Shown piece by piece: positions 1-64,000 of a stretch of 64,000 bases of DNA (the first letter of the stretch is position 1; the number at the start of each line of letters is the position of its first letter). The notes under the pieces were generated by a model. That model searched no databases, was not told the origin of the DNA, and saw only the letters and a program-made list of their open reading frames with translations. Source of the DNA: Cymbomonas tetramitiformis (lineage: Eukaryota; Chlorophyta; Pyramimonadophyceae; Pyramimonadales; Pyramimonadaceae); NCBI GenBank assembly GCA_001247695.2, contig LGRX02014126.1, positions 1-64,000 on the forward strand, read 5' to 3'. Both the position numbers and the translations under genes were made by a program.

Positions 1-593
1 CCCTTTTTCCCAGCTCCCCGCGGGCCTTCGGCCCGCAATTTTCCTCCCTTCCCCCTTTCTCCCGGCTCCCCGCGGGCCTTCGGCCCATCGAATCTTCCCC
101 CTCCCTCACCCTTTATCCCAGCTCCCCAAGGGCCTTCGGCCCGCAATTTTCCCTCTCCCTTCCACCTTTTCCCCGGCTCCCCGCAAGGCTTAGGCCCGCA
201 ATTTTCCCTCTCCCCCGGTCCCCCTTTTTCCCAGCTCCCCGCGGGCCTTCGGCCCGCAATTTATTCCCTCCTCCCCCTTTCCCAGCTCTCCCTACCGGGC
301 CTTCGGCCCGCAATTTTCCCCTCTCCCCCCCCCGTTCCTGGCTCCTACTGGGCCTTCGGCCCACCAAATTTTCCCCCTCCCTCACCCTTTATCCTTACTC
401 TTCCTCAAGTGGGTCTCATTCCGCAATTTTCCCTCCCCCCCCGTTCCCGGCTCCCCACGGGCCTTCGGGCCGCAATTTCCCTCCCTTCCCCCTTTCTCCC
501 GGCTCCCCACGGGCCTTCGGCCCACCGAATTTTCCTCCTCCCTCACCCTTTATCCCAACTCCCCACGGGCCTTCGGCCCACCGTCTGTCAGCG
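1..593. repeat. GC-rich minisatellite, about 54-bp unit
   Basis: About ten imperfect units spaced 52-57 bp. Each has a GC-rich inverted repeat (GCGGGCCTTCGGCCCGC and variants, 7-bp arms around TTC), then AATTTTCC and a C/T-rich tract ending in CCCGGCTCCCC or CCCAGCTCCCC. The array starts before the window edge and decays near 593. Open frames over it on both strands are low-complexity products of the repeat, not genes. Confidence 0.9.
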
Positions 594-599
594 TCTGCA

Positions 600-1227
600 A
601 AAATAGAGACAAAGCCAACCAAAGAAATTTCTGAAAGTGGTAAAAAAAATAAGTTTTTTTTAACCAAAATTCCGAAAATTTTCGAAACCCCCAAAAGGCA
701 TGAAATTCATAAAAAACATAAAAAAAAATCGTTGGGGTTCATGGATGAACCCCAAAAAATACATTTCATGAAATCAGGCGTAAAAGGTATAAATTTGCTA
801 TCGATTCTCGGAAATCTTTTTGAAGCTCAAATATGCGGCAAATATTGTACAAGTTTAATTTAAAATTTATGTTGTCCTAGTACAAAAATCCCCAAAAATC
901 TTCCTTAATTCAGGCTGAAAAAGATGATTTTTTTGGTAAAATTTAGGAATATTTCTTAAACCCTAAAACTGCCGGAAAATCAAATAAAATTACATTGAAC
1001 TCGGGAAAATCTTAAACCCTAGATTCGGTAAAATTTTCTATTTTTTTAGGGCCTCCCATTGTAAAACTCCCCAACTCCCAAAACTCCCAAACTCCCCAAA
1101 TGTGTAGAATGAGGTCAGCGGTCATTCGCGAATGACACCCGCAGGTCACTTGTGGAGTAATGACCCAAAATCCGTGGAGTAAAACACGGCGTGGAGTAAT
1201 GACCCAAAATCCGTGGAGTTTTCACCA
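600..1227. other. AT-rich intergenic stretch, no gene seen
   Basis: The stretch is A/T-rich with many A and T runs and no sustained open frame. A short direct repeat containing GTGGAGTAATGACCC lies near 1153-1215. I see nothing functional. Confidence 0.6.
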
Positions 1228-1231
1228 TTAA

Positions 1232-2299
1232 TGTCTATTGCCAAATGGGTACGGTGGGTTAACCCACCGTAATGACGATTTTAAACAACCCAAAGCTTCT
1301 ATGTAACGGCGTATATTGTCTCAAACCTATGTTTCATGGCACTCATTAAGAGTCCCTTCGAACATCGGAAAACATAATTTGCACCATTCTAAGGTGTTTT
1401 CGATATGTAAGAGGCGCATGAAGTTGCCAAATATTATGGTGGGTTGGGAAATTTGCTTACGGTGGGTTTACAAGTGTCACAAATATTGGTAGATCCGTGC
1501 CGTACGGAGGGAGGCGATAGTATGCGATCTTAGGGTTGGCACTTCATATATGATAGTTGACAATGTTAAGTTTTGATGTACATCACTTGGGGAGGCATGT
1601 GCATATCGTAGGCATGCTACGTTACCATGGGGGTGTCGGGGTTCATTAAGCCCTAAAATTGGCTAAAATTCGTTATTTTCATACGGTTTCGTGGGGGAAA
1701 TAAGTTCACGTCAATGGGTACAGCTCAAGCACCTGCAAAAGTTTGTACATTAAAATATATCAGTATACCAAACGTTTTTCATCTCAACAAGGCAATCCAT
1801 TGTGTTTAAGCATGTGCATTGTCATGTATTCACCCAAGTGTAAAAAATACGCGGTGATGAAGACGAGGGACTTCGCGTGTTTGTCTCCGGCATATTCGAA
1901 CGTCACTTCGAATCGCTTGCCAGGTGCTTTGTCCGGGTCACATGTGGTCACTCGAGCCTTCAATTTATAGTCAAGGGGGTTGGGACATTGCCCGCCAAAC
2001 TCTTGGACAGTCCATTCCCGCCCACACGCACCAGCGGGAATGCATAACTCACACCCTATTATTTTCTCAAGTTTTCTCAAGTTGAGCGCAATAGGAGGCA
2101 TGTTTAACAGCGTCTGCCGCCAAGTCTATTGACCCCCGAGTACTTTTAGTATCAGTTTTAGGTGTCTCGTTGGTCACTATAATGTCACATTTCTTGCGGA
2201 ACCGCGTAACGACCCCGTTACGCGCCAAACGCGTAGGGTTGGTTTACCCACCGTAACAGCGTGTTACGGTGGGTAAACCCACCGATCTGGCAATAGACA
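1232..2299. mobile_element. TIR-bounded element flanked by TTAA
   Basis: The left end reads TGTCTATTGCCA (from 1232) and the right end is its reverse complement, TGGCAATAGACA (to 2299). Both ends are flanked directly by TTAA (1228-1231 and 2300-2303). Just inside each end lie palindromic ACGGTGGGTT/AACCCACCGT blocks (about 1251-1272 and 2236-2283), and a further copy is near 1436-1473. A TTAA duplication is characteristic of piggyBac-type transposons, but no transposase is recognisable, so this would be non-autonomous or another class. A 166-bp relative sharing the left end lies at 54847-55012. Confidence 0.6.
1784..2101 (-). CDS. Hypothetical 105-aa open frame inside the TIR element
   Basis: The frame encodes about 105 residues rich in Cys and charged residues (fragments such as CELCIPAGACGREW and TTCDPDKAPGKRFEV), which looks less repetitive than the surrounding shadow frames. 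I do not recognise a family. It lies wholly inside the TTAA-flanked element and could be one exon of a degenerate transposon protein or a chance frame. No promoter or polyadenylation signal was identified. Confidence 0.25.
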   Translation of the reverse strand: MPPIALNLRKLEKIIGCELCIPAGACGREWTVQEFGGQCPNPLDYKLKARVTTCDPDKAPGKRFEVTFEYAGDKHAKSLVFITAYFLHLGEYMTMHMLKHNGLPC

Positions 2300-2303
2300 T
2301 TAA

Positions 2304-3476
2304 TCCAAACATAATTGAGGGTCTTGTGCTATCGGAGACGGACGGAGCGGAACGGCAAGTCACGACAGTGACACATGCACTGCACTCCGAGGGGGGCGGA
2401 TCTGATTGACAACCTTGGTGGGGAAGGCTCTGGGTAGGAGCCGAATGCACTGAGGCAACGTTTCGGGACGCAATCCTTGCGGTAGGGTGGGGCTACGGCG
2501 GTGGCTGAGGCCGATCAGGTGTCGGACTTTGAGTTCAATCAGTTCGGGGGCTGGAGCTCTTCGGAGGCGGCTGCCACCTACAAGGCCTCCCACGAGTTTA
2601 GATCGCAGGCTGGCGGTGTCCAAGAGCATGCCTCATGCCCAACATAGTAGGTTGGTCCGTTCTTTTGTGACTTGGCTCATTGTATTGCACTGCTTTGTGG
2701 CAATCTTTGTGTGTTGCACTGACGACGCCGGATTTGGCATTCACATATGTGACATATGTGTAATGCATGCTGGGCTATGTAGCCGAAGTTCGCGCCCCTC
2801 CCTTACATCGATGGCAGGTACAGATGTCGAGGCGCGGCTACGTGACTCTGAAGGAGAAGGAGGACCTAGAGGCTCTGGAGCAGTTGGGATCCGAGATGAA
2901 GGCGTTGCAATCGTCGGCCCGCGGCGGAGGGGCAGATGGCTTGTCGTAGAGTTCATAGGTGAAGGAGGCTATAGTTTGTGCCATGTTGGTCCTATCAGTG
3001 TTGGCCGTTGTAGTGGGAGCCAACAATAGTTATCCCGCAAATGGGGAGCTGCGAAGTTACCTCATGTCGGCTCCCTCTTAGGCACTGTGCATTGTTGAGC
3101 CTTGCTGGGTGTCGGTTCGTTGTTGCCGGAATCGTACCCGGCTCTGAGTTGGACGGGTACAGTAACGTGTTAATTGGAGGGTTTCAGCCCCAACGACTCG
3201 TTGCGGTAATCTATAGCGTGTACTTATGACGGTAATATTTGGGAGCCAGGGTGCTCGAGATAGTCTTGGGTTAGCTGCCTACGGGTGGGGACCTGGTAGA
3301 TGGATTGACTCGCGTTCGGGACCATAGGTCCGTATATTTATATTCCACACGCAGTGCACAGGCCGGATTTGGCCGATTCACATATGTGTCATATGCGTAA
3401 TGCATGCTGGGCTATGAGCCGCAGCTGAGTAGAAAACTCTTGCTTGCAAGAGTAGTTCAGCTTCAGGACGACGGAT
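2304..3476. other. Intergenic sequence with a duplicated about 60-bp segment
   Basis: No convincing gene; several overlapping short frames on both strands show no domain. A segment containing CACATATGTG and TAATGCATGCTGGGCTATG occurs twice (about 2724-2788 and 3361-3424), the second copy shortly before the LTR that starts at 3477. This suggests the interval is also old element sequence. Confidence 0.5.
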
Positions 3477-3540
3477 TGTGCCCGGAGGCACAGCGTGAGC
3501 CGATATGTCTATGCGTATGTGTGTGTGTCATCGGGAGTAA

Positions 3541-3824
3541 CCATGGACCAACAGGTCCCATCCATCGACCGGGAGCCACTGGGGGGCATGCCAGCAGGGT
3601 CCGCTTACTCCGTAACCCAGAGACCAACAGTTGTTTGGCGACGATCGGTCACATCGTATCATCTTTCCATGCTGCTTTGCATTTGGGTTGGGAATATGTA
3701 TGCGTTTGTGGTATCTTGTCACGGCCCCGCCCTGCTCTTGATTTGCTTTTCACATCCACTGGGATGATGATGGGCTGGCTTTTGTTGGCCGATCTCATGC
3801 CGTTCAGTGTGTCATCGGGAGTAA
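3541..3824. mobile_element. 284-bp insertion in the LTR, 18-bp direct repeat
   Basis: GTGTGTCATCGGGAGTAA occurs at 3523-3540 and again at 3807-3824, whereas the homologous LTR at 41.6 kb has it once and reads straight through. The intervening sequence is absent from that copy. An 18-bp duplication is long for an LTR or DNA element and fits LINE/SINE-type target-primed insertion, although no A-rich tail is visible. A local tandem duplication with divergence is the alternative. Confidence 0.55.
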
Positions 3825-3896
3825 TCTGGGATTGACACGATGACAGTGAAATTGGGCTTGAAATCACGATGAGAATGAGTACCAGATGTCCGGGGT

Positions 3897-4150
3897 ATGA
3901 CACTATGACACTATGACAGTATGATAGTATGATAGTATGACACTATAGTAGTATGACAGTACTGTGGGGTGGTCATCGTGGCACTTAGTCAGACCCTCGG
4001 GAATGGCCGGATTCGCATCGGGATCAGAAAGACAATGAAATCGAGTATCAGATGTCGGGGGTATGACAGTATGACAGTATGACACTATGGCAGTATGACA
4101 GTATGACAGTATGACAGCACAGTAGTATGACAGTACTGTATGACAGTCAT
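3897..4150. repeat. TATGACAGTA/TATGACACTA microsatellite blocks in the LTR
   Basis: Two blocks (about 3897-3960 and 4066-4145) of 8- to 10-bp TATGACA(G/C)TA-type repeats. The same blocks, with different copy number, occur in the A2 LTR at about 41692-41750 and 41850-41905. They are part of the LTR and explain its length variation. Confidence 0.8.
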
Positions 4151-4440
4151 CGTGTCAGTCCGTCGACGTGACATCTGAATCGAGAATGACGAATCGGAAT
4201 TTGAAATGAGATCGGATCAGGAATCGAACGTTGGGCCGTGGTGTGACATCGGGTGCCGGGTGGTTGACCCTGCAGCCCGAGTTACGAGTTGTCACAAACC
4301 GCGGCTTGTCGTGTACCTTAGCTGGGTTGTGACACTGGGGACAGTAGTCTCTGTGACGAACATATGACACGCGCAGTACGATACGCGCGAGTGGTTACAG
4401 CAGTGACAGGGTACGGAAGTACGGATGGGTGTTACACCTT

Positions 4441-4860
4441 GTTTGGAGATAGCAGCTGTGATATGTAGGGCGGCGCAGCAGGGTGAGGCAGACGCTCATT
4501 TTTGTTTTGCCTTCGTAACAGTGAGTCCCGAAAAAGGAAGTGCTCGCTCAGACCGCGAAAACAGCAGTGTTATGATATAGCAATTCATGATATATGACAT
4601 TCTTTTGCTTGTGAAGTTATACATTTTGTGGACGTGTGCTTGTATGTTGGCGTCAGAACTGTAATCTTCAGTCTTTTACAAAACAAAAATGTATGTGCCT
4701 TATTACAGACATGTCGTCTGTAATTCCGAGAGTGAGACAGCAGTCCTGAAGAACGAGGCTTCCGAAGGGCGAGGCCAGGGACGGATTTATCCGTACTGGT
4801 AATCTTGGAAGGGGTTGAGTGAAGCAGACTGTTGAGACACCCTACGTTTCTAGACGGGTT
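4441..4860 (+). ncRNA. Fragment of a family B gypsy leader with structured-RNA hairpins
   Basis: The segment contains 13-bp inverted arms, CATTTTTGTTTTG (4497-4509) and CAAAACAAAAATG (4679-4691), matching the arms at 45512-45524 and 45632-45644 in element B2. It also holds one copy of the covarying hairpin found in family B leaders (4775-4799: CCAGGG, stem ACGGAT/ATCCGT, ACTGG), followed by a second hairpin with arms AATCTT/GGGGTT (4801-4816). No gag follows. The role is inferred only from structure and repetition. Confidence 0.5.
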
Positions 4861-4864
4861 CAAT

Positions 4865-5515
4865 ACACGTGATTGGAGGCATATTGGAGGCATATTGGAG
4901 ACGGTATGCTAATATCTGGACATTCCAATACACGTGTAACATATTGGCCAAACTATTGAACCGCGATCAGCCTGGACACAGCGAAAATGAGTATGCTAGC
5001 ATGGGCACCCAAATGGTGTCAGACTCACCCACTAGCACTTGGTATCATCTAAGGAAGGGTCTAGCGTTATGGGGACAAGTTTTCACGGCATTTGGACGCG
5101 TATCGCAGAAGTCGGTTCTGGGGGGCTTTTTGAATTGGGGCCCCGATGTATTGAAATAAGGCAAAACGATTGGAGGGGTGTTCAATATGTCTGCAACCGC
5201 CTGCAACACACGTACTGAACATGTGTTGAACACATGTTGAAACATTCACGCATAAGGAATCGTTCAATACATGTGCAATATGTCTACAATCAGATGAATC
5301 ATTCAACACGTTTGCAATATATGTGTTGAACACATATTGAAACATTCCCTCATGCAGAATATTTTTAATACATGTGCAATATGTCTACAATCAGAGTGAA
5401 TTATGCAACACATGACTGCATGGGGTAAAGGGGTAAGACCCCCCTGCTGCTCACATATTGCATAATACTTACAATATGTCCGCAATACGTATCTGGTATA
5501 TTACAGGTATATCAA
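4865..5515. repeat. AT-rich tandem repeats with CAATATGTCTACAATC motifs
   Basis: Near 5220-5400 a block of about 120 bp recurs, with phrases such as GTGTTGAACACAT, GAAACATTC and GTGCAATATGTCTAC. The same word family (CAATATG, CAACATATTG) fills the introns of the gene at 5534-9664 and the satellite at 11.6-12.1 kb. The interval lies just downstream of that minus-strand gene, so part may be its 3' untranslated region. Confidence 0.65.
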
Positions 5516-5533
5516 ATGTGTACAGAGGCACTA

Positions 5534-8500
5534 CTATGCGTCACCACACTTTCTGCAGTACCACATTCCAGTGGGGATGTCGGTGAGCCCTGCGCATCGC
5601 ACGTGCATAGCCTCTTTGCAGCCTGCCCTCTCACACAGAAGGAGCTCGCCACCGACTCTACACTTCCCGCATGTGTCAAAGTGACCATCACTACCTACGG
5701 GCCTATCAACGAGTGCAAGTTTCTCCATATTGCGGTCGCTCGTATCAAGTATCACCGCTGAATCCATGCAGGGGTGTTTGACTATCACCACTTGCGCTTG
5801 GACTTGATTGGCCAGTAGGTAGGGCTCTCGGTTGTCCATAGTGTACTTGGAGGTGTCCCATGGGTTGAAGGTGTAGTAAGCCTTGGACACCTTGTCCACG
5901 CCGAGGATGGAGTTCTTCAGCTTGAATCTTGCGATCTGAGCTTCCGTGGGCACGGGTAGCCAATCACACTTTAAAAAAAGTGTAGAGCACACCGCCAATG
6001 CAAACCCGCAGAATGGCGTTGATGATACCATACCTGCGCACGAAATGTTCAATGTTTTTGTAATATACGTACAACATATCCTTAGTATGTTGGGGACATA
6101 TTGCATATATGTTGCAGAGATATACGAAAAGGCAAAGAAGCATGCAAACTGGTGGTTGAGGTCGTACCTGTCCTCCCACTCGTCATCGGCATCGGCATCA
6201 TTCTTGGGGAAGGATGCGCGGACGAAACACTGGGTTGTCACTTTCCCTTTGTCCCCGTCTCTAGTGCGATAGAAGACACCGCCGATGTTCACCTTGTTGT
6301 ACTTGGAACACATAGGTTCGGGACCCATCATGAGCGACTTCTCGTAAGCCGTGTATTGACGACCAAGCCATCCTTCAGGGTCCTCCAATGGACCGAACGC
6401 GATCGCGGGCACAACACCCACCTCTTGTCGGTACCGCAGTGCTTGTTTAGAGCGCGCGGCATTCTCCCTGTGATGACAACATATTCTTAGTATACTTACA
6501 ATATATGATAAACATACAGAAACAAGTTGACAATATGTTGCAGGTATACTACAGATAGTACATGCGTGCGAGCTTGCAGGTTGCACCTCCGCCGGAACAG
6601 GTCGTACTCAGCATGTTGTTGAAAAAGCTTTCGGTAAGCGGGAATACTCGCTCGCATCCAGCGGGTCAGTTGGTCAATCTCTAAGGACGTTAGCTCCAAT
6701 GGCTTGCCCTTCTCCCCGAAGGTAGTGACCACGATGCCGGGAGCGGGGCCCGCCATCAAAGCCCGCGGGACATGGCCGGCAGTAGCTCTTTCTCGGTTCA
6801 AAAGCATGGTCAGGATACATTGTCAATATGTAGGAGATATGCATACTACATATTGCACGTGCAGTTCACTGCACGATATTTGGCATAATAACGCGTGCTT
6901 ACCGTCTCCCCTCCGAAAAGCTCCTTTGCAGCATTCACAATACTTTCCAATTGTGTAGCAATCGCTGCTTTAATGGAGTGGACGGCATCTCCGTCGTCTT
7001 CTTCATCGAACCCCAAATCCTCCCCACCGCCATCCTTGGTCTCACCATCGGCATCCTCGGTCTTAGGCGCATCGCCATCCTCGTCGTCGGGAACTCCGGC
7101 CTCGCCGCCTTGACTCGACACATCCTTGGCTTCCACGTCCTGTTGTGCGTGTACCACCTCGTCTTCTGCGCTTGTCCTCCCGGCCTCCTCAGCATGTTCG
7201 CCCTCCTTGTCATCCATCGTGACGTCCACATCCGTATGTCTGTAGGAGAGTTGCAATGCACCTTCAATGCGTTGTCAACATATTGCGAATGTGTTGTCAC
7301 GCAAGCTTGCCCAATCATTCATGGGAGAGAAAGGGCGGAGAGTACCGGTTTCGCCGCGGTTGCCACAAACTACAGCATCGATTTCTTCAGGGTCCGGTGC
7401 GGGTGGCTGGATCTGCCCGTGGAGTTTCCGATGCCGTGTGCGGGTGGCCTTGCTCACCACGTTTCCACGTAGGTCAACTCCGTAGCACATGGCACAATCA
7501 CATAGAAACCGCCCTCGCTCCAATGTTACGGTGCCCACATTTCGACGATGCATTGCATGGAGCGAGAGCCAAGGATCGGCTTCGCCCGCCGTGTCCTTCA
7601 CCTCACCCATCTCGGTGTCCTTCGCCTCAGCTGGCTCTTCCACCGGAGATCTGCTTCGCCCACCGCAGTATATCTCCCATACATATTCAATATACCGGCA
7701 ACGGTTTCTGATATATTGCAACATATTATATCATGAAAAATCAGTATGCAAGTTGAGGTGCCTAAATATTCGTACATACCTCATGGGCTCTTCCATCTCG
7801 GCAGCCATGGCATCCGTGGTAACTGCAATTAAAGACCAAACTCCAACCGCACGGATCAAATCTGGCCAATCATTTATTGTCGAAACGCTCCTCCAATGTC
7901 GCCCAAGGCACCGAACCTCCCGCACATTGTCTCGTGTAGGATTATCGAGTTGAGAGTCGTCGGCCAGCAGCGAGCCGTATGTAGTCGCCTCGAAGTTGCC
8001 ATCGTGTACTAGGTAGACAACAGTTTCCATACGGATCGGTGTCAAAATTGCTTGATGAGCTTCGAAGAAGTCGTAGGCTTCTTCCGCATTCGATGGTAGG
8101 CTGTCTCCCTCGGGGGTAACGTCAAGTGGAAATTGGTGAGGACTGCGTTCCGCGTCAACAGTGACTACATCAATGAATCCAGAAATCCCGAAATAGTACT
8201 TGTTGTCGTCTAAACGAGCTGAATTTGCCGCCTCGTGCGCCTCGGGGGGCGCCTCGCCCGCATCTCTGCACAATATCGTCCCAACATGTTTCCAACATCC
8301 CATCAACATGCTGCAACCATCACGATAGCGTGCTGCAGCACTATTGCAGCGAGCCACGTGAGGAATGGTGGGAGGGAAACCATGCCCCACGAGAGTCCCT
8401 TACCTTGCACTCCCGCCGGCTAGTGGAGGGCTCGTGGGTGCCTCAGCATTGGGCGGCGGGGGGGACTCCTTGCTTTGGGCCTCGTGCGCCTCGGGGGGCG

Positions 8501-9664
8501 CCTCGCCCGCATCTCTGCACAATATCGTCCCAACATGTTTTCAACATCCCATCAACATGCTGCAACCATCACGATAGCGTACTGCAGCACTATTGCAGCG
8601 AGCCACGTGATGAATGGTGGGAGGGAAATCATGCCCCGCGAGAGTCCCTTACCTTGCCTCTTGCATGCCACGAATCCTTTCGACAATCCGTTGCAAGCAA
8701 TTAGGCACCGGTGGAACAAGTCGAAACGATTTCCCCTTAAAGGTTACCGTTGCCGGTTCTAGCTCCAAGATGTCGGAAGGTGGTAACCAAGTCGGCCACG
8801 CGGTATTGTCTGGAGATAAATCGTGCGCCAATCTGGAGAAATCGTGCGGGAGCAGTCGCGTTGGCAGCCACTTATGATGCCATACCGTGTCCACTTCCAC
8901 ATAGTGCGCATCGACTTTCCAACAATGTGTTCCAGGATCCCTACAATATAATCTCAATATGTATGCAACATATGGTAACCATGTTGCATACATGTAGCAA
9001 AGAGTCCTGTGAAGCAAGAAAGACACAACCTCGACGTCGAGAAGAAAGTGAAAGGGTGCTACCTCGCGGACAACTCCAGTTCCCTCGTAGATATTGGAAG
9101 ATGTGGAGGCGCAATCCACGCCGAAAGGCGTTCCTTCTTCGTAATCGTTTCATACTCCGGGTCGCGGAAGCCTTCCGCGGTACTCCAACCTTCCGGGAAT
9201 ATGAGCTTGATATTGGGAGGGGGTTTGAGCGATGTACCCTCCTGAGCATTGGAAGGTTTGATCGGCTCTCGATCGGCTAAGCACCCGCCTTGCGCGGGAT
9301 TTCTCATCGCGCGCTTGGCTAACGAAGATTGTTGTACGGGGGGGGGCCGCCTTCCCTTTAACGAGGGCGGCGGCTCTAGCCGAAGGCAAGCCGGTTGGAT
9401 GTCGCTCCGCAGCACTTGGTGATGATGATTGAGGGGATCGTTTATGGCGAGGTCGCTTTTCACCATGAACAATTTGATCTCCTCGGACCATACTGCATTG
9501 AAGTCCCCTTTTACCACGCCCATCACCCTTCGAAAATGTACTGCAAGTATGCTGTAACATGTTGGACATATACTGCGGACATATTGACGATATGCTGAAG
9601 GAACTTTCAAGTAAAGCAATAACCCAAAAGTAGGTTTTCGGACCCCCCCACAAAAAACGCACAC
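5534..9664 (-). CDS. Multi-exon gene ending in a PHD finger; exon limits approximate
   Basis: Coding-like blocks follow one another on the minus strand: about 9520-9070, 8900-8650, the duplicated unit 8654-8226, 8240-7780, 7670-7300, 7230-6897, 6790-6560, 6480-6160 and 5968-5534. The last block has a PHD finger (CGKC...ELLLCERAGC...MHVRCAG...WYCRKCG: Cys4-His-Cys3 pattern), a fold that usually reads histone H3 tails. The 7.3-7.7 kb block has a Cys-rich CDCAMC...H segment, and the 6.9-7.2 kb block is very acidic. Donors such as GTAAGCACG (just below 6902) and GTAAGG are visible. Introns hold CAATATG repeats. One 350-aa frame stays open across two intron-like segments, so the exact splicing is unsure. 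Probably a nuclear chromatin protein; a transposase relic is possible. Confidence 0.6.
8226..8654 (-). repeat. Tandem duplication of an exon-intron unit
   Basis: Two nearly identical blocks of about 190 bp (about 8226-8417 and 8471-8658) each contain, read on the minus strand, a donor GTAAGGGACTC, an intron of about 150 bp with GTTGGAAACATGTTGGG-type words, an acceptor ending TTGTGCAG, and an exon start encoding DAGEAPPEAHEA. After that the copies differ (AANSARLDDN against AQSKESPPPP). The duplication therefore reproduces a functional-looking splice unit within the PHD gene. Confidence 0.7.
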
Positions 9665-9956
9665 AAGCTATGTCGCAAAATATAGCTCCTGAGTCCATAT
9701 AACAAGTCTCACCAGAATTGAAGAACATGTTTTTTCAACTTTTTTAGGGCTCACTTCAACACTTCCGCAGCATACTGAAAGGGGGGGCTAAAGGCAGGGC
9801 TCAAGGTCTTGAGCCCTCACGTATTGAAGTGCGCCCTCACGTATTGAAGTGAGCCCTCACGTATTGAAGTGATCCCTGCCTTGAGCTCTGCAGGCGGTTG
9901 CACGCGGTTGCACGCATATTGACCTTTACAAAAATTTAAAAAACTTTTTAGAGGAG

Positions 9957-10208
9957 AATCTGTTCAATACTACTTCAATACGTGAGGGCTCATTCTAATA
10001 CGTTACCGCTTGCAGGCGTATTGAAATGGCGTATTGGAGATGTATTGAAAACTGCTGATGTCAGCTTTGCCAGTGCCACGTCAGACGGATCTTCGCAAAA
10101 CTGACTTGGCATTTTTTCGACCCATCTCCAATACGCCATTTCAATACGCCTGCAATCGCTAACGTATTAGAATGAGCCCTCACGTATTGCAGTAGTATTG
10201 AACAGATT
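9957..10208. mobile_element. Fold-back (MITE-like) element
   Basis: Nearly the whole 252-bp segment is an inverted repeat. The left arm (from AATCTGTTCAATACTAC) and right arm (to GTAGTATTGAACAGATT) pair over about 90 bp around a centre near 10085. Short direct repeats TTTTTAG(AG)GAGAATCTG lie just outside (about 9945-9962 and 10244-10258). The arm phrase GTGAGGGCTCATTCTAATAC recurs at about 12240-12260 and in part at 9800-9870, so it belongs to a dispersed local family. No coding capacity. Confidence 0.6.
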
Positions 10209-10366
10209 GAACGATTTTCGGGGAAACAATTTTGGAATTTTAATTTTTAGGAGAATCTGCAACCCTCGTTCGTGAATCGAACGGCCGAATTCGTAACTCA
10301 AGAAGTACCCCCAAAATGCTCAAGAAGTACCCGAAATGACCCTCAGTATGGACCGAAGAAAACTTT

Positions 10367-10431
10367 CAGTGGGGCTCGAACCCATCATCTCAAGTCTATG
10401 AGAGCGGCGGGTAACCACTAGACCAGTACGA
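10367..10431 (-). other. tRNA-like / SINE-head sequence with A and B boxes
   Basis: Read on the minus strand it contains CTGGTCTAGTGGTTACC, matching a pol III A box and D arm, and GGGTTCGAGCCCC, matching a B box and T arm, with a CTCTCA...TGAGAT anticodon-like hairpin between. The flanks that should form the acceptor stem do not pair, so I do not call it a functional tRNA. A tRNA pseudogene or the head of a tRNA-derived SINE is most likely. Confidence 0.5.
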
Positions 10432-10946
10432 TGAAATTGAATGTAGATGTGAGAGTCTGAGACTTTGAATCGTCATCATCGTCGTCATCGTCGATCGTGC
10501 TCGCATGACGCGTCGATCCGATGTGACTTCTGAACGGCAGGGAAAGTTTTTGAACACTTCGATTTTTCTGAACGGTAAAGTTCAAACTCACGTCATTGCT
10601 CTCTTCACAGTTCGCCGTCAGCAGTGTTGCAGCAGCCTCGCCAGTGAGTTGCGCGAGTTGTGATATTTTTAATTCTCACAGGTTGCAATATGGCATTGGT
10701 TTGCAGTGCATGTTTTGGTTATGCGTGTGTATTATTTTGTGTGTGCTTCGCGCGCTCGTACTTGGCATGCGTGAAACTTTGACTAGGAGTGAACGGGAAA
10801 TTCCCGCGAGTCCTTTGCACTCGAAATAGTTGGTTCAAATCCAACTCACTCCACATCCCCCTGTTACTTTCCTTTGCTTCTTTCGTTGACGACTGCTAAT
10901 TTCTTTCTTCTTTACTAAACGTTAGTTGGTTGGTTTCGTTTTTCAG

Positions 10947-11369
10947 ATCCGCTGAAAACGTTGGCGTGGCGAAGTCATATTAGGTTTTCATCTCGCGTTC
11001 ATATTCGCATTTATTTGAGGTTGCTCGGTTGTTAATTATGTTTTCAATAAAGGTTTGTTTTTGCTTTTCCGCTTTTTACTAAGTGTTGGCTCTTTACTTT
11101 CCTTTTCAGATTGGCTGTTTTCGAGCAAGGCGAAATTGAGGAAATCGACCGCCTCGAGTACAACGTCAACTTCAAGCATCCCTTCAAACATTCTAGGTTG
11201 ATAAGTCCTTTATGTTTTCAATAGAATATTCTTTTGTGCATTTCCGTTTTTTTACTAAGTGTTGGCTGTTTACTTTCCTTTTTAGATCGGTTGTTTTGGA
11301 GCAAAGCGAGATGGAGAAAATCGACCGCCCCGAGTACAACGTCAACTTCAAGCATCCCGTCAATTTTAG
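10947..11369 (+). CDS. Gene fragment with tandemly duplicated mini-exons
   Basis: Two exon-like segments, 11110-11196 (87 bp) and 11286-11369 (84 bp), are each preceded by TTTACTTTCC-type pyrimidine tracts ending in AG and followed by a GT donor (GTTGATAAG, GTTGGCATC). Both start with a single A and end with AG, so they are symmetric and the frame is kept when spliced together. They encode similar peptides (both with EIDR/KIDR, then EYNVNFKHP). A shorter, degraded unit may occur at 10947-10983, and an upstream exon may lie near 10600-10660. I do not recognise the family. No downstream exon is evident before the satellite at 11.6 kb, so this may be a broken gene. Confidence 0.4.
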
Positions 11370-11559
11370 GTTGGCATCTTGTAAATAGAAAGTGCACGAG
11401 TAGAACACTATTTTGTGTATTGGTAAATTTGATGTAAATTTGATAGTCCCATTCGTATTTCTTTGTGCCTAGCTAGATACATGTCAATCGTAGTAAAGAT
11501 GCTCGAGTGTTCCCTACTACTGTATTCTTATTTTGTTTATCTCGCATAGCATACGCATA

Positions 11560-12240
11560 GTGGATACATAGTAAACACACTGCATGTTGCAAATGTGCAA
11601 TATGTATGTTATAGGTCTATAGTATATTTGACATAGGCAACTTTTATTTCAATACATATGCGATATGTCCACAGTATATATATAGCATATCGAATTTGCT
11701 TGTTCAATACGTATGCAATAGGTCCGCAATATATATACAACATATTGAATGTTCCGTTTCAGTACATATGCAATAGGTCCGCAATATATATACAACATAT
11801 TGAATTTGCATATTCAATACGTATGCAATAGGTCCGCAGTATGTATCCAACATACTGAATGTTCCGTTTCAATACATATGCAATAGGTCCGCAATATATA
11901 TACAACATATTGAATTTGTATGTTCAATACGTATGCAATATGTCCGCGGTATGTATCCAACATACTGAATGTTCCGTTTCAATACATATGCAATATGTCC
12001 GCAATATATGTACAACATATTGAATTTGCATGTTCAATACGTATGCAGTAGGTCCGCGGTGTGTATCCAACATATTGAATGTTGACTTACAATATGTATA
12101 CAATATGTGAGCAATATGTCTGCAACATGCCTTCATAGTGTTTGCGACATGCATGGTGCATGTCTCCAACCCTATACTACACATGTGTTGAAGGCATATT
12201 GAAATAACTCTCTGCATCAGAACTTCAATATGTCTCCAAT
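11560..12240. repeat. AT-rich satellite, about 55-bp unit in about 110-bp dimers
   Basis: From about 11649 to 12085 the phrase TTCAATAC(A/G)TATGCAATA recurs every 53-56 bp, with alternating unit types: one ends ATATTGAATTTGC, the other ACTGAATGTTCCG. The result is a dimer of about 110 bp. More degenerate related words continue to about 12400. The words match the intron contents of the PHD gene. Confidence 0.85.
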
Positions 12241-12423
12241 ACGTGAGGGCTCATTCTAATACTATGTTGCACACATGTTGGAGCGCTTGCAGGCATATTG
12301 CACACATATTGTAACATTTTTTATTGTATTGAACATTTATTGTCAATACGCGTGCAATATGCCTGCAATATGTGTTCAATACGATGTATTGCACGCGTCC
12401 AGAAACGTAGGGACACTTGAGGT

Positions 12424-13010
12424 TCAGCAGCCATGCAAGACACAGCGACAGCGTTTATGGTCATATCCTGGGCTATCCTGGTGATGTCCTGGTGAAGCGA
12501 AACACTGGATGGTAAAGCCAGGGACGGATTTATCCGTACTGGTACGCCTGAAGGCGTAGAGCGGAACCAGGGTCTCAGTGTTCATTATTGCGACAGCGTT
12601 TATGATGCTATTCTGGACTGTTCTGGGAGACGGCATCCTGATGGAGCGAAACACCGGATGGTAAAGCCAGGAACGGATTTATCCGTACTGGTGCGCCTGA
12701 AGGCGTAGAGCGAAACGGGATTTTCAGTGCTTATTATTACGACAGCGTTCATTGTGGCATTCTGGCTTATTCTGGGAGATAGCATCCTGCTGGAGCAGGG
12801 CACTGGCCAGTGAGACCAGGAGCAAAATTATCTGTGCTGGCGAATTTGAAGGAGTGGAGCAGAACAGGGGTCACATCACCCACGAGACTCACCACCTCCT
12901 TTATGAGCGAGTATGGCCTTGTAGTGACTGCTACTTAGAGCGAAGCACTAAAAGGTGAGGCCAGGGACGGATTCATCCGTACTGGTAAGCTTGGAAGTGT
13001 GGAGTGAAAA
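12424..13010 (+). ncRNA. Gypsy B1 leader: four tandem units with a covarying hairpin
   Basis: Units of 145-149 bp each carry a hairpin with constant outer halves CCAGG(G/A) and ACTGG and an inner stem ACGGAT/ATCCGT, at 12518-12542, 12667-12691, 12816-12840 (degenerate) and 12961-12985. The first two are followed by a further perfect or near-perfect hairpin, TACGCC-TGAA-GGCGTA (12543-12558) and its variant (12692-12707). The gag frame of element B1 begins shortly downstream, so this is a 5' leader. A packaging signal, ribozyme or translation element is possible; none is demonstrated. Confidence 0.6.
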
Positions 13011-13059
13011 GGGCTTTCACCTTGGCACCTTCCCACTACCGGGAAATCAGCAACGGAGT

Positions 13060-14243
13060 CGACTACTGACCTCCAGAAGCAGCAACGAGCCGAGAGACGT
13101 ACCCAGAAAGCGGCACGGGTGAGCCAGCATTTTCCCGATCTGGAAGAACAGTCAGCAGCCGGCGGAGGACAGCCCGAGGCTGAAGCCCGGGAGCCTACGG
13201 TGATATTTGAGGAAGAGATGGACTACAGCGACTCCACTCGCCTTTCCCTTGCTTGGCACTTTGCCCACATATACGGGCACCAAGGAAGAAGACCGGCCGA
13301 AGTTCTTGAGGGACTTCGCCCTCATGTGCGAAAACTTCAGGCGCCAGCACAACGCCAACATCAGGAAGAGGCTCAGGTCCGTGACGAACGCCAGTCTCAC
13401 TGAAGAGCAAAAGAAAGCCCTGAGGGATACACCTCCTGACTGGGAGACACTGTCAGTGGGACATCGTCCCCGCGTGTTTAGATGGCGAGAACTCACCAGC
13501 GCTCAGCTGGTGGCGTGAGAATTATGAAAGCGGGGGCGTAGTGGCTTCAAACATGGATAGGGTGCTCAAGGACACCAGCGTACATGGCTCACTCGAGGGT
13601 TCCATCCCATGTGCTAGGCCCCCCTTCAATGAGATGATAGCTGGCGCAACGTGGGTGATCGCGAGGCCAGCAACAGCCCAGGACGCTCAAGGAGAAGTTT
13701 CCAACGAGTATCAAACTAATGGAACCTCGCTGAAGGGGTTGACGGGGCAAGATGGCACCCATGACACGCAGTACTTCTACGCCCTCAGGGGCTTCATTGC
13801 TGCGCTTGACAAAAAGTTCATGATGAAGGGGACTCAGGAGAAAGTTGATCTCTTGACCCAGAAGCCCCAAGAACTGGGGCAAGATGGGCTAACATATATG
13901 AAAATGTGTCAACGCAGGGAGATGCAGCTTAACACTGGGAAAGTGGTGAGCGACGAGGCTTTGCGCACCTTCATCGAGGATTGCGTCGAGAATCTCCGCA
14001 TCAAGATCTTCCAGACACGAGTAAAAGAACAGCTGAGGGCTCAGTACCCACCACCCAACCGGGGGACCTGGAAGAACCTGGAGGCTATCATCGAGGTTCA
14101 GGACAAGCTCAAAAACGACGCGGAGTCCTGGATCCTCACCTTCCTGCAGGAGATCACCAGGCGGTGCGGCTGCCAGTATTCCACCTGTGAAGCCCGGCAG
14201 CATGGCCTCGACCTCAAGGCCATAAAAAACTCGATCAGGAAGA
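13060..14243 (+). pseudogene. Gypsy B1 gag, N-terminal and capsid part, frameshifted
   Basis: Three consecutive frames (about 13060-13240, 13240-13518 and 13541-14243) align segment by segment with the gag of element B2 at 47313-48560. Shared blocks include the basic start (QRAERRTQKAARV against REARRLARERSTQRR), the TSLKGLTGQDGT / TSTKGLTGVDGT block and EAIIEVQDKLKND / EIIVEVQDKLKND. The frame changes near 13240 and 13530 show this copy is dead. In retrotransposons, gag forms the particle that packages element RNA. The C-terminal zinc knuckle follows after the MITE at 14246. Orientation and spacing tie it to the hairpin leader just upstream. Confidence 0.75.
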
Positions 14244-14245
14244 TA

Positions 14246-14413
14246 CAGTAAACACTCGATTTTAAGAAAACAGGAATTTTAGGTCAGCCTAGCAACATTC
14301 TTATTTATATAGAGATCTTAAATATGGAGTGTTATGTGTTAAATATTGTGAAGAAATCAAGAAAGCTGGCTACTTTCTTATTGGCGGGTTTTCTTATTAC
14401 TGAGTGATTACTG
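14246..14413. mobile_element. 168-bp MITE (Tc1/mariner type) in B1 gag
   Basis: The ends are inverted, CAGTAAACACTC... and ...GAGTGATTACTG, and the element is flanked by TA on both sides (14244-14245, 14414-14415). Removing it with one TA rejoins the gag frame exactly (…IRKI then EPAVDGQ…). The TA duplication and CAGT-type ends fit Tc1/mariner-like MITEs. Relatives by end sequence lie at 37011-37539 and 60868-61348. No coding capacity. Confidence 0.75.
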
Positions 14414-14415
14414 TA

Positions 14416-16137
14416 GAGCCAGCCGTGGACGGGCAGGCAGGCGACCCTGAGACCAGCAAGAAGGCGAACGCATCGCCTTCTAAAAAAATGAAGAAGGAGG
14501 TGAATGTCGCAGGGAGAGCCAAAAAGCCTGCGTACAACAACACACCTCCGCCAGCAGAGGGCAGTCGTACCAACGACAAGCCCAAGTGTGTGCGCTGCTT
14601 CGGAGGAGGCTGACATGAGTCCAGTCCCGAGCAGTGCAAAAGTGGCTACAAGCACGTCAAGATGCCAGCGGGATACCACGAGAGCAGGCTCGGCTCCAGC
14701 AAATGGTGGGATGCTGAGAACGCCGCCATACGGATGTACAACTTGAAGAACCGCTTCAAGAACTCCGAGTGGGGCATCCTGGTGACCGACTGGCAGCAGC
14801 TGTCCAACGACGAGAAGGACAAGTACCGTGCCAAACCGCCGCCAGCGGACAAGCAGAAGAGCCCAACTGGTAATTCAGACGCACTGAAGGCTGAGTATCA
14901 GGGCATGGTGGCTGCCCGAAAGACTGCCAGCCGTGCTGGCAGTGTGAAGTCGCAGGTGCTCTCCGAGGACGAAGGTTCGGACGAGGAGCTGGTCGCCTCG
15001 AACGTCGCAGAAAGGGAGATGTACATCTCAGACGCGCACGAGGTGAACCACCGCGAGATCGCTGGACCAGGGTTGCCATCCGGCTCTTCAGTCAGCGTGC
15101 TCTCAGCACTGGCTGAAGAAATGGGCGAGGAGGTGCTCTCCGACGCGCTCAGCACCCTAGGCTTGGGGGGACTCCCCGAAGCACTGAACACGGGGGGCGA
15201 GCCCGAAGTCATGGCTGCACCGGCAGTAGCGCTGGGCAGCACTCACCACATGAGGGGGTTCCCAGTGAAGACACCCGAGGAGTACGAGGCTGAAGCACAG
15301 GTGCCTTTGGCGCCGGCAGCGGACGAGATGCAGAGGAAGGTGCAGCTCATGGCCTCTGTGATCAAGAGTCTGGGCGCGGCCTTCCGTAAGCTGGCTGCTG
15401 GGCTCGTAGCGGAGGGCAGGATAACAGTCCCCAGGGGTGTGGAGACTTTGGTAGAGCTGGCTGAGACCGGTCAGCTCCCCATGCCAACAGCCTTAGCAGC
15501 AGACCGTCAGAGCAACGGCGAAGTTAATGGTGATGACGACGAAGACGACGACTGCCCGGGAATGGAGTCTGGTGATGCCGGTGACGACGAAGGTGATGAC
15601 TGCCCGGGGATGGAGTCCGGGGATGACAGCGACGAGGAAGAGATCCCTTTGGACGAGATGCCGGAGGACATGGTGGATCAGCCTAGGAAAGAAAGAGTTA
15701 CTGTGCGCGTCACCGCAGCGGCAGCTACAATCCAGGACAAGTTCGGGGTGACGGACTTCAGTGGGAGGGGTGAGCTACACGCGGGGACCATGGAGGCCAA
15801 GGCCTACGAGCTACTGAAAACTAAGATGCTCAGTGGCCTCACAGAGGAACAGCTCACAGCCATGGCGCAGGTTCAGCCCGTGTGCAAGCTCCTGAACGAG
15901 ACGCTGGCGCAAGGGATGGCCCTCGTGGCCTCTGGTGGGTTGCTCATGTTGTACAAGGCCCTGCTCCTAGACACCGGAGCCAACTGCAACATCATCCCCA
16001 TCCGAACGGTCAACCAGCTCGGCCTGACCATCTTTGATGCGGAGACAGGGGCCAGGGTGGCCAGGTGCGACGGCAGCCCCGCGGAGTTCACCAAGTACTG
16101 CTACGTGGACGTCATCCTCGCTGCAGGCACTCCCTAC
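14416..16137 (+). pseudogene. Gypsy B1 gag C-terminus, zinc knuckle and aspartic protease start
   Basis: Continues B1 gag after the MITE. A Lys-rich stretch leads to a zinc-knuckle relic (CVRC...H...C) interrupted by a stop near 14611. A 490-residue frame from 14662 then matches B2 (48936-50160), with acidic repeats (DDCPGMESGD twice, about 15550-15630) and the retroviral-type protease active site LLDTGANCNII near 15967. The protease would mature the polyprotein. The frame is cut at 16138-16142 by insertion of element A1 and resumes at 29990. The last 40 residues of the long open frame run into the A1 LTR and are not part of the protein. Confidence 0.75.
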
Positions 16138-16142
16138 ATTAC

Positions 16143-17349
16143 TGTACCAGGCACACTCCTGATAACTTATACATATTTATCTCTTTATTTTCCTTTCTTT
16201 TCTTTTATCTTCTTTCTTTTCTTTTTATGTTTTCTATTGTTTTTGGTGTATCACATAGGCTTCTAGCCTTATATTCCACTGTTTATTTGCATGACATATA
16301 CTGGCTACACAGCCTAGCAATACTATCACTTTTCGATATAATGCATGGTCGCAAACCTATAACATCTATATCATTATGTTCAGTCTTGGCATCATGCCCA
16401 ATCCTAACACGTAAAACTTGTACAATTCTTTCACTTGGTCAACACTAACTGAGGTCCACTTTTCCAAGCTTCCCTTTCAACATGTTGCTCTCTAACAATC
16501 ACTGGCAGGATTCCTGTATTGACATCTGCCATTGACCAATCACGTGTACATATATGCCTGATTCTGGTACGCCTCCACCAATCATCAGGCAGATCATGAT
16601 ACTCTTGTATTGCCATTGCAGATCTTTTTTCTGGAATCCACCAGATCCTCAATATAATTATTGTCATTGCAGATCTTCTCCTGAAATCTGCCTTGTCATC
16701 AATTATTTCTTCCCCATTTGTACCATGAATCATTTCATTACAGATCTTCTCCTGAAATTATTCTTTGTCATCGATTATTTTCCCCACTCGCTCACTTATG
16801 CGAATATCCGATAATTCCCCATTATTCGCGAGTGGGGCATACGCCTCGGGGCATACCCATGGGGCATACGCCTCGGGGCATACCCATGGGGCATACGCCT
16901 CGGGGCATACCCATGGGGCATACGCCTCGGGGCATACCCATGGGGCATACGCCTCGGGGCATACCCATGGGGCATACGCCTCGGGGCATACCCATGGGGC
17001 ATACGCCTCGGGGCATACCCATGGGGCATACGCCTCGGGGCATACCCATGGGGCATACGCCTCGGGGCATACCCATACCCATGGGGCATACGCCTCGGGG
17101 CATACCCATGGGGCATACGCCTCGGGGCATACCCATGGGGCATACGCCTCGGGGCATACCCATGGGGCATACGCCTCGGGGCATACCCATGGGGCATACG
17201 CCTCGGGGCATACCCATGGGGCATACGCCTCGGGGCATACCCATGGGGCATACGCCTCGGGGCATACCCATGGGGCATACGCCTCGGGGCATACCCATGG
17301 GGCATACGCCTTGGGGCATAGCCCTGAGCTGTCCGTGCCTCCCGGTACA
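16143..17349 (-). repeat. 3' LTR of element A1
   Basis: In element orientation it starts TGTACCGGGAGGC at 17349, directly after a polypurine tract, and ends GTGCCTGGTACA at 16143, with imperfect inverted termini. About 690 bp at the low-coordinate side are AT-rich; the other side is dominated by the tandem array at 16834-17320. The partner LTR at 29989 retains only about 200 bp. Open frames crossing it on both strands are repeat artefacts. Confidence 0.8.
16834..17320. repeat. 26-bp tandem array in the A1 LTR
   Basis: About 18 near-perfect copies of a 26-bp unit, GGGGCATACGCCTCGG followed by GGCATACCCAT. One unit has an extra ACCCAT near 17070-17080. Because 26 is not a multiple of three but the unit lacks stops, all frames stay open on both strands and give artefact proteins (for example GHTPRGIPM repeats). 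The same unit occurs in fewer, degenerate copies at 29786-29960. Confidence 0.95.
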
Positions 17350-17366
17350 ACTCCTCCCCCCTCAAG
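17350..17366 (-). promoter_or_regulatory. Polypurine tract of element A1
   Basis: On the minus strand CTTGAGGGGGGAGGAGT immediately precedes the LTR start TGTACCGGG. This is the expected position and composition of the plus-strand DNA primer of an LTR retrotransposon and fixes both element orientation and LTR edge. Confidence 0.75.
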
Positions 17367-17372
17367 AGCGGC

Positions 17373-18260
17373 CTATCTCCCGATGCCGCTCCCGGTGTCG
17401 TCAGGTATCAAACTCCCCGAACTGAAGATGGTGGAAGAGATGACGCAACAGCGGAGCCGGTACTGGGTACACGGCGTGAGCATCTCGCGCTCCTGGTTGC
17501 TGTGAAGACGATGGTCCAAGCTGAGCAGTTTCAGGGTGCCCTCCGGTGGCCCATTTGCATGCGCAAGGTGTCCGCGAGGTGCACTCCAGCAATGGCGTTG
17601 GTGGAGGTGAGCTAGTCCAGATACACGTTGGTTTACGATATCGCTCCCCATACTTACAGTAGGTGCAAAAAGAGGCTGTGGCAGTTCACGAACCACTGAC
17701 CGCAACCGCAGCGCATTCGGGTATCTTCCTTCAGGATTTTCAAGAAACCAGTGCTTGGGCTTCAAGTACTCAATAGCATCCAGGGTGCATTTCACACTCT
17801 TGTCTGCTCCTTCCAGATCAGGAGGTCCTCCCGTAGTGCGCGCTTGACTGTACTGGGTACATGGAGGGCTGGCCCAGATGACATCAAAGAATCCCGGTGG
17901 GTACTGAGTGGGGTCCCAGTCCTCCATTGATGCGAGATGGTCGGGTTGCCATCGTGGGTCGTTGTCGAGCGTAACCACCGAGGCAGACGGAAAGCACTTT
18001 GCAAACTCTCTTTCCACCGATCCGGTTCCGCTGAACAACACCAAGATTCTCACTGGCCGGGTCTTTCGCTCTTCAAGGTCGGTGATCACCACTAGCTCTC
18101 CGTTCTCCAAGATTTCCACCCGCTCCCACGGCAGACAGAAGTCTTCCGGTGGAGAATCCACTTCCGGGACGTCACATTGATGTTCCATTAGCTGGGATAA
18201 AGTGACACCAAGGTGAACGGGCTGTCGCTGTTGACGTTGATTGACGTCGGCCGTGCTCAA
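17373..18260 (-). pseudogene. Element A1 C5-cytosine DNA methyltransferase, C-terminus frameshifted
   Basis: The frame carries cytosine-C5 methyltransferase motifs in order: motif I RILVLFSGTGSVEREF (SAM binding), FDVIWASPPCTQYSQA with the catalytic Pro-Cys of motif IV, and HWFLENPEG as motif VI. After about 17640 the frame shifts: an AHLHQRHCW-like stretch and then CTSRTPCACKWATGGHP in another frame (17401-17592) match the intact A2 copy at 40603-41367, so the target-recognition and C-terminal part is broken. It follows the chromodomain region and is the last coding unit before the polypurine tract. The enzyme class methylates cytosine in DNA; the sequence specificity cannot be read. Confidence 0.8.
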
Positions 18261-19894
18261 CGGACTTCAGCATGTCCGCCTGCATGCCCAACCGCCGTGC
18301 CTCGAACTCCTTGAGCTGCTGATTCTCCCCGCCTCTGTCCATCTTGTCTCTGGAGCGCCACTGGTCGTGAGCTGCCGAGTAGCCCGTCCAGCGTACCTAC
18401 CATTACCGGGTCAGGTACAGGCAGTTGTGCTCGAGATGCAAACTCATCCATGCCGGAAACGTATGGCTTCAGGCGGTGCTGTGCAAACACTTCGTGAATG
18501 CGCCAATGCGGTGGTAGAGCCAACCGATAAGCCACCGGTGCCCCGCGGTCCGCCTCCGCCAGCTCCGCCTGCAAATCGCTGTAGAAGCACTCCACGACAG
18601 TTACAGGTCCGTGCCAACGCTTGCCGAGCTTCCGGCACAGCGCACGGTCCATCACCTTCTCCGTCAGGTGACGAGCCTCGATCCATACCAGATCCCCCAC
18701 TGCGTACCTATGCTGCTTGTGACGCCGGTCGAACTGCTCCCGCTGGCGCTGCTGAGCCAACTCAAGGCGGCCACGCTCGTCCCGCAACTGCGCCGAAAAC
18801 TTCACAGCCATTTCATGGGCGGTACCCACCCCCCCTTTTCGTCGCGCAGAGTCAGGGAGAGTCGCAGCCTCCAGGAACATGTCCAGCTGAGACATCGGAG
18901 ACACCCCGTAGCATAGCTCAAAGGGAGTGAATCCTGTGACGTCACTGCGCGAGCCGTTGATAGCAAACTCCACGTTTGTCATGTAGAGGTCCCAGTCATC
19001 CGGATTGGCACCCACGAACGAGCGCAACATGTCCTCGACCACCCTGTTGGTGTGTTCCGCCTGCCCGTCTGAACGAGGGTTGTACGGAGTGGTAGAAGCC
19101 ACCCGCACCCCCATAAGTCTCATTAGCTTACGCCAGAACGAGTCTTGGAACCTGGGGTCACGGTCACATACAATCTTCATGGGGGCTCCATGCTGCCTCC
19201 GGACCACGTCGAAGTAGATGCGGGCTACCGTCTGCGCAGAGCTGTCCCCGAAGTTCATGGGCTCAAGGTGTACCATTTTGCTCAGCTTGCACGTAAAGGT
19301 GACGAAGGCGTCATTCCCCTGGGCGGTGAGCGGCAACCCTGTGACGAAGTCCACGCTCACATCTTGCCAGTTACGTTGAGGAATAGCGTGCGGATTCAAC
19401 AATCCATCGGGGTAGGATGCCCGGGGACGAACTGCTTGACACGTAGGGCATGAGGCCACCCATCCTGCCACGTCTTCGGAGGCATTTTCCCACCAGAACC
19501 TGCGTAGAACTCTTTCCAGCGTTTTCTCCCGGCCAGTGTGACCTGCAGTGGTGGAGTCGTGGGCATCCTTGAAGACCACCTCTCGCAAGGGAGAGTCTTC
19601 GCCGAGGACCAACTGGTACCGTCCCGCGGCTACACGCCACAGTACGTTCCCGACGATGCGGAAGTCCCTCGTGGCATGGTGCGGAGCCGCAAGGATGTCA
19701 TCCCGCAGCTGCTGAAGGGGACCGGCACGTGCGTACTCATCGTGCAGGGACTCCAGGAATGTAACGTCCGTGGGGAGGCTCGAAGCATCGCGGGTCTTAG
19801 CAGCCTTACCCTGTCGCACTATCGGGGGCGCCACTCGGGGATGCCGCACTCTCGGCGTTAGCTGTCGGGTGGGGGGAGCATGCACCACCAGCAC
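18257..19894 (-). CDS. Element A1 integrase with C-terminal chromodomain remnant
   Basis: The frame of about 545 residues has the zinc-binding HHCC region (HDSTTAGHTGREKT...CPTCQ, about 19490-19370 region), the DDE core (DVSVDFVTGLP; IVCDRDPRFQD; DGQAEHTNRVVED) and the basic C-terminal domain (FDRRHKQHRYAVGDLVW...HWRIHEVFAQHRLKPY). It inserts element cDNA into chromosomes. The frame is joined to the adenine methyltransferase upstream with a frameshift near 19870. Toward its end, another frame (about 18400-18260) reads VRWTGYSAAHDQWRSRDK, the second half of a chromodomain, whose first half is missing compared with A2; the last residues of this frame are therefore out of frame. Confidence 0.85.
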   Translation of the reverse strand: MLVVHAPPTRQLTPRVRHPRVAPPIVRQGKAAKTRDASSLPTDVTFLESLHDEYARAGPLQQLRDDILAAPHHATRDFRIVGNVLWRVAAGRYQLVLGEDSPLREVVFKDAHDSTTAGHTGREKTLERVLRRFWWENASEDVAGWVASCPTCQAVRPRASYPDGLLNPHAIPQRNWQDVSVDFVTGLPLTAQGNDAFVTFTCKLSKMVHLEPMNFGDSSAQTVARIYFDVVRRQHGAPMKIVCDRDPRFQDSFWRKLMRLMGVRVASTTPYNPRSDGQAEHTNRVVEDMLRSFVGANPDDWDLYMTNVEFAINGSRSDVTGFTPFELCYGVSPMSQLDMFLEAATLPDSARRKGGVGTAHEMAVKFSAQLRDERGRLELAQQRQREQFDRRHKQHRYAVGDLVWIEARHLTEKVMDRALCRKLGKRWHGPVTVVECFYSDLQAELAEADRGAPVAYRLALPPHWRIHEVFAQHRLKPYVSGMDEFASRAQLPVPDPVMVGTLDGLLGSSRPVALQRQDGQRRGESAAQGVRGTAVGHAGGHAEVR

Positions 19895-20500
19895 GGGCCA
19901 CGGAAGGTCGTGGAGTCATGAGTAGGTATCACTTCCACCAGCCTCATACCAGCCATCCTGAAGAGTCGCCTCCATTGAGGCATGCGAGCCTGGATGTCCG
20001 GTAGAAGGAACACTGCCGAGGTATGCGCGGGGTCTTGCCGCCATTCATCTACATACTTGCGCAACACTGCCTCGATGGAGATATGACTGCTGGAGTATGG
20101 GGGATTACACCAGACGTGCTTTCCCCTCCACTGCTGTCGCAGACAATCAGTCCAGTATGCGTCTACTTGACGGTTCCGTCCACCCAGGTCACAACACGCG
20201 TCAACATCGAAGCTGCCGAACTGTCGTTGGAGGCGCTCAAAGACCTCCTTGCGCACCTTCCAATCCTGCCGATCGGCTGGCTGTTTGGTGGCTCGACCAG
20301 ACGGCTGAGCTGGCTGCTTAGGACCTCGGAAATCCGTAGCAGGCGGTGTCGAGGTTTTCGGCTTGGTGGAAGGAGTCGTCGTAGCAGTGGTTTGTCGCAG
20401 CCGAGCACTACGGCGCAACACTGGATCGGTTCCCGGGGTGCTCGCTTCCTGCCGGCGCTTTCCAGATTCGGACAAATCAGTGAAGTAGTCGGTGGGAGCT
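19858..20500 (-). CDS. Element A1 Dam/phage-type DNA N6-adenine methyltransferase domain
   Basis: After a basic, Thr-rich linker (SARLRQTTATTT), residues corresponding to about 20290-19870 read FGSFDVDACCDLGG, then TDCLRQQWRGKHVWCNPPYS and TSAVFLLPDI. The NPPY tetrad is motif IV of amino-methyltransferases, and the whole pattern fits the phage N6-adenine methyltransferase (Dam, Pfam DNA_N6_adenine MTase) family. It should transfer methyl from SAM to adenine N6. It sits between the RNase H/linker and integrase, as in A2 (38049 onward), so it is part of the element. The frame is lost near 19870 by an indel. A dead or DNA-binding-only domain cannot be excluded. Confidence 0.8.
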
Positions 20501-20507
20501 CGCAGCA

Positions 20508-22324
20508 TTAGTTCCTCTCCAGCGGGTGCACACTTAGGCGAGCTAGTTGCATGCTCAGGCTGGCACGTTGCATGCCCCGCATGCCCCGCATGCCCCGGCT
20601 TATGCCCCGGGGCATGCCCCACTGCATGCCCCACTGAGCTGGTTGCATGCTCAGTCGGCCGTGTTGCATGCCCCGCATGCCCCGCATGGCATGCCCCACT
20701 GCATGCCCCACTGAGCTGGTTGCATGCTCAGTCGGCCGTGTTGCCTGCCCCGCATGCCCCGCATGCCCCGCATGCCCCGCATGCCCCGGGGCATGCCCCA
20801 CTGCATGCCCCACTGAGCTGGTTGCATGCTCAGCCGGCTGTGTTGCATGCCCCGCATGCCCCGTATGCCCCGGCGCATGCCCCGCTGCATGCCCCACTGA
20901 GCTGGCAGCATGCTCAGCCGAGCCGGTTGCGTGACAGGGCGCGCTACCAGCCTGGAGCAGGCTCTCCAGGGCCCGCTCCGCCACCTGAAGTGTCTCCACG
21001 CCATCCATCCATGATTCCATGGTGGCCACCCATCCTGGTACAGGGGTTGGCGGGTGGTCTTCAAAGATCTCGTCGGCATCCAGCACGGAGAGTGGGTCCT
21101 TGGGGAGGTCCGTCTCCTTGTCTACGACACCGGCCTCCTTGAGCCCTTCTCGCGGGTCCTTGGCCACGTAGTCAGGTCGGCGAGATAGCGCATCGGGGAC
21201 CAGAAGAAGAGCTCCTTTGACGTACTCCATTCGTGGGACACCAACTTCCACCAGGTCCATGTACCACCGTGCCTGTCGTCGGCTAAGTTCTCGTCCCGGG
21301 GACATTAGCCATTCCAGGGGGCGATGGTCACCTTGTAACCGGAAGTCGGAGGAGAACAGGTAGTGCCTCCAGGTGACGGTGGTGCAATGGTGCAACGCGC
21401 AGAGCTCCCTTTCGCCGGTGTGGTAATTCTGTTCCGCCGCGGAAAACTGCCGACTGTCGTAGGCTATCACCCTCATACCGTCACCCGTATCTTGCATGAG
21501 TACGCCTCCCAAAGCAACTCCACTTGCATCCGTTTGTACCAAAAACGGCGCTGACCCATCCGCGGCTGCCTTCATGTCAGGCAATGCCAATACAGGGGCT
21601 GAGGAGAGTGCGGTCTTCAACTCGTCGAAGGCCCATTGCTGGAGTTCTCCCCATTGCCACGGTACGTCGGTCTTGGTGAGCGAGATCAAGGGCCGGGCAA
21701 TCTCCGAGAACCGGTGTACGAACCGGCGGTAGTACCCCGCTAGCCCAAGGAACTGTCGGACGTGGGTTACCGTCTCCAGCTTCGGCCAGTCCTTGATGGA
21801 GGACACCTTGTCATGCTGAGGCTGGCATCCTTCGGCGGAGAGAGTGTGGCCCAGGAACCGTAGAGACTCCTTCAACATCTGCGCCTTGGAGGCCTTCAAA
21901 TATACCCCTTTTTCTCGACAAGTGTCCAAGAACTGACGTACGTGGTCGTAGTGTTCCTCCACCGTGCGCGAGAAGACGACCACATCGTCGATGAAGATTC
22001 GTACAAAGGGAGATGACCGAGTGCACGCTGCATTCGCCGTTGATATTGAGAGGGAGAGTTCTGCAGGCCCTGGGGCATCACCAACCATTCATAGGCCCCC
22101 ATCTGGGTGGTGAAGGCGGTCTTCTCCACGTCCTCCTCGGCCATCGGCACTTGCCAGAATCCGTCCACCGCGTCAAAGGAGGAGAAGAACGCTGCCCCTT
22201 GCATCTCGTCAAACATCAGTTGGATGTCCGGTAGTGGGTACCGGTCCCGCACCGTCTGCTGGTTCAATTGTCGGTAATCCACCACCAGACGTAATGTCTT
22301 CGGGTCACCAGGCTTGGGTACCAT
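20508..22324 (-). pseudogene. Element A1 reverse transcriptase and RNase H
   Basis: Two overlapping frames (22324-21896 and 22040-20508) give a Ty3/gypsy RT: LVVDYRQLNQQT, FSSFDAVDGFWQVPMA, PQGLQNSPSQYQRRM, then catalytic FIDDVVVFS (a YxDD variant) and LRFLGHTLSAEGC, followed by RNase H (LVQTDASGVALGGVL, YHTGERELCALHH, DHRPLEWLM). One base is missing near 22011 (CTCCCTTTGTAC against CTCCCTTTCGTC in A2), so RT is split. A deletion of about 70 bp at 22335 removed the RT N-terminus. The linker behind RNase H carries GHA repeats. Confidence 0.85.
20540..20935. repeat. GCATGCCCC coding minisatellite in A1 (3' array)
   Basis: 9-bp units GCATGCCCC, grouped in larger units with TGAGCTGGTTGCATGCTC and CGGCCGTGTT spacers. 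On the coding strand they give GHAGHAGHA... and EHATSSVGHAVGHA repeats in the linker between RNase H and the adenine methyltransferase. An irregular GCATGGCATGCC near 20686-20698 shifts the frame between two long open frames. Confidence 0.9.
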
Positions 22325-24708
22325 CAGACATGGGGCGGCATCTGGCGTAGCTCTTCAGCGGTCATCTTGTATGGGCGCCTACATGGTGGTCCACCCTCCG
22401 CGTCCGGCTTGCGATCGATGCGGGCCTTGTCCTCCTCAGTACGACGCAACTTGGATGCCTCCGGTAAGGCTAAACACAGGGTATCCAAATACTTCTCAAA
22501 GAAGGCGTCAAAGCGCTGCCTCCACGTGCTGCTTACCGGTGCGTCTCGAGTATCTTGACGGGGTCCTTCCTTCTCCAGGGTGGTGTGAGATGACGGTACT
22601 TCAGCAGCGGTAGCTGCGAAGGCTCCTGCCTCGTGGTCGTCCCCGCGCGCCGCCATCATGAGCCACTGAGGTTGTGATTCTTCATCCCCGGCCAGGCGCC
22701 TGGTTTCAGCGTGGATGAGGTGCTGCTTCAGTTGCGTTGCCGTCAAGAACACCTCATCGATCAGCCCTGCGCCCTGGGCCTTGCCCTGACCCATCCCCGG
22801 ACTACAACCCACGAGCGTCACCCGTTGCTGTCCTCCACCATTTGCTCGCGTGTTGAAGGAGACGGAACCGTGACCGGCATAATCCAACGTGACCGGGGAG
22901 AGACTGCGAAGCCACTTACCCCCCAACACCACGTCTACTTGGATTCCTAACGGCAAGACCCGTAGAGCCATCCGCTTCTCGCAGTAGTTTACTCCCGACG
23001 CCGCGTGCGCGGTGAACTTGGTGTACGCCACCTCTCCAGCGGTCTTTACAGACCCATCTGCCAGCGTGACCTTCATTGGTGTCCCTGAGCGCACTGTCAA
23101 GTCGCAAGTACGGGCACATTCCGCCGAGATGAAGTTGTCCGAGGCGCCTGAGTCCACCAGCACCTTCACTCGATGTCCACGAAGGTAGGCATAGAACACC
23201 AGGAGTAGGGGTCCTTCCTCGTCTCGCACCGCTGACAGTGTGTGTGCCAAGAGTGTCCCTGCTCGAGAGTTTGCCTTCCAGCGCACCCCCCCATCCAGTT
23301 GAACATGCCTACATTTAAGAGCATCTTCGATTGGGTGTGAACTCAAGGCGGCTGCAGTCTCGTCCACCAAGACGTTGCACTCGTACTCTTCGCCACTGCC
23401 GTGTTCAGTAACACTGACGTACATGGTGGCGTTGGTCGAGGCACTGACGTGAGCGGTATCACTATCAGTGGGGCTGACGTGGGTAGTGTCACTGTTGGTG
23501 TCGCTGACATGAGTGGTGTCGCTGTCGGTGGCACTGACGTGGGTCGTGTCGCTGTCGGTGGCGCCAACGTGCGTCCTGTCGCTGTCGGTGGCGCTGACGT
23601 GGGTAATGCCACTGTCGGTAGCGCTGACATGCGTGGAGTCGCTGTCTGACCCGCTTTCCAGCGGCTGGGACCCATTGGATGCATGCCGGGCCGGGCGCGT
23701 TGCACGCTGGACCAGGTGCGTCGCCTGCTCAGCGATACAGGTTGCATGCTCAGCTGGCCGCGTTGCTTGCCCCGCATGCCCCGCATGCCCCGCATGCCCC
23801 GCTGCATGCCCCGCTGCATGCCCCGCTGAGCTGGTCGCATGCACAGGCTGGCACGTCGCATGCCCCGCATGCCCCGCATGCCCCGTATGCCCCGCCGCAT
23901 GCCCCGCTGCATGCCCCACTGAACTGGATGCATGCTCAGGCTGACATTTGGCATGCCCCGCATGCCCCGGGGCATGCCCCACTGCATGCCCCACTGAGCT
24001 GGTTGCATGCTCAGTCGGCCGTGTTGCATGCCCCGCATGCCCCGCATGCCCCGCATGCCCCGGGGCATGCCCCACTGCATGCCCCACTGAGCTGGTTGCA
24101 TGCTCAGCCGGTTGTGTTGCATGCCCCGCATGCCCCGCTGCATGTTCCGCTGCATGCTTAGCCGGGCTGGTTGCATGCTCGGCCGGACTGGATGCATGCC
24201 GGCACGGGCTGTTAGGTTCACCCGCCAACTGCTGGGTCATGTTCAGCTCCTCCTCGGGCAGACTGGAGCAGGATACAACATGTTGGTTGCACGCTGGCGG
24301 TATGCTGCCCGATCCGCCCGCCAGCTGCTGGGTCATACTCAGCTCCTCCTCGAGGTGCTCGGATTCGCCCACCGTTTGTCGGGTCACGCTCAGGGCCTCC
24401 CAAACAGCAAGACGTGCAGTTTCCTCCTTCCTCCAGGCTTTCACCCGTTGGTCCAACGTCGTGCGCTTCCTCCCACTCCTCGAAGGCTTCGAACGGCGGG
24501 TAGGCGTATTCTCCTCCGAGGACAGCTCACGGTGTTGTTGCAACCGGTACTGGCTGCAATGGATCTCCATCTCGGACTCATCGGTGCTGTAGGTCAGATC
24601 CGAGGGGCTCGATCCCAGAGTTGCTGCGAGAACTGTCTCGTCTGGTTTGAGGGGGGTAGGATTGGGAGGTGGGTGTGCTCGTCGGACGCGTTCGAACACA
24701 TCCTGCAC
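22324..24708 (-). CDS. Element A1 repeat-rich linker and aspartic protease
   Basis: The frame of about 794 residues begins with a Ser/Thr/charged region, then GHA-type repeats (about 24170-23690, with SSVGHAVGHAPGHAGHA units), then a Thr/Asp array (SATDSDTTHV decapeptides, about 23650-23400). It ends in a retropepsin-like domain: VKVLVDSGASDNFIS (catalytic DSG), VTLADGS and LGIQVDVVLGGKWL near 23180-22900. The frame ends at 22324, where a deletion joins EELRQ to the RT start out of frame. The repeat arrays are probably flexible spacers in the polyprotein; both have counterparts in other family A proteins. Confidence 0.8.
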   Translation of the reverse strand: MQDVFERVRRAHPPPNPTPLKPDETVLAATLGSSPSDLTYSTDESEMEIHCSQYRLQQHRELSSEENTPTRRSKPSRSGRKRTTLDQRVKAWRKEETARLAVWEALSVTRQTVGESEHLEEELSMTQQLAGGSGSIPPACNQHVVSCSSLPEEELNMTQQLAGEPNSPCRHASSPAEHATSPAKHAAEHAAGHAGHATQPAEHATSSVGHAVGHAPGHAGHAGHAGHATRPTEHATSSVGHAVGHAPGHAGHAKCQPEHASSSVGHAAGHAAGHTGHAGHAGHATCQPVHATSSAGHAAGHAAGHAGHAGHAGQATRPAEHATCIAEQATHLVQRATRPARHASNGSQPLESGSDSDSTHVSATDSGITHVSATDSDRTHVGATDSDTTHVSATDSDTTHVSDTNSDTTHVSPTDSDTAHVSASTNATMYVSVTEHGSGEEYECNVLVDETAAALSSHPIEDALKCRHVQLDGGVRWKANSRAGTLLAHTLSAVRDEEGPLLLVFYAYLRGHRVKVLVDSGASDNFISAECARTCDLTVRSGTPMKVTLADGSVKTAGEVAYTKFTAHAASGVNYCEKRMALRVLPLGIQVDVVLGGKWLRSLSPVTLDYAGHGSVSFNTRANGGGQQRVTLVGCSPGMGQGKAQGAGLIDEVFLTATQLKQHLIHAETRRLAGDEESQPQWLMMAARGDDHEAGAFAATAAEVPSSHTTLEKEGPRQDTRDAPVSSTWRQRFDAFFEKYLDTLCLALPEASKLRRTEEDKARIDRKPDAEGGPPCRRPYKMTAEELRQMPPHV
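23400..23660 (-). repeat. 30-bp coding repeat encoding SATDSDTTHV
   Basis: About eight 30-bp units (on the + strand, GTGGCACTGACGTGGGTCGT-like) give Ser-Ala-Thr-Asp-Ser-Asp-Thr-Thr-His-Val decapeptides on the minus strand. An equivalent array occurs in A2 at about 34650-34865 (TASGTTHVSP), at the same place upstream of the protease. Confidence 0.85.
23690..24200. repeat. GCATGCCCC coding minisatellite in A1 (5' array)
   Basis: Runs of the 9-bp unit GCATGCCCC interrupted by GAGCTGGTTGCATGCTCAG-like spacers, arranged in about five higher-order units. Coding-strand product: GHA repeats with EHATSS / VHATSS spacers. It is homologous to the arrays at 20540-20935 and 28840-28960 in the same element. 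Confidence 0.9.
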
Positions 24709-24714
24709 GACCGC

Positions 24715-25740
24715 CTAGCCGTACTGCTTGACCCGCTGGGCTGCCGTAGTCCACGCTGAGGCCGTCTTGAGCGCATGAGAGTCAAGGGGAGTGTCCTGCG
24801 CTCGTTGTGCCCGCCGACGTCGCCACAAGCGATAGGCTTGCTGTATTGATATCGCCGCAGATGCTTGACGCCGTCGAAGGCGACGGAGGCCAATCGTCTC
24901 CCAAGGTCGGCCTTCTTGCGGTACACTAGTCTTCGGCCCGTATTCTTGCTCCACAGCCCGACGTTGCTCGCGTGGGCTCAGCTCTGCCCAGGCCAAGCCC
25001 AATGTGCCGCCCATGCGACCACGCAAGCGGGCGAGTATAAGCTCGTCCAACTCGTACTTCCGTTGGCGACGGCTGAAAGGAGTAGTCGCGGGACGTCGTG
25101 TAGCATGGCGGCGACTGCGCTCGGCCATCTTGTGTGCCTCTGCCGGGGACTTCTTCTTGAGGGTCATGCGTAGTTGTCGTAGTAGGACACTTTCAGAGGT
25201 AGCCCCAGCCGGACTTCTCCAGCTCCACGATGTCAACCGCCTACGCTGGTCCGCCAAGGAACTCTGGTACACCTCGGAGGCCCCCGGTGCAGCCAGATGC
25301 AAATCCTTGTAGTCGTTGGGCTGAACTGCTGGTGCCGCGTGATGCGCTCGGATGCGTGGGGGAGGTCCATCAACATTACCGCGGTCAACCGGGACACCGT
25401 GTTCGGCACAGTAAGTCTCCCAACAAGAATGTGCTGTCGGTGGGGCTATCGGTGGAGTCAATGATCCCCGAGCAGGGGGGGAATTCTCCACTGAGAGGGG
25501 GCGTCTGCTCAAAATGGTAGCGCGCCGTGCGCGCTCTCGGCCACTGAAGGCAATCCGTGATGAACGGGGCCTCGGGCTGACGGTGGAGGGGGGCCGTGCG
25601 GCCACACCATGGGGTGAATCTGATGAAGCCTCTGTGCTCACTGGGGCATGCTGCACTCGCAGTGAGACGGGCTTTGTCGGGGTACAGGCGGTGGCCTCGT
25701 CACGTGACGTCCGCGAGGGCCATGAAGGACGGGCTGCCAC
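24715..25740 (-). CDS. Element A1 gag-pol linker protein, basic, with IQ-like motif
   Basis: The open frame of about 341 residues is basic and Arg/Ser-rich with no enzymatic domain. Blocks such as LDELILARLRGRMGGTLGLAWAEL and WETIGLRRLRRR correspond loosely to the A2 region at 33600-34080 (LYAAWRELSPAEQ, RLWEKEGVRRAA), so it is a real element protein between gag and protease. Near its end AAISIQQAYRLWRRRR resembles a calmodulin-binding IQ motif (IQxxxRxxxR). The sequence ends at a stop near 24717, directly before the protease frame, which lies in another phase. The function is unknown; nucleic-acid binding is plausible from its charge. Confidence 0.55.
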   Translation of the reverse strand: MAARPSWPSRTSRDEATACTPTKPVSLRVQHAPVSTEASSDSPHGVAARPPSTVSPRPRSSRIAFSGRERARRATILSRRPLSVENSPPARGSLTPPIAPPTAHSCWETYCAEHGVPVDRGNVDGPPPRIRAHHAAPAVQPNDYKDLHLAAPGASEVYQSSLADQRRRLTSWSWRSPAGATSESVLLRQLRMTLKKKSPAEAHKMAERSRRHATRRPATTPFSRRQRKYELDELILARLRGRMGGTLGLAWAELSPREQRRAVEQEYGPKTSVPQEGRPWETIGLRRLRRRQASAAISIQQAYRLWRRRRAQRAQDTPLDSHALKTASAWTTAAQRVKQYG

Positions 25741-25781
25741 ATTGGTATAGGGCTGCCTCTGTCCACGGGGTCGATGGAGAT

Positions 25782-26690
25782 TTACTCCTCTTGCCCGGGA
25801 GCCCCTGTCGGCTCCCCACTCCGAAAAGCTGGATCCTCGGTGTTCGTGATGTCACACATGGCACTCAGATCCCCATAGAGGTCCACGTCAACATCCGTCA
25901 GAGCGAGGATTTCCTCCATCGTCTCCAGCTCTTCTGAGTTGAGGGAATCCTCCTCGACTCTCTCCTCAATGACTTCCACGCAAGCCGCCACTTGCCCTGG
26001 CCTTCGCGCCAACCGCGCCGGGGCGTTGGCCTTCCAGATGGCCAGCTTCTTCTCGTCCGTGCAATTGGCCACCAAGTGCTCGAGACTGCCACATGCAAAA
26101 CAGGGCCGCTCCCTCACCGCAGGTGCCGGTCGGGATCCTTGGGTCGCCGCCGTGCTTACATCCACAGGAGCCGCTGTTGCCGAGTCATTCCCAGCAGTCC
26201 CCGGTTCCCACGTGAGGGCCGCCAACGCAGGCCTCCTCGGAGGCCACCTAGGCCGGCTAGCCGGGGCGCTACGTGGTGGAGCTTGCCGTTGTCGGTGTCC
26301 CATTTCTAACGCCACCTTGCGGGCGATGGTGTCGTGGAGAACCGCGTCCTCCATCACCTTAGCCGTCTCAATTTCCGTGGCCACGGAACGAACCTTCAAG
26401 ATGGCGGAGGTGTCGGACCGTCCAAGTCGACGTTGTTCCTCTTCCCACTGCTCCGGGTGACTGGTGTCTAGCCCAAGATCCGCCAACTTGGAACCCACTT
26501 GAACGCTGTGTCGTAGTCCACCCCAAAAGAGCTCGAGAAGTTCCAGTTTGATAACCTTACCGCAACCCCGCACTACGTCCGCCACGAAGTTGACAGTCGC
26601 AGTTCGGGTGGTGATGCGGGTGTAGAAAGCACCGGTCTTCTCCTCCGATCGTTGTCTCCATCGGTGGTACCATCGAGACGGAATTCTGGA
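25782..26690 (-). CDS. Element A1 gag, capsid end and CCHC zinc knuckle
   Basis: The frame contains an alpha-helical capsid-like part (KLELLELFWGGLRHSV, HPEQWEEEQRRLG) and a perfect zinc knuckle, CFACGSLEHLVANC (C-x2-C-x4-H-x4-C), near 26110-26060, followed by an acidic tail. It matches A2 gag at 32300-33090 (CFACGSTEHIVRNC, then TDEAKLKEW). The knuckle binds element RNA during packaging. The N-terminal part of the capsid is separated from it by element X, inserted at 26691-26699. Confidence 0.85.
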   Translation of the reverse strand, partial: SRIPSRWYHRWRQRSEEKTGAFYTRITTRTATVNFVADVVRGCGKVIKLELLELFWGGLRHSVQVGSKLADLGLDTSHPEQWEEEQRRLGRSDTSAILKVRSVATEIETAKVMEDAVLHDTIARKVALEMGHRQRQAPPRSAPASRPRWPPRRPALAALTWEPGTAGNDSATAAPVDVSTAATQGSRPAPAVRERPCFACGSLEHLVANCTDEKKLAIWKANAPARLARRPGQVAACVEVIEERVEEDSLNSEELETMEEILALTDVDVDLYGDLSAMCDITNTEDPAFRSGEPTGAPGQEE

Positions 26691-26699
26691 ACGCCTCGT

Positions 26700-28292
26700 G
26701 AAAAAGAAAAAGAAAAGAAAAAATGTGACATACTCCTACCGGAGACGTGATGTTAGGAGGTGCACAGCTGTCAAGCCTGCCCCTTTATTTCTACCTATCT
26801 ACAGATGTTCCAGGCAGTTATCACTTGCAAAAGTTAAAACCCTCCCTGCAGCCCTGCCTCATAACGGGAGGCTGCAGTTCAGATGGCACGGGCGACAAGC
26901 GGTTAAAGATGCCCCCACTGTTTATTTGGCACCAGGCAAGCAAGTTTGTCCGATGCCAAGTGAGGCCGTCTACTAGTGGAGCTCCTAATGGGGTCTCCCA
27001 GTATGCGGCCCGGTGGGGGTGCATATCCTAGGATACATGCAATTCTAAAAGCACAAGTTGTGCTCCAACTAGAGCAAGATCTGCAGAGGGTAGATGTTGA
27101 GCAGATATTGTGGTCGAATGTAGATGCGCCGGTCTAATGACCACGCCGCTGCCGCCGCTGAAAACCCCCAGATGCGTCGTGGTGTGGGGGACGAAAAGCG
27201 GATGCCGGCTCTGTCGTGCCTGTCCCGCCAGGTTGCCAAACTCGTCGGCCGCTGACTCGCTCCCAGCAGGTCCTGCACATGCGCGCTGAGTGAAGGCGCG
27301 CCAGGGAAATGTAGCTGGCGGAGTTCCGGTTATCAGACGTGCTGGTCATAGACCTCCACGTCCAAGCCGTCCGCCTCATGCCAGGGGTCCTCGTACTCGA
27401 GGTCGGCGATGTCCTCGTCCTGCGAGTCCCCCTGCGCAGCTGCTTTCCCCTTTTTGCTCGTTCTCGGTGGGCTAGGCGGCACCGATGCCGGTTTACCACT
27501 ACGTTTCTCACCAGGAGAAGGCGGTGTGCCAGACGGTGCACGCTGAACGATGTCCGAAAACGTTGAGTCCGAAACCGCTGCACCACAGGATGGCGCCGCG
27601 GTTTGCGCGAAGTCTCTGGACTTCACTGTTCCAGAGGCGCTGCCAAAGGTGAAAGATGCTCCTGGTACGACCGTTGGCAAAACGGAAGGAGTCGTGAAGA
27701 ACCCCGTCGTCGCTGGCGGATCTCTCCGCTCAGCGCGCTCCTTCGCGTTCTGTCGCTGCGTGGTTCTCCTGAGGGTCCTGACGCTTGGCCCCTGCGATGA
27801 GGCGGTGCCACGCGTGGATGAAGAAGGCGGAAACGTCGATGAAGTCGCCAAGCCCGGTGCTGTCGTGCTAGCCCGCTCAAATGCGGGAAGGCACACCGTT
27901 GCCGCTGCTGCAACTGCTCGAGTCGCGTGCAGAGCCAGATGCGTTAGGCTCTGTTGCGGCGTAAGCGCGATGGACTCGTCGTCACCGATGCATTCCGGCA
28001 GGGCCGCCCCCTGCCTTCGTGCTAGCCTTTGTGCCCTCAGCGCAGCCTGAGCTGTGCTGATGAGTAACTCGAGGCTCATCTCCGCTGCTTCGTGCTGCGG
28101 ACTCGTTGCCGGTCCGCAAGATGTCGGCTTTCGCCCCCCCATGTCGTGAGAGCCCGCTTTAACACAAAATTCTCGTGAATAATTTCAAAATTATCTTCCC
28201 TTTATCCATTATATCGCTTGAAATTTTTCATAAAAACTTTTGGGTGAGAGCGTTGCGCCGCCGCACCAGGTTCGTCCCCACCCTCTAGTTTC
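26700..28292 (-). mobile_element. Element X, copy 1, inserted in A1 gag
   Basis: It is flanked by a 9-bp target duplication ACGCCTCGT (26691-26699 and 28293-28301). It is about 95 percent identical by eye to copy 2 (58519-60066) over 1.5 kb. In its own orientation (minus) it has one open frame near the 5' end and ends in a pyrimidine-rich tail (CATTTTTTCTTTTC...). The first 34 nt differ entirely from copy 2, up to a common point GCGCAACGCTCTCACCC. A terminal low-complexity tail plus variable-length target duplications suggests a LINE-like or SINE-like retrotransposon; there are no inverted or long direct termini. Confidence 0.75.
27333..28142 (-). CDS. Element X open frame, copy 1 (269 aa, unknown)
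   Basis: The product starts MGGRKPTSCGPATSPQHEAA and is Ala/Ser/Thr/Pro-rich with a basic C-terminal stretch (PPRTSKKGKAAAQGD) and an acidic end (DIADLEYEDPWHEADG). No zinc knuckle, RT or endonuclease motif is visible. Copy 2 encodes the same protein with a 15-residue in-frame deletion near residues 190-205 and a few substitutions, so both copies keep the frame, which supports real coding. It could be an ORF1-like protein of a non-LTR element or a captured gene. Neighbouring plus-strand frames are shadows. Confidence 0.55.
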   Translation of the reverse strand: MGGRKPTSCGPATSPQHEAAEMSLELLISTAQAALRAQRLARRQGAALPECIGDDESIALTPQQSLTHLALHATRAVAAAATVCLPAFERASTTAPGLATSSTFPPSSSTRGTASSQGPSVRTLRRTTQRQNAKERAERRDPPATTGFFTTPSVLPTVVPGASFTFGSASGTVKSRDFAQTAAPSCGAAVSDSTFSDIVQRAPSGTPPSPGEKRSGKPASVPPSPPRTSKKGKAAAQGDSQDEDIADLEYEDPWHEADGLDVEVYDQHV

Positions 28293-28301
28293 ACGCCTCG
28301 T

Positions 28302-29780
28302 ACCTCGAATAGACTCCTCTGCCACCAAGCGGTCCACCAAGAGAGCGTAGGTGGAGGTCTCGGTGGTGTGCAGCGGACGTATCTCGGGGAAAGAGGTACT
28401 GCCGGCCCCGCTCAGAATGTATCGAGCGGGACTCAGCCCAAGATTGTCACAGATCTTCAGGGCTGCCGACAGACCATAGTGCGAGGAGGTGACCTCGGGT
28501 AACGTCGCTGTAGTGGCCAATTCACCCGGGGGCACCCACAAGGAATCCCCTTGGGGAGTGACCACTAACAGCCGTGTAGTTGACGTCGACGGCCCCGCCC
28601 CCCCAGCCGGGTCACCATCAGGGTCGTCACCAGGGTCATCTCCAGGGTCGTCACCAGGGTCGTCACCAGGGTCGTCCTCCGTGTCCTTATTATAGTCGCT
28701 ACTCCGGCTTTTCGATTCTTCATCGGCGGCAAGCGGCTTCCCACCATTCCAGCCCAAGGTAAGCTGGCCTCCGCTGGTTGCATGCTGGGAGACGCTGGTT
28801 GCAAGCTGCTGGAACCCACTGGTTGCATGTTGGGGCTGGCGTGTTGCATGCCCCGCATGCCCCGCATGCCCCGCATGCCCCGGGGCATACCCTGCTGCAT
28901 GCCCCACTGAGCCGGGTACATGCTCAGCCGGTTGTGTTGCATGCCCCGCATGCCCGACTGAGCCGGGTGCATACTCAGCCGCTCCCGCTGCATGTTGTGG
29001 CTGGCCTTCACCAGACCCGTACACCACAGGGGTGTCCAAGCTTGCTCGACGTCTTCTCGCTAGACGCCGTTCCTCGGCCACCGCGCCCTCCGTTGCGGCA
29101 GCCTCTAGCTGAGCCATTTGGTCGCGTAAGCTCCCCGCCTCGGTCTCTACGAGGAACCGAGCGGTCTCGGCGCGGACTACCCTCTGCAACATTTCCTGGT
29201 CCGTCAACTCCTTCCTCCGATGCCTCTCCAACTTGAGACGCCGCTCTCGTCGCTTGCGGCTATGCTGAGTGCCCGCTGCAGACTCATAGCCAGAACCGGA
29301 TGTCGTGCTCCCAGGTTGAGACGCGTGAGCTTGGGAGAGGTCCTCGGTCACCACGTCTTGGGGCTCCGTGCGTATTGGCAAGGTTCTCCCAAGAGTATCT
29401 GGCCCCGAAGCACGGCGACGATGATGCGGCTGATGGGTTATCACACCCTCGTCAGGAGAAATATCGGTGTGAGGAATCGGTTCCATCAGCGGTGTCGGAT
29501 ACAGTCGTTGGGGGACCACTCTCATGTCTGTCGCCACCGCCCGCTCTGCAGCCGCCATGCGCTCTCGCGCTGCCCACCATTCCCTAGCACGTGCCTCCGA
29601 CGCAGGGTCAGCTCCATATACTGGAGGTGGAGGCGGTGGAAAGTAAACGGGTAGTGTCCATGGATCCCCGTAGGTGGTCGACATCGGCGCGGGAGTGTAC
29701 GGGGCGTGTGTCAACACGCCGGGGGCATGGGGTAGCGGCGAGCCTGTGGCATAATGGTGTGGCATGCCAAAGGGTTGTGG
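28302..29780 (-). CDS. Element A1 gag, N-terminal part
   Basis: The frame runs from the LTR repeats directly into gag. Order: Pro/Tyr-rich start (VYFPPPPPPVYGADP), basic linker, a predicted coiled coil (KLERHRRKELTDQEMLQRVV...LRDQMAQLEAAA, about 29240-29080), a GHA repeat block (about 28970-28840), a run of GDDP repeats (about 28680-28610) and a conserved LWVPPGEL...KICDNLGLSPARYILSG block ending at the insertion of element X. In the unoccupied element it continued into the capsid part at 26690. The fusion of LTR repeats to gag suggests deletion of the leader and most of the 5' LTR, so the true start codon is uncertain. Confidence 0.65.
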
Positions 29781-29989
29781 CGGCATACCCATGGGGCATA
29801 CGCCTCGGGGCATACCCATGGGGCATACGCCTCGGGGCATACTGTACCCATGATGCTTGGGGCATACGCCTCGGGGCATACCCATGGGGCATACGCCTCG
29901 GGCCATACCCATGGGGCATACGCCTCGGGCCATACCCATGGGGCATACCCATGGGGCATAGCCCTGAGCTGTCCGCGCCTCCCGGTACA
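29781..29989 (-). repeat. 5' LTR remnant of element A1
   Basis: It begins at 29989 with TGTACCGGGAGGCGCGGACAGCTCAGGGC, matching the 3' LTR start at 17349, and continues with six or seven units of the 26-bp array, one disrupted by ACTGTACCCATGATGC. The AT-rich 690-bp remainder of the LTR is absent; sequence passes straight into gag. Deletion by recombination within the repeats is the simplest explanation. Confidence 0.75.
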
Positions 29990-31662
29990 ATGACACTGCA
30001 CCGGCTCCACGCCTTCGTCACGTTCACCAACGACACCACGTGGGACTTCCTGGTGGGCACAGGTCCCCTGAAGAACGCGTTGAAGCTCACCATCGACCTC
30101 TACCGGGGTATCGCCACCTCTGAGGCCGCGGTATCGTTGGGCATGAGGGAGAAAGTCACGCTACCACTGATTGAGCTGACGCCGTCCGCCGACGTGAGGA
30201 GCAAACGGAACGAGGACCCCAGGGTGTGCCTGGCGACGGAGATCTTTGACGACCGTGCTCCGCCACGACACGAGGCTGCGCTTGCTGAGGCGGTGGGAGA
30301 GGACCGTCTGGCCCTTTCAGGAGAACGATGTGCATTCTCACAAGGACATCCTGAGCTAGCTCACCTCCTGGAGTCGTTCCTGGAGGAGCTCAGACTGAAG
30401 AGGTTCAACCAGGAGGAGCGGGAGATGCTCGACGCACGTTGCCAGTCCATGGTGGAAGCAGGTGTATTACGACCCAGCTCCCTGATGCAAGCCGAGCTCA
30501 CTGGACGAATCAGCCTGCACGCCGAGAGCTCCAGGTTCAAACCACCTGCGCCTGGTACATCCGTGACGGACCAGATGTTGGGCCTGCTGCAAGCGACATC
30601 GTGCAGTCAACGAGAGGCTAATGTGGCGACCAGGAGCGAGTGGTCTGATGCTGAGGAGCCAGTGAGCGCGACGCCCATCACGCCGGCAAGGCTGATGGCA
30701 ACCCAGACCGACCCTCGCTACCCAGATATGACGCAGGAGCAGGAAGCTGGGAGCGACACAGAGTATGTGTTGGCCAGCACGCAACCGTGGGCGGGTATGG
30801 CAGTGAACCCATGGGACAGTGAGAACAAGGATGGCAGCTGGTCTCAGCAGCGCTTGTATGTCGATCGCACTGGCTATGCTCGCTTGTGCACACTTTGCGA
30901 GGAGGACGAAGAGGACGTACCCGAAGCAGACTTCGTGCGCGTCACGTTCGCACGCTGTGGGGATAAGAAGGACGTCCTGGAGACGGAGCTGCTGTGGCCC
31001 GACTTCACGTTGATGGACCATCAGAAGGTCGACAAGGAGACGAAAGTGGCCTCAGACACCTGGGCCACGCGTGCGAGTTGGAGGAAGGACAGCGACCAGG
31101 TCGCGCTTCCTGACTGCCAGGCCCATCGAGACGCCGGGCGGTACACCATGGCGGACGTCCAGGAAACCCTCATTGCGCAACAGGTGTACCCCACGGGAGT
31201 CGTGACTGGCACCCTCATGTGGGACAGGAGGGCGCGCCAGTTCTGCGTGCTCAGCGAAAAGACTCGCGTGCAGTGGGAGCTCGTGGAGAAGATGGTACGT
31301 CACACCATGGCTGGCAGTGCCAGCATGAGCCCCATGTGCAGGGTGACTGGCGACGTGGCGAGTTCCAGCTGCCTTTCTACTACGAGGGGGACCAGCGCTG
31401 GCGATATCAGCCCCTGAAGTACGTCCAGAAGGTGGACATTACTAACCTCCGAGCTCGCCTGAAGGTGAAGTACGACGAGGTGGTGGCCGGTGAGCAAGCC
31501 ATCCCGCTGCTGACGCTATCAGATGTGACGTGCAAAGTGGGAAAGTTCTACCCGGTGACAGATGGAGAAGGGGGGGATGGTGAAGTGTTCAGCACCAACG
31601 CCGCCGCCCTGGAGTTTCTGCACTTGGGGGAGGGCAGGGTGATGCTCGCCGCATGCAAGACA
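29990..31662 (+). pseudogene. Gypsy B1 protease end and downstream polyprotein
   Basis: Resumes B1 exactly after the A1 insertion: MTLHRLHAFVTF and LVGTGPLKNALKL match B2 at 50150-50230, and ICLATEIFDD-like (CLATEIFDD) matches CLTTEIFFG. The rest aligns loosely to B2 up to FYPVTDGEGG...LHLGEGR (B2: FYPVEDGLGG...LHLGEGR). The protein is of unknown function beyond the protease. One frameshift (near 31340-31420) is visible. After about 31662 homology to family B stops and element A2 begins; no RT of B1 is present. Confidence 0.7.
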
Positions 31663-31689
31663 GAAGACAGAGCACGGGACGAGCTTGAC

Positions 31690-33091
31690 ACCTACGGAGC
31701 TAGGCGAGACCCGCGCCACCTCGACCGCCGGCCCCCAAGCACAAGACAGTCAGGAGGGATGAGGCGGGGCCATCTGGCCATGCATCAGCGCTGCCAACAT
31801 CAGTGTCCACAGGCAAGACCCCCAGGGGGGACAGTGCAGGGCCATCTGGTTCTGTGCCGCAACCAACCTCAGCCCCGCTGCGCATGAGGCATCAGACGTG
31901 GCCCAATGGGGATTTTGACCCTCAGAGCCGGGAGTATCACCCATCGGTGTTCCAGGGCACCTACGAACCTGAGTCGGACACCAACAGCGAGAACACCATG
32001 GTCGAAGCTCTGACCACTCCCAGCTGCACGCCGACTGTATCAGAGTACCAGGCGAGCGTGCCAGGCCTTCTTTGGAGCTTCAAGGAGTACACCCTGCAGG
32101 ACCAGCAGAAGAGATTCTTGGAGCGAGCGGCGGGTATCTTCGGGTCCGACCAGGCCTGGCACCAGCGTTACGTCGAACTGGACGTATTCTTCAGTGACCT
32201 GGCGGTATGCTCCCTGACTCAGGGCTATCTGGAGAACACGCATGGCGAGGCCATCGCGTTGAAGCAGGCGCCGAGTGAGACCGCGGCAGAGTACTTTTCA
32301 CGGTTGGAGACCCGCATGGCCTCGGTCAACTTCCTGGCTGGCAGGGTCCCCAACTGCGTGGAGATGTCCAACCTGTCCATGCTCTCCACGTACCGCCGAG
32401 GGCTGAAGTATGCGTCCAAGGTGATGCGGCGCCTCAGGGCCATCCACCTGGACGTCTCCAAGCCAGAGGAGTGGGAAAGGAAGGCTGCCTCCGACGACAT
32501 CCCGGGCACCCACAACGCCCTGCTGAAGATACGGGAGATCGCTGAGGAGGTGGAGAATGACATAGATACGGAGACAGCTCAGAGGCGTACTGCAGACCGC
32601 CCCCCCGAACTGTCTCCTTTGCAAGCCCATCTCCCCGTCCCCCCTTCTTCAGGCGCACCCCCTCCTCAAACCGCCCAGCGCTCGCCATGCTGGAGAACGG
32701 GCCCACTACTGCCGCTGCCGCAGCGGTCACCCCGTTACCACCACCACCTGGTCTCTCCCGCACTGACACGCCGAGGGTTCGCCGGTGTTTCGCCTGCGGT
32801 TCCACGGAGCACATCGTCCGCAACTGCACGGACGAGGCCAAGCTGAAGGAGTGGAGAGCCAACGCCCCTGCCCGGCTGGCAAACTCTCCTGGATTCGTGG
32901 CCGCTGTCGTCTGGGCCATCGAACAGCAGGAGGACCTCTCCCGGGTGGACGGCGTTCCTGAGGAGTTCTCCGAGGAGGTTTTGGCGCTCGCAAGCTGTGA
33001 GGACGAGCAGGGCTACCAGACCCTGGCGGCACTCGCTGGCATCGAACTCGTGGAGGGTGACGGCCTCCCCCCAGTTGAAGATGACGAATGA
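31690..33091 (+). CDS. Element A2 gag with CCHC zinc knuckle
   Basis: The frame starts with a Pro/Ser-rich region (DEAGPSGHASALPTS), then helical capsid blocks (SFKEYTLQDQQKRFLERAAG, WHQRYVELDVFFSDLAV, AAEYFSRLETRMASVNFLAG). A frameshift near 32700 leads into the perfect zinc knuckle CFACGSTEHIVRNC (32783-32824) and an acidic tail ending at 33091. It is homologous to A1 gag (25782-29780) but shorter, without GHA arrays. It lies directly against the end of B1 with no 5' LTR, so A2 is 5' truncated. Gag would form the particle and bind element RNA. Confidence 0.8.
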
Positions 33092-33500
33092 CCGGCCGGC
33101 GACCAGTCCCCGACCCTGCCCTTCGGGGAAGTGAGGTCGTCCCCGACCCTGCCCTTCGGGGAAGTGAGGTCGCCCCCTGGCGATCAGACCCTCTCCACCC
33201 AGGAGAAGCGGTCAGAACCAGAAGAACCCCGACGCGCACGAGGACGCAGAGATCCTTGGGGCCATCGACCCCATCCCAAGAGCGTGGCCTTCACCTCTGG
33301 GACACGCCTGCGACACACCTACCGCTCAGCTGGTGCCCCGCCACTACTACCAGGGGATGACCTGACCAGCCACCCCCTTGCAGAAAGTGGCCCTTTCGAC
33401 GAACCGTCCCTACCTCTCGATGATGGCCCTGCATATACACAGGCAAGAATCGAGGGTCGGAGGGGCCGGTGAGTCCCCCGACATAGGCCCCCCGTCATGG
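33092..33500 (+). other. A2 inter-ORF spacer with a 33-bp tandem duplication
   Basis: A 31- to 33-bp phrase containing CCCCGACCCTGCCCTTCGGGGAAGTGAGGTCG is repeated twice at 33106-33171. Short open frames exist, but none has a recognisable domain. It corresponds to the gag-linker junction of A1. Confidence 0.4.
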
Positions 33501-35219
33501 GTGGCAACCTTGGAGAACCCCGTGATCCCCGCCCCCAGTCGCGCGCTGTTCTGCCATTACCAAATTATCAGTCCAACCTCGCGGATACGCGGAAGAGGCT
33601 AATAACTGCGTGGCATTGGAAGAGGGAGCTGTACTCCCTACCCCTTGAGGTCGCCATGCAAAAGGTCCGCAGAGCTCTGCGTAAATCCCCAGAAGCTGCT
33701 AAAGCTCTGGTGGATAAGATGTGGGAGCGCACCCGCAGTCGCATACGCTCTGGGAGCCGATCACCGGACGGAGGAGCACGTGAGCCGCGCCAACCAGCTG
33801 GCGGAGAGAATGCGTATCGCCCGCGAACCTCAAGATCGCAGAGAGGGTCATCAGCGCATGGCATTGTGGCACCTTCTCTCGCACGACGGCCGCCAACAAG
33901 CCCTCGAGCCCTTGGGCATCAGCTCCTCCGACCTCTACGCGGCATGGAGGGAGCTGTCACCCGCCGAGCAGCTGGAGGCGATCGCCACCTCGAGTCCGGA
34001 CTCTTCCCCCGGCAACAGACTGTGGGAAAAGGAGGGCGTGCGAAGAGCAGCAGCGAGGTCTTCGGCATCTCTCTGCACCCTGGACACTGAAGTGGGCACG
34101 ATACCCGGGACGACAGGGGATGTGGGCCTGCCTGGCGCCTGGTGCAGTCTGCACGCGGTACATCAGTACAAGATGAGGAAGCTGGGCCCCAGCCCTTTAG
34201 GCGCATCTCCTTCCTCGCCCCCGCTGGACGAACCCACCCCGGAGGGGACCTCTTCGCTCCACGCCGCTGACGCGCCGACCACCCCGGGAGGAAACCTTGA
34301 AGATCCACCCGACCGCGCTCAATCTTCGCTCGAAGTGGCAGAGGAGACCTCTACCTCCAGTTCGCTCTGCTTCACCCAGCAGATGACCACCGTCAAGACG
34401 CACGAAGCAGAGGACGTGCTGCCCCGCCTGGACAGCCACCCCATCGCTGAAGACCCCGGAGCAATGGAAGAAGACTCCTCGGTCGATTCGCTCCGCTACA
34501 CCCAGCAGATGGCGGCAGCTGGGACCCATGAGGCGAGGGCTGAAGGGAACCACCTGAGCTCCCACCAACTCGCCCTCGACCCCTCCACCAGCAGCCCCCA
34601 GCAGAGTGACGAGGATCCCCTTAACCACAGTGGGACCCCCCACACCAGTCTCACCACCAGTGCCACTACCCATGTGAGCCCCACAGTGAGCGGTACTACC
34701 CACGTGAGCCCCACAGCAAGTGGCACAACCCATGTGAGCCCTACAGTGAGCACTACCCACGTGGGCCCTACCACCAGCGGCACCACTCATGTGAGCCCCA
34801 CTGCCAGCGATACCACTCATGTGAGCCCCACCGCCAGCGATACCACTCATGTCAGCCCCACCCCGAACGAATGCATTTCAACGGGCGCCCTGCTGACAGC
34901 GAGCGCAGACAATCTCATCAGCCACCCGACCGAAGACATCGACTTGCTGGATGAGGAGTTCTACGCCGCGTGTAGGCAAACGGCGAAGGAGTGTCGCGAC
35001 GCCTCGGACAATCTTCTCCCCAACCTCAAGTGCAAAAGCATACGCACGGATGGGGGAGTTCAGTGGAAGACCGACATTGAGGGGACTCTCGCAGCGGCGC
35101 ATGACGAAGAGGGACCGCTGCTGCTGGTGTTCTACGCGACCCTCAGAGGGCACACGGTCAAGGTGTTGATTGACTCGATCGGGAGCCTCCGACAACTTCA
35201 TCTCGGAGCAGAGTGCTAA
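33501..35219 (+). pseudogene. Element A2 linker protein, Thr/His repeats and broken protease
   Basis: Overlapping frames (33497-34090, then 33645-35219) encode a basic helical part (WHWKRELYSLPLEVAMQKV, LYAAWRELSPAEQ), two related SLCFTQQM / SLRYTQQM blocks, a TTHVSPTASG-type decapeptide array (34650-34865), and the protease start up to VKVLIDS. At 35177-35181 four extra bases (a TCGA/TCG duplication) lie inside the catalytic Asp-Ser-Gly, so the frame is lost there and continues in the frame starting at 35170 (GASDNFIS). The protease is therefore dead in this copy. The order matches A1 22324-25740. Confidence 0.75.
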
Positions 35220-37010
35220 GCGATGTGGCCTCACGACGCGGGCTGGCTCCGAGATGCGAGTCACCCTAGCGGACGGATCTGTGAAGATCACAGGCGCCAC
35301 CGCGTACGCCAAGTTTAACACGCACACTACCACGGGCACCTACACGGAGAACGCCCTGGCCCTTCGGATTCTTCCCCTGGGCATACAAGTGGACGTTATT
35401 CTCGGCGGAAGATGGCTGCGCAGCCACTCCCCCGTAACCCTGGGTTATGAGGGAAACGGTGCTGTGTCCTTCCTCAGAAAGTCCCGCGGCGGCAAGACTG
35501 GAGATCGCGTCACCATCACAGGTTGCTCTCCTGGGAAGGCACCTGGAGACAAGTCTCCAAAGGGCACTGCTTGTGCGGGATTGGTGGACGAAGTGTTTCT
35601 GACCCCTGCCCAGCTGAAGAAGTACTTGGTGTACGCGGAAACGCAAAAGATGCGCGGCAACGATGACCCCGAGATACAACCCGCCTGGCTCATGATGGCC
35701 GAGAAATCCCAAGGCGATAAGACCTCCGCCTTCGCAGCGACGGCCGTCGACACTGAAGATGCCAGACCTGCTGCGGATACTGAAGACGCGGACGTGGACC
35801 CCGAGTGGACTCTCAAGTTCCAAGACTTCTGGGGCCCGGAGTATGAGAAGGAGATGACGACTGCCCTGCCGGACATCGATGGTCTGAGACACGACCCTCA
35901 AGACGAGGCCAACATTCACCTGGACCCTGAGCTGAGCAAAAAGGGGCCACCTTGTCAGCGCATCTACAAGAAGTCCGCGGAGGAACTCCGCCAACTCCGA
36001 GAGCGCGTTGAGACCTTGATGTCCAAGGGTTATATCCGACCCTCGTCCAGTCCATACGCCGCTCCCTGCCTGATGGTCCCCAAACCAGGGAATCCCAAGG
36101 AGTTGCGACTGGTGATCGATTATCGACTCCTCAATCGCCAGACAGTGAAGGACAAGTACCCTCTCCCGGACATCCAGATGATGTTCGACGAGATGCAGGG
36201 TGCTAAATTCTTCGCCTCATTCGACGCGGTGGATGGCTTCTGGCAGGTCCCGATGGCCCCAGGAGATGTTGAGAAGACTGCCTTCACCACCCAGATGGGA
36301 TCATATGAGTGGTTGGTCATGCCACAAGGGCTGCAGAACTCTCCGTCTCAATATCAACGACGGATGCAGCAGGCTCTGGGTCATCTCCCTTTCGTCCGCA
36401 TCTTCATTGACGACGTGGTCGTTTTCAGCAACACCGCCGCTGAACACTACGAACACGTCAAGCAGCTGCTTCTGACGTGCAGGGAGAAGGGCGTCTTCCT
36501 GAAGAGGTCCAAGCAAGTGCCAACTGCTGAAGAAGTCCCTGCGCTTCCTTGGTCACTGCATCTCTGCGGATGGCTGCAGACCCCAACATGATAAGGTGGC
36601 TGCGGTAAGGGACTGGCCCGAGCTGGAGACAGTCACCCACGTCAGGCAGTTCCTGGGTCTGGCGGGGTACTATCGCAGATTCATACACTGCTTCTCCGAG
36701 ATCGCCCAACCCCTCACCCGGCTGACCAAGTCAGACGTACCCTGGGAATGGGGCCCCATGCATGCAGCAGTGGGCTTTCGAGGAGCTGAAGAAGGCCCTC
36801 ACCTCAGCACCAGTACTCGCCTTACCCAAGATCAAGGGTGCCACAGACGGTACAGCACCTTTCGTGGTGCAGACGGACGCCAGCGGCATCGCCCTTGGGG
36901 GAGTACTGATGCAGGACAATGGGGATGGCATTGGCCTGCGCGTGATAGCGTATGAGAGCCGCCAGTTCTCAGCCGCCGAGCAGAACTACCACACCGGTGA
37001 ACGAGAACTA
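35182..37010 (+). pseudogene. Element A2 protease end, reverse transcriptase and RNase H start
   Basis: Protease C-terminus (VTLADGS, LGIQVDVILGGRWLRS) leads into Ty3/gypsy RT: GYIRPSSSPYAAPCLMVPKP, LVIDYRLLNRQT, FASFDAVDGFWQVPMA, PQGLQNSPSQYQRRM, catalytic FIDDVVVFS, with the full N-terminal RT segment that A1 lacks. Frameshifts near 36515 and 36755 break the thumb and connection. Further on LGLAGYYRRFIH, VVQTDASGIALGG and YHTGEREL mark RNase H, which is cut at 37009-37010 by a MITE. RT and RNase H would make cDNA from the element RNA in cytoplasmic particles. Confidence 0.85.
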
Positions 37011-37539
37011 CAGTAGGTCGCGGTCTATAAGAAATGGTATCTACAAGAAACCAGCCGCTAGTTTTCTCTCCAAAAGTTAGAAAAAACGGTAAGAAATCAC
37101 CCGCTAGATTTTCCATGGGAGAGGTCTTGAAAATCCTCCGATTAAGAAAAAACTGACGCTAGACGGATTCATCAACCTAATCAGTATATATAGTCCAAAC
37201 ATATAGGGTTTATTTATCAATCATATAGGGCTTATTTGACAGTTAACAGTGTTCATCCACCGCAGTAATCGTCCGCCATACCATGCATGCCACGGGTGGC
37301 CGAATTACAAATGTGGAGAATAAAGTATCAGCCCGGCTCGGCAGATAAGAAATCAACGCTGAGCTCCAACCTACCTGGCATCTCATGTCAAAATTAACAA
37401 AAACTCGACGCTATGCGTGACAAATATGGCATCCTCCAATAAGAAATTCACGACGCTAGAGACGAAAATCTGGGACCGTCAGATTAAGCGACCAGCGCTA
37501 GCGAAAATTTTACTTTTTCTTATAGACCGCGACTTACTG
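37011..37539. mobile_element. 529-bp MITE (Tc1/mariner type) in A2 RNase H
   Basis: Inverted ends CAGTAGGTCGCGGTC... and ...GACCGCGACTTACTG extend about 27 bp (CTATAAGAAA next), and TA flanks both sides (37009-37010 and 37540-37541). Taking it out with one TA restores the RNase H frame in phase. The interior is non-coding, with repeated CGCTAG motifs (for example GACGCTAGACGG, ACCAGCGCTAGCG). It shares the CAGTA terminus and TA target with the MITEs at 14246 and 60868, but the interior differs. Confidence 0.8.
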
Positions 37540-38016
37540 TAGGTGCCCTGCACCACTGTACCACAGTTACCTGGCGGCACTATCTCATTTTCACCAACTT
37601 CCGCATTCAAGGCGATCACCGCCCCCTTGAATGGCTGATGGAACCTGGTAGGGAGCTCAGCCGCAGGCAGGCGCGCTGGTATATGAATCTTGTGGAGGTG
37701 GGGGTCCCGCGCATGGAGTACATCAAAGGGGCGCTACTGCTGGTACCCGACGCCTTGTCTAGACGACCTGACTTCAAAGACAAGGACGTCCGCGAGGGTT
37801 TGAAGAAAGCAGGAGTGATCGACCCCACCTCGGACCTGCCGAAAGACCCACTGGCAACTCTGAAGTCTGAGTGCTTCTCCAGCGCGCCACCCGCAGCCCA
37901 TCCCCACTGGGCCCAGACGGTTGACTGCTGGCTTTCAGCAGTGGAGACCCTCTCCGTGGCGGAGCAGGCCATGGGCTTGGGGGAGACCATCGCCCTCGTC
38001 AACCCGAAGCTCTATT
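37540..38016 (+). CDS. Element A2 RNase H C-terminus and linker
   Basis: Continues RNase H after the MITE: CTTVTWRHYL, DHRPLEWLMEPGRELSRRQARWYM and KGALLLVPDALSRRPD, all closely matching A1 near 21390-21170. It is followed by a linker (EGLKKAGVIDPTSDLPKDPL) that in A1 is extended by GHA repeats but here is short. It stops at 38016, 32 bp before the start codon of the methyltransferase-integrase frame; in A1 the two parts are joined through the repeats. Confidence 0.8.
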
Positions 38017-38048
38017 GAGGGGCGAAAGGGGATGACCTCGACTTCGAC

Positions 38049-40412
38049 ATGCCTGGCTGGCCCGAAGCCAAAGGTGTGAAGCCGACAGAAACCCCACGCG
38101 ACCCCCCTGACCGAGCTTCACCTCAGATGAGGATAACGAGAAGCATGTCACGGACTGGAAAGGCTTCTGCGACCCCAGCACCCCCACAGTCAGTACTGCG
38201 GAAGACGCAAACGCCTACACCACGGGCTGATGCATCGACAGCGCCTGCTGACAAGACACCCGCGAGTTCATCACCCCCAGAGAAGGCACCCCAGCAGTCA
38301 GCACCATCATCGACCTTTTCCCCACGAAAGCGACGAGATCGTCACCCGGAGGACCCGCAGAACTGGCGCGTTCGCGCAGAGTACTCCTCGAAGTACATCG
38401 ACAAGTTCGGGCCCTTCGACGTGGACGCCTGTTGCGACTTCGGTGGCCGCAACAGACAAGCGGATCGATTCTGGACTGACTGCCTCTCTGAGAAATGGAG
38501 GGGTCTTCGGGTCTGGTGCAATCCTCCATACAACTCCAGCCACATTACTGTGGAGGCGATTTTGAACAAGTACATCGCAGAATGGAAGGCAGACCCGGAG
38601 AACACTTCTGCAGTCTTCGTCCTGCCAGATCACCAGTCCAAACTCCCTGCGTGGCGTAAGCTATTCAGAAAGGCTAATATGCAGATCGTGGAAGTCGTCC
38701 CTACTCACGATGACAAAGGCGAGCCCAATCAGTTCTTCGAGAACCCAGACGGGAAGGCCTTCGATCTCCGCTGGCCTGTCTTGATAGTGCACGCCCCTCC
38801 CGCCAAACCACAGCCGGCACGCGTAAGACATCCACGAGCGACCCCAGCTGTGATAAGGAAGGGTGAGGCAGCGGACTTCAGAGACACGATCTCTCAGCAG
38901 TCAGACTCAAAGTTCCTGCGTGCTCTGAAGGCGGAGTACACCCGTGAGGGATCACTTCGTTTGCTGCGGGAAAAGGTGAAGGCAGCGCCACACCAGTGTT
39001 TACAGGACTTCAGACTGGTGGGTGAAGTGGCTTGGAGAACTGCGGCGGGAAGATATCAGTTGGTGCTGGGGGAGGATTCTCCACTTCGGGAGGTGGTGAT
39101 TCGTCATGCCCACGAGTCGCTGTCTTCAGGTCACACTGGAAGAGACAAAACTCTGGAGAGGGTGCTGCGACGCTTTTGGTGGCGTGGTGCTGCGGACGAC
39201 GTGGGCACCTGGGTTGCATCCTGCGCGGTGTGCCAGTCGGTGAGGCCGCGGGGAACCTACCCGGATGGATTGCTAAATCCTCACAGCATCCCGAATAGAC
39301 CGTGGCAAGATGTTGCAGTGGACTTCGTCACCGGCTTACCAGTATCAGAGAGAGGCAATGACGCTTTCGTGGCCTTCACGTGCAAGCTGACGAAGATGGT
39401 CCACGTCATACCGATGAATTTCGGTGACAGCTCTGCAGCCGTGGTGGCCAGAATCTACTTCGATTCGGTGTGGCGCTTGCACGGTGCGCCTATGAAGATT
39501 GTTTCTGACCGCGACCCGCGGTTTCAGGATGCCTTCTGGCAGGAGCTTATGAGACTGATGGGCGTGAAAGTGGCTCGCACCACTCCGTACAACCCTCGGT
39601 CTGACGGGCAGGCGGAGCACATCAATCGGGTCATTGAGGACATGCTCAGGTCCTTCGTGGATGCTAATGTGGAGGACTGGGATTTGTTTACCACTAACGT
39701 GGAGCTCGCGATCAATGACTCCAGAAGTGAATCCTCTGGCTTCACGCCATTTGAGCTGGTGTTTGGATTTTCGCCGCTGTCTCAATTGGACCTCTTCCTG
39801 GAGGCCGCGCAGTCCACCGCTGGACGACGAACAGGGGGAGTGGGTACCGCCCACGAAGTGGCCGCGAAATTTTCGTCGCAACTGCGGGACGCCAGACAAC
39901 GGTTGGAGCTAGCTCAACAACGACAGCGCGAGCAGTTTGATCGCAGGCACGGACAGCGGCAGTATGCTGTCGGGGATCTGGTCTGGATAGAGGCGAAGCA
40001 TCTTACCGAGAAAGTAATGGATCGCTCCATCTGCAGGAAGTTGACTAAACGCTGGCATGGACCAGTCCCTGTAACCGAGCGCTTCTTCAGCGATATGCAA
40101 ATGATCATGCCGGAGGCCGACAGAGGAGCCCCAGTAGCCTACCGCTTACGCCTCCCCCCTCACTGGCGGATACACGACGTGTTCGCTCAACATCGCCTCA
40201 AGCCATACACCAGCGGTCAGGACGCCTTCGCCGCGCGCGACCACTTGGCAGTGCCTGAAGAGGTGGTAGTGGACGGTCAGAAAAAGGCACATGTCGAACC
40301 TCGAACGCACCCTCGCACGTCGAGTGCGATCTGTGCGAGGGAAAGAGGTGGAGGAGTGGAAAGTTCGCTGGACTGGCTACTCCAAAGCCCACGGCCAATG
40401 GAGGACCCGTGA
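38049..40412 (+). CDS. Element A2 N6-adenine methyltransferase fused to integrase
   Basis: An intact 787-residue frame. Residues about 1-100 are a Pro/Ser/Thr linker. Residues about 105-255 are a Dam/phage-type DNA N6-adenine methyltransferase: FGPFDVDACCDFGGRNRQ, then RVWCNPPYNSS with catalytic NPPY near residue 158, and TSAVFVLPDHQ. Residues about 350-400 are the HHCC integrase zinc domain (HESLSSGHTGRDKT...CAVCQ), and the DDE core has Asp near 425 (VDFVTGLP), Asp near 487 (SDRDPRFQD) and Glu near 523 (GQAEHINRV). A basic C-terminal domain follows (FDRRHGQRQYAVGDLVW; HRLKPY). All key residues are present. The methyltransferase would act on adenine in DNA, the integrase on element cDNA, both in the nucleus. 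Confidence 0.85.
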   Translation: MPGWPEAKGVKPTETPRDPPDRASPQMRITRSMSRTGKASATPAPPQSVLRKTQTPTPRADASTAPADKTPASSSPPEKAPQQSAPSSTFSPRKRRDRHPEDPQNWRVRAEYSSKYIDKFGPFDVDACCDFGGRNRQADRFWTDCLSEKWRGLRVWCNPPYNSSHITVEAILNKYIAEWKADPENTSAVFVLPDHQSKLPAWRKLFRKANMQIVEVVPTHDDKGEPNQFFENPDGKAFDLRWPVLIVHAPPAKPQPARVRHPRATPAVIRKGEAADFRDTISQQSDSKFLRALKAEYTREGSLRLLREKVKAAPHQCLQDFRLVGEVAWRTAAGRYQLVLGEDSPLREVVIRHAHESLSSGHTGRDKTLERVLRRFWWRGAADDVGTWVASCAVCQSVRPRGTYPDGLLNPHSIPNRPWQDVAVDFVTGLPVSERGNDAFVAFTCKLTKMVHVIPMNFGDSSAAVVARIYFDSVWRLHGAPMKIVSDRDPRFQDAFWQELMRLMGVKVARTTPYNPRSDGQAEHINRVIEDMLRSFVDANVEDWDLFTTNVELAINDSRSESSGFTPFELVFGFSPLSQLDLFLEAAQSTAGRRTGGVGTAHEVAAKFSSQLRDARQRLELAQQRQREQFDRRHGQRQYAVGDLVWIEAKHLTEKVMDRSICRKLTKRWHGPVPVTERFFSDMQMIMPEADRGAPVAYRLRLPPHWRIHDVFAQHRLKPYTSGQDAFAARDHLAVPEEVVVDGQKKAHVEPRTHPRTSSAICARERGGGVESSLDWLLQSPRPMEDP

Positions 40413-40593
40413 CAAACTCGAACGCGGAGGCCCACTTCAACAACTTCGTGAATTCGAACAAGCGAGACTGCGCATGGAAGCACAAGTTCGCGACGAAGCC
40501 ACACGGCGGCGTGAGCAACGTGGCCGTCATTCTGCTCAAGCTGGAGTGACGCTTGCACATCTCATCACCAACCCCTGCGATGAACTGGACTAG
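40270..40593 (+). CDS. Element A2 chromodomain
   Basis: In a frame shifted against the integrase end, the product from about 40291 reads NLERTLARRVRSVRGKEVEEW, then KVRWTGYSKAHGQWRTRDKL and QLREFE. This is a chromodomain (beta strands, KxxWxGY core, W, C-terminal helix) as found after integrase in chromoviruses, where it steers integration to histone-marked chromatin. A +1 slip near 40280 separates it from the integrase, perhaps a decay mutation. The same domain is half deleted in A1. The frame ends at 40593, 10 bp before the methyltransferase frame. Confidence 0.75.
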   Translation, partial: WTVRKRHMSNLERTLARRVRSVRGKEVEEWKVRWTGYSKAHGQWRTRDKLERGGPLQQLREFEQARLRMEAQVRDEATRRREQRGRHSAQAGVTLAHLITNPCDELD

Positions 40594-40602
40594 CTCGAAC
40601 AG

Positions 40603-41367
40603 ATGGAGCATGATACCCTTCTGCCGTGGGAGCGTCAAGAACTCGCAGAAGATGGGTCATTAGCACTGGTGACGGAGCTAATGGCAATTCAGACAGAGAC
40701 AACCCGTGTGCCCAGGATCCTTGTACTTTTCAGCGGTACTGGCTCGGTAGAGAGAGAATTCCTAAATTGCTTCCCCACCGCTTCAGTGGTGACCCTCGAC
40801 TCCGAGCACACCTGGCATCCCACTCATGTGCATGACATCTTACAGTGGGACTACAAGGAATACCCGCCTGGACTCTTCGATGTCGTTTGGGCCAGCCCTC
40901 CCTGCAGGCAGTATAGTCAGGCGCGCACCACTGGAGGACCTCCTGACCTTCCTCAGGCTGACAAGATCGTGCGGCGAACATTACAGATCATCGACTACCT
41001 AGAGCCGAAGCACTGGTTCATGGAAAACTCCAGAGGTCGCTTCCCCAACGCGCTGCGGCTTCGCCCCATGATGCGCCAGCTCCCCCCTCCGCTGGTGTGC
41101 ACCTACTGCATGTACGGTATGCAGTACATGAAGCCCACTTGCATATGGACGAACTCAGCACCACCCACGCCCTTGCTGCGCTGCACTGCTTCGACACCAT
41201 GTGCGTGCAGATGGGCGACCGGCAGCCATCCGAAAACTGCACAGCTGGGACCCCATCCGCAGCAAACTGGAGCGGGTCAATCCGCGAGTGTATACCCTGT
41301 ACCAGCGCCCCTGCTGCGACAACTTTTCCGACATCTACGCCTCCGCAAGACTGAAGGCCCGCTTTAG
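40603..41367 (+). CDS. Element A2 C5-cytosine DNA methyltransferase
   Basis: The 254-residue frame shows motif I RILVLFSGTGSVEREF, an acidic strand end VVTLDSE, motif IV FDVVWASPPCRQYSQA with the catalytic Cys, motif VI HWFMENSRG (ENx), and KPTCIWTN as a motif VIII-like block, ending with YPVPAPLLRQL. Family members elsewhere in algae and their viruses have this compact form. One frame disturbance is possible around 41160 (TNSAPPTPLL), because the A1 copy reads differently there. It is the last gene before the polypurine tract and LTR, the same position as in A1. Expected activity: SAM-dependent methylation of cytosine in DNA; target sequence unknown. Confidence 0.85.
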   Translation: MEHDTLLPWERQELAEDGSLALVTELMAIQTETTRVPRILVLFSGTGSVEREFLNCFPTASVVTLDSEHTWHPTHVHDILQWDYKEYPPGLFDVVWASPPCRQYSQARTTGGPPDLPQADKIVRRTLQIIDYLEPKHWFMENSRGRFPNALRLRPMMRQLPPPLVCTYCMYGMQYMKPTCIWTNSAPPTPLLRCTASTPCACRWATGSHPKTAQLGPHPQQTGAGQSASVYPVPAPLLRQLFRHLRLRKTEGPL

Positions 41368-41540
41368 ATTCCAAGTGGCACCCTTCTTTATGACAGTGGT
41401 GCCCTGGTAGCGGTAGGCAATTTATGCTCGAAGAGGAACCAGAGAACCTAAGAACTGGAGCCAAGAAGGAACCAGAAAACCTAAGAACTGGAACTTAGAT
41501 AGGTACCTTAGCGGAGTGATCCCAGGAGGTAGACCACTCC

Positions 41541-42048
41541 TAAGGGGGGGAGAGTTGTGCCCGGAGGCACAGCGTGAGCCGATATGTCTATGCGTCTGTA
41601 TGTGTGTCATCGGGAGTAATATGGGATTGACACGATGACAGTGATATTGGGCTTGAAATCACGATGAGAATGAGTACCAGATGTCCGGGGTATGACAGTA
41701 TGACACTATGACACTATGACACTATGACACTATAGTAGTATGACAGTACTGTGGGGTGGTCATCGTGGCACTTAGTCAGACCCTCGGGGAATGGCAAGAT
41801 TCGCATCGGGATCGGAAAGACAATGAAATCGAGTATCAGATGTTGGGGGTATGACACTATGACACTATGACAGTACAGTAGTATGACAGTACTGTATGAC
41901 AGTCATCGTGTCAGTCCGTCGACGTGACATCTGAATCGAGAATGACGAATCGGAATTCAAAGAAATGAGATCGGATCAGGAGTCGAACGTTGGGCCGTGG
42001 TGTGACATCGGGTGCCAGGTGGTTGACCCTGCAGCCCGAGTTACGAGT
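41541..42048 (+). repeat. Element A2 polypurine tract and truncated 3' LTR
   Basis: TAAGGGGGGGAGAGT (41541-41555) is a polypurine tract directly followed by the LTR start TGTGCCCGGAGGC at 41556. The LTR matches 3477-4288 (without the nested insertion) but stops at TTACGAG (42047), about 8 bp before the TTGTCACA end seen in the other copy, and passes into unrelated sequence. The segment 41420-41520 before it carries a duplicated ACCTAAGAACTGGA phrase. Confidence 0.75.
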
Positions 42049-43361
42049 GAATAAGTAGAGCACTTGAGAAGTGTTTAGCCTTCAGAACTCGGAACCGAAC
42101 TATCGTTTGCACCTCAATCTGGCCCTGATCCAGTATATTATAAAAACCGAATTGTGTACCTTTGCACGTTTCAACCAAAAACATCATTCCGAGTATACGT
42201 CGTAGTGCCCCTGGCACACGGATCATCGAGCAGGAATTGCCGGGATCTGGGTGGGCAGCCCTGTCCGAGAGTTTCGGTTCAGGCCCCCATTCAGACCCAA
42301 GTCCAATCTGAGTCTGTGTAGACCTGAGTACGGGTAGTAGTACAATACCGTAAGCGTTCGAGGTTCGTAGGTTCTAGGTTTAAGTTTTGTCTTCGTAATT
42401 ATTCTATATCACAAATACATGGTGGAAACAGCAGCTCAGGCAGTGGGGAACCGCTGCCGACGAGGAAACAACGGATCACTAGACTCGTATAGAAAGGACA
42501 TAAATACTGAGTCTAGGTCACTAGCTGTACACCGAGAATGATACACTGGATATGACACCTACTAGAATGCCCTAGTGACACAGTGAAAACGTTGAACGCC
42601 GTAGGGTTTGAGCGAGGCAATCGGGTATATCAAAAGATATATAGAATGAATACACGACTCTCAGGCTATCTAAGCTCTGAGGCCGTCACTAGGCAATCAT
42701 ATCGTGTGTCACAGTCTAAGCTACCGAAGTCGAACTACTGAGTACAGGTAGGAAGTCACTGTACTGTCACTGTCACTGCCATACGTCATACGTGATACTG
42801 AACTACTGAATCTCAGCACACCACCTCGGCTGAGGTGGCACAAGAATGTGAAACAGGTAGCTAATGCAAACTAAGAGGTCCCCGTCCACGGATCAGAACA
42901 ACATCAACCAAAGGCCCGACCTGCCGCCATCCCCGCTTCCGGCTAACCCTCTAAACCGAATGCTATAGTACTAGTATATGCATGCCAACTAGGTGGACTG
43001 CCACAAGGATATGAAAATAGTAACTGGTCTCCGCCAGATCTCGCTCCCCGATAGATACTCTCATCCGATGCTGCTCAGCTCGACTGTCAACCAGTACTCG
43101 AGGTCATAGAAGATGTCAAAGAAGTACAGGATGTAGTCAAAGGCCAGAATCCAGTCAGATGTGCTTAAGGTCAGAGTAGAGCTGTCGGTGTCTAAGGTCT
43201 CATAGGGCAGGTCATAGGTACCAGTCTGTCCACGAACACAAAGTCCAGTCCAGAAGAGCACCACGTCAAAGGGCATCAATCCAGTCAGACCAGAAAGACC
43301 CCTTGCCCGACCGCTGCCGGCTCATAGGCCTGCACCTCAGCCGGACAGAGGACCAGAGAAC
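42049..43361. other. Non-coding interval, possibly copia 3' LTR region
   Basis: No sustained coding frame. It lies downstream (minus strand) of the copia RNase H and could include its untranslated region and LTR, but I find no second copy in the window and no clear TG...CA boundary. Short repeated phrases occur (for example CACTGTACTGTCACTGTCACTG near 42758-42780). Confidence 0.4.
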
Positions 43362-45140
43362 CTAGGAGTCACCCGCACCACTGGCGGGGCGCGGGCGGAT
43401 CACGTCCATGAAGGACTCGGTCATGCTGATGATCACCCGCACCTTGTCCCTGAGGCCAGGAAGCGGCTTGGTGAAGATATCAGCCAGGTTGAGCAAAGTA
43501 TTGATGTATACAGGCACTAGGTAACCAGCACACACCCACCCCCGAAAGCAGTGAAAACGGATCAGCACGTGCTTAATTTTGGTGGATAACATGACATTCA
43601 TCAGGATGGAGGAGGCCGCCTGGTTGTCAATCATGACAGCCGCCGGGAGCTCCAGCCTGGGAATGAAGGGTCCAGAGGTACCATACATGCCGGACCGCTG
43701 AGAGTGGTACTCCCGCGGCCCGTCCTCATAGCCCGTGCCGTCAAATGGCACCGGCACCGCATGAGGCAGGGCATACAGGCTGTTGTCAGGAACAGGTTCA
43801 GCCTCCCGATAGTGTAGGGGGGAGGCGGGGCCCATCTGACCATAACCCATAGCATGATTCCCGACGAACGTGGCCGCTCTCTGCATCCAAGAAGTGTCAG
43901 CTGCAGGGAAGGCCGTAGACAGAGCCAGAGCAGACACACCCGGCTCCTGCTGCGTGATTCTGATAAAACCGAACATCTCCACAATCATATGGATAGCAGA
44001 CATGGCCCGCTGTCCAACCACAGAGGCAGCCACATACTCAGATCCAGTGGAGGACATCTCAGCATCGGTCTGGCGGGCACACACCCAATGAAGCACCATG
44101 CCGTTGAGGAACACAATGCCTCCCGAGTAGGAGAGGCACCCGTTGAGCTTGTCACGAGCATGGTCAGCATCCGAATACACCTGTATTGTGAGCACAGAAA
44201 GCGGTGCACTGGGGTAAGCATAACGGATACGGTAGTGCCGTGTGAAGTAAAGATACTGAGCCACTCTCTGAAGTGCCTCCCAGGCCTGAGCTGAGGGGCA
44301 CGAGGAGAACTGTGCCAGATATATGACTGAGTAGTAGACGTCTGGCCTGGTGCACCGTGCAATCCACAACAGGGACCCGAGCAGTGAGAGGTACGGGGTG
44401 ACAAGGGTGAGATCAGGGTGCTCCGGCTTCTGGATAACGAGGTTCACATCCATCGGATTGTGAAAGGTTTTGGCCGGAAGCTTGAACTTGGACATGAGCT
44501 CCTTGATCTGCCTGGTTTGGGACAGTGCAATGCCCCACCGATCATAGTCAACCGCAAGCTGCAGGACGGCTGTCATACGGCCAAGATTCTTGCTCTTGAA
44601 TGCCGCCTGGAAAGCTGCCTAGAAAGCCTGGTGGAATGCATCATCACATGTCAGCCCGAAGTCATCCACGTAGACAGCCACGAAGGCTACGAACACAGAG
44701 GTCACAATATAGTAGAGGCACGGGTCATATGTGGACTGGGTGAAGTGCATTCCCTGATAGGTGAAGGACTTCATGAATTTGTTGGCCAGCTTCTGTCAGG
44801 ATGCACCAGCCGTCCGTAGCCCGTAGAGAGCATAGAGCAGCTTGGCATAGCCATATCTGCCCTTATACTTATATCCAGAGGGGAACCGCACATATATAGG
44901 AACCTCCAGACGGGCATGAACAAAGGCCTGACTGACGTCAAAGTGATAGACCATAACCCCCATACCAGCAAAGATAATAGACAGGATGAAGAGAAGGCGG
45001 AAGGTGGGCAGGTCTGCTACCGTGCACGCAGTCTCAGCCTGGGTGTAGCCCCAGTGCCACGTGGCCGCCACGGCCATCCGAGCTTTATGAATTTGGACGG
45101 GTGGCAGGCCATCCCGTGGCTTCCGGGGTTTGTTCAGCAC
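43362..45140 (-). pseudogene. Ty1/copia reverse transcriptase-RNase H remnant
   Basis: Minus-strand frames give copia-type pol. 45140-44796: VQIHKARMAVAATWHWGYTQ, MVYHFDVSQAFVHARLEVPI and YAKLLYALYGL (RT fingers and palm). In another frame near 44640-44700 is a DDFGLT-like catalytic region. 44576-43362: LLGSLLWIARCTRPDVYY, VYSDADHARDKLNGCLSYSG (RNase H Asp), SSTGSEYVAASVVGQ and HVLIRFHCFRGWV. A stop near 44620 and frame changes near 44800 show decay. Gag and integrase are missing, so it is 5' truncated near 45180. An insertion rich in Pro/Gly/Tyr lies between SEYVAA and the last RNase H block. Confidence 0.8.
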
Positions 45141-45181
45141 AAAGATTGTAACAAACGCCGGCTTCTCATGGTACCGGAGCC

Positions 45182-45750
45182 GGGTTTGTACAGCTAGTGA
45201 CAGGCGTGACAGTTATGACGAGTATGATAGACCTCGCGCGGGATGACTGCTCGAGAGAAACAGACTTGGTAAAGAAGATATGGCCATTGCCAGATGACCA
45301 AGAAGTGATAAGAAGATATTACAGTTACAATGTTGCCACTGACGTGTCAGTCAGAAGATGGGGAACGGTAACATTATTAAAGCTGGCATAGAATAGTGAC
45401 TTTTTATTGGCAGATGAAGATTTCAGGGCGGAAGCCTGTTACAGTTTTTGCAGATGTGACAATGACTTGAGATATAAGTAAGCTCTGACCACAGGTCAGG
45501 ACTAGTGGACTCATTATTGTTTTGCCTTCGCAAGTGCTAGGCGGGCTGTTCGCGTGCCAAGCGCTAGACCCTTTTTTGTTGATTTTGTTGATGTTTGATG
45601 AATATGTTATACTGCTGTTTTTATCTTTTTACAAAACAATAATGTCCTGCGCGGAGCGGCTTTTTATTTCGATACGAATTCAGAAGTGAGAGGCTCTTTG
45701 GCGACAAGTAGACAGCGGTTGAGAACAGCGGGTTCGGGAGACAGGCGACT
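45182..45750 (+). other. Gypsy B2 5' end: LTR/leader candidate with 13-bp inverted arms
   Basis: The segment between the copia remnant and the hairpin repeats has no gene. CATTATTGTTTTG (45512-45524) and CAAAACAATAATG (45632-45644) are perfect inverted arms, and equivalents with a compensated base change lie at 4497/4679. LTR limits were not found, and no 3' LTR of B2 is present for comparison. A promoter is likely here but not identified. Confidence 0.45.
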
Positions 45751-47209
45751 CCAGGGACACCCTCGGTGTACTGGCGGACCCTTTTTCCTTTTTATATTTG
45801 GCGGTGCTTACACGGAAAAGGCTCCTAGTGGTGGTGACAGCGAATCAGCAGTTGATTACTATCTTAATGAGCGGTTCCTTATCTTGCGGTACCTTTAGCC
45901 TGACCACCTTGTCTGACAGTGAATCCAGGGGCACCCATGGTGTACTGGCCTAACTTTAAGCAGGTGTGTCACTAGAAGGTAATTAGCAGCGGCATCAGCC
46001 TGGACAGCGGCGGCGGCAGCGAATCAGCAGTTGATTGCTAGCTTAATGAGTGGTTCCTTATCCTGCAATATCTCTAGCTTGGCCACCTTGTCTGACAGTG
46101 AATCCAGGGACACCCATGGTGTACTGGCCTAACTCTAAGCAGGCGTGTCACTAGAAGCGGCACCAGCCTGGACAGCGGCGGCGACAGCGAATCAGCATTT
46201 GATTACCATCCTAATGAGTGGTTTCTTATCCTGCGGTTCCTCTAGCTTGGCCACCTTGTCTGACAGTGAATCCAGGGACACCCATGGTGCACTGGCCTAG
46301 CTCTAAGCAGGTGTGTCACTAGAAGGCAATTAGCAGCGGCATCAGCCTGGAAGGCAGCGAGTGAGTCAACTCTATATATTATGTATACAGCAAGGACTGC
46401 TCTGGCAACGGTGTCTAGTGAATCCAGGGGTACTCAGTACACTGGCTCAGCTTAGAACACCGTTGGTTATCTTGGAAATACCGGTGGAATAGCGTTTGAC
46501 CCTTTCTCTGTCCTCTTACGGCTCTTAGCAACTTTTGACTTGCGGGGAGGCACTTATGATACCTTTCACCTTCTTGATGAGCAGTGGCTTCGCGAATCCA
46601 GGGGTGCTCAGCACACTGGCTTAGCTTGAGCTCTGCGTAGTGACTTTTACTCCTGGTTATCTTGGTTAGCAACGAGCTTTTATGACAACTGCTGTGCTCT
46701 TGATGAGCAGTGGCTTCGCGAATCCAGGGGTGCTCAGCACACTGGCTTAGCTTGAGCCCTGCGTAGTGACTTTTGCTCCTGGTATCTTGGCTAACAACGA
46801 GCTCTCATGGCAACTTCTGTGCTCCTGATGAGCAGTGGCTTCGCGAATCCAGGGGTGCTCAGCACACTGGCTTAGCCTCAAGCCCTTTTGTACGGATATC
46901 CTGCATTCGCCGCTGATCTAGAGTATCGAGGCATATTTATTACGCCCTGGCAGCTCAACTGTGACGAGCGACCACTGCAGTCAGAGTGTGCTCAGCACGC
47001 TAGTCTGACTTGGCTTATCGTGGCTGGGTGTCTGGGCCTGGTTGGTGGTGGAGCGCTTGGGCATTCGCTTCGCATCCCCACAAGGGAAGGTGCTGGGGAC
47101 TCTTTGTTACTGTGACCTTGTTCCATCAACGCCTGTCATGCTGGTCACACGCGTTTCGCCCTTCTCCTTGTTCAGAACGGTGTGAATCCAGGGGCACTCA
47201 GTGCACTGG
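45751..47209 (+). ncRNA. Gypsy B2 leader: nine tandem hairpin units
   Basis: Units of 125-180 bp (one interval of about 340) carry GAATCCAGGG, a variable stem, then ACTGG. Hairpins: 45751-45774, 45925-45948, 46104-46127, 46272-46295, 46424-46445, 46598-46619, 46724-46745, 46849-46870 and 47188-47209. Inner stems differ yet always pair: ACACC/GGTGT, GCACC/GGTGT (wobble), ACACC/GGTGC, GTAC/GTAC, GTGC/GCAC, GCAC/GTGC. The later units have CTTGATGAGCAGTGG or CCTGATGAGCAGTGG upstream. The gag frame begins at 47313, so the array lies in the 5' leader. It is marked as ncRNA because of structure; it may act in cis within the genomic RNA. Confidence 0.6.
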
Positions 47210-47312
47210 CCTAAACCAGCCTGAATTCAGCCTACATTCTACTGGCAAACGAGCTTCACGTTGAGAGAAGGCATACCTCTTTCGCCCTACTTGTCGCGCA
47301 TTGACATAGCAC

Positions 47313-48905
47313 TTGACCACGGAGGGTGAGGCAGAGTTGAGCGCCGCCGCTGTCCAGTCCGCAGAACGGGAGGCACGGCGATTGGCTCGGGAGAGGAGCA
47401 CTCAGAGGCGAATCACTGGCTATATGAGCACAGATGGGTCGGCTCCAGAAACCAGTCCCCCGACGCCAGTATCAGCAGCAGCAGCAGCAGCAGCAGCAAG
47501 CGCAGCGCTCAGAGGCGTAACAGCTTCAGTGCCCCCAGCCAACAATTTTCTGTTTGCACTCGATAGCTTAGAGGATATGGATCATCCTGACAGAGACAGT
47601 GATGGACTTGACAAGGTGGACTCGAAGCTTCGCTACACTGGTGGCAAGAACGAGGATAGAGCAGCTTTCAACAGGCGTTTTGTGGAGATGGTGGGAAGAG
47701 TACAGCGAGCCCACGAGTCCAGGATACGTAGGCACATGAGGTCAGCAGCTTTCCAGGGTCTCAGGGCAGAAGCAAAGCAGGCTCTCAAGAATAACGCTCA
47801 GCCAGGCTACAGATCATTATGGGATCTCCTGCCCTCGATTTTGGTAGGAGATGATCATGCCACTTCGATCGCTCATGAGTGGTGGTGCGCTGCGTACGTG
47901 AAAAATGGCGTCATGGCTTCCCACGCGTTTCACATCTTGAAGGATATCTCTGAGAGGGACTGTTTCCAGGGCTCTGTGCGCTGTGCACTACCCCCTTTCC
48001 ATGAGATGAAGCCAGGGGAGACATGGGCAGTCTGCAGAGAGTTTCAAGATGGTGATGCTGATGGTGAAGTGTCTGGAGAATGGGAAGAGGTGGGAACCTC
48101 GACCAAGGGCCTCACAGGCGTGGATGGTACTGAAGATTCTCACTACTTCTGGGCTCTGAGGGCTTTCGTTGCAGAACTTGAGGCCAAGTTTCTGATGAAG
48201 GGCACCAAGGAGAAGGAGGACCTGCTGACACTGAGTGGCCAAGTCGCAGACCCCTGAGCAAGATGGCCTCGCGTATGTGAAAAGCTGCCGGCGCAGGGAG
48301 TCCGCGCTGAACGCTGGCAAGAAGGTGGAGGACGTCATCGTCAGGCAGGACATCGAGGAGTGCGTCAAGGGGCTGCGCATCAAAGAGTACAAGGAGCGCG
48401 TTTCAGAGCAACTGAGAGTCAGCCACCCCGCCCCCAACAAGGTGACGTGGGAGGACCTGGAGATCATTGTGGAGGTCCAGGACAAGCTGAAGAATGACAC
48501 TGAAGCTTGGGCGTTGACTCTCCAGCAGGAGCTCACGCGCAGGTCTTAAAGCTGCGCGTCTTCTCCTGCTATGAGGCCAGGCAGCTGGGACTTGACCTCC
48601 CCGAGCTGGTGACTGCCATGCGACGCTCTGGTTCTGCCAGGAGGACTGGAGACAGGCGCAAAGACCACAAGAAGAAAGAGCCGTCCCAACCCGCCAGTGA
48701 TGACGCAAACAAGAAGCCACCAAGGGAGGTTAACAACGCTGAGAGGGACAAGTCCACCTACAGCAAAGTTCCACCCCCTGACGCCTCCAAGGACAAGCAG
48801 TGCAAGTACTGCTTCACGCGCATGTGGCATACCCCAGAGCGCTGCTACACTGGATGTCGTGACTCGAACGTGCCCCCGGACTTCCACAAAATCCGAAAGA
48901 ACTAG
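47313..48905 (+). CDS. Gypsy B2 gag with zinc knuckle, two frame changes
   Basis: Starts MTTEGEAELSAAAVQSAERE, then an Ala run from a CAG microsatellite (47468-47493), the capsid-like part (SKLRYTGGKNEDRAAFNRRF; LKDISERDCFQGSVRC; KGLTGVDGTEDSHYFWALRA), EIIVEVQDKLKND and a C-terminal knuckle relic CKYCFTRMWHTPERC (C-x2-C-x5-H-x4-C, one residue longer than the usual spacing). Frames change near 48240 and 48540, and a stop at 48903 separates it from the next frame. It is homologous to B1 gag throughout. It is the first gene after the hairpin leader. Confidence 0.8.
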
Positions 48906-51573
48906 AAGTACCCGAATGAGGTCAAGAACGCCAAGTTGCGTGAGTACAACATCGCGCACCGGTTTGACAACCACAAGATGGGCATCACCACCGAGGAGTG
49001 GCTCAAGTTGCCAGAGACCAAGCAGCGGCAGGTGGCAGCCAGTGCTGAGGTGAAGGAGAAGCTCGCTGCAGAGTTGTCAGCTTTGCAGGCAGCAGGACCG
49101 GTCAAGGGAGGCAAGAGCACAGAGGCACAGGCGCAATCAGAGGCGAGTGAAGACGACGCGGAGTACCACTCCAACTTCAACGAGCGAGAGGAGTACGACG
49201 TGAACGAGCACGTGTGCCCCGTTGATGAAGGGTTGGTTGCCAGCGACCACGCTGAGCCGCGTCCTGCACCAGAGTTGCAGGCGAGGGCCGCAGTTGCCCT
49301 GGGGAACACGCAGAAGATGCAGGGCTTCCCGGTCAAAACGCCTGAGGAGTTCGATAAGAACGCCCAGGTGCCCAGAGCTCCCCCTCCAAATCTCTTGAGC
49401 AGGAAGTTCCACCTGCTGGCATCTCATCTGCGCAGTTCCACGCGAACATGTTCACAGATTGCTGCGATCTTGCTGGCGCAGCACGCTATAGATCTCCCGA
49501 AGGACATCGAGAACCTCCTGGCCCTTGAGGAGATTGAGGGCAACGAGCCTACGGACACGGTCATGCATCCCACTGAGGTCAACGAGCACCGGCTCAAGGA
49601 CTCGCCCGTCACGGCCGTGCAGGAGGTGGAGAAGGATGCAGCGACATGCGCAGCGCAGCCGGATGACAAGGAGTTGCCACTGGACGAAATGCCAGGTGGA
49701 GTGGTCGACAGCTCCACAGCCTGGTGTGCAGCCGCTGCCTGCGTGAGCGACCTGGGGGTGGTCGACTTCAGTGAGCACGGACACGTGCGGGCGGGCGCAC
49801 CATCAAGACCCGCGCCTATTACGCTTTGAGAAGGAAGATGAAGCAACACCTGACCGAGGAGCAGACTCTGCTTATGGCACAGGTGCAGCCGATATGCAAG
49901 CTTGAGAACGCCACTCTCCATGAGGGCTTGGCGCTGGTGTCTTCCGGGGGTGAGCTGATGCTCTACCGGGCCATTCTCATGGACACCAGTGCCAATTGCA
50001 ACATCATCTCCATCGCCGTCGTTAGGCGACTGGGGCTCACGGTCTACGAGGCCAGCACTGGAGCCAAGGTCACCAGGTGTGACAACAGCCCCACCAAGCT
50101 CACTCATTACTGTCACGTGGACGTCATACTGGCAGCGGGCACGCCGCACATGACGCTTCATCGGCTTCATGCCTTCGTGACATTTGAGCCAGACAACTCT
50201 TGGGACCTGCTGGTGGGCACCGGGCCGTTGAAGAACTCCCTCATGATCGACATCAAGCTGGGGAGTGGCGTGGTTGTGTCCCATGCGCCCTCAGTCTTGG
50301 GCATGGACACCCAGGTGATTCTTCCACTGGTGGATATGGCGCCACCCAAGCGCCCCAGCAGCGTCAGGCGAGTGGACCCAATCGTTTGCCTAACGACAGA
50401 GATCTTTTTTGGCCCAGATCTGGTGTGCGGGTGGCCAGTGCACCATCCTTCCAGTGCAGAGGAAGAGAGGGTCGCTGCCTCCGGGGTTCGCTCTGAGCAC
50501 ATCGACGACATAGAGGCGTCGCCTATATGGTCACGTTCTCCTTCACCAGAGCCTGGCGAGCTCACAGTAGCACACAGACTGCAACAACGAGCCCGCTCCT
50601 GGAGGTGTCCCATGGACGAGCGCCGGAGGAGTGCGTTGCCGTCACTGGCAAGCAGTTGGCAGGTGGAGTCGGAGCGCATGCTCGAGAGCATCTGTGCGAA
50701 CCCGCTCCCTTGGGAGGGTTGCAGGGTAGAGCTTTGGGACAATCGGGCGGACGACGTCAGTGGCCCGTACAGGTGGAAGAACCAAAGGTTGTACAGAGAC
50801 AAGAACGACACCGCGCGGCTGTGCTGCATTATCAAGCATCACAACCTGGCAGAGGCACCTTCCCTGAGACATATCCCTGTGGAGTTTGCCCGATGTGGTG
50901 AGCAGAAATGGGTGAGGGAAGACCAACTGAGGTGGTCCAACTGGCTGAGCATCGATCAGAAGATGTACCAGGACGAGGAGAATGACAAGTGGGTGTTCAG
51001 GGATAGTTACACCACTCACATACCGTCTAACAAGCGGGATGTCGTCTACCCCCGGCGGACTGGTCCGATAATCGACAACAGCAAGCTGAGGATGCTGCAG
51101 GACAAGGTGAAGGAGCTGCAGAAGTATCCCAGTGGTGAGGTCACCGGTATCCTCATGTGGGATTTGAGCAAGCGAGTCTTCTGCGTTCAGCCCGAGTCAG
51201 CCACTCAGTACATCGATCTGATGCAGTCCACGTTAGACCACGCTGCAGTGTACAACAGCGAGGAGCTGCTGCAGGAGCTTCAGTTTCCTCACTGGTATGA
51301 GCGCGCTGGCGTGTGGGAGTATCAGTTGCTCAGGTACCTCCAGCCAGTGGACATGCCGCTGCTCAGAGACGGACTGTACCAGGCGTGCGTGGCTGAGGGA
51401 TGCGCAGAATCGGCCACCCTTGGAGCTGGTCAAGCTGGAACCCAATTCCAAGTTCTACCCAGTTGAAGATGGTCTCGGGGGTGGCAAGGTCTTCGCTGAC
51501 AATGCGTCTGCACAGGAGTACTTGCACTTGGGGGAGGGCAGGAAGATGCTCCCTGCAGTAGCCTGCACATACT
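48906..51573 (+). CDS. Gypsy B2 pre-protease region, aspartic protease and downstream domain
   Basis: Frames 48936-49829 and 49826-51466 encode a charged linker (EWLKLPETKQRQVAASAEVK; KELPLDEMPGGVV) and the protease region: LMYRAILMDTSANCNIIS has DTSA where B1 has DTGA, so the catalytic triad Gly is replaced in this copy. It continues with HVDVILAAGTPHMTLHRLHA and LVGTGPLKNS, a long unrecognised part, and the FYPVEDGLGG...LHLGEGR block after a frameshift near 51440. The region matches B1 14662-16137 plus 29990-31662. The role of the C-terminal 400 residues is unknown; they are conserved between the two copies, so they are probably functional. Confidence 0.7.
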
Positions 51574-51907
51574 ATTCCCAAAAAATTATTGAAGATATCG
51601 TATCTTTATGTGCCTTTTTGAATTTTCAAAAAAATGCAATCTGAAAAAGTTGAGGGTGCTTGTCGCAAATGCGAACGCCATGGATATATTGGGTGGATCC
51701 AGGCCGGACCAAGCATCGAAGTAATTAATATATGTCCCATTGATACTAAAAATCATTGGGCGCGCCTTCTAGATCCGAACCAATGCCCAATTAAATTCTT
51801 GCAACATTGGTCCTTGTGGGAGGACCATAATCGATTATGGTCCTCCCACAAGGACCATGGGATAGTAGCCATCCGGCGTGCTGCCACAAGGGAATCGGGT
51901 CTGGACG
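51574..51907. other. AT-rich interval with a perfect 50-bp palindrome
   Basis: The composition changes abruptly at about 51574. 51808-51857 is a perfect inverted repeat of 25-bp arms around ATCGAT (TGGTCCTTGTGGGAGGACC... and its complement). A 140-residue frame (51634-52056) with CRKCERHG and HWARLLDPNQCP runs through it; whether it is translated is unclear. The interval is not seen in B1 and may be an insertion. Confidence 0.55.
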
Positions 51908-52071
51908 CGATTGGAGCCGATGGTAGTCGCAGGCCGCCACCGCCACAGGCTCAGCGCCGATCACCACCGCCTTCCGCTATTGCCGCAGAGGCAGGACCTT
52001 CCCGCGCGATCGCCGGCCCGTCTCGTCGTGCCAGGTCCCCCGTTCATGAGCAGTAGTCAGCTCTTGACGGG

Positions 52072-53256
52072 TTGTCAGGGTCACCACAACGCCACGCGCC
52101 GATGGGGTCGCCAAAACCGTCCCCTCCTTCCGATGCAGGGACGTGGGCGTTTTCACCAACTCAATCCCCATCTCGAACGCCGCCTCTATCCCAATCTGGG
52201 ACGCCACGTCTATCCCCATCTCCAGGGGGACCACCTCCATCCCCGTCATGCTCCTCTGTGGGCTCAGATTGGCAGGCTGTCGAGGCGGCCACGAGGGTGA
52301 GGGAAGCATCCGCCCAGTCATCACGGACCTGGTTGACCGCTGACCAGGCGAAGGAGTTGCGGTCCCATAGCGACGTTACAGTGTTCATGGTGAAGTATGT
52401 GGACAAACGCGATCGCCCCGTCCTGTTTCAGCTGGGCGAGTGTTATTATGCTAGGCGAGGGTTGGCGAACCCTCATGAGGTTTCTGGCCGTGTGTCGAGC
52501 TGGTACAACAAGACGATCGTCTGCGCCGCGAATGATTGGCATCTTCCTCTGGGAGGTCAGACCAAGTCCCCAGACTTGCTGGCCTTCGACGATTTGATCC
52601 AATTTAATGGTGAAGGTCGACGGGCGCATACTTGTGTGATGATGCTGGGCACGCACATGACGTTGCGGACCGCTCACGTGCTTCGTTGCAGGGAGAGTCC
52701 AACCGCCAAGCATGTGTACTACATCTTCGAGGATTACGAGCGTGTGGTGTCTGACAGAGCTCAGTTCACGGAGTCGTATCTCGCGAACGAGGATCGCACG
52801 TTCACGCAGCTGAGGTATGTGCCAAGTGGAAGGGCCGCTCCGTGGGTGCGACCAGCGCTGGAGCTGCTGGAAAAGCGCATTCACCCACCTTCTGCGGTAG
52901 GGTCGCAAGCACTTCGCGCTCAGGTGGCAGAGAGGCCAGAGCATATGGACAAGGATGAAGAGCACCCTACATATTCTCGTCGACGAGCGCGCGACAGCAA
53001 TGTGAAGCGATTGGGGACGCGCGCTGGTGTTCCTGCGCCCGCTCTTTCCACTGGCCGTGGCGGGGCATCCTCTCGCGTCGTACCCTGCCCGAGCACTGAC
53101 CTTACCCCACGGTGCCCCGATTCTCCTGCCGTTTCCACAAGCAGTGCTTTGACGGTTCGAGTGGAGGCGGCTGAGGCGTTCGAGAACCATACGCAGGAAG
53201 CCCGTGCGCGTTTTCATGGGGGTCTCCCGGATACAGCGGGAGAGCGGCCCTTCTGA
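52072..53256 (+). CDS. Unknown 394-aa frame in B2 between protease and RT
   Basis: The product begins with a Ser/Pro-rich region (SPTQSPSRTPPLSQSGTPRL), then a globular-looking part of about 220 residues (VFMVKYVDKRDRPVLFQLGE, VCAANDWHLPLGG, HVYYIFEDYERVV, PALELLEKRIHPP) and a basic, Ser-rich tail. I do not recognise a domain. Codon third positions are GC-rich as in neighbouring element genes, and the minus-strand frame over it looks like a shadow. It could be a B2 polyprotein segment or a captured host gene. The upstream frame ends 16 bp earlier. Confidence 0.5.
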   Translation: MSGSPQRHAPMGSPKPSPPSDAGTWAFSPTQSPSRTPPLSQSGTPRLSPSPGGPPPSPSCSSVGSDWQAVEAATRVREASAQSSRTWLTADQAKELRSHSDVTVFMVKYVDKRDRPVLFQLGECYYARRGLANPHEVSGRVSSWYNKTIVCAANDWHLPLGGQTKSPDLLAFDDLIQFNGEGRRAHTCVMMLGTHMTLRTAHVLRCRESPTAKHVYYIFEDYERVVSDRAQFTESYLANEDRTFTQLRYVPSGRAAPWVRPALELLEKRIHPPSAVGSQALRAQVAERPEHMDKDEEHPTYSRRRARDSNVKRLGTRAGVPAPALSTGRGGASSRVVPCPSTDLTPRCPDSPAVSTSSALTVRVEAAEAFENHTQEARARFHGGLPDTAGERPF

Positions 53257-53300
53257 ACGTACATCGCTGTGGCCGCGGGCTGCCAGCACAGGCAGTCCGC

Positions 53301-54374
53301 GTGAGGCCGGGTGTCCTGCGGGCGTCGTTGACGCTCGCAGGCAGTGCAGTGATTTGGCAATACTTGGGCCGTGTTTCCATGCCCGTTGTTGCCATTTGGG
53401 CAATGCTAGAGACGTTGCGCTGGCATCTGAGTCAGTGCCCTTTCAAGACGTGGTGGTGGAGCTGTGTTACTTTTTGCTGGAACACTCTTCAGACGTGGTG
53501 GTCAAATGCTCGACGTTATCCTCGCCGTGAGTACTATGACATCTGGGTGTTTTGGACTCTTGCAGTCGTTTGGTACGCTGGGCTCCTCTCCGTGCACACC
53601 ACTGGTGTCTACGCCGGCCTACGCTACATTAATACACGTGATTGGATGGTGGTGCCCCTCAGAGGGCTGATTATTTCCCTGGCGTGGTGGTCACGCAGTG
53701 TTGAGGCCATGCTCCTCGTGGTCCTCGCCTGGCTTTGGATCTGCGCTGGTCTCCATGATGAGAACATTGCGCGCCACGTTTCTCACGCCACTGACCTCGC
53801 CGTGGACGCGCGTGTCAGCCGATCTTCGCAGGGGTGGACTGCCCCGTCCTTGCGCTGCTCCCAAGTCCTCTTGCTGGGACGCGTGTCCCTGCCCGCTTTG
53901 CCCGTCAGGCTTGACAAGCCTCGTTTCGCCGCGCGCTGGGCGCAGCTTCGGCGCAATCTTATGCTGCACCGCGTCGCGCAGACCGCCTACTTGACTCTTG
54001 TCTTCGCGTTCGTGGTCTTTGCTGCCGCTGGCGGGAGTTCTCGCTTAACGCGCGGGGGGTGGAGAATGATGGCGTGCTTGTTCGCTTCGAACTCGCCGGT
54101 AGCCGCAGTGCGGTTCAACAGAATTTTGCGATTTTTTCTGCTCTTGTGCGGGATTTTGTGGGTCGCCAGCAAGCTGGTAGTGGACATGCCCGTACATGGT
54201 GCTATGCCATCCACGCGGTTTGCTTGGGGTGCAGCGCCTTGCACTTCCTGGGAGTCCCAGCAGTCGTCGCGGCAGTGGGAGCCGGGCTGGGAGGCCAACG
54301 TCGCAGAACATGGTGAAGTCTTGCCGTACACCGTGTTGGACGACTGTGACCAAGGACGAGGCTGCTTGGCTTGA
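53301..54374 (+). CDS. Putative multi-pass membrane protein in B2 (env-like?)
   Basis: The 357-residue frame is rich in Trp and Leu and has hydrophobic segments near residues 12-38, 78-105, 115-130, 134-152, 232-252 and 280-300 (for example LLVVLAWLWICAGL and TLVFAFVVFAAAG). Third codon positions are GC-rich, which supports real coding. It lies between the 394-aa frame and RT, in a different phase from both. Retroelement envelope-like proteins are membrane proteins but usually sit after integrase; here the order is unusual. No family was recognised and no furin-like site or fusion peptide was identified. It may instead be a captured host gene or a chance frame. Confidence 0.4.
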   Translation: MRPGVLRASLTLAGSAVIWQYLGRVSMPVVAIWAMLETLRWHLSQCPFKTWWWSCVTFCWNTLQTWWSNARRYPRREYYDIWVFWTLAVVWYAGLLSVHTTGVYAGLRYINTRDWMVVPLRGLIISLAWWSRSVEAMLLVVLAWLWICAGLHDENIARHVSHATDLAVDARVSRSSQGWTAPSLRCSQVLLLGRVSLPALPVRLDKPRFAARWAQLRRNLMLHRVAQTAYLTLVFAFVVFAAAGGSSRLTRGGWRMMACLFASNSPVAAVRFNRILRFFLLLCGILWVASKLVVDMPVHGAMPSTRFAWGAAPCTSWESQQSSRQWEPGWEANVAEHGEVLPYTVLDDCDQGRGCLA

Positions 54375-54846
54375 CACCGAGCTCAATGCCACGTTTGGAG
54401 GCCATCCTGACTTCAAGGAGGAACATTGGGAAGAGATGCGGGCTGTTCTTCGCAGATGCACCCCTCCCGACTTGACAGGGTACAAGGGCAAGGCAGTGCA
54501 CACCACGTTCTCAATCCCGTTCAAGGACGAGTCCAAGGCTGTTTACCAAAAGCCGAGGAAGTATAGCCCAGGCGAGCAGGAGATCATTGACATCCACTGC
54601 AAGGAGTTGCTGGAGTATGGCTTCATCGAGCCCGCGGCCAAGCACTGCAAGCATGCAAGCAACGTCGTGGTGGTCGGCAAGAAGGATCACGAGACTGGTT
54701 TGTGGACCCAGACGCGCTTCTGCGTGGATCTCAGGGGTATCAACCGACACTCTCTCAAGGATAGCACCCTGCCACATCGAGCAGAGGAGCTTTATCAGAA
54801 GGTGGCGAAGGCAAGGTTCAAGACGACGCTGGATGCCACCAAGGCC
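54345..54846 (+). pseudogene. Gypsy B2 reverse transcriptase, N-terminal half
   Basis: The frame reads TTFSIPFKDESKAVYQKPRK, YGFIEPAAKHCKHASNVVVV, TRFCVDLRGINRHS and FKTTLDATKA, RT motifs 1-3 of a Ty3/gypsy enzyme clearly different from family A. It is interrupted after DATKA at 54846 by a short insertion and resumes at 55019 with FHQIPMA. The start of the RT reading frame is not evident; homology begins near DEAAWLDTELNATFG. Confidence 0.8.
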
Positions 54847-55012
54847 TGTCTATTGGGCTTATGGTGGGGTAACCCACCGTAACGAAGCGTTACTACGGTG
54901 GGTTAACCATACCCTAAGGTCTTAGCTAGTTATTATCATTCTGAAGCATTATATCGGGTCATACACGTGACACACATTGACTTTAGACTCATATCCACCA
55001 TGTGAAATGGAG
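54847..55012. mobile_element. 166-bp insertion in B2 RT with AAGGCC duplication
   Basis: AAGGCC occurs at 54841-54846 and 55013-55018, and removing one copy plus the insertion restores RT in phase. The insertion begins TGTCTATTGGGC and contains GGGTAACCCACCGTAACGAAGCGTTAC, then ACGGTGGGTTAACC, the same palindromic words and left end as the TIR element at 1232-2299. The right end does not match that element, so this is a truncated or differently ended relative. Confidence 0.7.
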
Positions 55013-55018
55013 AAGGCC

Positions 55019-56390
55019 TTCCACCAGATTCCCATGGCCACGGAAGAGGACAGGAGTAATACGGCGTTTTGGTGGGAAAGCCAGCTGTACCAGTACACCT
55101 CGATGCCTTTCGGGGCCGCTGGAGCAACGTCTGCCTTTGTGAGGATCATGGACTACGAGCTGCGTCACCTGTAACATTGCACGGTGGCGTATGTCGACGA
55201 TGTGGTGGTTTACACTGACTCCACGCCTGAGCAGCATCTGAAGGACGTTGAGGAGGTACTACGCACGTTAGGAGACGCTGGCATAAGGCTTCATGCAGGC
55301 AAGAGCACCTTTGGGGCAGCCACTGTGGACTTTCTGGGCTATCTTATTGGGCACAATTCTATTGGTGCGCAGGAGGCAAAGTGCAAGGCCATCCAGCAGG
55401 ACCTCCCGAGGCCCCAGGACAAGACTGGGCTTCGCTCCATTCTGGGCATGATGAACTACTACAAGGGCCTTGTGGGTGAGCCAGGAGGACCAAACTATTC
55501 TGAGATGGCACGCCCCCTCAACGACCTGCTCAAGAAAGAGATCACAGATATCAAGGGAGCTTGGGGGAAGGAGCAGGACCAGGCGCTCCAGGACCTTAAG
55601 GACTCGCTCTGTGCTGGGAGATGTCTGAGGCCAATCGATTATGACAGGCCCCTCATATTGTACACTGACTGGAGTACCTATGGCATCGGCGCAGTGCTGG
55701 GCCAGAAGGACGACGATGGAAAAGAGTATATTTGTATGGCGATCAGTCGTTCTTTGAGCAAAACGGAGAGACAGTACGCCAGCTTCAAAGGTGAGATGCT
55801 CGCAGTGGTGTGGGCAGTGCGCACGCTGAGGCAGTACCTGCATGGCGTCCATTTCACGCTGGTGACCGATCACTCGCCACTCACTACTTTGATGGAAAAG
55901 TCTGACCTTCAGGGGCAGCATTTACGATGGGCGATCAGCCTACAGGAGTTCGACTTCACGGTGCAGTATCGCCCGGGAGCTAAGAACAGCAATGCCGACG
56001 TGCCATCTCGTTATCCATTACCGTCCACGACGGACGAGACTGGGGCAAGGCACGAGCGAGAAAAGGCATCTGCGCTTCACGCAGGCGTGGGGGAAGTTTA
56101 CACGAAGGATTTCTGCGACAGCTTGTGCTTCATGCTGGCTGGTGACCCTCCCGCAGGGGAAGAGGTGACGCCAGAGGTGCAGGTCGCTAACTACTGCAAG
56201 ATGGCGGCCAGAGAGCAGCTGGGCACGAGCCCAGTGCATCGCTTATTCGATTTGCACCATCAAGATGAGTTGGAGTGTAATCACGCGGCCCTGTTCGACA
56301 CGGACCAACCAGAGCTGGTGGTCGACTCTGGGAGGCTAGCGAGAGCAGCTTGGAAGGCGCTGAGCTTGGTGCGACCCACGCGAGGTACGC
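55019..56390 (+). pseudogene. Gypsy B2 reverse transcriptase C-terminal half and RNase H
   Basis: RT continues with FHQIPMATEEDRSNTAFWWE, MPFGAAGATSAFVRIMDYEL, an in-frame TAA stop at 55172-55174, then catalytic VAYVDDVVVYTDS (YxDD), VDFLGYLIGHNSIGAQEAKC and MMNYYKGL. RNase H follows with LYTDWSTYGIGAVLGQ, SLSKTERQYASFKGEMLAVV, FTLVTDHSPLTTLM and QYRPGAKNSNADVPSRYP. The RNase H lacks a Gly at the usual TDAS position (TDWSTYG). After it comes a linker to the methyltransferase in the same open frame (55184-57034). Apart from the stop, RT-RNase H is intact. Confidence 0.85.
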
Positions 56391-57710
56391 ATGGCGAAGG
56401 CAGTCCTGCTGTATACAGCAACGAATACTTTGAAGGTGAACGCATCCTGAAGCCTGAGAAGGTGGATACTAGGGTGTTGGACAAGCGGTTCTTCTCACAA
56501 GCTCGTGAAGAAGGCGTGGTATGTTATGAGCCGTGTGGAGGCCTCTGTGCTGGCCTGGAGATGTTGCTCCGCAATGGAGTAAAGGTAAAGCGATACTTGT
56601 ATCAAGACATATCGACGAGCAGTCAGGCAGTGGCCAGAGCCAGGTGCACAGCATTATTGAGGCGGTATCCTGACCTTATGTCGCCCGATGCGGTGGAGTT
56701 CGGGGCCCTGCCTCACGATCTACACGACACCATGAGCGCTGATTTCATTCGAGCAGGAGCTCTTCGAGGGCAGCAGTGGGTCATGGTGTGTGGATTTCCC
56801 TGCCAGGATCTCTCTCCAGCTGGTACGCTCACCGGCTTGGATGGCAGACACAGCAAACTATTTTATGAACGAAGTGGTTCGGCTTTTGTCCACGCTGCAG
56901 CAGCTACAGAAGCAACGACCTCCAGGCTACGTCCTGGAGAACGTTTCTCCGCTGGCGCACAGGCCTGGAACCAAGATCAGGGACGAGGTCTTCCCTTACA
57001 TCGCCAGCGTGATTGGCCGGCCAGTGTCCTTTGACGCAGCGCGGGCAGGTGCTTATTACGCTCACCGACTGAGGGCATATTGGAGTAACCTGTTCCAGAA
57101 CTACCAATTTCGCTCTGTGATGGGCAAGGTGGCGAGACCAGAAGGACGGGTCGTATCATCGATCCTATGCAGGGGCTGGCAGCCCAGGGCTGTGGTGAGG
57201 ACAGACCGCGCACCCCACTATGTGGTAAACGTGGTGGGGGAACCATTGAAGGCCCTTCCCACCATCATGGCGACGTAAGGATCCAGAGCATTTCGAGCAG
57301 CGAGAATGGGCACCGTCGTGCGCAGCTCTGGCACGGACGCTGAGGAGGAATCCCGACAGGTGAACCTCGACGAGAAATCGCGAGCCATGGGCTACAGTGC
57401 GAACGAGTTACGCATGGCGGATGGCCTGAACGATGAAGAACTGGCAAGCATTTTGGGCTTGGCCATGGACCGCAGGGCTATGGAGCTATTAATGGCGGTT
57501 GCAGAAGCAAGCAGGAAGGGGCAGCTTCCCCACAGCGAGGAGTCCCTGGTGGCGGAGAATTCCCCAGGACAGCATATTGCTGTAGATAGCAACTGGGCAG
57601 ATCATGCGAGGTCGGACCTTCAGCAGATAGAGACAAGCTTTGCTGGCGAAGTGGGTTGGAAATTTAAACGCATGCACTCAGCAGGTGGCGAAGACCATGA
57701 GCCACCGTGA
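56390..57710 (+). CDS. Gypsy B2 DNMT3/DRM-like C5-cytosine methyltransferase
   Basis: Motif I VCYEPCGGLCAGLEMLL with partner strand KVKRYLYQDIS, motif IV QWVMVCGFPCQDLSPAG with the catalytic Cys, then GLDGRHSKLFYE, motif VI GYVLENVSPL, motif VIII-like AYYAHRLRAYWSNL and a C-terminal NLDEKSRAMGYS...LNDEELASILGLAMDRRAM resembling motifs IX-X (LLG-S-x-V). Order and words fit the DNMT3/DRM group better than the compact family A enzymes. Frameshifts near 56850 and 57290 split it into three frames. It sits between RNase H and integrase, where family A has the adenine methyltransferase. Predicted activity: methylation of cytosine in DNA, probably de novo. Confidence 0.8.
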
Positions 57711-58518
57711 CTGGGAAGAGAAGTTGCAGACGATGTGCTCGCAAGGGCAGAAGGGTGCACAAGGCATCGGTGCTGAGCGACAGAGCTCAAGTACCAAGAA
57801 GAAGAAGGAGTGGCAGCTCTACGCCATTGATCAATACCGTCTAAGGCACAAGAGTCACTTCGTGAAGGAGGGTGGGACTCAACCAGCACGCGCCGAAGTG
57901 CCTGCTTGGAGTCCACCTGGTGAAGAAAAGGAGATGAGGCTTCCGAGGCTTACAGGTACTACCAGACTGACGAGCTTGGTGGCCAGTGTTGCTGAACAAC
58001 ATGCCGACCGCGATAAGCATCGAGATGTGCACGATGATGTGTGGTGTCTCAGGTGACTGAAGTCTGGTGGCAGCGTGGAATTACCGGAGGACGAAGTTCG
58101 CCGAGTAAAGAGGCGCGCAGCGCGGCACCGATGGGACGAGGCCACGGATGAGATCTACATGATCACGTTGTCGGGCAAGGAGGTAAGGATTCCAAAGCCC
58201 GCTGACCGTTTGGCATTATTGGTCAAGGAGTACCACTCCAGGACTGGCCATTGGGGTATAAGGCGTACCCAACACCTTCTATGGCAGCGACATTGGTGGG
58301 CTGACCTGAAGAAGGACGTGGAGGCGGTGGTCACTCAGTGTGAGACCTGCCAGCGAGTGAAGACCCACTACGCAAGGGAAGAGGCAGTCTTGTCCCCTTT
58401 GGAGATCGTATCGTTCATGTATCGCTGGTCACTGGACTTGGCGTGGCCTTCAAGAAGAGTGACGAGGTCGGGCAACAGCAGGGTGCTCATCATGACCGAG
58501 CACTACACCAGATTTATA
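57640..58518 (+). CDS. Gypsy B2 linker and integrase N-terminal part
   Basis: A charged linker (57640-58056, EEKLQTMCSQGQKGAQG and later STKKKKEWQLYAIDQ) is followed, after a stop near 58055, by the integrase zinc domain: LVKEYHSRTGHWGIRRTQ...VTQCETCQRVK (H-x4-H...C-x2-C; 58210-58360), then the first catalytic Asp in WSLDLAWPSRR and VLIMTEHYTRFI. The frame is cut at 58518 by element X and continues at 60078. Expected role: insertion of B2 cDNA. One stop codon and the insertion make this copy inactive. Confidence 0.8.
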
Positions 58519-60066
58519 AGAAAAAAGAAAAAGAAAAAATGTGACATACTCCTACCGGAGACGTGATGTTAGGAGGTGCACAGCTGTCAAGCCTGCCCCT
58601 TTATTTCTACCTATCTACAGATGTCCCAGGCAGTTATTACTTGCAAGAGTTAAAACCCTCCCTGCAGCCCTGCCTCATAACGGGAGACTGCAGTTCAGAT
58701 GGCACGGGCGACAAGCGGTTAAAGATGCCCCCACTATTTTCTTGGCTCCAGGCAAGCAAGTTTGTCCGATGCCAAGTGTGGCCGTCTACTAGTGGAGCTC
58801 CTAATGGTCACTCCCAGTATGCGGCCCGGTGGGGGTGCATATCCTAGGATACATGCAATTCTAAAAGCACAAGTTGTGCTCCAACTAGAGCAAGATCTGT
58901 AGAGGGTAGATGTCGCAGATATTGTGGTCAAACGTAGATGCGCCAGCCCAATGACCACGCCGCCGCCGCCGCTGAAAACCCCCAAATGCTTCGTGGTGTG
59001 GGGGACGAAAAGCGTTTGCCGGCTCTGTCGTGCCTGTCCCGCCAGGTTGCCAAACTCGTCGGCCGCTGACTCGCTCCCAGCAGGTCCTGCACATGCGCGC
59101 TGAGTGAAGGCGCTCCAGGGAAATGTAGCTGGCGGAGTTCCGGTTCAGATGTGCTGGTCATAGACCTCCACGTCCAAGCCGTCCGCCTCATGCCAGGGGT
59201 CCTCGTACTCGAGGTCGGCGATGTCCTCGTCCTGAGAGTCCCCCTGCGCAGCTGCTTTCCCCTTTTTGCTCGTTCTCGGTGGGCTAGGCGGCACCGATGC
59301 CGGTTTACCACTACGTTTCTCACCAGGAGAAGGCGGTGTGCCAGACGGTGCACGCTGAACGATGTCCGAAAACGTTAAGTCTCTGGACTTCACTGTTCCA
59401 GAGGCGTTGCCAAAAGTGAAAGATGCTCCTGGCACGACTGTTGGCAAAACGGAAGGAGTCGTGAAAAACCCCGTCGTCGCTGGCGGATCTCTCCGCTCAG
59501 CGCGCTCCTTCGCGTTCTGTCGCTGCGTGGTTCTCCTGAGGGTCCTGACGCTTGGCCCCTGCGATGAGGCGGTGCCACGCGTGGATGACGAAGGCGGAAA
59601 CGTCGATGAAGTCGCCAAGCCCGGTGCTGTCGTGCTAGCCCGCTCAAATGCGGGAAGGCACACCGTTGCCGCTGCTGCAACTGCTCGAGTCGCGTGCAGA
59701 GCCAGATGCGTTAGGCTCTGTTGCGGCGTAAGCGCAATGGACTCGTCGTCACCGATGCGTTCCGGCAGGGCCGCCCCCTGCCTTCGTGCTAGCCTTTGTG
59801 CTCTCAGCGCAGCCTGAGCTGTGCTGATGAGTAACTCGAGGCTCATCTCCGCGGCTTCGTGCTGCGGACTCGTTGCCGGTCCGCAAGATGTCGGCTTTCG
59901 CCCCCCCATGTCGTGAGAGCCCGCTTCAACACAAAATTCTCGTGAATAATTTCAAAATTATCTTCCCTTTATCCATTATATCGCTTGAAGTTTTTCATAA
60001 AAATTTTGGGTGAGAGCGTTGCGCAGCCAGGGCACACTTCAGTCTCTTGGGTGCAGATAGAACCTC
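58519..60066 (-). mobile_element. Element X, copy 2, inserted in B2 integrase
   Basis: It is flanked by an 11-bp target duplication CCAGATTTATA (58508-58518 and 60067-60077); excising it rejoins the integrase frame (YTRFI then VCVPIPNKE). It is nearly identical to copy 1 from GCGCAACGCTCTCACCC through to the pyrimidine tail CATTTTTTCTTTTTC. The 41 nt ahead of that point (from AGGTTCTATCTGCACCC) are unrelated to copy 1. It lacks 36-45 bp present in copy 1 (27563-27608). Same interpretation: LINE/SINE-like retrotransposon with variable 5' end. Confidence 0.8.
59145..59909 (-). CDS. Element X open frame, copy 2 (254 aa, unknown)
   Basis: Same protein as 27333-28142: start MGGRKPTSCGPATSPQ, middle SLTHLALHATRAVAAAAT, basic PPRTSKKGKAAAQGD and acidic end. 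Relative to copy 1 it lacks 15 residues in frame and differs at a handful of positions. It is probably the better guide to the active protein only if other copies agree. No known domain was recognised. Confidence 0.55.
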   Translation of the reverse strand: MGGRKPTSCGPATSPQHEAAEMSLELLISTAQAALRAQRLARRQGAALPERIGDDESIALTPQQSLTHLALHATRAVAAAATVCLPAFERASTTAPGLATSSTFPPSSSTRGTASSQGPSVRTLRRTTQRQNAKERAERRDPPATTGFFTTPSVLPTVVPGASFTFGNASGTVKSRDLTFSDIVQRAPSGTPPSPGEKRSGKPASVPPSPPRTSKKGKAAAQGDSQDEDIADLEYEDPWHEADGLDVEVYDQHI

Positions 60067-60292
60067 CAGATTTATAGTCTGCGTACCTATCCCCAATAAA
60101 GAAGCGAGCACCATTGCGGCAGCGTTTCGCAGTCATGTGCTGGCTGTCTTTGGGGCACCAGCTGAGTGCCTGGTGGATGGAGGCAAGGAGTTCGAGGGCG
60201 AGTTTGAACAGCTATGCAGGGATTGCCTGATAGACAGAAGGGTTACCTCACCAGACTCACCAGAAGGCAATAGGAGCAGCAGGCACTGGCTG
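60067..60292 (+). pseudogene. Gypsy B2 integrase core fragment, 3' truncated
   Basis: The frame gives VCVPIPNKEASTIAAAFRSH, VFGAPAECLVDGGKEFEGEF (second catalytic Asp) and RRVTSPDSPEGN, where the next expected residues with the catalytic Glu are missing and unrelated sequence begins at about 60280. Therefore B2 lacks the integrase end and its 3' LTR. Confidence 0.75.
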
Positions 60293-60867
60293 ACATGCTT
60301 CTGCTTTGATATCACCGAGTCTATGAGTTTGGCTTGACTAATATATGTACAGTATATAGTATGTCTTCCATCAGGTTATTGGCCCTTCCCCCGCTTCCCT
60401 GCTTACAGATTCGTTGACTAGATCAAGGCATTGGTTGTGCCGATATTCTGATATATCGATATCGTATCGGTAAATATTGGCATATAAGTCTCAATCGATA
60501 TCCATTTTGCGCACATTTAATCGATATATCGGTATCGCTTCGCTTCGGAATTCAAAGTGTTATGTGTTGTATATGAGAAAGCGTATATAATTTTGAGATA
60601 TCGATGTGTATCGATATCGCCGATAATCGATTAGAATTATTAAATATCGAAATCGATAGATAAGCAATTCTGCAACCGATACAATGCCCTGGACTAGATC
60701 GCTTCACGCCCCGTGATTCTACCCCGGCTGCCATTTCCGGCAATACATACCTGAAATACAGTGCGTGCCACTCACATATAAGAATATCGGGAAATCGGGG
60801 TTGGACCGAATATTCGTCTTAGCAAATTTCCATACTTAAGCACATCACGCCCATATATAAGCACATA
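60293..60867. other. AT-rich interval with ATATCGAT repeats
   Basis: No gene. Between 60440 and 60660 the words ATATCGAT, TATCGATAT and CGATAATCGAT recur in both orientations at irregular spacing, making many small palindromes. It could be the relic of an AT-rich element or a matrix-like spacer. Confidence 0.55.
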
Positions 60868-61348
60868 CAGTAAGAGTCAACCAATAAGAGAAAGCTACGT
60901 TAAGAAACCAGCCAGCTTTTTTTGGGGGGGGGGGGTCACAAGTTTAGGAGAAAAGCTGGCTGGTTTTAAAAGTTAAGAGATTGGCAAAAATAAGAAATAT
61001 GGAGGCTGGCTAGACCCCAGGACATTTTCTTAAAATATAGCAAAATAAGTACGGCTTTGATGTTAGAAAAGTCATCTTGTGCGAGTAGACCTTCCCTAAC
61101 ATCACTAATAACTTACCGCAATTGTGAACGTGTCGCGTCGTCCATCACGGTAGTGGGCGGTTTTTTCGAAGTGAGGATGTGCTGCGAATCCAATACGAGA
61201 AAACTGATTTTTCACTCTTAAGAATGAGAAAAGCTAGCTGGCAAAATAAGCGGTTTTCTCTTATTTCGTCGGCTCTCTTAGGTACCGAAGCTGGGGGGGA
61301 GGGGGCTGACCCCGAAATCTCTGTTTTCTTATTGGTTGACTCTTACTG
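60868..61348. mobile_element. 481-bp MITE (Tc1/mariner type)
   Basis: Inverted ends CAGTAAGAGTCAACCAATAAGA... and the complement ...GGTTGACTCTTACTG (22 bp or more, perfect), flanked by TA (60866-60867, 61349-61350). Inside, AAACCAGCCAGC (60905-60916) and its complement GCTGGCTGGTTT (60954-60965) form a second, inner inverted repeat around a G run, and AGCTAGCTGG-type words recur. No transposase; probably mobilised in trans. Confidence 0.8.
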
Positions 61349-61627
61349 TAACACTCGTCTAAAAATTCCGGTCCGATATTCTTATACGAAGACATTATTC
61401 TTACAACTGAGCACGCGCCTTATTCTTACAACGAGCAGCTCCCACACCCATGATCGAGATGAAAAGGACAAGGGAGAGAAGGTAGTGAAACCCCCACGGG
61501 CCCGCGTGTGCGGGGAAGCCCCATGGCGGCTTGCCACAACCGTAGGTGCGGGATGCACCACCAGACTGGGGCACGTGGGTCGCGGACTCCGACGCATGAT
61601 TTGCCGAAATGGCCGGAGCCCGCGGCT

Positions 61628-63703
61628 TCACGCGATGAAGCTGCCGTCGGCGAGGTCCTCGTAGTCGTCCGTGTCGTAACCCGTGAGATAAACCTGCCCG
61701 ATGGCGGCGTGGTTCACGGTCTGAACGAACCCAGCGAACTCACCGTCCGCGTCCGCTGTGGTGGTTACCCGCGCCGATTGCAGTGGCGCGGGTTTCACAT
61801 CCTTTCCCTGCGAGACAGGCATAGCAGGGGCCGGCACGGCGGATGCCGATGCCGCCGCACCACCTGCCGGAACCTGCTCCTCCGGTGTGGCCCCCGCTGC
61901 GGCGGGTCCGCACACCAGAGCCGAAGCCTGCTGCTCGATGCCGTCAGAAGGCGGGAAAGATGCGTGTGTGAAGTGCACCTGGTGATTGGCCGCGGAGTGA
62001 ACCTCCGCGGCAAGATCGTCGAGCCGTCGGAGAATGTCGTCTCCCACGGGCTCGTCGGGAACCGACTGCTACTCCACCGAGAAGCCGTAAGCGGACACGT
62101 CGATGCCGCCCACCGCTCCCGCACAAAGCACCGCAGGCGGCCGCACGAGCAAAGGACTCCGCGCCATCGTCCGCTGCCTGCTGGAAGAGCGCACACATGG
62201 CAAGCGCATGCACCCCCTCCGCGTCCTCCTCGTCGATAGGAATGCAGAATGCCGCGGCGGAGGTGGGCGGGTGTTGGCGCCCGCCCAACGGGCAGTCGCG
62301 GTAGAAGTGGTAGCTCTCACCTTTGCCCGCCTTCTTGCACCTACCGCAGAACGGCTTTGCTCGCTGGTCGTCCCTGTCGAATCCCACGGGCGGCACCTTG
62401 TGCTGCCCCATACGGTAGCCCTTCGGCTGCTGCGCACGCTGCTGCTGCTGCTGCCGTTGCTGCACCCGCTGTTGCCGCACCACCGGAGCGCCCTCCCCGT
62501 GCTGCCGCTGTACTAACTCCTTCAGCTCCGTGATCTTCACGAGGAGGGCGTCGTACTCGCCGCTGGAGAGGTGCGCGGAGATGCCGTCCGCGCCAGAAGC
62601 CGCCTTCCCCGTGTCAGTCTGAGCCCAAGCTTGGTAGATTTCTACCACCATGGAGCGGAGCGAGGCCAACGGGACATGAGCCAAGTCAGCAGCCATGGGG
62701 TAGCGCACCTTAACCGCAGCGTAGAACGCCGGGTCAAGCCTGGTGTACAGGCTCAGCTTACGCGTAGCCTCCGTAGGTGTCCAGTCGGAGGCCCTGTTGT
62801 CCCGCACCAAACGTTGCTCCCGCGCCAAGATCGGCTGCGGGTCTACGTTTGCGGGGTAACGCAAGGCCGCATGCTCCTCCTGCTGCGACTCCCGTAGCGC
62901 CACCGGTACGCAGCCCTTGATGATGTCGACCAAAGCTCGCCGGCCATCTCGGTCAGAGGAAGCATCCGTACCCGTAGCCAGACATACGCGTTGCTGTGCT
63001 TCTCCACCACGAGAGCCAGCACGTCGTACAGAAGGCCATTCACCCGGCTCACAACCGGGGTAAGGGGGTCGTCGAGATCAAAGGACTTCAGCTCCAGCCC
63101 AGCTGACTCGAACTCCGTACGTAGCTGCACCACCAGGTCGGACAGAAGGCCAGCGTCGTCCGTACCGCGGAAAGGGCGTTTTTTGTCACCAAGAACGTCC
63201 TCGCGGACGCTCTTGGCCCAGGCACGATGAAGACGCGCCTTGTAGATCTCGTCGGTCAGCTTCGCCTGCTCCTGCAAGTAACGCCTGATGGCCACGTCGG
63301 CGTCCTCGTTCGAAGCAGGGTTGGGGGTCGGAACAGTCGGTGTCCGCACCGTCGGGCTGTTCCGAATCCCGTCGATAAGCCTCAGCGAGGCATCAATGTC
63401 GCTGTCCCTCGTGAGGGACTTCTTTGCTATGGTGGTAACACCCATAATTCTGAAAGCCTGATGGGAGGTGGTACGCCGGGGCGCGTTCGGGTAATGTCGT
63501 GGGGAAGATGCGACGCCACAGTTACGGAAGGAGCGGAAGAGCCATGCGAGCGAGGGGCACTGGAAGACGTCCTCGAGGTCGAAGGTGCTCGAGCCACCAG
63601 CCCAAAAATCGGTAGCAAGCGGGATCAGGGCAAGCGTAAAACCTAAATGAACATTGCGTCGACTAGGCCCGGTCCAGGTCGAATCCCCATAGCTGCGGCT
63701 CAA
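61628..63703 (-). pseudogene. Gag remnant of another LTR element with zinc-knuckle-like motif
   Basis: Minus-strand frames 63703-62843, 62933-61944 and 62047-61628 form one broken protein. A helical N-terminal part (GVTTIAKKSLTRDSDIDASL from about 63446; AIRRYLQEQAKLTDEIYKAR) is followed by a frameshift near 62900, a capsid-like part (WTPTEATRKLSLYTRLDPAF, YPMAADLAHVPL), a Gln/Arg-rich tract (62500-62400), then CGRCKKAGKGESYHFYRDC (C-x2-C-x9-H-x4-C, longer than a standard knuckle) and an acidic tail with YLTGYDTDDYEDLADGSF. Another frameshift lies near 62080. This matches no other gag here. No pol follows before the MITE, so it is 3' truncated. Confidence 0.6.
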
Positions 63704-64000
63704 AGACGCTCACCGCGAACAACTCATCTCAAAATTCCCGTGAGTCCCCAAACGCGCCGTCGCGCACCACCTCTCCAAGCGGCTGCTTTAGCCAATCATG
63801 GCCAAACTAGCTGTGGAATATAGCGTGGAATGGGTCCACGACCTACTGGAATATCCCGGTTCGCGGATATCAGACAGTCCTGGAACCAATATAGATAAAC
63901 TCGTATAAGAAATAAACCCTAAGCTAGATATACCCGGAACGGTCACGGAGTCGGAACGGTCTCGGTCCTAGCTACCTGTGACACCTTGATGTGTCACAAC
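63704..64000. other. No gene seen at the window end
   Basis: No sustained frame. The last bases include GTGACACCTTGATGTGTCACAAC, a small inverted repeat that resembles the TTGTCACA end of the A2-type LTR, but no LTR body is recognisable. Confidence 0.4.

Follow-up and report, generated by a model that had tools for sequence, protein, structure and literature searches.

The window analysed here, i.e. the 64,000 nucleotides at positions 1 to 64,000 of contig LGRX02014126.1 of Cymbomonas tetramitiformis, harbours two related retrotransposons. One of them, element A2, comprises the following features:

31999..42218, + strand: element A2, a 5'-truncated, degraded Ty3/Gypsy chromovirus copy (blastn against the complete element on contig C19802)
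32561..33088, + strand: Gag zinc knuckle (CCHC) region (PF00098, 21.7 bits, cut-off 20.8)
35179..35409, + strand: aspartic protease (PF13650 in frame 35170-36588)
36076..36519, + strand: reverse transcriptase (PF00078, 96.6 bits)
36762..37010, + strand: 5' part of RNase H (tblastn of residues 1183-1265 of the intact relative P0143, its Pfam RNase H region)
37010..37490 (approximate), + strand: insertion of about 0.5 kb that divides the coding sequence of RNase H (matches to the intact relative break off here)
37566..37697, + strand: 3' part of RNase H (PF17917, 31.9 bits)
38331..38828, + strand: putative phage-type N6-adenine methyltransferase (Dam) with NPPY motif (PF05869, phrog_111, alignment with phage Dam, AF2)
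39078..39596, + strand: integrase H2C2 zinc finger and catalytic core, DDE (PF17921; PF00665 below cut-off; residues checked)
40128..40208, + strand: integrase C-terminal SH3-like domain, Tf2-1 type (PF24626, 36.4 bits)
about 40297..40461, + strand: chromodomain, in a different frame from the integrase (tblastn of P0143; PF00385 in P0143)
40594..41364, + strand: putative C5-cytosine methyltransferase of the small viral type, with PPC, and ENS for ENP (PF00145, 28.3 bits)
41542..41555, + strand: polypurine tract preceding the 3' LTR (read from the sequence)
41556..42218, + strand: 3' LTR, TGTGCC...GGCACA (86-89% identity to both C19802 LTRs)

The order RNase H, Dam, integrase, chromodomain and C5 given in the preliminary description was confirmed by Pfam and, for the chromodomain, by tblastn of P0143. 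Of the motifs it had named, the DDE residues, NPPY and PPC are there; at the EN motif A2 reads ENS, where the other copies compared read ENP. The chromodomain is likewise present, but lies outside the 797-aa frame (38019-40409) and sits in another frame. For the integrase, Pfam gave 64.6 bits for H2C2 and 24.7 bits for rve, the latter under its cut-off of 32.6.

By blastn, A2 shows 85-89% identity to the complete C19802 element over 31999-37010 and 37540-42218, and the complete element has no match before 31999, i.e. the 5' end is absent. Comparison with the intact relative (tblastn and blastn) revealed five frame changes in the polyprotein region, and in-frame stops end at 33472, 38018 and 40593. 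With its frameshifts, stops, insertion, ENS for ENP and missing 5' end the A2 copy is dead, so that only its relatives can act. Because A2 is a broken copy, the two products previously proposed for it, i.e. the long frame and the C5 frame, are not natural ones; intact copies encode a single polyprotein of 2537 aa.

A search with a query holding Dam and integrase yielded 57 scored copies of the A2 family in the 852 Mb host genome, a census in which elements lacking Dam could therefore not appear. The complete element on C19802 spans 13.8 kb, has 672-bp LTRs (TGTGCC...GGCACA; K2P divergence 0.022) and a polypurine tract, and is flanked on both sides by AATAT, i.e. a 5-bp target duplication. Its single frame of 2537 codons reads PR-RT-RH-Dam-IN-chromodomain-C5. 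The copy on contig C1405 also has two LTRs, with 5-bp flanks that do not match, and the other three extended copies have one LTR each within the stretch examined. Fourteen copies on 14 contigs were fetched, all recovered by the Dam-integrase query and selected for the length of their frames, and the window A2 was compared as the 15th; the polyprotein frame was open in 4 of these 14. Eight shorter loci (L081-L088, one being the window itself) were scanned in each frame for fixed patterns, so that misses mix decay with variant spelling, and showed NPPY in 8/8, PPC in 6/8, ENP in 4/8 and the chromodomain motif in 5/8. The A2 family has been active recently.

The LTRs, target duplication, Pol order and chromodomain assign the family to the Ty3/Gypsy LTR retrotransposons of the chromodomain type. 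In P0143, the Pfam matches give the Pol order PR-RT-RH-IN with a chromodomain C-terminal to the integrase (PF00385, 28.3 bits, cut-off 25.1); rve scored 23.7 bits against a cut-off of 32.6, and the DDE residues are present. No tyrosine recombinase was found among the 14 Pfam families matched by this protein. A DIRS element is thus ruled out by the DDE integrase, the direct LTRs and the lack of a recombinase among the Pfam matches.

The second element of the window, A1, represents a diverged and likewise degraded family:

17419..23655, - strand: pol part of A1, PR-RT-RH-Dam-IN-(partial chromodomain)-C5 (Pfam; tblastn)
19915..20304, - strand: Dam domain of A1 (PF05869, 49.1 bits)
17419..18239, - strand: C5 methyltransferase of A1, broken frame (PF00145, 19.5 bits, cut-off 22; tblastn)

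Pfam found no chromodomain in A1 or in the frames of A2 itself, because both are broken at that place; in A1, a partial chromodomain was detected by tblastn. Candidate LTR parts of A1 proved to be 27-bp tandem arrays (16725-17431 and 29782-29990), their common block being a repeat inside coding-like sequence. Beyond the window, the Cymbomonas proteins P0001 and P0012 and the JGI protein P0002 have the same domain order, and in P0143, P0001 and P0002 the Dam, chromodomain and C5 matches all exceed the Pfam cut-offs. Among 13 polyprotein matches to the Dam region, eight (P0003, P0004, P0005, P0007, P0008, P0009, P0011 and P0013) have no C5 in the gene model, and each of these models stops before the place of C5. 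Two further proteins look like gene-model joins, i.e. P0019, with C5 ahead of Dam, and P0106, with a C5 piece joined to an N6_N4_Mtase domain.

The adenine methyltransferase first suggested by the motif is borne out by a profile match in A2 (PF05869, E 4.4e-7, 30.2 bits, gathering cut-off 28.1; residues 116-181 of frame 38019-40409). Across the sequences searched, PF05869 gave 30.2, 49.1, 29.3, 32.1, 32.8, 41.1 and 37.0 bits, all above the cut-off and all for half the profile only, the match spanning its first half alone (3-81 of 169). The domain also matches phrog_111, and by tblastn the A1 Dam has matches in 747 phage records (E up to 0.01). Four proteins scored 24.7, 38.7, 24.2 and 21.6 bits against the phage N6-adenine methyltransferase equivalog TIGR01712, far under its cut-off of 97.05. 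Across 20 aligned Dam sequences PP never varies and N and Y hardly do, and NPP is common to the domain and five phage Dam enzymes. The best of five AF2 models reached a pLDDT of 85.8 (range 64.0-85.8) and a pTM of 0.84. A search of solved structures returned nothing for the Dam alignment, and for the single sequence just three weak matches, all to proteins of a different kind (E 0.027 to 0.13). Among viral contigs, a pattern for Dam relatives fitted 12 stretches, of which none was confirmed. Taken together, the domain is probably an N6-adenine DNA methyltransferase of phage type that has retained NPPY.

The C5 domain is small (about 210 aa). In A2 it matches PF00145 with an E value of 1.5e-6 and 28.3 bits (cut-off 22; frame 40594-41364); P0143 lies just above the cut-off (22.3), and A1 (19.5), P0012 (21.4) and P0010 (18.2) lie below it. 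We found 130 homologues, and the cysteine of PPC and the EN pair do not vary among the 76 C5 sequences that were aligned. An AF2 model of the chromodomain-C5 part of the relative P0014 reached a pLDDT of 78.8 and a pTM of 0.61, with most of the C5 core above 90. Both the homologue list and the tree, from which host DNMTs were left off, point to stand-alone small enzymes, and DNMT1 chains match only weakly. The neighbours of one viral C5 relative (L014), inspected by eye, gave no pointer to its origin.

In the 15 copies compared, of which 14 had been chosen because their frames are long, dN/dS was 0.05 for Dam, 0.06 for C5, 0.04 for the chromodomain, 0.02 each for RT and IN, and 0.43 for the tether. 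DVDACCD and PPC are present in 15/15, and NPPY and ENP in 14/15, the window copy with its ENS being the exception for the last. Between A1 and A2, pS and pN amount to 0.74 and 0.28 for Dam, and 0.79 and 0.24 for C5. Judged from these ratios, both methyltransferase domains are under strong purifying selection, and the estimated constraint on each is close to that on RT and integrase.

Dam was already known in DIRS elements, and C5 enzymes in Gypsy, DIRS and LINE elements. The preliminary description had considered the pairing of the two in one element possibly new, and our searches of open papers returned no earlier report. In KnitGypsy-Dnmt3 of Klebsormidium nitens, as in the A2 family, a C5 methyltransferase lies within the Pol of a Gypsy retrotransposon and is under purifying selection (Ka/Ks < 0.2; PMC5890265). 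However, that enzyme is related to Dnmt3, the repeats are DIRS-like and the description there does not mention an adenine methyltransferase, whereas the A2 family has a small viral-type C5 behind a chromodomain, a paired Dam and direct LTRs. SymbioDIRS-Dnmt3 and SymbioLINE-Dnmt are also retrotransposons bearing C5 methyltransferases, but on a DIRS or LINE backbone and of host type, and their description mentions no Dam (PMC5890265). According to the same source, the SymbioDIRS-Dnmt3 enzymes are capable of de novo CG methylation, with methylation of the cDNA being proposed, and the LINE-borne enzyme gave no DNA methylation in yeast. DIRS1-like elements match the A2 family up to Dam (Pol order RT-RNase H-methyltransferase; PMC3266345), the latter domain being termed Dam-like (PMC5890265), but use a tyrosine recombinase instead of a DDE integrase and are described without C5 or chromodomain (PMC3266345).

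In Cymbomonas itself, chromoviruses of the Chlamyvir type resemble the A2 family as Ty3/Gypsy elements with a chromodomain in pol, and a term search for methyltransferase in the main text on them gave 0 matches (PMC10675990). High-coverage scaffolds encoding a cytosine methyltransferase along with RNase H and a chromodomain were reported in 2015 (PMC5741210); they are probably fragments of the A2 family, of which that description covers the C5 part but not Dam or the joint architecture. The Ty3/Gypsy elements of orchids that carry an m6A RNA demethylase domain have also captured a modification enzyme, but theirs is an RNA eraser, while those of the A2 family are DNA methyltransferases (PMC9289625).

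On present sequence evidence, the Pol of the A2 family thus holds two viral-type DNA methyltransferases, i.e. a Dam of phage type, placed between RNase H and integrase, and, behind the chromodomain, a small C5 of virus type. That selection keeps both intact suggests self-marking by the element, most likely of its cDNA or of new insertions. Freed from the polyprotein, or tethered to the RT-RH and integrase complex, Dam would write 6mA and C5 would write 5mC on the double-stranded cDNA and the insertion site, and the new copy would reach the nucleus with marks like those of the host DNA. There, 5mC could mask it as self or guard it against nucleases, the chromodomain could guide it to chromatin tolerating extra 5mC, and 6mA may hold the element promoter open; in AMT1-encoding species, 6mA is described as accompanying active genes (PMC12695648). 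We give this explanation as a whole, from the two-methyltransferase Pol through self-methylation of cDNA and insertion site to the benefits in the nucleus, even chances.

Chance juxtaposition or an assembly chimaera might be suspected, given that both copies in the window are damaged and surrounded by other repeats; it is refuted, and retains practically no probability, by an identical order in all 14 fetched copies on 14 contigs, in A1, P0001, P0002 and P0012, and by the open frame of 2537 codons. The partial Pfam coverage of Dam and the small size of C5 could mean that both domains persist in the polyprotein for structural reasons or to bind nucleic acids, without catalysis. This is improbable, since the catalytic motifs are nearly invariant in the family, the PPC cysteine and EN pair are constant throughout the 76 C5 sequences, PP is constant in the 20 Dam sequences, and NPP is shared with the five phage enzymes.

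Anti-restriction is a rather unlikely alternative: both methyltransferases would protect the cDNA or the genomic copies against site-specific nucleases from the algal viruses and virus-like elements of this host, in the way that the modification enzymes of a virus guard it against the restriction enzymes it carries. In chloroviruses, nucleases come paired with 5mC and 6mA methyltransferases, and both enzymes found here are of viral type. The Cymbomonas genome moreover contains numerous Polinton-like viruses as well as a giant virus of the Algavirales that has integrated into it (PMC10675990). However, the Pfam matches of P0143 include no nuclease domain besides RNase H and integrase. Less likely still, the chromodomain and C5, which adjoin in one chain, would lay 5mC at heterochromatic insertions, leading to fast silencing and a load that the host tolerates, with Dam being secondary or opposing; slowed retrotransposition has been raised as an alternative (PMC5890265). 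Such self-limitation leaves unexplained why Dam is constrained just as strongly, and the copies bear no clear signature of CpG methylation decay. Looked for as a footprint of self-methylation, a CpG-specific C-to-T excess was not clear at the fourfold sites of the copies (transitions 111/253 at CpG vs 206/584 at other sites); since transversions rise alike (35/253 vs 64/584), the copies give no evident sign of heavy 5mC.

Returning to self-marking, it is tempting to speculate that this lineage built a two-letter epigenetic kit (6mA and 5mC) from viral genes and linked it with an integrase and a chromatin reader; each new copy would then arrive pre-marked with a dual code deciding how it is expressed later, and this code may reshape the methylome of an algal genome very rich in repeats. 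We put this forward tentatively, as a possibility. About 68% of a published Cymbomonas assembly consists of interspersed repeats (PMC10675990), and in other prasinophytes 5mC and 6mA are reported to differ in place and function (PMC12695648). Young copies of the family are ready material for long-read maps of both marks. Why retrotransposons bear the very class of enzyme that hosts use to silence them is a puzzle, and two unrelated, constrained DNA methyltransferases make it testable within one polyprotein.

A2, a Ty3/Gypsy chromodomain element truncated at its 5' end, is laid out in the window as follows.

31999-42218 (+): A2 element, with no match to the complete element on contig C19802 upstream of 31999
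near 37010-37490: insertion within A2
about 40297-40461: chromodomain, placed via an intact relative
41556-42218: 3' LTR of A2

In its frames, Pfam matched a zinc knuckle, protease, reverse transcriptase (RT), RNase H, a phage-type N6-adenine methyltransferase (Dam), the integrase zinc finger (H2C2), the integrase core and a Tf2-1 SH3 domain. Both methyltransferases named in the preliminary description were recovered above their cut-offs, i.e. Dam as PF05869 (30.2 bits; cut-off 28.1) and the C5-cytosine methyltransferase (C5) as PF00145 (28.3 bits; cut-off 22), the latter in a different frame from Dam and integrase; the integrase core reached 24.7 bits, under its own cut-off of 32.6. The order described there (RNase H, Dam, integrase, chromodomain, C5) is borne out by the matched domains, but the chromodomain lies outside the 797-aa frame, in that of C5. 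The copy is degraded: comparison with the intact relative reveals five frame changes in the polyprotein, in-frame stops end at 33472, 38018 and 40593, and the C5 enzyme carries ENS instead of ENP.

Other stretches of retroelement character also occur in the window. A2-family LTR pieces distant from A2 (3476-3540 and 3807-4289; 84-92 % identity) are probably a broken solo LTR. Directly downstream of A2, in opposite orientation, frames resembling Copia (Ty1) RT and RNase H were noted by eye (43362-45212, -), and a further Ty3-like RT, with about 31 % identity to the A2 family, lies at 55019-56017.

The search for full-length copies, proposed as a check in that description, yielded a complete element with all domains in one 2537-codon frame. 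Using the 797-aa A2 frame as query against the assembly (851.7 Mb, 25,745 contigs), we scored 57 of 23,411 candidates, which were 89-100 % identical to the query, the window copy included; the match was free of stops in 38 and surrounded by the 2537-codon frame in four. That frame was likewise open in four of the 14 copies fetched, which were selected for long frames. In one intact copy, the Pfam order is protease, RT, RNase H, Dam (29.3 bits; cut-off 28.1), H2C2, integrase (23.7 bits, under the cut-off of 32.6), SH3, chromodomain (28.3 bits; cut-off 25.1) and C5 (22.3 bits; cut-off 22). The complete element on C19802 spans 13,789 bp, with AATAT on either side and a polypurine tract. Its two LTRs, of 672 bp each, differ by 14 substitutions over 653 aligned bases (K2P 0.022), and a further 40 alignment columns are gaps. 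On contig C1405, a pair of LTRs (13 substitutions in 669, K2P 0.020) is likewise present, with unlike flanks, and TGGTATCA, which adjoins the 5' LTR, resembles a primer site for initiator-Met tRNA. The C19802 copy and that on C22811, a contig starting within the element, are 99.2 % alike across 10.6 kb, and the likeness stops at the 3' LTR edge, where the flanks differ. Therefore, transposition was recent.

The same order recurs in A1, a diverged second family (pol part 17419-23655, -), which has protease, RT, RNase H, Dam (49.1 bits), H2C2, integrase, a remnant chromodomain detected by tblastn only, and C5 (19.5 bits, under the Pfam cut-off). Synonymous divergence between A1 and A2 approaches saturation (pS 0.67-0.79), in contrast to nonsynonymous divergence (pN 0.28 for Dam, 0.24 for C5, 0.27 for protease and 0.20 for integrase), and therefore both methyltransferases have been constrained alongside the core enzymes.

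Several repeats accompany A1. A 27-bp tandem array (GGCATACCCATGGGGCATACGCCTCG-like), open in several frames, lies at either end (16725-17431 and 29782-29990), with a unique edge in common, and short-repeat arrays (GHAPGHAGHA-like in one frame) were seen within its coding region by eye against the A2 family (20515-24200 and 28791-29031, -). One copy of a 1.5 kb direct repeat (26707-28262 and 58522-60028; 94 % identity) adjoins the gag-side part of A1. The segment 14614-16266, 65-68 % alike in parts to 48093-50154, contains a 550-aa frame that may be the gag-protease of another retroelement.

Constraint is also visible within the A2 family. Across 15 copies (the 14 fetched plus A2) projected onto one intact copy, with all pairs summed, dN/dS was 0.05 for Dam and 0.06 for C5, compared with 0.01 for protease, 0.02 each for RT, RNase H and integrase, 0.03 for the integrase C-part, 0.04 for the chromodomain and 0.11 for the linker; the stretch from RNase H to Dam, serving as internal control, gave 0.43. 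These values derive from copies picked for open frames, non-independent pairs, hand-set domain limits and a projection that discards insertions. Motifs counted in the same copies were DVDACCD (15/15), NPPY (14/15), FSGTGS (14/15), PPC (15/15), ENP (14/15), FIDD (14/15) and each of the integrase residues D, D and E (15/15), with the complete set in 11. Distances of the three enzymes increase jointly among six elements (15 pairs; Pearson 0.80 for Dam-integrase, 0.69 for C5-integrase and 0.66 for Dam-C5), which is only supportive, since the truncated C5 model of polyprotein P0006 inflates its C5 distances, P0002 nearly belongs to the A2 family and elements recur across pairs.

Among 13 polyproteins matching the Dam region, ten are named Cymbomonas tetramitiformis and three have other origins (JGI, EukProt and ENA); those of environmental or EukProt origin may belong to the same species or its kin. 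Dam, SH3, chromodomain and C5 form a single chain in P0001 (Cymbomonas) and P0002 (JGI). P0012, in which half (50 %) of the Dam positions and 44 % of those in C5 are unlike the A2 family, keeps the entire order (C5 21.4 bits, slightly below cut-off). The C5 of P0010 scored 18.2 bits, and P0006 has the beginning of one by eye. Eight gene models lack C5, each stopping short of its expected place. The EukProt model P0106 joins a family C5 fragment to PF01555 (N6_N4_Mtase, 47 bits), which may be an artefact of gene modelling or an additional capture.

Dam matches phrog_111 (43-62 bits). With tblastn, A1 Dam found 747 phage records (E up to 0.01), none reaching 60 % identity, with a maximum of 45.5 % among the 30 matches listed; A2 Dam found three (E up to 0.001). 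Four element-type domains and five phage enzymes share, without exception, D, L, W, VW, NPP and a W further on. Since Dam scores far below the NCBI equivalog TIGR01712 and Pfam aligns its first half only, it is a diverged member. Its best AF2 model has pLDDT 85.8 and pTM 0.84 (20 sequences; five models span 64.0-85.8). The phage Dam with the top local identity to A1 among the matches listed, L116 1-1116 from Edwardsiella phage eiAU, directly adjoins another gene with a DNA methyltransferase annotation; the visible part of that gene matched no Pfam family.

Among the 120 listed of 130 C5 homologues, those beyond element kin are mostly proteins of about 200 residues; relatives occur in viral contigs (at least 255 among 600 candidate stretches) and ten phage records. 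In a tree of the 58 of 126 matching sequences with sufficient domain coverage, host DNMTs left out, eight rows labelled element enzymes form one clade (99/89) nested among stand-alone enzymes; P0015, P0018 and P0022, without a chromodomain, were so labelled by similarity judgement. Because the unlabelled short fragment P0020 falls inside the clade, two changes are counted, not one. This tree would fit a single acquisition in which the donor was virus-like and not a host DNMT. The AF2 model of the chromodomain-C5 protein P0014, built from 76 sequences, has mean pLDDT 78.8 and pTM 0.61; most of its C5 core scores over 90.

According to earlier work, DIRS elements have Dam-like enzymes (PMC5890265; PMC3266345) and C5 enzymes occur in Gypsy, DIRS and LINE elements (PMC5890265). 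For Cymbomonas, repeats gave a hint of C5 associated with chromodomain and RNase H in 2015 (PMC5741210), and the presence of Chlamyvir-like chromoviruses was recorded in 2023 (PMC10675990). The suspected novelty of pairing both enzymes in one retrotransposon stands within the open-licence papers searched, where no earlier report was found.

As to function, SymbioDIRS enzymes are described as capable of de novo CG methylation, with cDNA as a proposed substrate, while a LINE-borne C5 enzyme gave no DNA methylation in yeast (PMC5890265). At fourfold sites of our copies, transitions numbered 111/253 at CpG versus 206/584 elsewhere, and transversions 35/253 versus 64/584; CpG methylation is thus not clearly evident from these substitutions, which counts against methylation of the element by its own enzymes. 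Alternatively, both enzymes could protect against viral nucleases or limit the element itself, or both domains could be non-catalytic modules. The mechanism we propose, to which we give an even chance, is that Dam and C5 both act in cis on the element cDNA and the new insertion. Their positions in the chain suggest a division of labour, in which Dam, behind RT and RNase H, would be placed where double-stranded cDNA forms, and C5, behind the chromodomain, would be placed at the integration complex.
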